Assembly (NCBI GenBank): GCA_938016265.1
Contig: CALLWB010000130.1
Coordinates: 1-35,395 of the forward strand
Direction: 5' to 3'
Length of the DNA stretch: 35,395 nucleotides
Source: an uncultured Saprospiraceae bacterium
Lineage (GTDB): Bacteria > Bacteroidota > Bacteroidia > Chitinophagales > Saprospiraceae
Positions 1 to 35,395 of the stretch are shown piece after piece. The notes beneath the pieces are model-generated. The model was not told where the DNA came from. It saw only the letters and a program-made list of their open reading frames with translations, and ran no database searches. The position numbers were made by a program, and so were the translations under genes. Numbering within the stretch: position 1 is the first letter of the stretch; every line of letters begins with the position of its first letter.

Positions 1-13
1 CTAAATCTCAACA

Positions 14-53
14 AGATTCGCCCTGGAAAACGACTAGGGCGAATCTCTTTTTT
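14..53 (+). terminator. Rho-independent terminator of an upstream gene
   Basis: A perfect 11-bp stem (arms 14-24 and 36-46, core GATTCGCCCT/AGGGCGAATC) has an 11-nt loop and is followed by a C and six T residues. It ends a transcript entering from the left, whose gene lies outside the window, and insulates the gene starting at 78. Confidence 0.85.
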
Positions 54-77
54 AACTATAACTATTAACAACTACTT

Positions 78-1046
78 ATGAAACAATTAATCTTTGTACT
101 GGCAATGCTTGTCTCCATTTCTGGAATTGGTCAGCTTTCTGGCAATTACAATTATGATCAAAAAAATCGAACGCTCTATGGACTAGGTTTGCCAATAGCC
201 AATGCGCAGTTTTTGAGTGATCACATCATGACTTTTGAAGTGAAAGGTTTGCTCAATGCGGAGGCGGATGCCTATTCGGCCATTTTTAACATCAATCAAA
301 TCGGCGAACTCGCAGAAGATGCCGATCGGCTCGTCAATGAACGAATAGCTGGTATGGTGGAAGAACTAAAACTGCTTGGAATAAAGGAGGAGGAGGTGTT
401 CTCCGATATGATTTCATTTGTTCCTGTATTTGAATATACCATGGAACGAAGACGGTTCAGCAAAACGTATCATGAGGTACCAGCAGGGTTTGAATTGCAA
501 AAGAATTTGCACGTTAACTTTACTGACAGCAAGCTTTTTGACAAAATTGTAACCGCCGCTGCAAAACAGGAAATCTATGATTTGGTAAAGGTCGATTATT
601 TTATGAACGACAAAGGAGCTGCCTACGAAGAACTAAGGAAAAAAGCTATTGATTTTATGAAGCATAAACTAGTAGATTTTGAAAAACTAGGGGTCGAGTT
701 GGATACGGTTTATCATGTACTTTCCGAACAAAAAACAGCGACTTATCCGCTGGATCGTTATCAGCAATATCAAGCACTAAGCAGGTCAAGTATCGATGCC
801 ATCAAAAAACGAACTACCGTCAATAATATCAGACAGCCAAAAACAATGTTCTACCAAAAAATACCCTACGATCAGTTTGATGTCATCGTAAATCCAGTTA
901 TCAAAGAACCAGTGATACAGCTAACTTATGATTTGAAGGTCAAATTTATCATTAAAGAACCAAAGCCAGTTGTTGAGGTGAAAAGGGAAAAAGAGTTTGT
1001 TCTGGTTACTCCCGATGGAACTACCAAAACACTAAAAATCGAATAA
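78..1046 (+). CDS. Secreted SIMPL-domain (DUF541-like) protein
   Basis: A 322-aa protein with an N-terminal signal peptide (about residues 1-19, hydrophobic FVLAMLVSISG). The body resembles the SIMPL/DUF541 family: a strand-rich start (TFEVKGLLNAEADAY), a long helix with an LLGI turn (about 85-105), a following strand with aromatic residues, and a second helix ending in FEKLGVEL (about 200-208). The last 60 residues (VKREKEFVLVTPDGT) are an extra tail. SIMPL proteins are periplasmic or surface proteins of poorly known function, so no reaction is assigned. The gene is preceded by a strong terminator and followed by 384 nt of non-coding DNA, so it is probably monocistronic. The family call rests on pattern only; a lineage-specific secreted protein is the alternative. 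Confidence 0.65.
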   Translation: MKQLIFVLAMLVSISGIGQLSGNYNYDQKNRTLYGLGLPIANAQFLSDHIMTFEVKGLLNAEADAYSAIFNINQIGELAEDADRLVNERIAGMVEELKLLGIKEEEVFSDMISFVPVFEYTMERRRFSKTYHEVPAGFELQKNLHVNFTDSKLFDKIVTAAAKQEIYDLVKVDYFMNDKGAAYEELRKKAIDFMKHKLVDFEKLGVELDTVYHVLSEQKTATYPLDRYQQYQALSRSSIDAIKKRTTVNNIRQPKTMFYQKIPYDQFDVIVNPVIKEPVIQLTYDLKVKFIIKEPKPVVEVKREKEFVLVTPDGTTKTLKIE

Positions 1047-1430
1047 CAAGTGGGTGCACTACAATAAGAAATTGTTTTTTTCTAATAGAAAAAACACATT
1101 AAGTGACATTCAAATCTTAGGTATTCGTGGGGAGTCGCCATGATTAACAGTTAAGTAATTAATAAATGTGTGGCCTGTTTTTAGTTATGTGGAATTATCG
1201 GTAAATGTAAACACTTTGTTATGAGTGTTTTTTGCATTTTTTTTAGTGGTAGTTGTTTTTGTGAAATGTCAGGCATGTAAATAATACTGAAAATTAGTTT
1301 CACTCTATTTAGGTTTGGAGTTAAGCTTTTGGTAGTTGTAATGTTGATATTCAGGGAATAAGGTGCTGATTTGTCGTGATTTTTTTATTAGATTAGATAC
1401 AATCTTAGTATTAACCCAAATAAAAAAGTT
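1047..1430. other. Intergenic region upstream of the adhesin-like operon
   Basis: 384 AT-rich bases without a convincing ORF. They presumably hold the promoter and a long leader for the three-gene operon starting at 1431. A weak AT-only inverted repeat lies near 1074-1096. CGGTAAATGT at 1199-1208 resembles one half of the 16-bp palindrome upstream of the fourth paralog (10395-10410). I cannot place a promoter with confidence. Confidence 0.4.
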
Positions 1431-4193
1431 ATGAAAAAAATCTCTACATACTTCTTTTTTTGCTTTCTTCTTTTTGCTTATAGTTGCTCCCTTGCATTTT
1501 CCCAATGTCCGCCTCCTATGCCTTTGGCAGTCTCTAGTTCGTCAATAGACGCCATTTGCGAAGCAGACGGAAGTATTACAATAACAGCAACGGATGGAGA
1601 ACTGCCTTACAGCTTTGAGATTATCGCTGGACCCATTACTTATCCTTTGCAGTCGTCAAACATTTTTGAAGCATTGCCTCCCGGAGATTACACCGTACAG
1701 ATTTCAGACGGTTGCGGCACTATGTTGACGGAAATGGCTACCGTAGGAGGAAACTACACTATCCCGGATTTGACTTTTGTAGCAACAGATGAAGTTTGTC
1801 CAGGGGCAAACGATGGCACCGCAGAAGGCACCGCAACAGATGGCTTAGCACCTTACGAATATAGACTTATTGCACTAACAAATCCTCCTGATACCATTGG
1901 ACTTCAGTCAAGTAGCTTGTTCACAGGCTTAGCACCTGGAGACTACCAAATGCAGGTATTTGATCAATGTGAGAACTTCCAGACAAGAGATGTTTTGATT
2001 TCAGCGGCAGTAGTCGCGCCAATCTCAGCAGCGATCGGAGTTTCTGGAAGTCCACCTGTTATAGCATGCGATCAATATGAAATTCGAGTACGCGTAAGCT
2101 CTACCATCCCAAAATACCCTTTCAATTATGTTTTAACTGACGAAACAACTGGAATGGTAGTAACTACTGGTTCTACTACAAGTCCGTTTTTCTTTGGATT
2201 GATTGTACCAAGTAATACCCATAGTTACCGAATTGTGTTTACCGATGCTTGTGGCCAAACTGCAACAAGCACAATTACTCTTTCCCCAAGCGTTGGAGTC
2301 AGAAAAGGAATTACTTGTGATCCTGGAACAGTGCAAGTGGTTGCCACTTTTTTTGGACCCTCACAAACATTTGAAATTTTATCAGGGCCAGAAATGCGCC
2401 CTGCTCAAAGTACAGGACTTTATACCGCGTTAACTCTTGGTACCTACGTTTTTCAGGTAACTGACGGGTGTGGGCTTTCTAGAACTAGACAGGTCACCTT
2501 ATCTGGACCATCTTGGGGAATAACGCTAAGCCAGAGTAATGGTAGTGCTTGCGAACTAGGAAAAACCAGAATGAGTTATTTCGGTAATGGAAGTGGAAGT
2601 GTTCCTCCATTCTCTTTTACCTTGACAGATGCTCCTTCAGGAGTGCCTTTTCCGCAAACAATAGCCAGTCCTCAAGATTTAGGCGATCTACCTCCAGGAG
2701 CATACACCTTTACTGTGTCCGATGATTGTGGTGTTACCGTGACTTCGTCAATAGTACTAGATGATTTGTTGGAATTAAATTATCAGGCTGATGTAGAATA
2801 CGGTTGTGTAACAGGCAAAATTATTCTATCAGGCAGTTTTAATAGTAGTCAAGGAAATGTCAGACTAGAACAACTTGATGGAACCGTTGTTGAAGGGTTT
2901 AAACCGCAACCATTTACAGATTTCACTAACCTTTTTCCAGGAACTTATGTGTTGGCATTTTATCCCAGAACTTTTTGTTCTGGCATCAGGGATACGATTG
3001 AAGTACCAGCCTACGAACAACCCTATCTGGATTTATTAATTGGAATAGAATGCTCGAATGGCTCTGGTGTAATAACTAGTTTTCCTGCTGGGGGAATTGG
3101 TCCTTATACTTTTGAATTGATTGCTGGTCCAGAATTAAGACCAGCTCAGCCCACTCCAATTTTTAATGATTTGCCGCTAGGTACTTATGATGTGCGGATT
3201 GTTGATGATTGTACCAATTCATTCATAAATTCAGTATCTATTGAGCCGTTTAATCCCGAAATAAATGGATACAATCCGCCAATTTGTATTGGCGATCCAG
3301 TAAGCCTTTACGTTGATAACATAAATGGGGCAACCTACTCCTGGACAGGACCAAACGGTTTTATAGCAAATACACATCAGATTGATTTTGCTATGGCTAC
3401 CGTTCAGGATATCGGTAACTACGAAGTAACAATCGATATCCCGGGATGCGAAAATGCTGTAGTCGATTTAGAAATGTATGTGGCTGGCCCATGTGGTATT
3501 CTGGTAGATATCAATATGCTACTAGAAGGCCCATACCTTAGTTCTACAGGACTGATGAGTGACAACCTGAGGACTTCTGGGTTGCTTCCTGAACTAGAAC
3601 CGTATACCGCGCTTGGGTACGAACATCTTGTCGATGGAGGAGGCGAAATGGTCGACCCTTTGATTTTTAATGTTACTGGTCCTAATGCTATTGTAGACTG
3701 GGTATTCGTAGAACTAAAAGATGCAGTTGACAATAGCATCGGAATATCAACCCGATCAGCATTATTGCAAGCAGATGGAGACGTGGTTGATTTAGATGGA
3801 ATCTCTCCGGTTCTTTTTCCTGGTGTTCCAGTTGGTAGCTATTACGTAGCTGCTCGTCATCGAAACCATTTAGACATCATGACACCTGGAGCTTTACCAT
3901 TAAATGAAGTGACGGCGGTTCCTTTCACCTTTCGGAATGGATCTGCTTTTGGAAGTCTTACCTACGCAGATGTCCAAAAATCAATTGGTCCAGGTCTATT
4001 TGCTTTAAATGAAGCAGATTATGACAATAGTGGTTCCATTGATGCAGCGGACAGAAGTATAGCCTGGAACTTTAGAAATGCTACTGGCTATATTGTTCAG
4101 GATTCTAACTTCGATGGAGTTTGCGACGCTGGAGAACGAAGCCAGGTTTGGAATAATAGAAACAAACTATCTCAAATTCCCGGCGATTTATAA
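1431..4193 (+). CDS. Large secreted SprB-like repeat protein, paralog 1
   Basis: 920 aa. The signal peptide covers about residues 1-24 (hydrophobic FFFCFLLFAYS, cleavage near AFS|Q), followed by the family hallmark QCPPP. Seven repeats of about 70-90 aa follow, each opening with a Cys (CEADGSITI, CPGANDGTA and so on) and usually closing with a G-x-Y-x-x-x-x-x-D-x-C-G pattern, as in SprB repeats of gliding-motility adhesins. An Ig-like domain (about 605-690, YSWTGPNGF) comes next. The C-terminal module (about 690-920) contains DWVFVELKDA, LLQADGDVVDLDG, RHRNHLDIMTP and two dockerin/EF-hand-like loops at about 863 (DYDNSGSIDAAD) and 891 (DSNFDGVCDAGE). No usual T9SS sorting domain is seen. It is first in an operon with the next two paralogs (31-nt gap). 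A role in adhesion or surface structure is inferred. Confidence 0.8.
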   Translation: MKKISTYFFFCFLLFAYSCSLAFSQCPPPMPLAVSSSSIDAICEADGSITITATDGELPYSFEIIAGPITYPLQSSNIFEALPPGDYTVQISDGCGTMLTEMATVGGNYTIPDLTFVATDEVCPGANDGTAEGTATDGLAPYEYRLIALTNPPDTIGLQSSSLFTGLAPGDYQMQVFDQCENFQTRDVLISAAVVAPISAAIGVSGSPPVIACDQYEIRVRVSSTIPKYPFNYVLTDETTGMVVTTGSTTSPFFFGLIVPSNTHSYRIVFTDACGQTATSTITLSPSVGVRKGITCDPGTVQVVATFFGPSQTFEILSGPEMRPAQSTGLYTALTLGTYVFQVTDGCGLSRTRQVTLSGPSWGITLSQSNGSACELGKTRMSYFGNGSGSVPPFSFTLTDAPSGVPFPQTIASPQDLGDLPPGAYTFTVSDDCGVTVTSSIVLDDLLELNYQADVEYGCVTGKIILSGSFNSSQGNVRLEQLDGTVVEGFKPQPFTDFTNLFPGTYVLAFYPRTFCSGIRDTIEVPAYEQPYLDLLIGIECSNGSGVITSFPAGGIGPYTFELIAGPELRPAQPTPIFNDLPLGTYDVRIVDDCTNSFINSVSIEPFNPEINGYNPPICIGDPVSLYVDNINGATYSWTGPNGFIANTHQIDFAMATVQDIGNYEVTIDIPGCENAVVDLEMYVAGPCGILVDINMLLEGPYLSSTGLMSDNLRTSGLLPELEPYTALGYEHLVDGGGEMVDPLIFNVTGPNAIVDWVFVELKDAVDNSIGISTRSALLQADGDVVDLDGISPVLFPGVPVGSYYVAARHRNHLDIMTPGALPLNEVTAVPFTFRNGSAFGSLTYADVQKSIGPGLFALNEADYDNSGSIDAADRSIAWNFRNATGYIVQDSNFDGVCDAGERSQVWNNRNKLSQIPGDL

Positions 4194-4224
4194 AACAATC
4201 AACCAACAATAAACACAATCAATC

Positions 4225-6987
4225 ATGAAAAAAATTCTATCCTTTTTTCTACTCCTATGTTTGGGGAATACCTTCTATGTAAGTGCACAATGCCCTGCTC
4301 CGGTGCCATTTTCAATTAGTATAACATCACTCGGTTCCTCCTGTCAGGCAAACGGTAGAATTCTTGTTTCAAAGATCGGAGGATCTGCCCCGTTTGTTTA
4401 TGAAATCATAGCCGGGCCAATACTTGCACCACCGCAAACGCCCAATACGTTTTCGGCACTTCCTCCAGGCAATTATATCGTACAAGCCTCAGACGGTTGT
4501 GGAACCATTTTGACGGCCAATGCAATTGTGGCAGGATCTTATGTAACTCCTGATTTGACTTTTGTAGCCACAGAAGTGACTTGCTCTGGTTTAATGGATG
4601 GCTCTATTGAAGCCTTTGCATCTGACGGATTGCCAGCCTATGAATACCGAGTTATCCAACTATCTAGTCCACCTGATACCATAGGTCCTCAAAGTTCTAG
4701 TTTGTTTACCGGATTGGAAAAAGGAAATTATCAAATCCAAGTATTTGATCAGTGTGATAACTTCCAAACAAGATCTGTAACGGTAGATACGGTTGCTTAT
4801 GGGCCGTGGGATGTTTATATGATCCCCCCCTCAAAAGTGGGTTGTGATACATTTAGAGCATCAATCAATGTAAATGGAAACCCTTCACCTGATTTGTTTC
4901 CTATGGAATACGTTGTCTATAACAATAGCAATCCAATGGTAGTCTATAAATCAGGTGTTGCGATGAGTGCTCCTGTAATTGTTGATGTAGATGGGCAATT
5001 CCAAAACTATACGTTCATCGCTACGGACAATTGTGGAAGGACTGCGGATATCCAATTTAGTACAAATCATGGACTAGGTAGTAACCTGAACTACACTTGT
5101 AGTGATGGGCTGATTTTTTCCATGTCTCCAAACAAAATGTTGCCCCCGATTATTTATGAGATAACAGCGGGACCAATCGTTGCTGGGCCACAAACTTCAA
5201 ATGTTTTTCCAAATCTTGTCCCTGGGACCTATACTTATCAAGCAACAGACGCTTGTGGACTGACGCTTACAAAGCAGTCTACCTTAAATGAACCGAAATG
5301 GGGGATAAATGCAGTCATGCTTACAAACGTTACTTGTGGAGTAGGATTAGGACGAATTGCATTTAGCTTATCCACTATAGGAGGGCACCCCAAACCAAAC
5401 TACCCCGTTACTTGGACGATGACTTCCGCTCCTTCAGGGGTTATGGTACCTCATTCGTTTGTTGCAGGAGCTTCTACTGCCAATTTATATGAATATCCTC
5501 CTGGAGATTATGAATTTACAACTACTGATGCATGCGGAACTACTTACACCGCAGCAAAATCACTTTCTGGACCCCTAGAACTGAATTATTCGATAGATAC
5601 TGAAGAATTATGTGTTAATGGGAATATTGTTGTGAATGGTGGCTATAATGTTACTACAAACCAATATGCCTTATACGACCTTGCGGGGAATGAGATTGCC
5701 CCCTTTCAAAATTCAGGTACCTTCAACAACTATCCTGCGGCAGAATATGAAGTAAGAATTTGGAATGGTGCATCAGCTTGTCTTCCTATATTAGATACGA
5801 TTGAATTAGAACCGTACCAACAGCCTAACCTAGATTTGTTGGCAGGAATAGAATGTATAGATGGAACAGCCTATATTTCCGGGTTCCCGGAATTTGGCGT
5901 GGAACCTTATACTTTTGAACTTATTTCAGGCCCAGAACTTAGAGGCCCTCAAAGCTCTCCAATTTTTACGGGTCTACCCCTAGGAAATTATGATGTAAGG
6001 ATGGTAGATGACTGTACAAATTCTTACATCAATTCTGTAGATGTAGAACCCTTTGAGCCAGTGATATCAGGGTACGGACCTCCATTTTGTATTGGAGATC
6101 CACTTAGCTTATATGTAGACAATGTCAATGGAGCGACTTACAGTTGGACAGGACCCAATGGTTTTGCCTCTACCGAACCAACAGTTGACCTGCCAATAGT
6201 TACTCCGCAGGACACAGGGATATATTCTGTTATTATTACTATTCCTGGTTGCTTAACCACCACTTCTATAGATTTGGATGTGGCCGTGCAAGGTCCTTGT
6301 GGAGTAAAAGTGGCCATTGATGTTTTGTTACAAGGCCCATATGAAGTTGCAACAGGATTAATGACAGATCATCTAAGAGCGAGTGCGTTACTGCCTATTT
6401 TAGAACCTTACACCGCAATCGGATACCAACAAATCGGAGGTGGAGGAGAAACAGTAGATCCTTTGGTATTTGATGTTACAGGGCCAGATGCGATTGTAGA
6501 TTGGATACTTTTGGAATTGAGGGAAGCTTCAGATAATACGACGGGTATTGCTACTCGAACCGGACTATTGCAAGCAGATGGAGATGTAGTTGATTTGGAT
6601 GGTATTTCACCAGTGTTGTTTGATGGGGTAAATGCAGGCGATTATTTTGTCGTTGCGAAACATAGAAATCACCTTGATGTAATGACGCCCACTGCATTAC
6701 CATTAAATGAAATAACTGCTTACCCGCATGATTTCAGGGGGGGAGATGCCTACGGGTATCCTGCTTATTCTGAAACTCAGAAAGAACTGACGATTGGTAT
6801 TTTTGGTTTAAATGAAGCCGATTATAATCAAAATGGAGAAATCAATGCTGGGGATCGGAGTATCGCCTGGAATTTTAGAAACCAAACTGGATATATCGTT
6901 CAAGATTCAAATTTTGATGGAGAATGTAATGCTGCTGAAAGAAGTACATGTTGGAATAATCGTAATAAATTATCTCAAGTCCCATAA
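4225..6987 (+). CDS. Large secreted SprB-like repeat protein, paralog 2
   Basis: 920 aa with the same layout as paralog 1: signal peptide (about 1-21, VSA|Q), QCPAP, seven Cys-initiated SprB-like repeats, an Ig-like domain (about 612-695) and the conserved C-terminal module with HRNHLDVMTP and two calcium-loop-like motifs (about 866 and 894). In the second loop the usual Asp is Asn (DSNFDGECNAAE). The first 185 residues are close to paralog 3 (shared SLGSSCQANGRI), and the segment from about 530 onward is nearly the same as paralog 3. The middle (about 190-530) is quite different. Repeat six lacks the VRLEQLDG signature found in paralogs 1, 3 and 4. The gene starts 31 nt after paralog 1 and ends 23 nt before paralog 3, so it is co-transcribed. 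Confidence 0.8.
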   Translation: MKKILSFFLLLCLGNTFYVSAQCPAPVPFSISITSLGSSCQANGRILVSKIGGSAPFVYEIIAGPILAPPQTPNTFSALPPGNYIVQASDGCGTILTANAIVAGSYVTPDLTFVATEVTCSGLMDGSIEAFASDGLPAYEYRVIQLSSPPDTIGPQSSSLFTGLEKGNYQIQVFDQCDNFQTRSVTVDTVAYGPWDVYMIPPSKVGCDTFRASINVNGNPSPDLFPMEYVVYNNSNPMVVYKSGVAMSAPVIVDVDGQFQNYTFIATDNCGRTADIQFSTNHGLGSNLNYTCSDGLIFSMSPNKMLPPIIYEITAGPIVAGPQTSNVFPNLVPGTYTYQATDACGLTLTKQSTLNEPKWGINAVMLTNVTCGVGLGRIAFSLSTIGGHPKPNYPVTWTMTSAPSGVMVPHSFVAGASTANLYEYPPGDYEFTTTDACGTTYTAAKSLSGPLELNYSIDTEELCVNGNIVVNGGYNVTTNQYALYDLAGNEIAPFQNSGTFNNYPAAEYEVRIWNGASACLPILDTIELEPYQQPNLDLLAGIECIDGTAYISGFPEFGVEPYTFELISGPELRGPQSSPIFTGLPLGNYDVRMVDDCTNSYINSVDVEPFEPVISGYGPPFCIGDPLSLYVDNVNGATYSWTGPNGFASTEPTVDLPIVTPQDTGIYSVIITIPGCLTTTSIDLDVAVQGPCGVKVAIDVLLQGPYEVATGLMTDHLRASALLPILEPYTAIGYQQIGGGGETVDPLVFDVTGPDAIVDWILLELREASDNTTGIATRTGLLQADGDVVDLDGISPVLFDGVNAGDYFVVAKHRNHLDVMTPTALPLNEITAYPHDFRGGDAYGYPAYSETQKELTIGIFGLNEADYNQNGEINAGDRSIAWNFRNQTGYIVQDSNFDGECNAAERSTCWNNRNKLSQVP

Positions 6988-7010
6988 TTATTAAACCAAA
7001 AACAACCACT

Positions 7011-9755
7011 ATGAAAAGATCTCTATTTTTTTTATTTACCTTGGTGTTAAGCCAAACATATTTGGCTTCCGCTCAATGTCCTCCGCAGGTACCGTTTTCT
7101 ATTAGCCTTACCTCATTAGGTTCTTCTTGTCAGGCAAATGGTAGGATACAGGTTTCAAAACTTGGCGGGGCCAGTCCTTTTGTGTACGAAATCATTTCTG
7201 GACCAGTAGTCGTCCCTGCGCAAACATTTAATGTTTTTTCAGCATTACCTCCTGGCAGTTATGTTGTCCAGGCTTCCGATGGATGTGGGACGATTTTGAC
7301 AGCAAATGCCATCGTTTCTGGTTCATATATTATTCCTGATCTCAACTTTGTGGCAACGGACCCTAATTGCCCGGGTGGAAGTGATGGAATGATTGTCGGA
7401 ACTACCACCAATGGCAAGGCACCGTTCGAATACAAATTGATCCACCTTACTACTCCGCCAGATACTATTGGCCCGCAAAGTAGCAGCACATTTGCAGGAT
7501 TGGTTTCCGGCGACTACCAGATTCAGGTGTTTGATGATTGTGAGAATTTTCAAACTCGCGATGCACTCTTGCTAGAACCAGTATTGGATGTTTTAAGTCT
7601 TGCGACTGGATATTCATCTAGTTACACTTCGGCTTGTATGGCCTACCCGAATAGAGTAAACCCAATAACAAATACAAGAAGAAGACCTTACGATTATGTT
7701 GTAAGAAATCTAGTCACGAATATGGTCATTGAGACTGGAATATTTTACGGAATAGATACTGTGCTTACCGTTCCAACTTTAGGAGATTTATACCAATACC
7801 GAATTACTGATGCTTGTGGAAGGACTAAAGCCACCAACTTTACGCTCAACCCTATCATCAATCATCAGGTAAGTTCTGGTTGCAATGATGATAGAGTAAC
7901 GCTCAGTACCAGGTATTTTGTTGAACCGATCACCTATGAGATAATTGCAGGGCCAGAAACCAGACCTCCACAATCAAGTAGGATTTTTGATGGATTGGTC
8001 AATGGTACTTATACATTTCAAGTTGAAGATGTTTGCGGAACGGTAGCTACCAAATCCATTGTTGTAAATGTTCAACCTTATAACGTAACCATAAAATCGA
8101 ATAATAACCTCGCTTGCACACCAGGGATGACTTCATTAGGATTCAATTCCAACTATCCTAACGCTTTTCCTATGAATTGGGTGATGGTCTCTGCCCCAGC
8201 AGGAGTGCCTGTTCCACAAACTGTTGGCCGGCCTGAAAATTTTGGGGATATTCCCCCAGGTGATTATACATTAATTGTCTCCGATGCCTGCGGACGAACA
8301 GATACAGTTACTGGAACAATCAGTTCTGTGATGACGTTAGATTATATAGTCGACTTTGAGGTAGGTTGCTTGAATGGAAATATTTTCTTATCGGGTGGAA
8401 TGAGTAATGGTAGGGGCTCCGTAAGGCTGGAACAGTTGGATGGTACACCGATAACTTCTTTTACTGCTCAACCCTTTTTGCCGTATACGAACTTGATTCC
8501 TGATACCTATGTACTAGCATTCCGATCAACAATTTCGCTTTGTTCCAATGTTATTATCAGGGATACAATTGAACTGCCTTCTTATGTTCAGCCCAACCTT
8601 GATTTGTTAGTTGGGGTGGAATGCACGGATGGAACGGCTATCATCACCGGGTATCCAGAATTTGGTGTAGAGCCTTATACCTTTGAGATCATTGCTGGGC
8701 CAGAACTAAGGAGTCCGCAAAGCTCTCCAATTTTCACTGGCCTTCCCCTAGGAAGTTATGATGTAAGAATGGTGGATGACTGCACAAATTCCTTCATCAA
8801 TTCAGTAGATGTAGAGCCCTTTGAGCCTGTGATAACTGGATACAATCCTCCATTTTGTATAGGAGAGCCAATTACCCTGTTTGTGGATAATGTGAATGGG
8901 GCAACTTACACCTGGACAGGGCCAAATGGATTTACGGCTTCAGAGCCACAAATCGATTTTGCTAGTGTTACACCGCAGGATACAGGTATTTATTCTGTAG
9001 TAATTGAGATTCCCGGATGCTTGACAACTACCTCAATTGAGTTGGATTTAGCCGTGCAGGGCCCTTGTGGAGTGCTTGTAGCGATAGACGTTTTATTGCA
9101 AGGCCCTTACCAACCGGCTACGGATCTGATGACAGATAATTTGAGGGCGAGTTCCTTGTTGCCAGTACTAGAACCCTATTCAACCATTGGATATACGCAG
9201 ATAGGCGGTGGCGGTGAAATGGTAGACCCAATCGTATTGGATGTAACAGGCCCTGATGCAATTGTTGATTGGATTCTGTTAGAACTTAGAGAAGCTGCTG
9301 ATAACACAACCTCGATAGCCACTCGAACTGGTTTGTTGCAAGCTGATGGTGATGTGGTTGATCTGGATGGTGTCTCGCCAGTATTTTTTGAAGATGTGAA
9401 TGCTGGAGATTATTTTATAGTCGTCCGTCATAGAAATCATTTGGATGTAATGACGCCTATTGCTTTACCGTTAAATGAAAGTACTGCTTTTCCGCATGAT
9501 TTTACTGGGGGAGATGCTTTTGGGTATCCTGGTTATCAGCAAACGCAGGTTGAGGTAGAGCCAGGCGTGTTTTGTTTAAATGAGGCCGATTATGACCAAA
9601 ACGGAGCAATTGACGCAGCCGACCGAAGTGAAGCCTGGAATCATAAAAATGAAACTGGTTATATTGTTTACGATTCAAATTTTGATGGCGAATGTAACGC
9701 AGCTGAAAGAAGCGTTGTTTGGAATAATCGCAATAAATTGTCCCAGGTCCCCTAA
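7011..9755 (+). CDS. Large secreted SprB-like repeat protein, paralog 3
   Basis: 914 aa. Signal peptide about 1-21 (LASA|Q), QCPPQ, seven Cys-initiated SprB-like repeats, Ig-like domain (about 605-690) and C-terminal module with two calcium-loop-like motifs (about 860 DYDQNGAIDAAD and 888 DSNFDGECNAAE). It looks mosaic: its N-terminal repeats match paralog 2, while repeat six (SVRLEQLDGT) matches paralogs 1 and 4. It is the last gene of the three-gene operon and is followed by a strong terminator 28 nt downstream. Family and probable surface location come from repeats and signal peptide; the ligand is unknown. Confidence 0.8.
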   Translation: MKRSLFFLFTLVLSQTYLASAQCPPQVPFSISLTSLGSSCQANGRIQVSKLGGASPFVYEIISGPVVVPAQTFNVFSALPPGSYVVQASDGCGTILTANAIVSGSYIIPDLNFVATDPNCPGGSDGMIVGTTTNGKAPFEYKLIHLTTPPDTIGPQSSSTFAGLVSGDYQIQVFDDCENFQTRDALLLEPVLDVLSLATGYSSSYTSACMAYPNRVNPITNTRRRPYDYVVRNLVTNMVIETGIFYGIDTVLTVPTLGDLYQYRITDACGRTKATNFTLNPIINHQVSSGCNDDRVTLSTRYFVEPITYEIIAGPETRPPQSSRIFDGLVNGTYTFQVEDVCGTVATKSIVVNVQPYNVTIKSNNNLACTPGMTSLGFNSNYPNAFPMNWVMVSAPAGVPVPQTVGRPENFGDIPPGDYTLIVSDACGRTDTVTGTISSVMTLDYIVDFEVGCLNGNIFLSGGMSNGRGSVRLEQLDGTPITSFTAQPFLPYTNLIPDTYVLAFRSTISLCSNVIIRDTIELPSYVQPNLDLLVGVECTDGTAIITGYPEFGVEPYTFEIIAGPELRSPQSSPIFTGLPLGSYDVRMVDDCTNSFINSVDVEPFEPVITGYNPPFCIGEPITLFVDNVNGATYTWTGPNGFTASEPQIDFASVTPQDTGIYSVVIEIPGCLTTTSIELDLAVQGPCGVLVAIDVLLQGPYQPATDLMTDNLRASSLLPVLEPYSTIGYTQIGGGGEMVDPIVLDVTGPDAIVDWILLELREAADNTTSIATRTGLLQADGDVVDLDGVSPVFFEDVNAGDYFIVVRHRNHLDVMTPIALPLNESTAFPHDFTGGDAFGYPGYQQTQVEVEPGVFCLNEADYDQNGAIDAADRSEAWNHKNETGYIVYDSNFDGECNAAERSVVWNNRNKLSQVP

Positions 9756-9783
9756 CAATTAGCAAGATTAAAATATTCAATTT

Positions 9784-9820
9784 AAAAGACTGTTTATCAT
9801 GTTGATAAGCAGTCTTTTTT
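9784..9820 (+). terminator. Rho-independent terminator of the three-paralog operon
   Basis: A 16-bp stem (9784-9799 with 9803-9818, one G-T pair) has a 3-nt loop and a run of six T overlapping the end of the 3' arm. It lies 28 nt after the stop codon of paralog 3. Confidence 0.85.
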
Positions 9821-9967
9821 CTATATATCTATTACAAATCCTTGGCAATCATTCAATTCGAATCTGGTAGTTAATGAGTTAATTTATTATTTTAGATAAG
9901 AATAAACAAACCTCAGAACTCGAAAACACGAATTGAGGTAGTTCTTTAGTTAGTCAACTTTCCTATT

Positions 9968-10141
9968 ATGATAAAATTTCTACCCTTATTTTTTTCTATC
10001 CTTTTTTCGTTTGTACACCATGTCTCTTTTGAACAATGTCCCGGCTACTTATCGGAAGATTCAAATTTTGATGGGGTATGTGATGCGGCGGAGCGCAGTC
10101 AATGCTGGAATAACAGAAATCTTTTGTCGTATGTACCTTAA
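9968..10141 (+). CDS. 57-aa mini-paralog: signal peptide plus terminal calcium-loop module
   Basis: ATG at 9968 opens a 57-codon frame ending in TAA at 10139-10141. Residues 1-22 are a signal peptide (MIKFLPLFFSILFSF...SFEQ), then CP as in the large paralogs. Directly after comes GYLSEDSNFDGVCDAAERSQ and the terminal CWNNRNLL motif, which is the last 34 residues of the family. All seven repeats, the Ig-like domain, most of the C-terminal module and the first calcium loop are absent. The tail is closest to paralog 4. Over the shared 33 or so codons, I count about 12 synonymous and 3 non-synonymous codon differences, so the protein sequence seems conserved. It could be a functional small secreted protein or a deletion remnant that diverged before the deletion. 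It has its own upstream region, since a terminator sits at 9784-9820. Confidence 0.65.
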   Translation: MIKFLPLFFSILFSFVHHVSFEQCPGYLSEDSNFDGVCDAAERSQCWNNRNLLSYVP

Positions 10142-10561
10142 TACTAGGTTTTATGTTGAAAAACATGGGCTACTAGAAAAAAGGTGATGGAGTTCAATAA
10201 ATTTTTGGTACGGGAATCTTTCAGAATTAATTTTGTCTTATAATAGTAATTATAGTGACATTCAAAATTATATATGTTTGATATTCAGTTCAATATAGGA
10301 GCCAATCTTATAATTCATCAAAAAAATATTAAAAAGTCGTAAAATATTAGCTTGCAAATATTTGAGTATTAGTTATTTAATGATTTGTTACTAGCGGTAA
10401 CATGTTACCGTCTGGTATCTGTTTTTAGATAAGTTTATTTTGTAATTTTCTTAATGTGTAAATGTAATTGTTTTTTGATTTTGAGATGTTTATACGTTTA
10501 GTTCTTAATTAAATTATTCCTATAATTGATAAACACATTTCCTGAACTAAACCAAATCCTT
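10142..10561. other. Intergenic region upstream of paralog 4
   Basis: 420 very AT-rich bases without a credible ORF. An in-frame extension of paralog 4 begins at a TTG at 10526, but the signal peptide fits the ATG at 10562. The region holds a 16-bp perfect palindrome (separate entry) and TGTAAATGTAA near 10457, which resembles GGTAAATGTAA upstream of paralog 1. It probably contains the paralog 4 promoter. Confidence 0.45.
10395..10410. promoter_or_regulatory. 16-bp perfect palindrome, candidate operator
   Basis: CGGTAACATGTTACCG is a perfect dyad 152 nt before the paralog 4 start codon in otherwise AT-rich DNA. The stretch ATGTTACCGTCTGGT (10401-10415) recurs with two changes upstream of the solo LuxR-type gene as ATGTTACCGTACGGT (10-bp palindrome at 20992-21001). 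A dimeric regulator site is inferred; no regulator is demonstrated. Confidence 0.4.
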
Positions 10562-13309
10562 ATGAATGCTATCAAACAAATTACGTTAAGTTTCTTTTTT
10601 GGAATTTGTATTTTTTTTCAAATCAAAGCCCAATGCCCTCCTCCTGTTTCCCTTTCATTTACTACCTCCTCTACTACTTCCACCTGCGAAGCAAACGGGA
10701 CGATAACAATCAATGCACAAGACGGCGAATTACCATACAGTTATCAAATCACAGCTGGCCCAGCAATATACCCCATTCAAAGCTCAAATATCTTCCCCGC
10801 CTTGCCTAACGGAACGTATACCGTAGAAGTGTCTGATGGATGCGGAGCCATTTTATCCGACAGTGTGCAAGTAGCAGGAGACTATCAGATTCCATCTTTT
10901 TCTGTTAATACCAAAAATCCGTTCTGCCCTGCAGACATGAATGGATCAATAACAGGAATTGCCACAAATGGTCTTGCCCCTTATGAGTTTAAGTTGATTA
11001 ATGTTACCACTACTCCAGATACAATTGGCCCTCAGCCAACAGGCGTGTTTACCGGACTTGAAAGCGGAGACTACCGAATTCAAGTGTTTGATCAATGCAA
11101 TAATTTTCAAACCAGAGATATCTCTCTTCAGGATCCTACGCTTAACTCCTTTGAGGCAATATTTTATGCAAGTACCAGCTATAATCAAACGACTTGTGGC
11201 AATCTTTTTGTGCGTGCTTCTGCCAATGTGCTTGATGAAAAATATCCGCATACTTATGCATTAAAAGACAATACAGGAATGGTGATTCATTCCGGCCTAA
11301 TCTATCGAAAAGATACGGTGTTTGGTGTTCCAAATTACGGTAACTACACGTATTGTTTGTCGGATGCCTGTGGTCGAACGGATACCCAGTCAGCCTCGAT
11401 TTATGCAAGAGCCTTCCCTACCTACGGATTTAATTGTGACCCTTTTGGTGTTCGGATTAATGTAGATTTTATGATTGGGCCCTATACTTATGAAATCCTT
11501 TCTGGCCCGGAGATTAGGCCCCTGCAAACCAATAACTTTTTTCCGAATTTAATGCCTGGCGTATATGTAATTCGGGTTGTTGATTCTTGTGGTTCTATCG
11601 TTTTTGCAAATGTCGATGTAGATCCCATTGATTGGGAAGTAGGGGTTTATTCGAGACCAGCAGACGCCTGTGCTATTGGTATGTCAAGGTTTTGGCCAGC
11701 TTCTGGAGGTGTCGGGGCTCCTCAGTATCCTCTTACCTATGAGTTGATTTCGGCTCCTCCTGGGGTGCCATTAGTAAGTACGACAGGACACCCCGCTAGC
11801 TTGCTAGACCTACCTCCTGGTAACTACCAAATTAGAGTTACGGATGATTGTGGAGTTTCTAAAACAATACCTGGACTTATTACAGGCACACTTTCACTAA
11901 ATTATACCGTCTCAACAGAAACGGGATGTCAAACTGGAGATATTTTAGTTAATGGAAGTTATAGCAATGCTTCCGGCGGAAAAGTTCGACTTGAAAACCT
12001 AGACGGTAGTATTGCACGCGGATTCAATGTGCCCATAAGCCCATTTTACAATGTTATTCCTGATACGTTTGTCCTCGCTTTTAACTCTAATGAACCAGGT
12101 TGTACTTCTACCTTCTTTCGGGATACAATCATACTGCCACAAGCCAGCCAGCCAGAGCTCGATTTATTGACAGGAATTGAGTGCGTTGATTTATCCGCAA
12201 CAATTACCGGATTTCCACTAGGAGGAGTTCCTGCTTATACCTTTGAGATTATTAGTGGACCAGAATTAAGAGCCCCACAATCCACCCCCATTTTTTCAGG
12301 TTTGCCGTTTGGTACTTATGATGTCCGAATGGTAGATGACTGCTCCAACTCCTTTGTAAATTCCGTTTCCATCGAACCTTTTCTTCCGGTGCTCAATGGG
12401 TATACGCCACCAGTTTGTATGGGCGAATCGCTCAATTTGTATGTAGATAATATATATGGGGCAAACTATTCCTGGACAGGGCCAAATGGATTTACTGCAG
12501 ATACTTTTTTAGTGAATATCGCTTCCTTGTCACCACAGGATACAGGGACCTACACCGTAAATATCGATTTACCAGGCTGCGCAAGCACAGAACTCGAATT
12601 TGATCTTATTGCTGCTAGATGTGGCGTAATTGTAGATATTCATTTATTGCTCCAAGGTCCCTATAAACCAGCCACCTCTTTAATGACAGACAACCTTAGG
12701 TCCTCCCAATTATTGCCTTCAATGGAGCCTTATTCTGGGTTGGGATATTCCCATTTTGGAGAAGGGGGCGGAGAGGTTATCCTTCCTGGAGTTTTTGATG
12801 TCAGTGGTCCTAATGGTATCGTCGATTGGGTATTCCTCGAGTTAAGAGATGCAGCAGATTTTAGTCAAATCATTGCTACTAGAAGCGCGTTGCTTCAAGC
12901 GGATGGAGATGTAGTGGATGTAGATGGTTCTTCCTATGTTTATTTTGAGGGAGTTGATGATGCAAACTATTATGTCGTAGCGCGCCATCGAAACCACCTT
13001 GATATAATGACACCTGGCTCTCTTCCGTTGACCGAAGCTGTTGCCTACCGCCATGATTTTGCCACGGGATCTGCTTATGGTAGTTTGAGTTACCCCGTAC
13101 AGAAAAGTTTGGGTAGCGGATTGTTTGCCCTATACGAAAGTGATTTTGATAACTCTGGATCCATAGATGCGGCCGATCGAAGCATTGCCTGGAATTTTAG
13201 AAACCAAATGGGCTACTTGTCAGAGGATTCTAATTTTGATGGCTATTGTGATGCTGCAGAGCGAAGCCAATGCTGGAATAACAGAAATTTATTATCTCAA
13301 ATACCTTAG
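10562..13309 (+). CDS. Large secreted SprB-like repeat protein, paralog 4
   Basis: 915 aa from the ATG at 10562, chosen because it gives a normal signal peptide (MNAIKQITLSFFFG...IKA|Q) followed by QCPPP. An upstream TTG frame adds 12 residues that do not fit. Seven Cys-initiated SprB-like repeats, Ig-like domain and C-terminal module (DWVFLELRDA, LLQADGDVVDVDG, RHRNHLDIMTP) are present. Calcium-loop-like motifs are at about 861 (DFDNSGSIDAAD) and 889 (DSNFDGYCDAAE). Its first repeat resembles paralog 1 (DGELPYS) rather than 2 or 3. It is transcribed separately from the operon and ends at a long inverted repeat before the convergent esterase gene. Its tail is the closest relative of the mini-paralog at 9968-10141. 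Confidence 0.8.
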   Translation: MNAIKQITLSFFFGICIFFQIKAQCPPPVSLSFTTSSTTSTCEANGTITINAQDGELPYSYQITAGPAIYPIQSSNIFPALPNGTYTVEVSDGCGAILSDSVQVAGDYQIPSFSVNTKNPFCPADMNGSITGIATNGLAPYEFKLINVTTTPDTIGPQPTGVFTGLESGDYRIQVFDQCNNFQTRDISLQDPTLNSFEAIFYASTSYNQTTCGNLFVRASANVLDEKYPHTYALKDNTGMVIHSGLIYRKDTVFGVPNYGNYTYCLSDACGRTDTQSASIYARAFPTYGFNCDPFGVRINVDFMIGPYTYEILSGPEIRPLQTNNFFPNLMPGVYVIRVVDSCGSIVFANVDVDPIDWEVGVYSRPADACAIGMSRFWPASGGVGAPQYPLTYELISAPPGVPLVSTTGHPASLLDLPPGNYQIRVTDDCGVSKTIPGLITGTLSLNYTVSTETGCQTGDILVNGSYSNASGGKVRLENLDGSIARGFNVPISPFYNVIPDTFVLAFNSNEPGCTSTFFRDTIILPQASQPELDLLTGIECVDLSATITGFPLGGVPAYTFEIISGPELRAPQSTPIFSGLPFGTYDVRMVDDCSNSFVNSVSIEPFLPVLNGYTPPVCMGESLNLYVDNIYGANYSWTGPNGFTADTFLVNIASLSPQDTGTYTVNIDLPGCASTELEFDLIAARCGVIVDIHLLLQGPYKPATSLMTDNLRSSQLLPSMEPYSGLGYSHFGEGGGEVILPGVFDVSGPNGIVDWVFLELRDAADFSQIIATRSALLQADGDVVDVDGSSYVYFEGVDDANYYVVARHRNHLDIMTPGSLPLTEAVAYRHDFATGSAYGSLSYPVQKSLGSGLFALYESDFDNSGSIDAADRSIAWNFRNQMGYLSEDSNFDGYCDAAERSQCWNNRNLLSQIP

Positions 13310-13319
13310 ATGGTTATTG

Positions 13320-13388
13320 GGTGTATTAAGTTATTAAGTTCGGTTGGATGGTTAGTAATCCAACATCAACTTAATAACTCAATACACC
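13320..13388. terminator. Long inverted repeat between convergent genes
   Basis: Arms of 21 nt (13320-13340 and 13368-13388, GGTGTATTAAG.../...AATACACC) match with one mismatch, and an inner TTGGA/TCCAA pair lies in the loop. It lies between the stop of paralog 4 and the stop of the minus-strand esterase gene (13404). No strong T-run follows, so bidirectional termination or transcript protection is inferred. Confidence 0.55.
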
Positions 13389-13403
13389 TAACAATTCAGT
13401 ATT

Positions 13404-16400
13404 CTATTTACTCAATTTCAAAAATTTATGACTGCTTCGATAGTCGTCCATTTCTACTTGTAAGAAATAATATCCAGGGCCAAGATCTTCCAAATTCATC
13501 ACTAATAAATCGGAAGTTGCTGGTTCAAAAGACTGCTGTTTGATGATTTGTCCTAGGACATTCCTTACGGATAATGTTCCTTTTTGAGGGATATCAGACG
13601 CCAATAAATAACGGATATTCAATTGATCAATTGCTGGATTTGGAAACACTTGAAGGCTTACTAACGAATGATCATCCCGATTGGACCCACCAGTAATATT
13701 GACTGTGTAGTCCTCTACTTCACCAAAGGCAATTGGGTTTTCACAAGCAGAAGGACTGCCATTTCTACTCATAGACACTCGCATTCTTGTGGCTCCGTTT
13801 TTCGCATTGGAAGGGATAGAAATAGTGCCATTTACACCTGCAGTAGCTCCTGTTTGATTCGGTGGCTCCGGCCCTGTTTTTTGAAGGACCAACTCACTAG
13901 ATTCAAATACCTTGTTTTGATTAAAATCAATCCACACCCGCCAATTTTCAGGAAACGTTTGCCAGCTGTAAGTAGCAGTCAGACTAAGGTTGTGAGCTGA
14001 TCCTGCAGATACATTTGCCGACTGGCCAGTAAAATCGGAATACGTCGTTTTTACAGAATTATTATTAATATTAACAAAAGTAACCTTGCTAATCCACTCG
14101 TGCCATGGAAATCCACTCTGCGAAGCACAGTAATTTCCTGAAGGAGGCGCATTCACAATAAAAGAACGATTGACATTCGGAGCGGGGTCATAGTTGGAAT
14201 TACCTGCTTGACTCGCTCGGATAGTAACAGTCCCTGTAGAGCCATTCAACGAAACCACATTCCCATTCATAGACGCCGGACCAGAAAGTACCGCATAACT
14301 AACTGACAAACCCGAAGAAGCAGAAGCATTCAAACCAAAAGGCCCATCAGTAGTTAATTTATCCGATATCGAAGGAAAATTGATCGTCTGCAACTGACCA
14401 CCAGCCGGAGAAACAGTAAATGTTCTAGTAACCGTTGGAGCAGGAAAATAACTACTATTCCCACCCTGACTTGCGCTGATTAAAACTGTTCCGATGCCTC
14501 CTGTCAACGTAAGGGTGCTACTATTGATACTTGCTGGTCCAGACAATATTTGATAACTAACTTGCAAACCTGAAGAGGCAGATGCATTCAAGGAATACGG
14601 AGGCGCGTTGTCCAGCATGTTGGGAATACCAGGGAAATTTATTGTTTGAGATTGCTGGCCACCACTACCACTTATGTTTACGGAATAATCCTCTACTTCA
14701 CCAAAATCAACAGTGCCACAAGATGCTGGCGCACTGTTTCTTCTCAAAGCTACACGCATTCTGGTAGTACCATTTGTAGCAGATCCTGGAACGGAAATAC
14801 TCGCACTAATTGTTTTATTCGCTCCAGAACCACTAGCTGGTGGGGACATGGTTTGTGCGACGACCGATTCACCACTATCATCAAAGTCGCCATCCTGATT
14901 GTAGTCGATCCATACTCGGATTTGTTCGGTGTAGGTGACCCAACTATAGGTTACAGTAAGGTTGAAATTGTAGGTAGTTCCTTTGTTCAATGTGGTAGAA
15001 AGGTTGGTGTAATCTCCATAAGCTGTCTTAGGACTAGAATTGTCAATGGTATTCAATTTTACATTAGAAACCCATTCATGCCACGGAAAACTACTAGCAG
15101 CATCACAATATGTCCCAGGATTTCCCGTCTGCGAAACGGTAAAGGTTCGGTTGACATTTGGTGCTGGATTATAAGAACTATTTCCGCCCTGCGATGCACG
15201 AATAGTAACTGTCCCAGGTTGCCCATTTAGCGTCACCGTATTACCAGAAATACTTGCCGGACCACTCAATAAACTAAAAGAAACAGGAAGCCCAGAACTA
15301 GCGTTTGCACTAATGGAAAATGGCCCATCCGTAGTCTGTTTGTTCGGAATGGAGTTGAACGTGATGCTCTGATTTTGCTGACCAGTGCCTCCACCAACAG
15401 TGACTTTGACCTGATCCACTGCTGCGAAGTATCGGTTGCCTGTGGAACTCAAATAGTTAGTGTCGTCTGCTACAAATTGGAGGATATAAGTTCCGTTTGT
15501 ACTAAAAGTAGCAGTGGTGTTTCGATTATTGGGATTGCCAAAATTGACACTCCCAGGGCCACTTTTTTTGATCCATTTTACTGGCCAGGAATTGTTCGTG
15601 CTGCCATTGTACGTTACGGATCCTGTCAAGTTGATAGGGGAGTTGGCGGTAGCCGGTTTGTCAGGACCTGCATTTGCTTCGTAGTGCGTGGTTATTGTAG
15701 GAGGGTAGGGCCAGGGAAAATTGGTTTGCATTTCAGTGAAATAGCTCCTGAAAAAGGCAAGTCGACCTCTAGGGTCAGATGTGGACCAAAATTCGGAAAC
15801 GGTTCCGCTATGCCCTAGTTCTCTATTATGTAAAATAACCTTTTGACCAGGAACCCCATTGTAGGCAGCCATTACATTTGCAGGAGGACAAATGTCGTCT
15901 TTATAGTTGACCATTAACAATGCTTTTCCTTGGAATTGGGTGGCTGCATACGCAGCGTCGTAATATTTAGTTTCTGCAAGTACAGCAGCTGGATTTTGTC
16001 CACTGTTTACTGCCTTTTCATGATACCATGGATAGGAACTATATTTATTGACAGTTGCCCCATGATGGTCGCTCAATGCTGCTACATTTGCAGCAATCAA
16101 GTCAACTCTGTCATCAATACCCGCGATTAATAACGTCAACCCACCGCCCTGACTTACTCCATTGACAGCAAGGTTGCCATTGAAGTCCGGTCTTGATTCT
16201 ATATAGTCAATAGCGCGCATTATTCCCGTAAGGGCATATTTGTAATAATTGGTATTTCTATCGGTATATCCTTGGCTGGTATAATTGCCGGGGCCAGGTT
16301 GGTTCAACGGATTATTGTGTACACTAACAGACATGGAGATTGCTCCTCCTCGTTCTGCCATCTCGGGTTGTGGTCCGGGGTGGTTTGCTTGATTTCCTGC

Positions 16401-16982
16401 TGCAGGAAGAAGCAGTACGGCTGGAAAGGGGCCAGTGATTCCTTTTGGTATCGAAATCGATCCATAGACACGTCGGTTGTCGATATTAGCTAGGTTGATG
16501 CTATAGGTTTTGGAATAGCTCGTTTCCGTCACAAGGCTGATGTTTGTATTCAATGGAACCTGACTGAGCGCATTTTTTTGCCCATCCCAAAACGACTGAA
16601 AGTCACTTGGTTTGTTAGGATCAGTAGGCTGGATGTTGTAGATGCCAAACCCTGCTCCAGCAACAGCAGTATTGCCGCCTTGAGTTACAGTAATCACTAC
16701 ATAACCGGGTTGATTTAGGGTGAAGGGAATGGCCGCTTGGCCGCCGGAAACGGATTTAGTGCTGGTGATGATTGGCGCATTCTCTCTAGTGGAATACTCA
16801 ATTTTGTAATTGACTTGTCCAGAACTTGCGCCTGTTACGAGGAAGTTCATCGACTGTCCGACATTGTAACTGGCTTTTTGGTTGTCGGCTACTACACTGA
16901 ATTGTGCTTGTGCAATCGTTACAGAAAGTAGGAGAGCGATCAATACACACCACCATTGGTCAATTAGGAAAAAGTTTTTCAT
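13404..16982 (-). CDS. Secreted multidomain CE7-like acetyl xylan esterase with T9SS sorting signal
   Basis: 1192 aa from the ATG at 16982; a longer frame starting at a TTG would put 19 polar residues before the signal peptide. Signal peptide about 1-26. An N-terminal strand-rich domain (27-115) is followed by an alpha/beta hydrolase of the acetyl xylan esterase/cephalosporin deacetylase type (about 118-420). Its triad-like residues are Ser277 in NGVSQGGG, Asp362 in the D-x-x-C-P-P motif, and His391 in ELGHSG. Then come a PKD-like domain (about 434-529), three near-identical Ig-like repeats (about 537-617, 777-857, 864-943, ASSGL...LSGPAS), two GEVED domains (about 626-771 and 951-1096, FGEVEDY), and a C-terminal type A T9SS sorting domain (about 1106-1192, VFPNPA). 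It probably deacetylates polysaccharide side chains outside the cell. Substrate is not predictable. Confidence 0.85.
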   Translation of the reverse strand: MKNFFLIDQWWCVLIALLLSVTIAQAQFSVVADNQKASYNVGQSMNFLVTGASSGQVNYKIEYSTRENAPIITSTKSVSGGQAAIPFTLNQPGYVVITVTQGGNTAVAGAGFGIYNIQPTDPNKPSDFQSFWDGQKNALSQVPLNTNISLVTETSYSKTYSINLANIDNRRVYGSISIPKGITGPFPAVLLLPAAGNQANHPGPQPEMAERGGAISMSVSVHNNPLNQPGPGNYTSQGYTDRNTNYYKYALTGIMRAIDYIESRPDFNGNLAVNGVSQGGGLTLLIAGIDDRVDLIAANVAALSDHHGATVNKYSSYPWYHEKAVNSGQNPAAVLAETKYYDAAYAATQFQGKALLMVNYKDDICPPANVMAAYNGVPGQKVILHNRELGHSGTVSEFWSTSDPRGRLAFFRSYFTEMQTNFPWPYPPTITTHYEANAGPDKPATANSPINLTGSVTYNGSTNNSWPVKWIKKSGPGSVNFGNPNNRNTTATFSTNGTYILQFVADDTNYLSSTGNRYFAAVDQVKVTVGGGTGQQNQSITFNSIPNKQTTDGPFSISANASSGLPVSFSLLSGPASISGNTVTLNGQPGTVTIRASQGGNSSYNPAPNVNRTFTVSQTGNPGTYCDAASSFPWHEWVSNVKLNTIDNSSPKTAYGDYTNLSTTLNKGTTYNFNLTVTYSWVTYTEQIRVWIDYNQDGDFDDSGESVVAQTMSPPASGSGANKTISASISVPGSATNGTTRMRVALRRNSAPASCGTVDFGEVEDYSVNISGSGGQQSQTINFPGIPNMLDNAPPYSLNASASSGLQVSYQILSGPASINSSTLTLTGGIGTVLISASQGGNSSYFPAPTVTRTFTVSPAGGQLQTINFPSISDKLTTDGPFGLNASASSGLSVSYAVLSGPASMNGNVVSLNGSTGTVTIRASQAGNSNYDPAPNVNRSFIVNAPPSGNYCASQSGFPWHEWISKVTFVNINNNSVKTTYSDFTGQSANVSAGSAHNLSLTATYSWQTFPENWRVWIDFNQNKVFESSELVLQKTGPEPPNQTGATAGVNGTISIPSNAKNGATRMRVSMSRNGSPSACENPIAFGEVEDYTVNITGGSNRDDHSLVSLQVFPNPAIDQLNIRYLLASDIPQKGTLSVRNVLGQIIKQQSFEPATSDLLVMNLEDLGPGYYFLQVEMDDYRSSHKFLKLSK

Positions 16983-17388
16983 AGTACTGTTTTTTGATGA
17001 TTGAGGAATAGGAATACCTTTTGGCTGGGGCCATTCCAATAAAAAACAGACTATTTGTGTGGTTTGTGTACTGTAAGTTTACGAAATATTTAGTTTATTT
17101 TTTAATGAAATAGGATTTTGTTTAGTTGGCGAAGCAATGGGTGAATATTTTTAATGTCGCAAAGAGATCGCGGAGAAATTAACCTTGCTAGTTTTAGCTG
17201 GTGAATTTCCTGTTGCATCAAATGAAGATGTTTATTTATAAATATAACTAAATTGGATAAGCTTCGTAGAAAAATACTGAAGGCAGAGTTGTATTATTGG
17301 TAGAGTTATAGTGAGGAATATTAAAAGATAAATTTAATTAGTCTACAGTTTTACAATTTGGATCGACTGTTGTCCTTAACTTTATATC
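16983..17388. other. Divergent intergenic region
   Basis: About 400 AT-rich bases between the minus-strand esterase gene and the plus-strand DUF5686 gene. It should contain both promoters. I see no ORF, RNA gene or strong repeat here. Confidence 0.5.
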
Positions 17389-19896
17389 ATGTGGCGTAGC
17401 CAAATTTTTAAAATTGCAAATCTGACTATTTCTGTCTTGTTCCTTTTGGGAATGTTTGGGTGTAATTGGATAGTTGCTCAACAAACAATTAGTGGACAGG
17501 TACTGGAGGCGGCAAATGGGGTGCCGATTCCATTTGCAAATGTCTATTTTCCAGGGACTAGTTATGGCGTTAGTGCTGATGGGAATGGCCTATTCGAAAT
17601 AGAACACCAACCAAATTTTTCCGAAAAGTTGGCCGCAGGTTCCATTGGTTACAAGGAACAAGTGCTCCAATTCTCAAACAAAACAGCAACTCAACTACTC
17701 TTTCGACTAGAACCGAGTTCCGCCGATTTGGCGGAGATTGTCATTCAGGCAAAGAAAAAGATGCCCAAGGATACCGCCGCCATCACATTGTTTCGAAGGA
17801 TCGTAAAAAAGAAACCTCAAAATAGTATCGTTGGGCTGGATTCTTATTCTTTTGAAGAATACGAAAAAACAGAGTTTGATATTTTTAATTTGAAGGAGGG
17901 GTTCGTCAACAAAAAATTGTTAAAACCCTTCAATTTTGTTTATGGATATACGGATACTACGGAGGCGGGGACGCTCTATTTACCCGCCGTTTTGAGAGAA
18001 AAAGTACGGGAGTTTTACTTCCAGAATAATCCGGCAAAGCGAAAAGAAATACTCCGCGGTGATCGATTTTCCGGCGTACAGGATTATTACAAATGGCAAC
18101 TGACCGATTTGATTTTTGAGGAGATCGATTTGTATCAAAATGTGGTGGTCATTCAGAAAAAAGGATTGCTTAGTCCTTTTGCAAACGGAGCTTTGGCTAG
18201 TTACAAGTACTTTCTTACGGATAGCACGCAGGTAGACGGAGAGCAGTATTATAAGCTGGAATTTGTTCCAAGAAGGAAAGGAGATTTAGGGTTTACTGGA
18301 CATGTCTGGGTGCATGAGAAGACGGCTGCGATTCAGAAGTCGGACGTCTATTTGATTCCGCAAACGAATCTCAATTTTGTAGCCGCGCTCCATCTTTCTC
18401 AGGATTTTATCCGGGTGGATGGCCGTTGGTTTAAGCGACATGAGGTATTGAAGGTACAGCTCAATTTATCTCAAAAAGAGCAGCATCAAAATTTACGTAT
18501 TGTCCAAACAAAAAACAGAAAAAAGATCCTCCTAAACCAAGCAATTTCTCCTACTAAATTTCAAGGAGATTTAGTGTCGATGGATGATCAGGCATGGAGC
18601 CGAAAGGAAGACTATTGGCTACAACACCGCCATTTGAAGTTGACCAGGCAAGAGCAAGGGATTTTTAACATGCTGGATTCTGTAAAGTCGACGAAGGCAT
18701 ACAAACGGTTGTTTTGGTTGGTACATGGTGGCAGAACGGGTTTTCTTAGAGCAGGGCCGATCGAATTTGGACGATTTTATGAATTTTTGAGTTGGAATGC
18801 GTTAGAGGGAAACCGGTTTAAGTTTGGCCTTAAAAATCATAAGTTTATTCTTCGAGAAAAATTTCATTTTAATACCTATCTGGCTTATGGGGACAAGGAT
18901 AAACTGTGGAAATATCATGTTTGGGCGGAAACTCATCTACGGCGAAAAAACTTCTTATGGCACACTGTCGGAGGGCATTATCGGTATGATTGGTCGTATG
19001 ACTATGTATACAATCGGTGGTGGTCCTATGATCGGTTTTTCCAATCTTTATTTCGAAACTATCCACTGGACAATTTGTTCCTGTTCCGGGAAGGAAATCT
19101 TTATTATGAAAAGGAATTTGTAAAAGGATTGATCAATAGATTTGCTGCGACTCATAAGACGGTTTATTCCTGGCCTGGAGCATACGAGTTTTTGGATGAA
19201 TCAGGTGCTCCATTGGTCGCAGGAAAGGATCATTTTGAGACCATCGAGTTTCAATTGCAAGTAAAGTGGACAGTGGCCAATAAACAGAAAGACACCCGGC
19301 AAGTGGGCTCCCCTTTTCAGTTTGCTCGACCTTACATCACGGCAGATTATTCGTTTAGCCCGAAGGGCGTGCTCGGGAGCGATTTTTATTACCATCGACT
19401 AGAGTTGGGACTAGCACAAAAGCTAAATTCAGGTTTGGGGCATACGACCCTAGAAGTGTATACCGGGAAATTGTTTGGAACAGTCCCGTTTCCCTTGCTG
19501 AAGATTCATACCGGCAACGAGGGCTGGGGGTTTAACAAATGGGGCTACAATATGATGAATGATTTTGAATACGCCAGTGATACCTGGGCTTCTCTGTGGC
19601 TCCAACATCAGTTTGATGGCCTGCTTTTTAATCTGATACCTGGCATTCGGAAGTTGAAGTTAAGGAGTTTGATTTCTACTAGGTTGGTTACAGGGTCGCT
19701 GACCGATGAAAATTCGGCTTTTTTGCAGGAGGCTTACGGTTTGCGGGATATTGAGGGGGCTTATGTGGAAGCAGGAGTAGGGATTGAAAATATCGGGCGC
19801 GCTATGCGAATCGATTTTTTGTGGCGGTTGACGCAGCGGCAGTTGCCGGATAGTCGGTTGTTTGGAGTGAAGGTACAGTTTAAGCCCAATTTTTGA
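17389..19896 (+). CDS. DUF5686 outer-membrane protein with carboxypeptidase-regulatory-like domain
   Basis: 835 aa. Signal peptide about 1-30 (LTISVLFLLGMFG). Residues 33-118 form a carboxypeptidase-D-regulatory-like beta sandwich (ISGQVLEAANGVPIPFANVY), the usual N-terminal plug or stalk of Bacteroidota outer-membrane proteins. The rest matches the DUF5686 family layout: RRIVKKKPQN near 137, SFEEYEKTEFDI, VWVHEKTAAIQ, then a long aromatic-rich beta-barrel region to the C-terminus ending GVKVQFKPNF. Members are often near surface-protein genes; function is not established. The gene is alone on its strand and converges with the DinB-family gene. Confidence 0.75.
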   Translation: MWRSQIFKIANLTISVLFLLGMFGCNWIVAQQTISGQVLEAANGVPIPFANVYFPGTSYGVSADGNGLFEIEHQPNFSEKLAAGSIGYKEQVLQFSNKTATQLLFRLEPSSADLAEIVIQAKKKMPKDTAAITLFRRIVKKKPQNSIVGLDSYSFEEYEKTEFDIFNLKEGFVNKKLLKPFNFVYGYTDTTEAGTLYLPAVLREKVREFYFQNNPAKRKEILRGDRFSGVQDYYKWQLTDLIFEEIDLYQNVVVIQKKGLLSPFANGALASYKYFLTDSTQVDGEQYYKLEFVPRRKGDLGFTGHVWVHEKTAAIQKSDVYLIPQTNLNFVAALHLSQDFIRVDGRWFKRHEVLKVQLNLSQKEQHQNLRIVQTKNRKKILLNQAISPTKFQGDLVSMDDQAWSRKEDYWLQHRHLKLTRQEQGIFNMLDSVKSTKAYKRLFWLVHGGRTGFLRAGPIEFGRFYEFLSWNALEGNRFKFGLKNHKFILREKFHFNTYLAYGDKDKLWKYHVWAETHLRRKNFLWHTVGGHYRYDWSYDYVYNRWWSYDRFFQSLFRNYPLDNLFLFREGNLYYEKEFVKGLINRFAATHKTVYSWPGAYEFLDESGAPLVAGKDHFETIEFQLQVKWTVANKQKDTRQVGSPFQFARPYITADYSFSPKGVLGSDFYYHRLELGLAQKLNSGLGHTTLEVYTGKLFGTVPFPLLKIHTGNEGWGFNKWGYNMMNDFEYASDTWASLWLQHQFDGLLFNLIPGIRKLKLRSLISTRLVTGSLTDENSAFLQEAYGLRDIEGAYVEAGVGIENIGRAMRIDFLWRLTQRQLPDSRLFGVKVQFKPNF

Positions 19897-20017
19897 TTTT
19901 TTTGCCATTCTTGTAGTAGAGGGACTTCGTTTATAATAGTAAAGGGGAGTCTGTATTTGTCCTTTTACCCTCTACCAATAATTTTTGCACATCAAAACGA
20001 GACGCTCAACCTTCTAC

Positions 20018-20530
20018 TCAAGAATCAGCAGGAGCACTGGCTCCTAGTCTTCTGACGTAATCTGGTAATATTTGGGCAAGGTGGTATTCCTGATGGAAGA
20101 CGTAATCTTTGATGAGGTGTTCGAGCGTACCGGGTTGCTCGGCTTTGTAAGGGAGCATTCCCATAAGGTGAAAATTATGTTTATCGAATTGTTTGAGCTT
20201 TACTTCATCGGGAATGGTGGCGATCAAATCGACCAGTTGTATATTGTACATGCTCCAGAAGTGGATCATTCCTTTCCAGCTTTTTGCCTGGTAGTTGTTA
20301 CTTCGAACCCATTCATCCTGGTCATAGCCATCAAAAACGAGATCATTTTGAGAAGGAGCAATGATGAATCTTCTGTGATTGTTGATGGCCGAATCGGTCA
20401 GGTGACCAAGTATTTCCTTTTTCGACCATTTGTTGGGTGCGGGCTTGATTTTTACTTCTACGGAGGTCAACTGGGCAAGATCCCTAGCGGACTCCATTAC
20501 AATCTCTTCTAGTGTTTTTGATAAATCCAT
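20018..20530 (-). CDS. DinB-superfamily metal-binding protein
   Basis: 170 aa from the ATG at 20530; the frame opens two codons earlier at a TTG. The four-helix DinB/YfiT-like fold is indicated by KWSKKEILGHLTDSAINNHRR near the start and by DYVFHQEYHLAQIL near the end. The expected metal triad is His43, His146 and His150. Relatives include bacillithiol-dependent thiol transferases and proteins of unknown role. The substrate cannot be read from this sequence. The gene stands alone between a convergent DUF5686 gene and the solo HTH gene. Confidence 0.75.
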   Translation of the reverse strand: MDLSKTLEEIVMESARDLAQLTSVEVKIKPAPNKWSKKEILGHLTDSAINNHRRFIIAPSQNDLVFDGYDQDEWVRSNNYQAKSWKGMIHFWSMYNIQLVDLIATIPDEVKLKQFDKHNFHLMGMLPYKAEQPGTLEHLIKDYVFHQEYHLAQILPDYVRRLGASAPADS

Positions 20531-20627
20531 ATCCAAAAGTAACAGTTTTGGAGCAGAATTATTCGGATTAGACTTGAATTTTTTTAATGAATAAGTATTG
20601 AAAATTTATACAATGAATTGCTGCCTG

Positions 20628-20867
20628 TTAATTAGACTTTATGGTTGGACGAGTAAAAAGATAGTCTTCAATCAGGCCATTCTGAATAGAAAATTTCATA
20701 AGCCCAACCAATGTTTTTGATTTGGTTTTGATCATTATGTTTCTTCTATGAGACTCCACTGTGCGCTTGCTAATCCATAGCTCTTTAGCAATTTCAGACG
20801 AAGTTTGTTCTAGAAGGATACCTTCCAGGACCTGCAACTCTCTTTTGGTTAGGATGTTAGACTTCAT
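20628..20867 (-). CDS. Solo LuxR-type helix-turn-helix regulator
   Basis: 79 aa from the ATG at 20867; an upstream extension would start at a TTG and adds no recognisable domain. Nearly the whole protein is a LuxR/GerE C-terminal DNA-binding domain: LTKRELQVLEGILLEQTSSEIAKELWISKRTVESHRRNIMIKT, with the usual E in the first helix and the RTVESHRRNI recognition helix. There is no receiver or autoinducer domain, so it is a stand-alone binding domain. It could be a fragment of a response regulator, but the upstream DNA shows no receiver remnant. A 10-bp palindrome lies 125 nt upstream of the ATG. Confidence 0.7.
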   Translation of the reverse strand: MKSNILTKRELQVLEGILLEQTSSEIAKELWISKRTVESHRRNIMIKTKSKTLVGLMKFSIQNGLIEDYLFTRPTIKSN

Positions 20868-21343
20868 AATTAATATTAGGTTTATCACGTTGGCAAATTG
20901 CCGGAGAGTAGATGATTGCGTCGCAATGTAATAGAAATGTATATAATTTATTAGTAACAATTATTTATTTTGTGACGCTTAATTTGATGTTACCGTACGG
21001 TGAAATGAAGATGGTTATTCCTTCTTGAGGTGGATATTCTAACTAAATTTTACGGATTAAGTTTTTTGCAAGGAGAAATCACTAGCCCAGTTCCTGTGTG
21101 ATCTGTATTAGAGCGCTGTGGAAAAAAACTAAATTTTATACAAGTAAATTTGGACCGAATCCTTTCCTGTTGTCCGTCACAGAAAATAATAAAAAAATCA
21201 ATTTTGTTTGGCATTTTGTAATACCAATTGGTTTTTTCATAAAGTGTTAAATATTAAAAAAGGAGGCAAAATGAAACAAAATTTTCACTTAGCGACCAAA
21301 GAGAGACAGTGATTTACTTATTAACTGCTGAAATCGATTTGTA
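20868..21343. other. Intergenic region between solo HTH and CDF genes
   Basis: 476 AT-rich bases, both flanking genes on the minus strand. They should contain the solo-HTH promoter and the CDF transcript end. Apart from the palindrome at 20992-21001, I see no gene or RNA. Confidence 0.4.
20992..21001. promoter_or_regulatory. 10-bp palindrome ACCGTACGGT, candidate operator
   Basis: A perfect 10-bp dyad upstream of the solo LuxR-type gene, in AT-rich DNA. With its flank, it shares ATGTTACCGTNYGGT with the palindrome region upstream of paralog 4 (10401-10415). It might be an autoregulatory site, which is speculative. Confidence 0.3.
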
Positions 21344-22258
21344 TCAACAAGAATCAACTAACTCGCATTCTTCCTGTTCACATTCTGTAGCCAAAGTGAG
21401 GTGTTGAATGGGATAGTTTTTCATCCGCTCACGCACTTGTTTTTTGATGTCCGCTAATTCAAGAATTGAATAGTTTTTGTCCAGGACCAAGTGAACACTC
21501 ATCACATTATAATTGCCATCCATAGACCAAATATGTAAGTCATGAATATCCTTAATTGAATCCATATTAGTTAACAGTTGTTCAATCTCCGCAACATTTA
21601 TGTTCTCCGGGACGCCTTGCAGAATAATTGAAAAGGTATGTCTAATATTTTTATAAATATTCACTATTATGTAGATCATAATTAGGATGGACAAAATTGG
21701 ATCGATAATCGTCCAACCTGTAAAATAAATAACCACCGATCCTATTAACACCGCTACCCAACCAAGTACATCTTCCATAAGATGTAGCATGACCACCTTT
21801 TCATTTATAGAATTGCCTCGTTTCAATCGAATTACAGCCGCTCCATTGACCAGGATTCCCAGAATTGCCAACAAAAACATGCCTTCAGAATGGGTTTCTT
21901 GTGGGTGCCAAAGCCGAGGAATAGCCTGGGTCAGAACAAAGACAGAACCCGCGGCCAAAATTACCGAATTGATAATCGCCCCAAGCAAGGAAAAGCGTCG
22001 ATACCCAAATGTATACCGATGATCCCCTTTTTTACCGGACAACTTCTGAAAATACCAAGACAATCCCAGAGAAAGGGAGTCCCCCAAATCATGCACCGCA
22101 TCCGATAGAATGGCCACACTATTGGTTAAGATTCCGCCGATAATTTCGATTATAGTAAATCCTAAATTTAGGAAAAAAGCCACTTTGATATTGGAGGTAT
22201 CCGTATGGTGGTGGTGATGACCATGATGGGAATGGTCATGTGAGTGATCGTGGCTCAT
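21344..22258 (-). CDS. Cation diffusion facilitator (zinc-type) transporter
   Basis: 304 aa. It begins with a His/Asp-rich cytosolic stretch (residues 2-18, HDHSHDHSHHGHHHHH), then six predicted membrane segments. The transport-site motifs are in TM2 (SDAVHDLGD, His56/Asp60) and TM5 (HLMED, His159/Asp163), the H-x-x-x-D pairing typical of Zn2+-type CDF exporters. The C-terminal cytosolic domain (about 205-290, HDLHIWSMDGNYNVMSVHLVL) is the ferredoxin-like dimerisation domain. An extra tail has Cys at 293, 298 and 304. It exports Zn2+ or a similar divalent metal from the cytoplasm by proton antiport. No metal-responsive regulator sits beside it. Confidence 0.9.
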   Translation of the reverse strand: MSHDHSHDHSHHGHHHHHTDTSNIKVAFFLNLGFTIIEIIGGILTNSVAILSDAVHDLGDSLSLGLSWYFQKLSGKKGDHRYTFGYRRFSLLGAIINSVILAAGSVFVLTQAIPRLWHPQETHSEGMFLLAILGILVNGAAVIRLKRGNSINEKVVMLHLMEDVLGWVAVLIGSVVIYFTGWTIIDPILSILIMIYIIVNIYKNIRHTFSIILQGVPENINVAEIEQLLTNMDSIKDIHDLHIWSMDGNYNVMSVHLVLDKNYSILELADIKKQVRERMKNYPIQHLTLATECEQEECELVDSC

Positions 22259-22364
22259 ATTCCTTGATTTACTTCAAGGTAATGATTTTAGTGGAATAAT
22301 GCTTGACTTTTGGGAGAGACTGTCTTTGAGGGACTTTGAGACCGCTCCGCTGGAGGGAGGATGC

Positions 22365-22401
22365 CTTTTGGGAAAACTAGTCGTGCTAATTTTCCCAAAA
22401 G
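22365..22401. terminator. 12-bp hairpin between CAP and CDF genes
   Basis: Perfect 12-bp arms CTTTTGGGAAAA (22365-22376) and TTTTCCCAAAAG (22390-22401) with a 13-nt loop. It lies 41 nt after the CAP-gene stop and before the CDF start on the same strand. There is no following T-run on the minus strand, so it is a possible terminator or transcript-stabilising hairpin. Confidence 0.5.
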
Positions 22402-22441
22402 TTGAATCTCGCTCCATCCACTTGCTTCTCCCTACAAATGA

Positions 22442-23596
22442 CTACCGCTGCTGCATACCAAAGTTCTGTGTCCAGTAATGTTCAAACTCAGCGGCACCCA
22501 TTTCTGTAAATTCAGCACGCATCATGTTAATGCAGTGTTTGGGGCTTTTTTTCCAGCCCTGGACTGCAGATTTTAAGGAGTATTTTCGAACAGAGACATT
22601 TTCCCCAGCAGATTTATAGTTGTAGCCTACCCGTTCTACCCGTTTGCCGATATCTGATCCGTCTCCTCCTGTGTGAGTAAGCGTTTTCCTTCTCGCCATA
22701 TCTCTGGAGTGCAGGTAGGATGATTTTTCCAGCTTGGTATTCCATGACAATGGTTGTACCGGCTCATAGTATTTTTTGCCGCAGTAACAGCCTTTCGTTC
22801 TAATAGAATTGACTTCCCTCAACATTTCATTTCGGAAAGCAGAGTTGGTGGAGTAAGAAACGGTTTGTGTTTTGTAAAACGGATCTTTAGGAAAAGTGTT
22901 GATTATTGGTTTTGCAAACAACTGTGTCCAGTACGTTCCTGCCTGCCCAATCCCGATGTCGGTGAATTCAGCCCGCATGATATTTGCACAGTTTTTCGGA
23001 TTTCTCATCAGATAAACAAGTGCTTCCCCAGGCGCACTGGAATTGTTGGTGATGTTTTGAGAGGCTTCCTGATAGTTGTAGCCGTCACTTTTGATTCTGG
23101 TGGCCATTCCCTGGCCATTTCTACCTTTGTGCGAAAGTCGGCGTTTATTTTTCATGTCGCTGGCATGGTAGGAAGCGGTTCTGGTCAGTTTACTGTTTAC
23201 TCTTAGTGGCGCAACGGGTTTGAAGTATTGCCCGGCACAAGTACATCCTTTTACTCTATAGGCGTTTATTTGATCGACCATCTTCCGTTGGTTCATGCTA
23301 AGGCCCTGATAATTATTATTGATGTATCCTGATTTATCAGCATCAACCTCTATCTCTGGTATTTCTTCTTTGCTTCGGCTGCCCAGCGGACTTTCATTGA
23401 GCCGTGGCAGATAACTGCTCATACTGATTTCTTCAATCGGAGCGGGTTCATTGCCCTTTTTTTTCTTCTTGGTAGACTTCTTTTTTGAAGACTTTTTTGA
23501 TTTTTTACTGCTTGTTTTTTCATTTTGAGGTAACTCGCAGCTTTGTAGTCCGACTGCCAAAAGCAGCACTACCATTGATTTTACGTAAGTATTCAT
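22442..23596 (-). CDS. Lipoprotein with two CAP (SCP/PR-1-like) domains
   Basis: 384 aa. Lipoprotein signal peptide with lipobox LQSC (Cys20). A Lys/Ser-rich linker (about 30-48) follows, then two CAP domains (about 105-228 and 256-380), each preceded by a K-G-C-x-C motif. The second domain keeps the usual cavity residues: His296 (HSRDM), Glu332 (GENV) and His354 (SPKHC). The first keeps His144 but has Gln180 in place of the GEN glutamate (ASQNI) and Asn202 in place of the second His (NPKNC), so it is likely degenerate. CAP proteins are extracytoplasmic; biochemical roles vary. The lipid anchor and basic linker suggest attachment to membrane or cell wall. Confidence 0.8.
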   Translation of the reverse strand: MNTYVKSMVVLLLAVGLQSCELPQNEKTSSKKSKKSSKKKSTKKKKKGNEPAPIEEISMSSYLPRLNESPLGSRSKEEIPEIEVDADKSGYINNNYQGLSMNQRKMVDQINAYRVKGCTCAGQYFKPVAPLRVNSKLTRTASYHASDMKNKRRLSHKGRNGQGMATRIKSDGYNYQEASQNITNNSSAPGEALVYLMRNPKNCANIMRAEFTDIGIGQAGTYWTQLFAKPIINTFPKDPFYKTQTVSYSTNSAFRNEMLREVNSIRTKGCYCGKKYYEPVQPLSWNTKLEKSSYLHSRDMARRKTLTHTGGDGSDIGKRVERVGYNYKSAGENVSVRKYSLKSAVQGWKKSPKHCINMMRAEFTEMGAAEFEHYWTQNFGMQQR

Positions 23597-23905
23597 AAGA
23601 TAACAGTTTGATCGTTTTGAAAAATGGTTATCTCTTAAACAATAGATGTGAACAAATTCGTATGTCTTAACAGATCTTTAACCTTCCAGGACGCTCCCGC
23701 AGGGTTTTGAATGTGGTCCGACTTTCGGCAGTTCAAAAAGCGATGAAACCACGACGACGCCAGACCAGTGCGATCTACCCAGCCGATGATTAACGAATCT
23801 CATTCCACCATTAACAAAAAATCATTGCTTGATTCTATAATATTGATTAATATTGCAGTTAAATAAGTGGGTTGGTGACGACAATGTTGTTGGCTGCTTA
23901 TTGCT
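23597..23905. other. Non-coding region before the tRNA-Arg gene
   Basis: About 310 bases with no ORF of note. The stretch 23680-23810 is richer in G and C than its surroundings, but I could not assign it to an RNA or IS remnant. The part nearest the tRNA should hold its promoter. Confidence 0.4.
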
Positions 23906-23977
23906 GACCCTGTAGTTCAAGGGATAGAATTGGAGTTTCCTAAACTTTAGATCCGGGTTCGAGTCCCGGCGGGGTCA
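23906..23977 (+). tRNA. tRNA-Arg (anticodon CCT)
   Basis: A full cloverleaf can be drawn: 7-bp acceptor GACCCTG/CGGGGTC (one T-G pair), D stem GTTC/GAAT, anticodon stem GGAGT/ACTTT with loop TTCCTAA (anticodon CCT), four-base variable region, T arm CCGGG-TTCGAGT-CCCGG and discriminator A at 23977. CCA is not encoded in the gene. The T arm and acceptor 3' half form one copy of the attachment repeat, so integration preserved the gene. Confidence 0.9.
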
Positions 23978-23978
23978 C
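23956..23978. repeat. attL: 23-bp direct repeat at the tRNA 3' end
   Basis: The sequence from the T loop to one base past the tRNA end (begins GGTTCGAGTCCCGG, ends GGGGTCAC) recurs exactly at 35225-35247 in the same orientation. Bases on either side differ between the copies. Confidence 0.9.
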
Positions 23979-23994
23979 AACAATTAAAAACAAT

Positions 23995-24034
23995 GTCCTG
24001 TTAATCAAATGGTTGCAGGGCGTTTTTTGTTTTT
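23995..24034 (+). terminator. Terminator-like hairpin after the tRNA, inside the element
   Basis: Stem GTCCTG (23995-24000) with CAGGGC (24016-24021), one T-G pair, then GTTTTTTGTTTTT. It would end the tRNA transcript in the integrated state, replacing the original terminator now at 35255-35298. Confidence 0.6.
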
Positions 24035-24054
24035 ACTGTCGTGGTTACTGTCGT
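24033..24054. repeat. Left arm-type direct repeats TTACTGTCGT x2
   Basis: TTACTGTCGT occurs at 24033-24042 and 24045-24054, a 12-bp period, 55 nt inside attL. The right end has the same pair with one base change (TTACTGTCAT at 35094-35103 and 35106-35115), same orientation and same period. Placement at both ends suggests integrase arm-binding sites. Confidence 0.65.
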
Positions 24055-24081
24055 TTTTTTTCGGAGGGTAGCCAATTGACT

Positions 24082-25323
24082 CTATAACTTCCCTTTGAAT
24101 GCCTGGTCTAAGATGGAGGATCTAAGAGCCTCCAAGGAATTGAGTTTTTGCTGGTATTCGGTTTTGGTTTGGTCTAGTCGCTGGAATAGGTTGTCTATTT
24201 TTTTAGTGATTCGCTTTTGCGCTGGTAGTGGTGGTAAATTTATTTCATAAGCCTCTAATGCCTTTTTGTTAACTCCGCTTTGACCTGCTGCTCGTTGAGA
24301 AATTCCAATGATATAATTTTGGATACTTGGGTTCTTTAAAAACCAAAACAGATAGTTATTATCAATCTCGTCTGTTTTAGGGGTGGCTTTCATTAATGCT
24401 ACATTGTACGCCCCTTCCAACCCTCTTAATATTTGAAATACTGGTGGGCCATATCTTCCAATCATTACATCATTTACTTTACAAAATTTCTTTGTTCGTT
24501 CTTTAGGAATGTAAACAACATATTTATTTGATTTATAATCTCGTATTTGAATTAGTCTAACATAATCTTTTTTCTGGTCTTGTGAAAAAACAGATTTAGG
24601 TGGTTGTGAACCTCCTATAAAATCGACTACACTGGTTAATTGATTTATAGCCCAGCCTTCAGGCAGTCCGTTCTTCCCTATAGCGACTCCTCCAAATAGT
24701 TGTCCCTTGAATGCCTTGTCCAAAATGGAGGCTTTGAGTGTTGGGATTGCTTCGATGTTGGTTTTTACTAGGCTTACGGCTTTGTCTATGCGCTGGAATA
24801 GGTTGTCTAGTTTTTGGGTTATTCGTTTTTGTTCTAGGAGGGGAGGGAGGGGTACATTAATTTTCGACAACGAATTTTGATTAATATTGGTTATGGTTGC
24901 TTGACTACTTCTAGCAATGAGGTTCCTTCTTAATGTTCCACACCTTAAAATATAAGTCAAAAATTCAGGGTTAAATTCAAGTTTAGGACGTCCTCGAATT
25001 ATAAACCCACAAAAGCTTATAGGTTCACTTTGTTCTTCAAAATAGCATGGCCAGCCAACCCCTTCTTTTTTTACAGAAGACCTAACGAATAGAATGTCAT
25101 TATTCTTTAAAAGATACTCCTCCTTGATTGTTTTATTTACCCTATATAATCTATCAGTAGTAACTTCCAAACCTTTGGAGTACATGTTTTTCACATCTAA
25201 AGTTAAAATCCCAACGGTATCGCCTCTTTGTTCTTTGGTAAAATTTATTCCATTTTTGAAGTCTAAAATTTCACCCAGTTTTTTTACCTCCCAACCTTTG
25301 GGCAGTTTGTTATTATCCTTCAT
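24082..25323 (-). CDS. hsdS: Type I restriction-modification specificity subunit HsdS
   Basis: 413 aa. Two target recognition domains (about 8-160 and 220-362) alternate with two conserved helical segments: PPLLEQKRITQKLDNLFQRID...FKGQL (about 160-209) and PPLPAQKRITKKIDNLFQRLD...FKGKL (about 364-413). Each TRD reads one half of a bipartite DNA target, and the helices set the spacing and bind HsdM. The start overlaps the hsdM end by 11 nt, implying translational coupling in an hsdR-hsdM-hsdS operon. The target cannot be predicted by eye. A 19-bp exact repeat encoded in both helical segments could allow recombination between halves. It is the element gene nearest attL. Confidence 0.95.
   Translation of the reverse strand: MKDNNKLPKGWEVKKLGEILDFKNGINFTKEQRGDTVGILTLDVKNMYSKGLEVTTDRLYRVNKTIKEEYLLKNNDILFVRSSVKKEGVGWPCYFEEQSEPISFCGFIIRGRPKLEFNPEFLTYILRCGTLRRNLIARSSQATITNINQNSLSKINVPLPPLLEQKRITQKLDNLFQRIDKAVSLVKTNIEAIPTLKASILDKAFKGQLFGGVAIGKNGLPEGWAINQLTSVVDFIGGSQPPKSVFSQDQKKDYVRLIQIRDYKSNKYVVYIPKERTKKFCKVNDVMIGRYGPPVFQILRGLEGAYNVALMKATPKTDEIDNNYLFWFLKNPSIQNYIIGISQRAAGQSGVNKKALEAYEINLPPLPAQKRITKKIDNLFQRLDQTKTEYQQKLNSLEALRSSILDQAFKGKL
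24179..24809. repeat. 19-bp direct repeat inside hsdS
   Basis: CGCTGGAATAGGTTGTCTA occurs at 24179-24197 and 24791-24809, encoding the DNLFQR part of the two conserved helices. The flanks are also similar. Such repeats are known substrates for TRD exchange in type I systems; no silent hsdS fragment is seen nearby. Confidence 0.7.
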
Positions 25324-26761
25324 TCAAAATACTTTCTACCTCGTTCATTAATTGGTTTATAGTCACGTCATTCTCTTTAATCGCGCCCAAAATTTTTCCT
25401 GGCTCCTGGTGGATAATCTCTACTTGTTTTGCTGGATTTTTTGCGGATAAATCGAAGTCCTCAATATCTGTCACCTTAACCAGCCAGGACTTATCTGTGA
25501 CTGTTCGTTTGTGGTATAGTTCAACAAACTCCTTTAGGTGGTCCGAGTTGATTGGTTTGTTTTTAGTGAGCTTGTAAGGTGGCTCTACTTCGTAATACCA
25601 AATATCTGAAGTGCCTCCGGTGCGCTCAAAAAAGATGATGTTGGTTTTTACTCCGCTATAAGGCAAGAATACGCCAGCGGGCAAACTTACTATGGTATGT
25701 AAATTGAAGTGCTCCAGTAGCTCCTCCTTTAGCTCCTTGAATGCGTTGTTGGTTTGGAATAAAACGCCTTCAGGTACTACGATTGCAGCCTTACCTCCAG
25801 TACGTAACATCTTCATAAAATGCTGCATAAATAGCAACTCTGTTGCATTGCTTTTGATCGGGAAGTTCTGTTGTATCTCGCTTTTTTCCTTCCCACCAAA
25901 GGGAGGATTTGCTAGTATAATGTTGTGTCTGTTACCCTCCTGAAAATCTCGGATATTCTCCGTAAGGGTATTTATTTTGGCAATGTTCGGACTTTCCATG
26001 CCATGCAGTATCATGTTCATCATTCCCATAATGTATGCCAGTGGTGTCTTTTCGTTTCCAAAAAAAGTGTGGTATTGCAGTTGCTCAATATCTCCGGTCT
26101 TTTTGATTTTCTTCTGTAGGTACTTAAATGCCTGAATTAAAAAACCTCCTGTACCTACTGCACCATCATAAACGGTCTCTCCTATCTCTGGAGCGACTAC
26201 TTGAACCATTGCCTCTATTACGGCTCTAGGTGTGTAGAACTCGCCAGAATTGCCTCCGTCAGCTCCCATGCCTTTTAGGAGCTTCTCGTAGATGTTGGAT
26301 AGTTCTAGTTTATCGGTATCAAAATTTAACTCATTAACAATATCCAATACTTCGCGCATTGTGGACCCATTTGCTATCCGGTTGTCTAGGTACTCAAATA
26401 TCCCTTTGATCTTGTTTTTGAGTGCATAGGGGTTGGTATCACTAAATCCTTTGAGGTATGGGAACAACTCCCCATTTACAAAATTTTTAAGATCATCGGA
26501 GGTCAATGCTTTTTTGTGGTCCAGTTTCCCGTTTTCATCTTTGGGACATGCCCAGGTATTCCAGCGGAACCGCTCATCTATGATGTAGGTGTATTCTTTG
26601 CCGTCCAGGAATGCCTCATCTTCTTTTTGTTTCTCGAGGCTGTCTAGGTAGCGTAAAAACAAAATCCAGCTTATCTGCTCGGTATAGTGCATCGCTCCAC
26701 TGATACCATCGTCACGTCTTAGGATGTCGGTTATTCGGTCTATTTTCTGTTGTAGGGACAT
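25313..26761 (-). CDS. hsdM: Type I restriction-modification methyltransferase HsdM
   Basis: 482 aa. An N-terminal helical HsdM domain (about 5-135, TEQISWILFLRYLDSLE) is followed by an N6-adenine methyltransferase domain. The SAM-binding motif is at about 199-207 (DGAVGTGGF, with DG instead of the usual DP), and the catalytic N-P-P-F motif is at 285-288 (ILANPPFGG). The conserved GEFYTPRAV stretch is at about 173-181. With HsdS it methylates adenine in the host target; with HsdR it forms the restriction complex. The hsdR stop is separated by 42 nt and the hsdS start overlaps, supporting one operon. Confidence 0.95.
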   Translation of the reverse strand: MSLQQKIDRITDILRRDDGISGAMHYTEQISWILFLRYLDSLEKQKEDEAFLDGKEYTYIIDERFRWNTWACPKDENGKLDHKKALTSDDLKNFVNGELFPYLKGFSDTNPYALKNKIKGIFEYLDNRIANGSTMREVLDIVNELNFDTDKLELSNIYEKLLKGMGADGGNSGEFYTPRAVIEAMVQVVAPEIGETVYDGAVGTGGFLIQAFKYLQKKIKKTGDIEQLQYHTFFGNEKTPLAYIMGMMNMILHGMESPNIAKINTLTENIRDFQEGNRHNIILANPPFGGKEKSEIQQNFPIKSNATELLFMQHFMKMLRTGGKAAIVVPEGVLFQTNNAFKELKEELLEHFNLHTIVSLPAGVFLPYSGVKTNIIFFERTGGTSDIWYYEVEPPYKLTKNKPINSDHLKEFVELYHKRTVTDKSWLVKVTDIEDFDLSAKNPAKQVEIIHQEPGKILGAIKENDVTINQLMNEVESILNEG

Positions 26762-26803
26762 AAAGTATTTTGGTAGATAAAATTTGATTAAAAAAACGGG
26801 TAA

Positions 26804-29125
26804 TTAGGAAACTTTGTACAATTCACGCTGCAAATTTAAGAATGCATCTACTATTTTCTGATTGCCTCCAAATCCGGCTATTACTTCTCTTTGTGTTGCA
26901 CTCTTATTTAGTTTCATCAATTCAGTTAGGTTGTCGCGGTTTAGTTCTTTGATGCCGTCCGCCTCGTATCGTTCGAGTAGGAATTTTAAAAAGTGTTGAG
27001 CTTTGAGATTGCTGTAGACTTTAAAAAACTGCTCGTTGTCTTTGACTTTGGCAGCGCGCAATTTACGAGTTAAAATCTCTTTACTATGGGAAATGTGATT
27101 TAAAATATCAAATACATCGCTATTGGGAGATTCAAACATCCCTTTAAAATCCTGGAGCTGTTGGTCTCCTATGCCAATGCTTTTAAGGTGCTCCAGTAGC
27201 TCTAGTCTAGTATTAGGGTCTGACCAAATATCTCGAAGTTGTTGCTCGTTTTTGTACAAGGATGGTAAGTGGCCTATTAGCTCGGTTAGCAGTTGACTTG
27301 CTGTTACTGGTTTACCGTCTGCATTGAGGTATTTAATTTGAATGTCTTCTACTCTCAAAACACGGTCTTTGGGTAATCGAATTTCTATTTTTTCTCTTGG
27401 TGGTGGTTCGTCAATTGGTTGCTCTGTATCTCCGGTGTCGGTTTCTCCTCCTATTATTTCCGGTTCAGTTCCTTCCTCCAGATTGACTGTGATTTTTGTT
27501 TCTTCCTCTGGTGGTCCGTCCCAGTCATTATCTTCGAATAGTACAGTTGCTCCGGTAAAATCAATAATAGTAAAGTAGTCCTTATTGTCAAATAAGCGAG
27601 TACCTCGGCCAATGATTTGTTTAAACTCGGTCATTGAATTTATAGTACGAGCTAGGACGATATTACGAACGTTTCGCGCATCTACTCCGGTTGTCAGCAT
27701 TTGGGAGGAGGTCACAATGGTAGGAATGTCTCTATCATTGTTTTGAAACTGTTCTAAATACTTCCTTCCTACTTTTTTCTCATCGCTGGTAATTCGTACA
27801 CAATAATCAGGGTCTTTATTGTTTTTGTGCTTATTTATGAAGTCTCGAAGGTTTGCTGCATGGGGTTGGTCGACACAAAAGACAATCGTTTTATCTAGTG
27901 GTCGGATATTCGTCAAGATGGTACGGGCAATTAAATCTAGGCGCTCTGGTAGGTAAATAGTCCTATTAAAGTCTTTAATGGTGTATGTTTTGTCCTCGTC
28001 AATTTCTCCTCTTACTACATCCTCATGATAGGAGTATTTGAACTCATCAATATTGGTCGTAATACGCATAACCTTATAGGGAGTCAAGAACCCATCGTTT
28101 ATACCTTCCTTTAGTGAATACTCATATACAGGATCTCCAAAATAATTGTAGGTATCAACATTGTCCTGTCGTTTTGGTGTTGCGGTAAGTCCTAGGTGTA
28201 TTGCACTCCCGAAGTGGTCCAGTATTTCGCGCCAGCTTCCCTCCTCGTTTGCGCTTCCTCGGTGGCATTCATCAATTACAACCAAGTCGAAAAAGTCAGT
28301 AGGATAGTCTCTAAAATAGCCGTCCTCGGTTTCTCGCTCGGAGTCACTCACCGCCTGGTAAATAGCAAAGTAAATACTAAAGTTAGTTGGTACTTTTCCT
28401 CCAGCTTTTCGAATTTCTGCACCTGTTATTTTGGTTAGTTCTTTTTCTAGTGGATTGAATGTATTTATTGCCTGGTCAACTAAGATATTTCTATCTGCCA
28501 GGAATAACACCTTAGGCCGTCTATGTGCCCCGTCAACATTCCAACGGGCCTGGAATAGTTTGTAAATGATTTGGAAGGAAATGAACGTCTTTCCTGTTCC
28601 TGTTGCCAGTGCTAGCAATACCCTTTTTTTATGGTCTGTAATTGCCTCAACTGCCTTGTTAATTGCCAGCTCTTGATAAAAGCGAGGAGTCATTCCTTCC
28701 CTTGTCAAAAATCCAGTTTCGAAAACTTTATCTCTTATTTCGTTGGGTTGGTGGATACGGTTGTATAGTTCCTCTGGTGTTGGATAGGTTTCAATATATT
28801 GGCCTGTTCCATTAAGCATATCAAACTCGTATATTTTGAGCCCATTGCTAGAATACGCGAATTGTAGTTTTAGTTTCTTAGCGTAATTTTTAGCTTGTTC
28901 TAGTCCGCTGGTAGGGTGGAGGTCTCGCTTTTTTGCTTCTAGTACTGCGAGTGTTTTGTTCTTGTAAATGAGTCGGTAATCTGGTATTAACTGCTCGCCT
29001 CGTTTGCCTCCTCCTATTTTCTTCCCATCAGTAAAAGACTTTTCACGAATTATCATTTCTCCGGTCCAGCCAGCATCTTTTAATTGAGGGTCGATATAAT
29101 TTGCTCGAGTATCAGCTTCAGTCAT
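26804..29125 (-). CDS. hsdR: Type I restriction endonuclease/translocase HsdR
   Basis: 773 aa. The N-terminal PD-(D/E)xK nuclease shows Asp49 (LIPDYRL) and Glu63-Ala-Lys65 (LAVLEAKKRD). The SF2 translocase motor has Walker A at about 174-180 (ATGTGKT), DECH at 285-288, TATPKR at about 314, and a late IIGRGTRLFD motif. A C-terminal EcoEI-like HsdR domain (to about 770, AGFGGNQKIVDAFLNLQ) points to a type IB-like enzyme. The protein pumps DNA past unmodified sites and cuts on collision. All motifs are intact. It is first in the hsdRMS operon, with its promoter in 29126-29289. Confidence 0.95.
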   Translation of the reverse strand: MTEADTRANYIDPQLKDAGWTGEMIIREKSFTDGKKIGGGKRGEQLIPDYRLIYKNKTLAVLEAKKRDLHPTSGLEQAKNYAKKLKLQFAYSSNGLKIYEFDMLNGTGQYIETYPTPEELYNRIHQPNEIRDKVFETGFLTREGMTPRFYQELAINKAVEAITDHKKRVLLALATGTGKTFISFQIIYKLFQARWNVDGAHRRPKVLFLADRNILVDQAINTFNPLEKELTKITGAEIRKAGGKVPTNFSIYFAIYQAVSDSERETEDGYFRDYPTDFFDLVVIDECHRGSANEEGSWREILDHFGSAIHLGLTATPKRQDNVDTYNYFGDPVYEYSLKEGINDGFLTPYKVMRITTNIDEFKYSYHEDVVRGEIDEDKTYTIKDFNRTIYLPERLDLIARTILTNIRPLDKTIVFCVDQPHAANLRDFINKHKNNKDPDYCVRITSDEKKVGRKYLEQFQNNDRDIPTIVTSSQMLTTGVDARNVRNIVLARTINSMTEFKQIIGRGTRLFDNKDYFTIIDFTGATVLFEDNDWDGPPEEETKITVNLEEGTEPEIIGGETDTGDTEQPIDEPPPREKIEIRLPKDRVLRVEDIQIKYLNADGKPVTASQLLTELIGHLPSLYKNEQQLRDIWSDPNTRLELLEHLKSIGIGDQQLQDFKGMFESPNSDVFDILNHISHSKEILTRKLRAAKVKDNEQFFKVYSNLKAQHFLKFLLERYEADGIKELNRDNLTELMKLNKSATQREVIAGFGGNQKIVDAFLNLQRELYKVS

Positions 29126-29289
29126 AACGTTACGGGTTATTTTTGGGGTGTCACAGTTTTGCTAAGTTAGTGAATGAAATACAAATATTCAATTTTTGAC
29201 TTTATGTGTTTTTCTCGCAGCTCTCCGCAGCTTTTTCGATTTTATCCGATAAATATTAGTCTGTCATATTCCCAAAGGAACAGAAACAA

Positions 29290-29526
29290 CTACCGTACAA
29301 ATCGAATTTCGATAGTGTAAACTTTGCCGTCTTTAGCCTCTACTTTCAATAAACCAAGTTCCTTTGCTTCTTTAGATAGTCGGGCTAAGGTCCAATAAGA
29401 AGGAAACACACCATCATCCTCGCGCATATCTGCACACAACTTTTTCAAGTTCGTCCAGACATCTATGATTTTATCATCTAGGATCAATATGTAGACACGT
29501 CTGATTTGCACCATGATCGCAAACAT
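29290..29526 (-). CDS. Small hypothetical protein, possible winged-helix-like
   Basis: 78 aa from the ATG at 29526; an ATG at 29514 is equally possible, and the longer frame starts at a TTG. The sequence ends SYWTLARLSKEAKELGLLKVEAKDGKVYTIEIRFVR, where a helix is followed by a beta hairpin, as in a winged helix, but no family is recognised. It lies divergently from the plus-strand operon at 29620 and 164 nt upstream of hsdR. A regulatory role for one of these neighbours is a guess. Confidence 0.45.
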   Translation of the reverse strand: MFAIMVQIRRVYILILDDKIIDVWTNLKKLCADMREDDGVFPSYWTLARLSKEAKELGLLKVEAKDGKVYTIEIRFVR

Positions 29527-29619
29527 AAGGCAAATAGTTTTATTCAGAATTTGAAAATACAATCAATGCCTCTATATTTGTATTTGTTGAAAACTTTTTT
29601 CTACTAAATACCAAATCAA

Positions 29620-30036
29620 ATGGATTCCTTACTCAATGAGCATTCAAAATTTGTAGTCAGACAATACCGAAAGGTAACCAACGACTATTTAAGCAGCGTC
29701 ACCGCAATAAATAACCAACTGTATGAAAGTATCAAGGCAATCCTATCCAGTCCCCATAGCTACGAGCCAAGCAAGCCACAAGAGGAACTACAAGCAGCTA
29801 TTCAAAAAATTATTGATTTGGTTGACCTTACTGACAATCTGCCTGTTTTCCGTATCAGTAGCCTATCCGATTTGATAGATGAGGAAAAAACTAACCTCTA
29901 CCCGTTCCACCATTTGACCAACGCAGCACGGGAGCAACTTGCAGAACTTTGCCAAATAGCAAACGGGATGCACCAAGCAACTGACAACTATATCAATACA
30001 ACATTATTCGAGCTATTAAAAAGCTGGGAGAAATAA
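29620..30036 (+). CDS. Hypothetical protein, all-helical
   Basis: 138 aa, acidic and apparently all alpha-helical, with no signal peptide or membrane segment and no motif I recognise. It starts about 94 nt from the divergent small gene and is the first of three plus-strand genes (31 and 40 nt gaps) that end with the terminase-small-subunit-like gene, so it is probably expressed with it. Function unknown. Confidence 0.6.
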   Translation: MDSLLNEHSKFVVRQYRKVTNDYLSSVTAINNQLYESIKAILSSPHSYEPSKPQEELQAAIQKIIDLVDLTDNLPVFRISSLSDLIDEEKTNLYPFHHLTNAAREQLAELCQIANGMHQATDNYINTTLFELLKSWEK

Positions 30037-30067
30037 CAATTTAACTAGCAAATCAAAAAAATAATAA

Positions 30068-30733
30068 ATGGGACGTTATACAACGGGAGCCTGTAGCACA
30101 AAGGAGTGTATGCGATTAAATATTTCAGATCTCAAAAGGAGTGGATTCTTTAGACCTGGATGCGAAGTAAGTGGTTCTTATCATTGGACCCGAGGAGATA
30201 GGCCGTCAGGAAGCATTAAAATTCATTCCTACAATCTAGGACAAACGAGGTACATCATATTGTCTTACGGTATTTCTCGCCATGGGAAAACTGTAAAAAT
30301 TGAGGATAGAATAGATATAGAATCTATACCGTCAAATCTAGGTATTGGGGAGGTATTGTTTTTTAAATGCCCTAGTACAAATAGACGATGCAAAACGCTC
30401 TATACTCGTAATGGTTTTGACTACTTCAGGAGCCGTCAGTACTTTGGTAACAACATTTTTTATGAAGTTCAGATGGTCGCAAAACGAGACATTCACAATA
30501 CGAACTATTGGAACCTGAAACGAGGCAAAGAACTAAAAGAGCTGATCGAGAAACAAAATACAAAAAATTCAAAGTGGAGGTACAACGGGGAACAAACCAA
30601 ATGGTTCAAGCGACTTCAAAAGTTGAACAAGCGACTCAATTATTTAGATGATGCACGCTGGATGGAATGTTTTGCATTCCTAGAAAACATGGGAGCTTAT
30701 AACGAGCTTATGGAAAATAACCTAAATCCCTAG
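30068..30733 (+). CDS. Hypothetical protein with Cys-pair motif
   Basis: 221 aa, basic, no signal peptide. It contains ACSTKEC near the start and FFKCPSTNRRCKTLY at about residues 98-112, a C-P-x-x-x-R-R-C-x-x-L-Y pattern that I associate with small proteins of unknown function on plasmids and islands. The C-terminal part is helical and rich in Lys/Trp. A nucleic-acid-binding role is possible. It is the middle gene of the three-gene operon. Confidence 0.6.
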   Translation: MGRYTTGACSTKECMRLNISDLKRSGFFRPGCEVSGSYHWTRGDRPSGSIKIHSYNLGQTRYIILSYGISRHGKTVKIEDRIDIESIPSNLGIGEVLFFKCPSTNRRCKTLYTRNGFDYFRSRQYFGNNIFYEVQMVAKRDIHNTNYWNLKRGKELKELIEKQNTKNSKWRYNGEQTKWFKRLQKLNKRLNYLDDARWMECFAFLENMGAYNELMENNLNP

Positions 30734-30773
30734 AAGAACACAAGGTATTTGTACTGGAAAAACTTGGAATAAG

Positions 30774-31229
30774 ATGAAAGCAAGACATCAATTATTTGCT
30801 CTGGAGTATCTGAAGGACTTAAACGGCAAACAGGCTGCTATAAGAGCCGGATACAGTCCTCATACGGCAAAGGAGCAAGCGGTACGGCTTTTAGGTGTCC
30901 AAGCTATCCAGGAGGCAATTTGTAAAGCAAAGGAGGACCGTAACTATCGACTAAACATTTCAAATGATATGGTAGTGAATGAGTTAATCAAAATTGGATT
31001 TTCCAACATTGCGGACTTTATAGAACGTTTTGACGGCTCCACCTTTCAATTGAAAAATAGTGAAGACATTGCACCGGAAGCTCTTGCTGCTATTAAACGG
31101 CTGGAAGTTTCTAAGGACGGTCTTATTAGAATAACCCTACACGACAAAATAAGCGCGTTGTTGAAGCTTTATGAGCATACGGCGACACAATACCCAAAGA
31201 AGAAAAGAATCGTTTATAGGAGGGCTTAA
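30774..31229 (+). CDS. Phage terminase small subunit-like protein
   Basis: 151 aa. Residues 4-56 (HQLFALEYLKDLNGKQAAIRAGYSPHTAKEQAVRLLG) match the N-terminal HTH pattern of Terminase_2-type small subunits: F-x-x-E-Y-L-x-D-x-N-x-x-Q-A-A-I-R-A-G-Y-S. A middle helix pair (ISNDMVVNELIKIGFSN) and LHDKISALLKLYEH near residue 125 also fit the family. Small terminases recognise the packaging start site on phage DNA and pair with a large ATPase subunit, which is absent here. In the island context, this lone gene may redirect a helper phage's packaging, as in some staphylococcal pathogenicity islands. That role is inferred. Confidence 0.75.
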   Translation: MKARHQLFALEYLKDLNGKQAAIRAGYSPHTAKEQAVRLLGVQAIQEAICKAKEDRNYRLNISNDMVVNELIKIGFSNIADFIERFDGSTFQLKNSEDIAPEALAAIKRLEVSKDGLIRITLHDKISALLKLYEHTATQYPKKKRIVYRRA

Positions 31230-31333
31230 TTGGTGTTAACTTTTGTTATCCTTATTGAGATATTGATAGACCAACAATTCCCAATTTTGTCCCCTACTGA
31301 AAAATTCAAATCAGGGCCTACTACAACCTCAAC

Positions 31334-31365
31334 AAGCCCCTTACAAGGCCCTAGTAAGCCCCTAA
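31334..31365. repeat. Three 11-bp-spaced imperfect direct repeats
   Basis: AAGCCCCTTA (31334), AAGGCCCTAG (31345) and AAGCCCCTAA (31356) repeat with an 11-bp period next to the 3' end of the polymerase-like gene. GGCCTACT at 31315-31322 can also pair with AGTAAGCC at 31353-31360 with one mismatch. They could be iteron-like binding sites or part of a convergent terminator. Confidence 0.35.
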
Positions 31366-31366
31366 A

Positions 31367-33067
31367 TTATTCGATGTGCAATTGATATTCGTCTATACCA
31401 ATTTGCCTATCTAGTATGGAGCGAACAACTCCCTCAACCCTATTCAAATCCATTTCACGACATAGGATAGAATCGTGTTTACTAAATACGGTGTATCCCT
31501 GCTCCAGTAAAGTATTAAGAATAGTATCAATAAACAGATGGCTCTCTATCAGTTGCAGTTCTATTGCAAACTGATTATCTCCGAACTCTTTTTTAAATTC
31601 GTCTATTAGATAAATCACGAACGGGAACAACTCCTTTAGTTTATTTTTGGAGCTGGTATAGTTTTTATGTTTGGAAAAGAATATTTCGAACATGATCCGC
31701 TTTGCTTCCTTTCTTCCTTGGTCTCCAAGAGACAAATATAAATTGTCTTGGATGTACTCGTATAGTTGCCCACTTTTTGCAAGTTCTACAAAACGAGACA
31801 GACCTTCTGTAAAATCAGTACTTCCAGCGTTTTTTAATACGTATTGCTGGGTACTTTTTACGCACATATAAGCTAGTCGGTTTGTTCCTTCATTGCTTTC
31901 TAAGTCAATTTGTGTCCGTTGAGTGGAAGACTCACTAGTAAAATTCTCTTGAATTTCTATGTTCTTGTCTACATTTCCTCCCTTTCCTTTGTATTTATTA
32001 ATATAAACCCTATCCAGGTGAAAAATGCGGCTGACACATTTTGATTTTTCTAAATCGTTTAGTTTTAGAGGCTTCAATAGGTACTTTTCAAGCTTCCAAG
32101 CCAATATAAGGAACTGTGAATTTTTCAAGTCGATGTTTACTAAATGCTGACCATCAATTTTGAAGAACGAAAGTAGTATACCTGGCATGTTGGTCAAGTT
32201 GGTATCAAGTCTCAAATTAGAACTATTTCGGTTCGCTCTTACTTGCTTGTTGTATAGCAGTCGAGCGGACCTGTAGTAATTGCAAAATATATGCTGTCGC
32301 TTTAGGCGGAGGTACTTGGTTTTATCCTGAAGGTAGAACTTTCTTTTGTCTTGAATTAATGTGAGTCCTTCGCTTGCTGCTATTTTTCGCGCTGTTCTAA
32401 TTGAACATTCACACTTTAAGCTCCTACTTCCTCCTTTGAAGCTAGGGAAGTGCTTGTCTCTTATTTCGAAGCTGGGGAGCCTTAAAGTAAAATAAGTCTC
32501 TGTTATCTGATCGTCAAATTTAAGATGGTGTACAGCTTCCTCACTAGCAGCATAGTCGTTTATATAACTACGTACCTCTTTAATCGGAACTCTTAAATTC
32601 TTTAGTAGGGAGCGCGTTTTTTTCTGGATTGGTTCGTTTTGCTGATCCTTGTAAACCTTAGCCTCATAGGAGACCGTTTTGAAGTTATCGTCTATTAGCT
32701 CAAGATTTAGATGGTACGACTTACATTCGTGGTTATAGGTGGTGTAATAGTCGTCTGTTTGAATAATCCCTAACTCTTGAATGATCCTCCAGGACTTGAT
32801 GTAATTCTCTCCGAATGTCTTTTTTAATAAGGAGCAAGGTATCTGCTTTGGTTCGTCAAACAGCAAGCCTTCTTTTGCGTACATACTGAATAAGGTATTT
32901 ACCATACTTCGACATTTACCTTTTGTTCTAGGATCTTCAGCAATAGAACAAAGTAGGGTGTCAATCTTTATAGGGAGAACGGACATTAACTTCTCTTTAG
33001 AGCCTTTAGTTACTGTTTGTTTCCTCCGCTTATTACTATCTTTAAAGGTCGCCTTTGCACCTTTCAT
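31367..33067 (-). CDS. Divergent family-A DNA-polymerase-like replication protein
   Basis: 566 aa. The C-terminal half carries an ordered series resembling polymerase A palm motifs. First RLDTNLTNMP (286-295), like the R...NLQNIP stretch before motif A. Then motif A VNIDLKNSQFLILAW (310-324; Asp313). Then a motif-B-like GRKEAKRIMFEIFFS (451-465; Arg452, Lys456). Then a motif-C-like FSKHDSILC (528-536; His531, Asp532), preceded by a helix with LQLIESHLF. The spacing fits the fold. No 3'-5' exonuclease domain is seen. The N-terminal half is basic, with a possible winged helix near 80-120. Motif A as D-x-x-N-S-Q recalls TV-Pol-like relatives more than bacterial Pol I. It probably replicates the element. 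Alternative: an inactive homolog or primase-like initiator. Confidence 0.6.
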   Translation of the reverse strand: MKGAKATFKDSNKRRKQTVTKGSKEKLMSVLPIKIDTLLCSIAEDPRTKGKCRSMVNTLFSMYAKEGLLFDEPKQIPCSLLKKTFGENYIKSWRIIQELGIIQTDDYYTTYNHECKSYHLNLELIDDNFKTVSYEAKVYKDQQNEPIQKKTRSLLKNLRVPIKEVRSYINDYAASEEAVHHLKFDDQITETYFTLRLPSFEIRDKHFPSFKGGSRSLKCECSIRTARKIAASEGLTLIQDKRKFYLQDKTKYLRLKRQHIFCNYYRSARLLYNKQVRANRNSSNLRLDTNLTNMPGILLSFFKIDGQHLVNIDLKNSQFLILAWKLEKYLLKPLKLNDLEKSKCVSRIFHLDRVYINKYKGKGGNVDKNIEIQENFTSESSTQRTQIDLESNEGTNRLAYMCVKSTQQYVLKNAGSTDFTEGLSRFVELAKSGQLYEYIQDNLYLSLGDQGRKEAKRIMFEIFFSKHKNYTSSKNKLKELFPFVIYLIDEFKKEFGDNQFAIELQLIESHLFIDTILNTLLEQGYTVFSKHDSILCREMDLNRVEGVVRSILDRQIGIDEYQLHIE

Positions 33068-33099
33068 AATTGCATTATTTCTCCATTAGAGCAACACTT

Positions 33100-33117
33100 T
33101 AACTAAAATTTTAGTTA
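33100..33117. promoter_or_regulatory. 18-bp perfect palindrome upstream of the polymerase-like gene
   Basis: TAACTAAAATTTTAGTTA is a perfect dyad, 33 nt upstream of the polymerase-like start codon, where a promoter would lie. It may be a repressor operator or an origin element. Confidence 0.5.
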
Positions 33118-33151
33118 TATTTACCCTTGGTATTAGTAAATAAAATTAAGG

Positions 33152-33229
33152 GCCTACTGGACAAAGAGTAGGCATAGACATTTCAAATCCTGCCAGGTAA
33201 AAAAATAGCCTTTTGAATATCTGGCAGGA
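33152..33229. other. Candidate replication origin: clustered inverted repeats
   Basis: The 174-nt gap between the small HTH gene and the polymerase-like gene has two more inverted repeats besides the 18-bp palindrome: GCCTACT/AGTAGGC (33152-33158 and 33167-33173, 8-nt loop) and TCCTGCCAG/CTGGCAGGA (33188-33196 and 33221-33229, loop with an A7 run). Their density next to a replication gene suggests an origin; a terminator for the HTH gene is the alternative for the second. Confidence 0.4.
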
Positions 33230-33241
33230 ATAAAATGTTTC

Positions 33242-33526
33242 TTACTGTGAACCGAATTTCTTAACTGACTTTAAAGCCTCCATAAGTTCCTCCTCTTTAT
33301 ACCGTACACTTCTGCCAATCTTGTAGGCTTTCAATTTACCTTTTTTGGTATAGGTATTTAATGTTGGCAGGGAAATACTAAGTATCTCCGCTGCTTCTTT
33401 CCTGGTTAGTAACTTCGTTTCTTCACTTTTGCTTTCACTCGTTTGACTGTTACTAATGGCCCGAGTGACCGCTTCTTCAATTGCTTCTTTTAAGTTGAAG
33501 CCATTTATTCTTAAATCTAAATTCAT
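33242..33526 (-). CDS. AlpA/MerR-like small HTH protein, probable excisionase or regulator
   Basis: 94 aa. Residues 35-90 form an HTH_17-type (excisionase/AlpA-like) domain: KLLTRKEAAEILSISLPTLNTYTKKGKLKAYKIGRSVRYKEEELMEALKS, a MerR-like helix-turn-helix with a short wing. The N-terminal 34 residues are polar and Ser-rich. Such proteins sit beside integrases on Bacteroidota islands and either bend DNA for excision or control the excision genes. It lies between the integrase (205 nt upstream) and the polymerase-like gene, all on the minus strand, with 11-bp direct repeats in the upstream gap. Confidence 0.75.
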   Translation of the reverse strand: MNLDLRINGFNLKEAIEEAVTRAISNSQTSESKSEETKLLTRKEAAEILSISLPTLNTYTKKGKLKAYKIGRSVRYKEEELMEALKSVKKFGSQ

Positions 33527-33679
33527 GGATCTTGATTAAGGTGTTTACGGGCTTCATTTGGTATGGTTTATTTTATTACTTCAATATACGTACTTTTATC
33601 AAGTTTTACAATCTCATTCGGATTATTTACTAACAATTTGTTTCATTTTCTGTTAATAACAACTAAATCTTTCGTTTAT

Positions 33680-33701
33680 CGTATTACTTTCGTATTACTT
33701 T
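33680..33701. repeat. Tandem 11-bp repeats upstream of the small HTH gene
   Basis: CGTATTACTTT occurs twice back to back (33680-33690 and 33691-33701), between the integrase stop and the HTH gene start. A weaker copy (ACGTACTTTT) lies near 33588. The 11-bp period fits adjacent binding on one DNA face, so it is a candidate autoregulatory or Xis site. ATATAC-AAT-GTATAT follows at about 33705-33719. Confidence 0.45.
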
Positions 33702-33731
33702 TGATATACAATGTATATACATATTATATTT

Positions 33732-35015
33732 TTACTTAACGGCAGCCATAGGAACCTCATTGAAAAACAAATGCGTTGAATTAATACGGGCATTATCTTC
33801 TTCACTGATTTTGATGTATTTCATAAATGCTTTTTCGGTCTTGTGACCTGTTATTTTCATAATAGAAATAGTTGGGACCCCAGCCAAAAACGCATTAGTA
33901 GCAAAGGAACGTCTGGCAGTATGTGTAGAAATCAATTCATATTTTTTCTTGGATACCTCTATCCGTTTACCTCCTTTAGATTTGGCCTTGAGAACCCTCT
34001 CCGTTAATCCTGCTATCTGTCCCAGCTCCTTAAGGTACTCATTCATTTTCTGGTTTGAGATGCTCCTAGGGATCACATAACCCTTACCTAATGAATGTTT
34101 TTCAAATATTGCTTTAACATGTGGAGTTAAAGGTACTTCTACTGTCGCTCCAGTCTTATTGGTAAATACTCTTAATACTCGATATGGTCGGCCGTCATTG
34201 TCCCTACGCTCTAAGATGTTATCGTTCGTGAGTCTGGAAAAATCTCCAAACCTAAGCCCCGTATAACAGCCAACTATGAACAAGTCTCTTACGTTGTCCA
34301 GCCTTGAAAACTTCTCTAGTTGCAAATTGTAGATTAATCCTAATTCGTCCACATTCAAATAGATTGCAGTGGTTTCTTCACTTGGTTTCTTGAATAACTT
34401 ACCTCTAAACTTTAGGTTGGTGTTAATTCCTTTTTCAGTTGCAACACCCAGGAAGGTCTTGATATGCTTGATATGGTCTCCAGCGGTATTTAGACCAAAC
34501 ATATTAGGAGCCTCGTAAAGGTAGTCAAGGTAATCGTGGTAAAACTCTAAATCTATGTCCTCAAAATCTAAGGTTCGATTTCTGGATTTTGCATATTTTT
34601 TCAAGTGGTTAAATATCTTCCTGTGGCTTTTGATGGTTGATACTGCTCGTTTGCCTTTGATCTCAACAAGGTAAGACTCAATAAATTCAAAGAGCGTCAA
34701 CTTCTGAACTTCCTTAGCTCGGTTGTTGTAAATATCTAGTTTCTCCCTCAATTGTTTTGGGGTTGGAATGATTCCTTTAGTCTTGTACTCCAAATAGTAC
34801 TCATCCACCTTATTCGATAAGGTCTTGAGGTGCTGGTTTAAGAATGCATAATTCTCGTAGGACTGCCTTACCTCCCTTTTGTTATCGTTCCAATCCTTCG
34901 TTTTGATTTTCTGTTGACTGGAGTATCTTACTCGCTTCCCATGATATGCGAATGACATCATTATGTAGGTGTAGTCTTTTTCAGGTTTGTCGAGGTAAAA
35001 TTTTGCTTTAGGCAT
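33732..35015 (-). CDS. int: Tyrosine site-specific recombinase (integrase) of the island
   Basis: 427 aa. An N-terminal arm-type DNA-binding domain (about 1-95, AKFYLDKPEKDYTYIMMSF) is followed by a SAM-like core-binding domain (about 105-205) and the catalytic domain (about 215-405). Active-site residues are visible: Arg255 (YTGLRFGDF), Lys287 (TNKTGA), His365 and Arg368 (THTARRS), His391 (ITGH) and nucleophile Tyr400 (FMKYIK). This is the layout of Bacteroidota conjugative- and mobilisable-element integrases. The gene is transcribed inward from attR, 209 nt away. The arm-type domain fits the paired direct repeats near both element ends. It should catalyse integration into, and with a helper excision from, the tRNA-Arg gene. 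Confidence 0.95.
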   Translation of the reverse strand: MPKAKFYLDKPEKDYTYIMMSFAYHGKRVRYSSQQKIKTKDWNDNKREVRQSYENYAFLNQHLKTLSNKVDEYYLEYKTKGIIPTPKQLREKLDIYNNRAKEVQKLTLFEFIESYLVEIKGKRAVSTIKSHRKIFNHLKKYAKSRNRTLDFEDIDLEFYHDYLDYLYEAPNMFGLNTAGDHIKHIKTFLGVATEKGINTNLKFRGKLFKKPSEETTAIYLNVDELGLIYNLQLEKFSRLDNVRDLFIVGCYTGLRFGDFSRLTNDNILERRDNDGRPYRVLRVFTNKTGATVEVPLTPHVKAIFEKHSLGKGYVIPRSISNQKMNEYLKELGQIAGLTERVLKAKSKGGKRIEVSKKKYELISTHTARRSFATNAFLAGVPTISIMKITGHKTEKAFMKYIKISEEDNARINSTHLFFNEVPMAAVK

Positions 35016-35049
35016 AGCTATAATTTTGTAAGTAATTTGAGAACACTTC

Positions 35050-35064
35050 GAGGAGCTGCTCCTC
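35050..35064. repeat. 15-nt near-perfect palindrome upstream of int
   Basis: GAGGAGC-T-GCTCCTC, 7-bp arms around one base, lies 35 nt upstream of the int start codon. It could be an operator or accessory protein site for the recombination complex. Confidence 0.4.
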
Positions 35065-35091
35065 TACCTACAAGATACAAAACCTTTAGCT

Positions 35092-35115
35092 ATTTACTGT
35101 CATATTTACTGTCAT
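35092..35115. repeat. Right arm-type tandem repeats ATTTACTGTCAT x2
   Basis: The 12-mer ATTTACTGTCAT is directly repeated (35092-35103 and 35104-35115) between int and attR. It is the counterpart of the left-end pair at 24033-24054 (G to A at one position). Probable integrase arm sites. Confidence 0.65.
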
Positions 35116-35224
35116 AATTTTTTAATTCATCCTTTCGAGTAGTAAAGTATTTTTATCTAAAACCTCTGTTTATATTGAATTATGAATGAAAACAAGATAA
35201 AAGCAGAACAAAGGAGAAATAAAA

Positions 35225-35247
35225 GGTTCGAGTCCCGGCGGGGTCAC
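35225..35247. repeat. attR: 23-bp direct repeat of the tRNA-Arg 3' end
   Basis: Exact copy of 23956-23978 in the same orientation. Only the T-loop-to-end part of the tRNA is present here, so it is not a second tRNA. It marks the right boundary of the island. Confidence 0.9.
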
Positions 35248-35254
35248 TGAACTT

Positions 35255-35298
35255 AATCGCAAATCACTAATTAATAATGGTTTGCGATTTTGTTTTTT
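35255..35298 (+). terminator. Original tRNA-Arg terminator, displaced by the island
   Basis: Arms AATCGCAAATC (35255-35265) and GGTTTGCGATT (35279-35289) with one T-G pair, followed by TTGTTTTTT. It begins 7 nt after attR, as expected for the terminator that followed the tRNA before integration. Confidence 0.75.
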
Positions 35299-35395
35299 GA
35301 AGGGGATGCTAAATAATGGCTATTCAGAGAAAAATCACTCCACCACACGTCAATACTCAAACACCTCTACTCGCCAATTTTCTGCAAGGGTACTA
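35299..35395. other. Host DNA after the island
   Basis: 97 bases of chromosomal sequence to the window end. No gene or repeat can be supported. Confidence 0.4.

Follow-up and report, generated by a model that had tools for sequence, protein, structure and literature searches.

A tRNA-Arg island of an uncultured Saprospiraceae bacterium with a lone terS gene and type I restriction-modification cargo: a candidate phage satellite in the Bacteroidota

PICIs (phage-inducible chromosomal islands), including the SaPIs, lack structural genes and are built from an integrase, a regulator of AlpA type and a replication gene, in some cases with a lone terS, together with cargo that benefits the host. Tycheposons and VEIMEs use tyrosine recombinases to target tRNA genes and vary in their cargo. 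According to the available part of PMC10803314, PICIs have a mean size of 9.5 kb and are known in many Firmicutes and Gammaproteobacteria, and the PICMIs, minimalist satellites of Vibrionaceae with type I restriction-modification (R-M) among their known cargo, are found with a search model that consists of an integrase, PF12728 or AlpA, a DUF3987/DUF5906 primase and fis. The marine tycheposons and VEIMEs are given as proposed satellite families in the available part of PMC11389934. Satellites shape phage-host conflict, and those described in these parts of the two sources come from phyla other than the Bacteroidota.

In this paper we describe an island in a stretch of 35,395 nucleotides (contig CALLWB010000130.1; the window) from an uncultured Saprospiraceae bacterium. 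The island, at 23956-35247, is 11.3 kb long, is inserted in tRNA-Arg(CCT) and is flanked by an exact 23-bp direct repeat (Table 1). The precise ends of the original prediction were therefore borne out; the longest repeat in 60 shuffles of the target stretch was 13 bp. Just inside both ends lie pairs of TTACTGTCRT with 12-bp spacing, starting at 24033/24045 and 35094/35106. These are the only four matches in the whole window, a number reached in none of 100 shuffles, and from their sequence and position they are likely to be arm-type sites of the integrase, whose reading frame is intact. When the right flank was sought in eight related genomes as an empty site, only the tRNA end (25 bp) was matched, in one genome.

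Table 1. Features of the island and its integration site (positions in the window)
Feature	Position	Strand	Evidence
tRNA-Arg (anticodon CCT), integration target	23906..23978	+	ARAGORN; Rfam RF00005, 58.3 bits
att repeat copy 1, 3' end of tRNA gene	23956..23978	+	exact 23-bp repeat GGTTCGAGTCCCGGCGGGGTCAC
Tandem pair TTACTGTCGT, likely integrase arm-type sites	24033..24054	+	motif scan and shuffles
hsdS, type I specificity subunit	24082..25323	-	PF01420, 4.1e-29; PADLOC Specificity_I
hsdM, type I methyltransferase	25313..26761	-	PF02384, 2.5e-61; PF12161; PADLOC MTase_I, 1.9e-165
hsdR, EcoAI/FtnUII-type restriction subunit	26804..29125	-	NF046051, 881 bits (cut-off 550)
o90, small protein, no assigned function	29290..29562	-	homologue (46% identity) in sister island, contig C8
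o138, first gene of likely terS operon	29620..30036	+	ORF; no convincing family match
o221, no assigned function	30068..30733	+	homologue in G863 island
terS, Terminase_2 small subunit without large-subunit gene	30774..31229	+	PF03592, 4.9e-28; phrog_51, 2.2e-24
566-aa family-A-like polymerase/replication protein (putative)	31367..33067	-	conserved residues; profile-profile comparison with PolA
HTH_17 (AlpA/excisionase-type) protein	33242..33526	-	PF12728, 6.4e-14; TIGR01764 'excise', 1.1e-11
Tyrosine integrase	33732..35015	-	PF00589, 2e-8; PF13102, 2.7e-13; PF17293, 2e-7
Tandem pair TTACTGTCAT, likely integrase arm-type sites	35094..35115	+	motif scan and shuffles
att repeat copy 2	35225..35247	+	exact 23-bp repeat GGTTCGAGTCCCGGCGGGGTCAC

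The ten island proteins are the integrase, HTH_17, the polymerase-like protein, TerS, HsdR, HsdM, HsdS and three of no assigned function. Searches with Pfam and NCBIfam, and with PHROGs for seven of the ten, recognised neither a large terminase nor a capsid protein nor a relaxase among them. Family matches confirmed the predicted set of integrase, HTH, terS and hsdRMS without capsid, large terminase or conjugation genes. The HTH protein, predicted to be AlpA-like, matches HTH_17 and TIGR01764 and does not match Pfam Phage_AlpA. Relaxase and conjugation genes, which would point to an ICE or IME, were absent from the ten proteins in Pfam and NCBIfam searches, though it could in principle be an oriT-only element. 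HsdR lies above the NF046051 cut-off and HsdM and HsdS also match, which places the cargo in the EcoAI/FtnUII type I R-M group.

It is plausible, from conserved residues, that the 566-aa protein is the family-A-like polymerase that had been predicted. In an alignment of 13 sequences of its family R286, D313, N316, K456, D532 and S533 are invariant and R452 and H531 nearly so; in order, DxxNSQ, RxxxK and HDS resemble motifs A, B and C of the family-A DNA polymerases (PF00476, T7 gp5). A comparison by hhalign with a PolA profile of 21 rows, three of them short fragments, gave E=0.0036 and a probability of 9% over the C-terminal part, against E 0.15-0.17 for reversed controls, with motifs B and C aligned. 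Motif A was left unaligned in that comparison, and the N-terminal half of the protein has no assignment; PF00476 was matched by none of the 13 family members in Pfam, the family profile found nothing among PDB sequences at E up to 10, and the protein itself had no PHROG or NCBIfam match and just two sub-threshold Pfam matches, to unrelated families. The likeness stands at the level of motifs, membership of family A is putative, and the family to which the protein belongs is an undescribed one. A relation to T7 RNA polymerase was rejected, the match covering 26 columns with motif C only (E=0.046).

The closest relatives of the polymerase that we found are on ParA-bearing contigs, one of them an apparently circular plasmid. 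Relatives also occur on other islands and plasmid-like contigs, and no Terminase_2 was detected alongside them, so the polymerase and terS are separate modules joined here; the int-HTH-polymerase-terS block that had been proposed as a search target did not turn up a second time as a unit. In viral contigs neither the polymerase alone (11 pattern matches) nor o90 (36 pattern matches) was confirmed, and annotated phages gave four weak partial matches to the polymerase, with E from 1e-3 to 9e-3, in records of uncultured phages, 635-735 kb in size. The protein is also of interest in its own right, since plasmids and integrated islands may share it as a replication protein of an undescribed kind.

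TerS matches PF03592 over its full length with 99.0 bits against a cut-off of 26.1 and, judged by this sequence match, is a genuine Terminase_2. Its gene lies on the plus strand with o138 and o221, likely as one operon, and the polymerase gene on the minus strand converges on it. Where relatives of this TerS occur in viral contigs or other genomes, 132 of 145 loci have a large terminase (TerL) no more than 6 kb away, which makes a lone terS unusual. The 145 are what remained of 160 loci, picked by similarity to the window TerS and related ones, after removal of 15 with less than 2.5 kb downstream; of the 160, 80 are viral, with hosts not identified, and the genome part, used as an outside comparison, consists of the 80 best among 532 relatives that were confirmed, and these 80 include no Bacteroidota by name and one Ignavibacteriales. 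As TerL seeds we took ORFs that follow terS in 43 of the first 46 viral loci; at least two of these seeds are not TerL, and five unlinked seeds and self-matches were removed before the count (133 earlier). In the host's own genome no TerL was detected with a TerL profile or PF03237, a search that is not exhaustive, since both miss the TerL of G650.

Among Bacteroidota we compared 19 Terminase_2 loci (16 distinct matches from two overlapping 395-genome samples, plus three others). Six have a large terminase within 1.2 kb of terS and no integrase found within 6 kb, and are phages. In ten, among them that of the window, TerL was not detected and a full-length tyrosine integrase lies 2.5-5.8 kb from terS; the sequence covered downstream of terS is 4.2 kb in the window, 2.9 kb in C8, only 266 bp in G409:C218 (contig end) and at least 7.4 kb in the other seven; three loci fit neither class clearly. 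The integrase queries included the own integrases of nine loci, whose top matches are therefore self-matches; those of G273, G356, G223, G374, G863, G409 and G533 also match the window or C8 integrase, and that of G374 has a Pfam match too. Of the nine further islands, three likewise end in repeats within tRNA genes: G273 (46 bp in tRNA-Asn, 7.6 kb), G533 (16 bp in tRNA-Arg(ACG), 7.6 kb) and G863 (15 bp in tRNA-Arg(CCT), 14.4 kb). G533 and G863 also have paired end sites spaced 11-12 bp (without a shuffle control). G378 has a 15-bp repeat of doubtful meaning, and no att repeats of at least 13 bp were found for G356, G223 and G374. Lone-terS integrase islands thus recur in the Bacteroidota, several at tRNA or mnmE sites.

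A second island of the same layout lies in the same genome, beside mnmE on contig C8, and carries the terS closest to that of the window (sister, support 100/94), the o90 homologue and its own type I hsdM-hsdS. The window integrase is 38% identical to that of G863, located in the same kind of tRNA gene, where the o221 homologue (35% over 142 columns) adjoins the tRNA. While terS persists, the replication modules vary among islands: DUF3987 (in C8, G863 and G378), DUF6371, which we read as primase-like, AAA_25, DnaB-like and the window's family-A-like polymerase. On the tree the TerS genes of the islands are not grouped in a single clade, so the islands are not one inherited family. A common satellite TerS clade found no support, with five label changes counted and as few obtained in 161 of 500 shuffles. 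This tree holds 17 Bacteroidota rows (not G378 or G863), 27 of the 80 viral and 40 of the 80 genome loci, its bootstrap is unsettled, and G824, G597 and G409:C50 are labelled phage in it though their class is unclear.

From this gene content we consider it probable that the island is a phage satellite that would use TerS to divert the packaging of a helper. Upon helper infection or induction, Int plus HTH_17 would excise the island, which would then be replicated by its own polymerase-like protein; TerS would join the large terminase of the helper, so that helper particles would take up island DNA. Against other phages, the type I R-M system that the island carries would defend the host and hence the island. 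The anatomy on which the satellite was predicted was confirmed and is strengthened by the recurring lone-terS islands; parasitism itself we infer. We count in favour the exact ends, the arm sites, the open frames and the same layout with other replication modules. Against it we count that no helper was identified, that a profile search of limited sensitivity found no TerL in the host genome, that no capsid-remodelling or interference gene is known among the island genes, that terS of G863 is broken, that the G409 contig stops 266 bp past terS, that the island TerS genes are scattered over the tree and that the search of eight related genomes gave no empty site. The occurrence of comparable islands in other Bacteroidota suggests that elements of this type may travel with viruses. 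Tentatively, the Bacteroidota could hold a widespread, unrecognised guild of satellites in which integrase, lone Terminase_2 and often defence cargo recur and the replication module is freely exchanged. Should the islands prove to be satellites, phage parasites of its own would be known from a major phylum, some of them equipped with restriction systems, and the number of lone-terS islands relative to phages could be put to a direct test.

Unlikely, though the best of the alternatives, is an integrative defence island whose route of transfer is unrecognised or relies on mobilisation in trans (by conjugation with a host ICE, by natural transformation or by generalised transduction), and whose TerS is a relic or has some other DNA-binding role. 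In G863 terS is broken while the integrase and the R-M cargo are kept, which makes it at least one island of the kind that persists without this gene; packaging of the window island is a prediction, and the polymerase has relatives on plasmid-like contigs and islands where no Terminase_2 was detected. However, the terS frame is free of internal stops in nine of the ten integrase-bearing islands (the G374 and G378 matches span only some of the family model), and this would not be expected of a relic. The prospect that homologues always carry conjugation or mobilisation genes also fell away, as none was recognised in the proteins scanned, which are part of the islands' total.

We regard it as improbable that the island is what decay has left of a prophage, with int, terS and early genes retained and the structural genes lost. 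Prophage decay is common, and the phage homologues of terS adjoin TerL, but the window island has exact ends, arm sites and open frames, and no remnants of capsid, tail or TerL genes were recognised in it. The compact repeat-bounded layout is found again at 7.6 kb in two others and a second such island lies in the same genome; intact close relatives that occupy this site in independent hosts and lack phage genes, which would also speak against decay, are partly seen in G863. Still less likely is a role of the Terminase_2 protein in replication or copy control of the element rather than in packaging. For this, terS follows a DUF6371 gene closely in G409 (directly), G374 (one ORF between) and C8 (two DUF5681-type genes between); against it, the full-length match is far above cut-off and terS stays while replication modules differ.

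As an EcoAI/FtnUII-type R-M system, the cargo matches in hsdR, hsdM and hsdS, and its sole peculiarity is its place on a lone-terS island. Tycheposons and VEIMEs, whose hosts and gene sets differ from those of the window island, are likened to it by description only. Like PICIs, the island is in the class of about 10 kb and has the att repeats, integrase, tRNA site and arm-type pairs, the AlpA/excisionase-type regulator, cargo, and a terS without its own terL or structural genes; the polymerase-like protein, with its homologue on the apparently circular ParA plasmid, may supply the replication module. It differs from PICIs in its Bacteroidota host, in the undescribed polymerase-like family of this putative replication gene and in the lack of recognised capsid-size or interference genes. 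Set against PICMIs as outlined in the available part of PMC10803314, the window island has a terS, which is absent from the four-gene search model, has no DUF3987/DUF5906 or Fis match and targets a tRNA gene rather than fis. As in PICMIs so outlined, it combines an integrase, a PF12728 HTH protein and type I R-M in a small element, and its sister islands C8, G863 and G378 carry DUF3987.

The island reported in the original prediction was confirmed as observed: an integrated element of 11.3 kb with the precise ends claimed for it, an exact repeat being found at both, one in a tRNA gene. Starting at this tRNA, the gene order is hsdS, hsdM, hsdR, o90, o138, o221, terS, a polymerase-like gene, HTH_17 and integrase; o138, o221 and terS lie on the strand opposite to hsdS-hsdM-hsdR-o90, and the polymerase-like gene (566 aa) converges on that trio. 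The claimed integrase, HTH, polymerase-like, TerS-like and HsdRMS proteins are all present, and the small terminase subunit (TerS) is a strong Terminase_2 match (99.0 bits against a cut-off of 26.1). The cargo is a type I restriction-modification (R-M) system whose HsdR belongs to the EcoAI/FtnUII family. The claimed lack of capsid, large terminase (TerL) and conjugation genes also held, in that none of the 10 island proteins matched these families, or a relaxase, in Pfam or NCBIfam. Of the readings considered, a phage satellite is the best supported by sequence and, in our judgement, probable; a defence island that moves by another route is its main rival and seems unlikely.

The integrase has an Arm-DNA-bind_5 domain, for which the paired TTACTGTCRT sites have the expected layout of predicted arm-type sites; the motif is confined to those two pairs across the window, and four matches were reached by 0/100 shuffles. 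Similar 21-bp sequences flank the polymerase gene and are possible candidates for replication or regulatory sites; the 9-mer that they contain, GGGCCTACT, has 2 copies in the whole window (2 reached by 0/100 shuffles).

Features of the window island and of related loci (G, sampled genomes, G000 being that of the window; C, contigs; L, fetched stretches)
Feature	Position	Remark
tRNA-Arg(CCT)	23906-23978	contains left end of window island
23-bp exact repeat	23956-23978 and 35225-35247	marks both window-island ends
TTACTGTCRT pairs, 12 bp spacing	24033/24045 and 35094/35106	just inside each island end
21-bp sequences with GGGCCTACT	31302-31322 and 33138-33158	either side of polymerase gene
G273 island		46-bp repeat, tRNA-Asn, 7.6 kb
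G533 island		16-bp repeat, tRNA-Arg(ACG), 7.6 kb
G863 island		15-bp repeat, tRNA-Arg(CCT), 14.4 kb
C8 island	G000:C8:1-20000 (L035) 1-10650	second lone-terS island of same genome
G223 lone-terS island	L056:4942-9455	DrmD-like helicase and 492-aa neighbour
Polymerase relative	L021:9523-11583	686 aa, long C-terminal extension
Third o90-family member	L148:4238-4474	G399:C25

Two samples that overlap, each of 395 genomes, one phylum-wide and one class-wide, contained Terminase_2 in 11 and 8 genomes, respectively, and we compared 19 loci, comprising all 16 distinct matches of both samples and three more. At six loci (G124, G103, G249, G201, G340, G650) TerL lies within 1.2 kb and no integrase was found within 6 kb. 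At ten no TerL was detected in the stretch at hand and a full-length tyrosine integrase lies at 2.5 to 5.8 kb: the window, C8, G273, G356, G223, G374, G378, G863 (whose terS is broken), G533 and G409:C218, where the contig ends 266 bp past terS and an adjoining TerL is argued against solely by whole-genome searches. Three are ambiguous: G824 and G597, both near contig ends, and G409:C50, where a 201-aa integrase adjoins terS and a long ORF was read as a tape measure. Grouped by TerL alone, an integrase lies no more than 6 kb away at 11/13 TerL-less and 0/6 TerL-bearing loci (Fisher p=0.001), the integrase queries having included integrases from nine of those loci themselves. Among relatives of the window TerS in viral contigs and other genomes, TerL lies within 6 kb in 132/145 loci (70/75 in viral contigs, whose hosts are not known, and 62/70 in other genomes). 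Outside Bacteroidota, TerS relatives with no TerL detected within 6 kb occur in Rhodoblastus (CP059255.1, L172) and Nitrospirales (L184), and are possible candidates for lone-terS elements.

Similar elements, for which a search had been proposed, do recur as lone-terS integrase islands, three more of them repeat-bounded in tRNA genes, but polymerase and Terminase_2 were not seen side by side at the other polymerase relatives fetched. The G863 repeat is by length alone within shuffle range (longest 16 in 60) and its position is exactly at the tRNA end. Site pairs spaced 11-12 bp, of their own sequence in each island and without a shuffle control, lie at both ends of the G533 and G863 islands, one copy of the G863 site deviating in its final position. 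Both the island on C8 and that of G409 adjoin the 3' end of mnmE, identified by MnmE_helical and TrmE_N in Pfam for C8 and by likeness for G409. The C8 island carries int, HTH_17, DUF3987, DUF6371, two proteins of the DUF5681 type, one of them below cut-off, terS, a homologue of o90, hsdM and an hsdS that is partial because it runs off the contig.

As far as gene content can tell, modules are exchanged between islands. The G863 and window islands share the tRNA-Arg(CCT) site, integrase (38%), HTH protein (36%) and o221 (35%); unlike the window island, G863 has DUF3987 and DUF6371, its DUF6371 protein being of the C8 type (7e-96 against the C8 one). The C8 terS is closest to that of the window (41% in the alignment; sisters with support 100/94 in the tree), and these islands also share o90 (46%) and type I cargo, whereas their replication-type genes differ. 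The islands of G374, G378 and G409 also have DUF6371; DUF3987 is found further in G378, AAA_25 in G356, G374 and G409, and a DnaB-like gene in G223. Cargo, compared between copies as had been suggested, is type I R-M in the window and C8, type III R-M in G863 and, likely, the DrmD-like helicase (PADLOC 6.4e-110) in G223, whose 492-aa neighbour is likewise possible defence cargo. Because island genes are scattered over several places in the TerS tree, most of whose forks are weak (of the 5 label changes that it requires, well-supported branches force at least 2), terS was probably recruited into islands more than once. The third o90-family member lies near ORFs that we take to be YhcG/DUF1016-like; no terS homologue was found in the 18-kb stretch covered there, and o90 thus has no fixed link with terS.

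For the 566-aa protein, PHROGs, NCBIfam and PDB sequences gave no match, and Pfam none that is credible. Relatives occur in 12/395 phylum genomes and, by profile, in 7/148 related genomes (own genome counted in both). R286, D313, N316, K456, D532 and S533 are invariant in 13 aligned sequences including that of the window, and R452 and H531 nearly so; in their order these residues are reminiscent of motifs A, B and C in family-A polymerases. When a 19-sequence profile was compared with a profile of PolA, built from T7 gp5 and 20 Bacteroidota rows, the C-terminal part aligned over 118 columns (E=0.0036, probability 9%) and the full length gave E=0.0051 (7%); global-mode probabilities were 51% and 29%, respectively, and reversed controls gave E=0.15-0.17. 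The alignment takes in motifs B and C, motif A stayed unaligned, and kinship with family A is suggested rather than proven. For the 686-aa relative with the long C-terminal extension (L021), a NUMOD1 match in one and a GIY-YIG match in one of the 13 family members suggest a homing-endonuclease-like fusion.

The closest polymerase relatives found are carried by ParA-bearing contigs. One of these, G435:C7 (L258+L262; 31,458 bases), is apparently circular because of a 105-bp terminal overlap; the protein encoded there has 28% identity over 508 aligned columns. Of the contig's 24 ORFs of at least 80 aa, 10 were searched for known Rep families and gave none. Also encoded on this contig are a resolvase, an R-M enzyme of the MmeI type and a protein in which Pfam finds a Ribosomal_L23 domain (1.2e-25). 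A Hymenobacter plasmid has both a polymerase relative and a separate annotated replication initiation protein. Terminase_2 occurs in 2/12 polymerase-bearing phylum genomes, that of the window and G249; in G249 it lies almost 3 Mb from the polymerase.

In a phage satellite of this kind, Int and the HTH_17 protein would, judging from family and end structure, carry out integration and excision, the polymerase-like protein would replicate the island, and HsdRMS, by its family, would protect the host. In the model for phage-inducible chromosomal islands (PICIs), the element is packaged when its own TerS diverts the large terminase of the helper; on this model, and given the recurring lone terS, the TerS of the window island would act likewise. 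No TerL was found in the own genome with a 43-row profile, PF03354 or PF03237, which is weak evidence of absence because neither the profile nor PF03237 picks up the TerL of G650; a helper may come from outside this genome or belong to a family that went undetected. In other island hosts TerL was matched elsewhere in the genome, three times in G863 and once each in G356 and G374.

No phage satellite in Bacteroidota is described in the open-access papers listed, judged by title and start of abstract, a scope outside which most subscription journals fall. As a satellite, the island would be of a kind already known; new would be the phylum, for which those papers gave no described example, together with the undescribed replication module. 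In PICMIs, the minimalist satellites of Vibrionaceae, the cargo can include type I R-M, and PF12728 and DUF3987 serve as satellite markers (PMC10803314).
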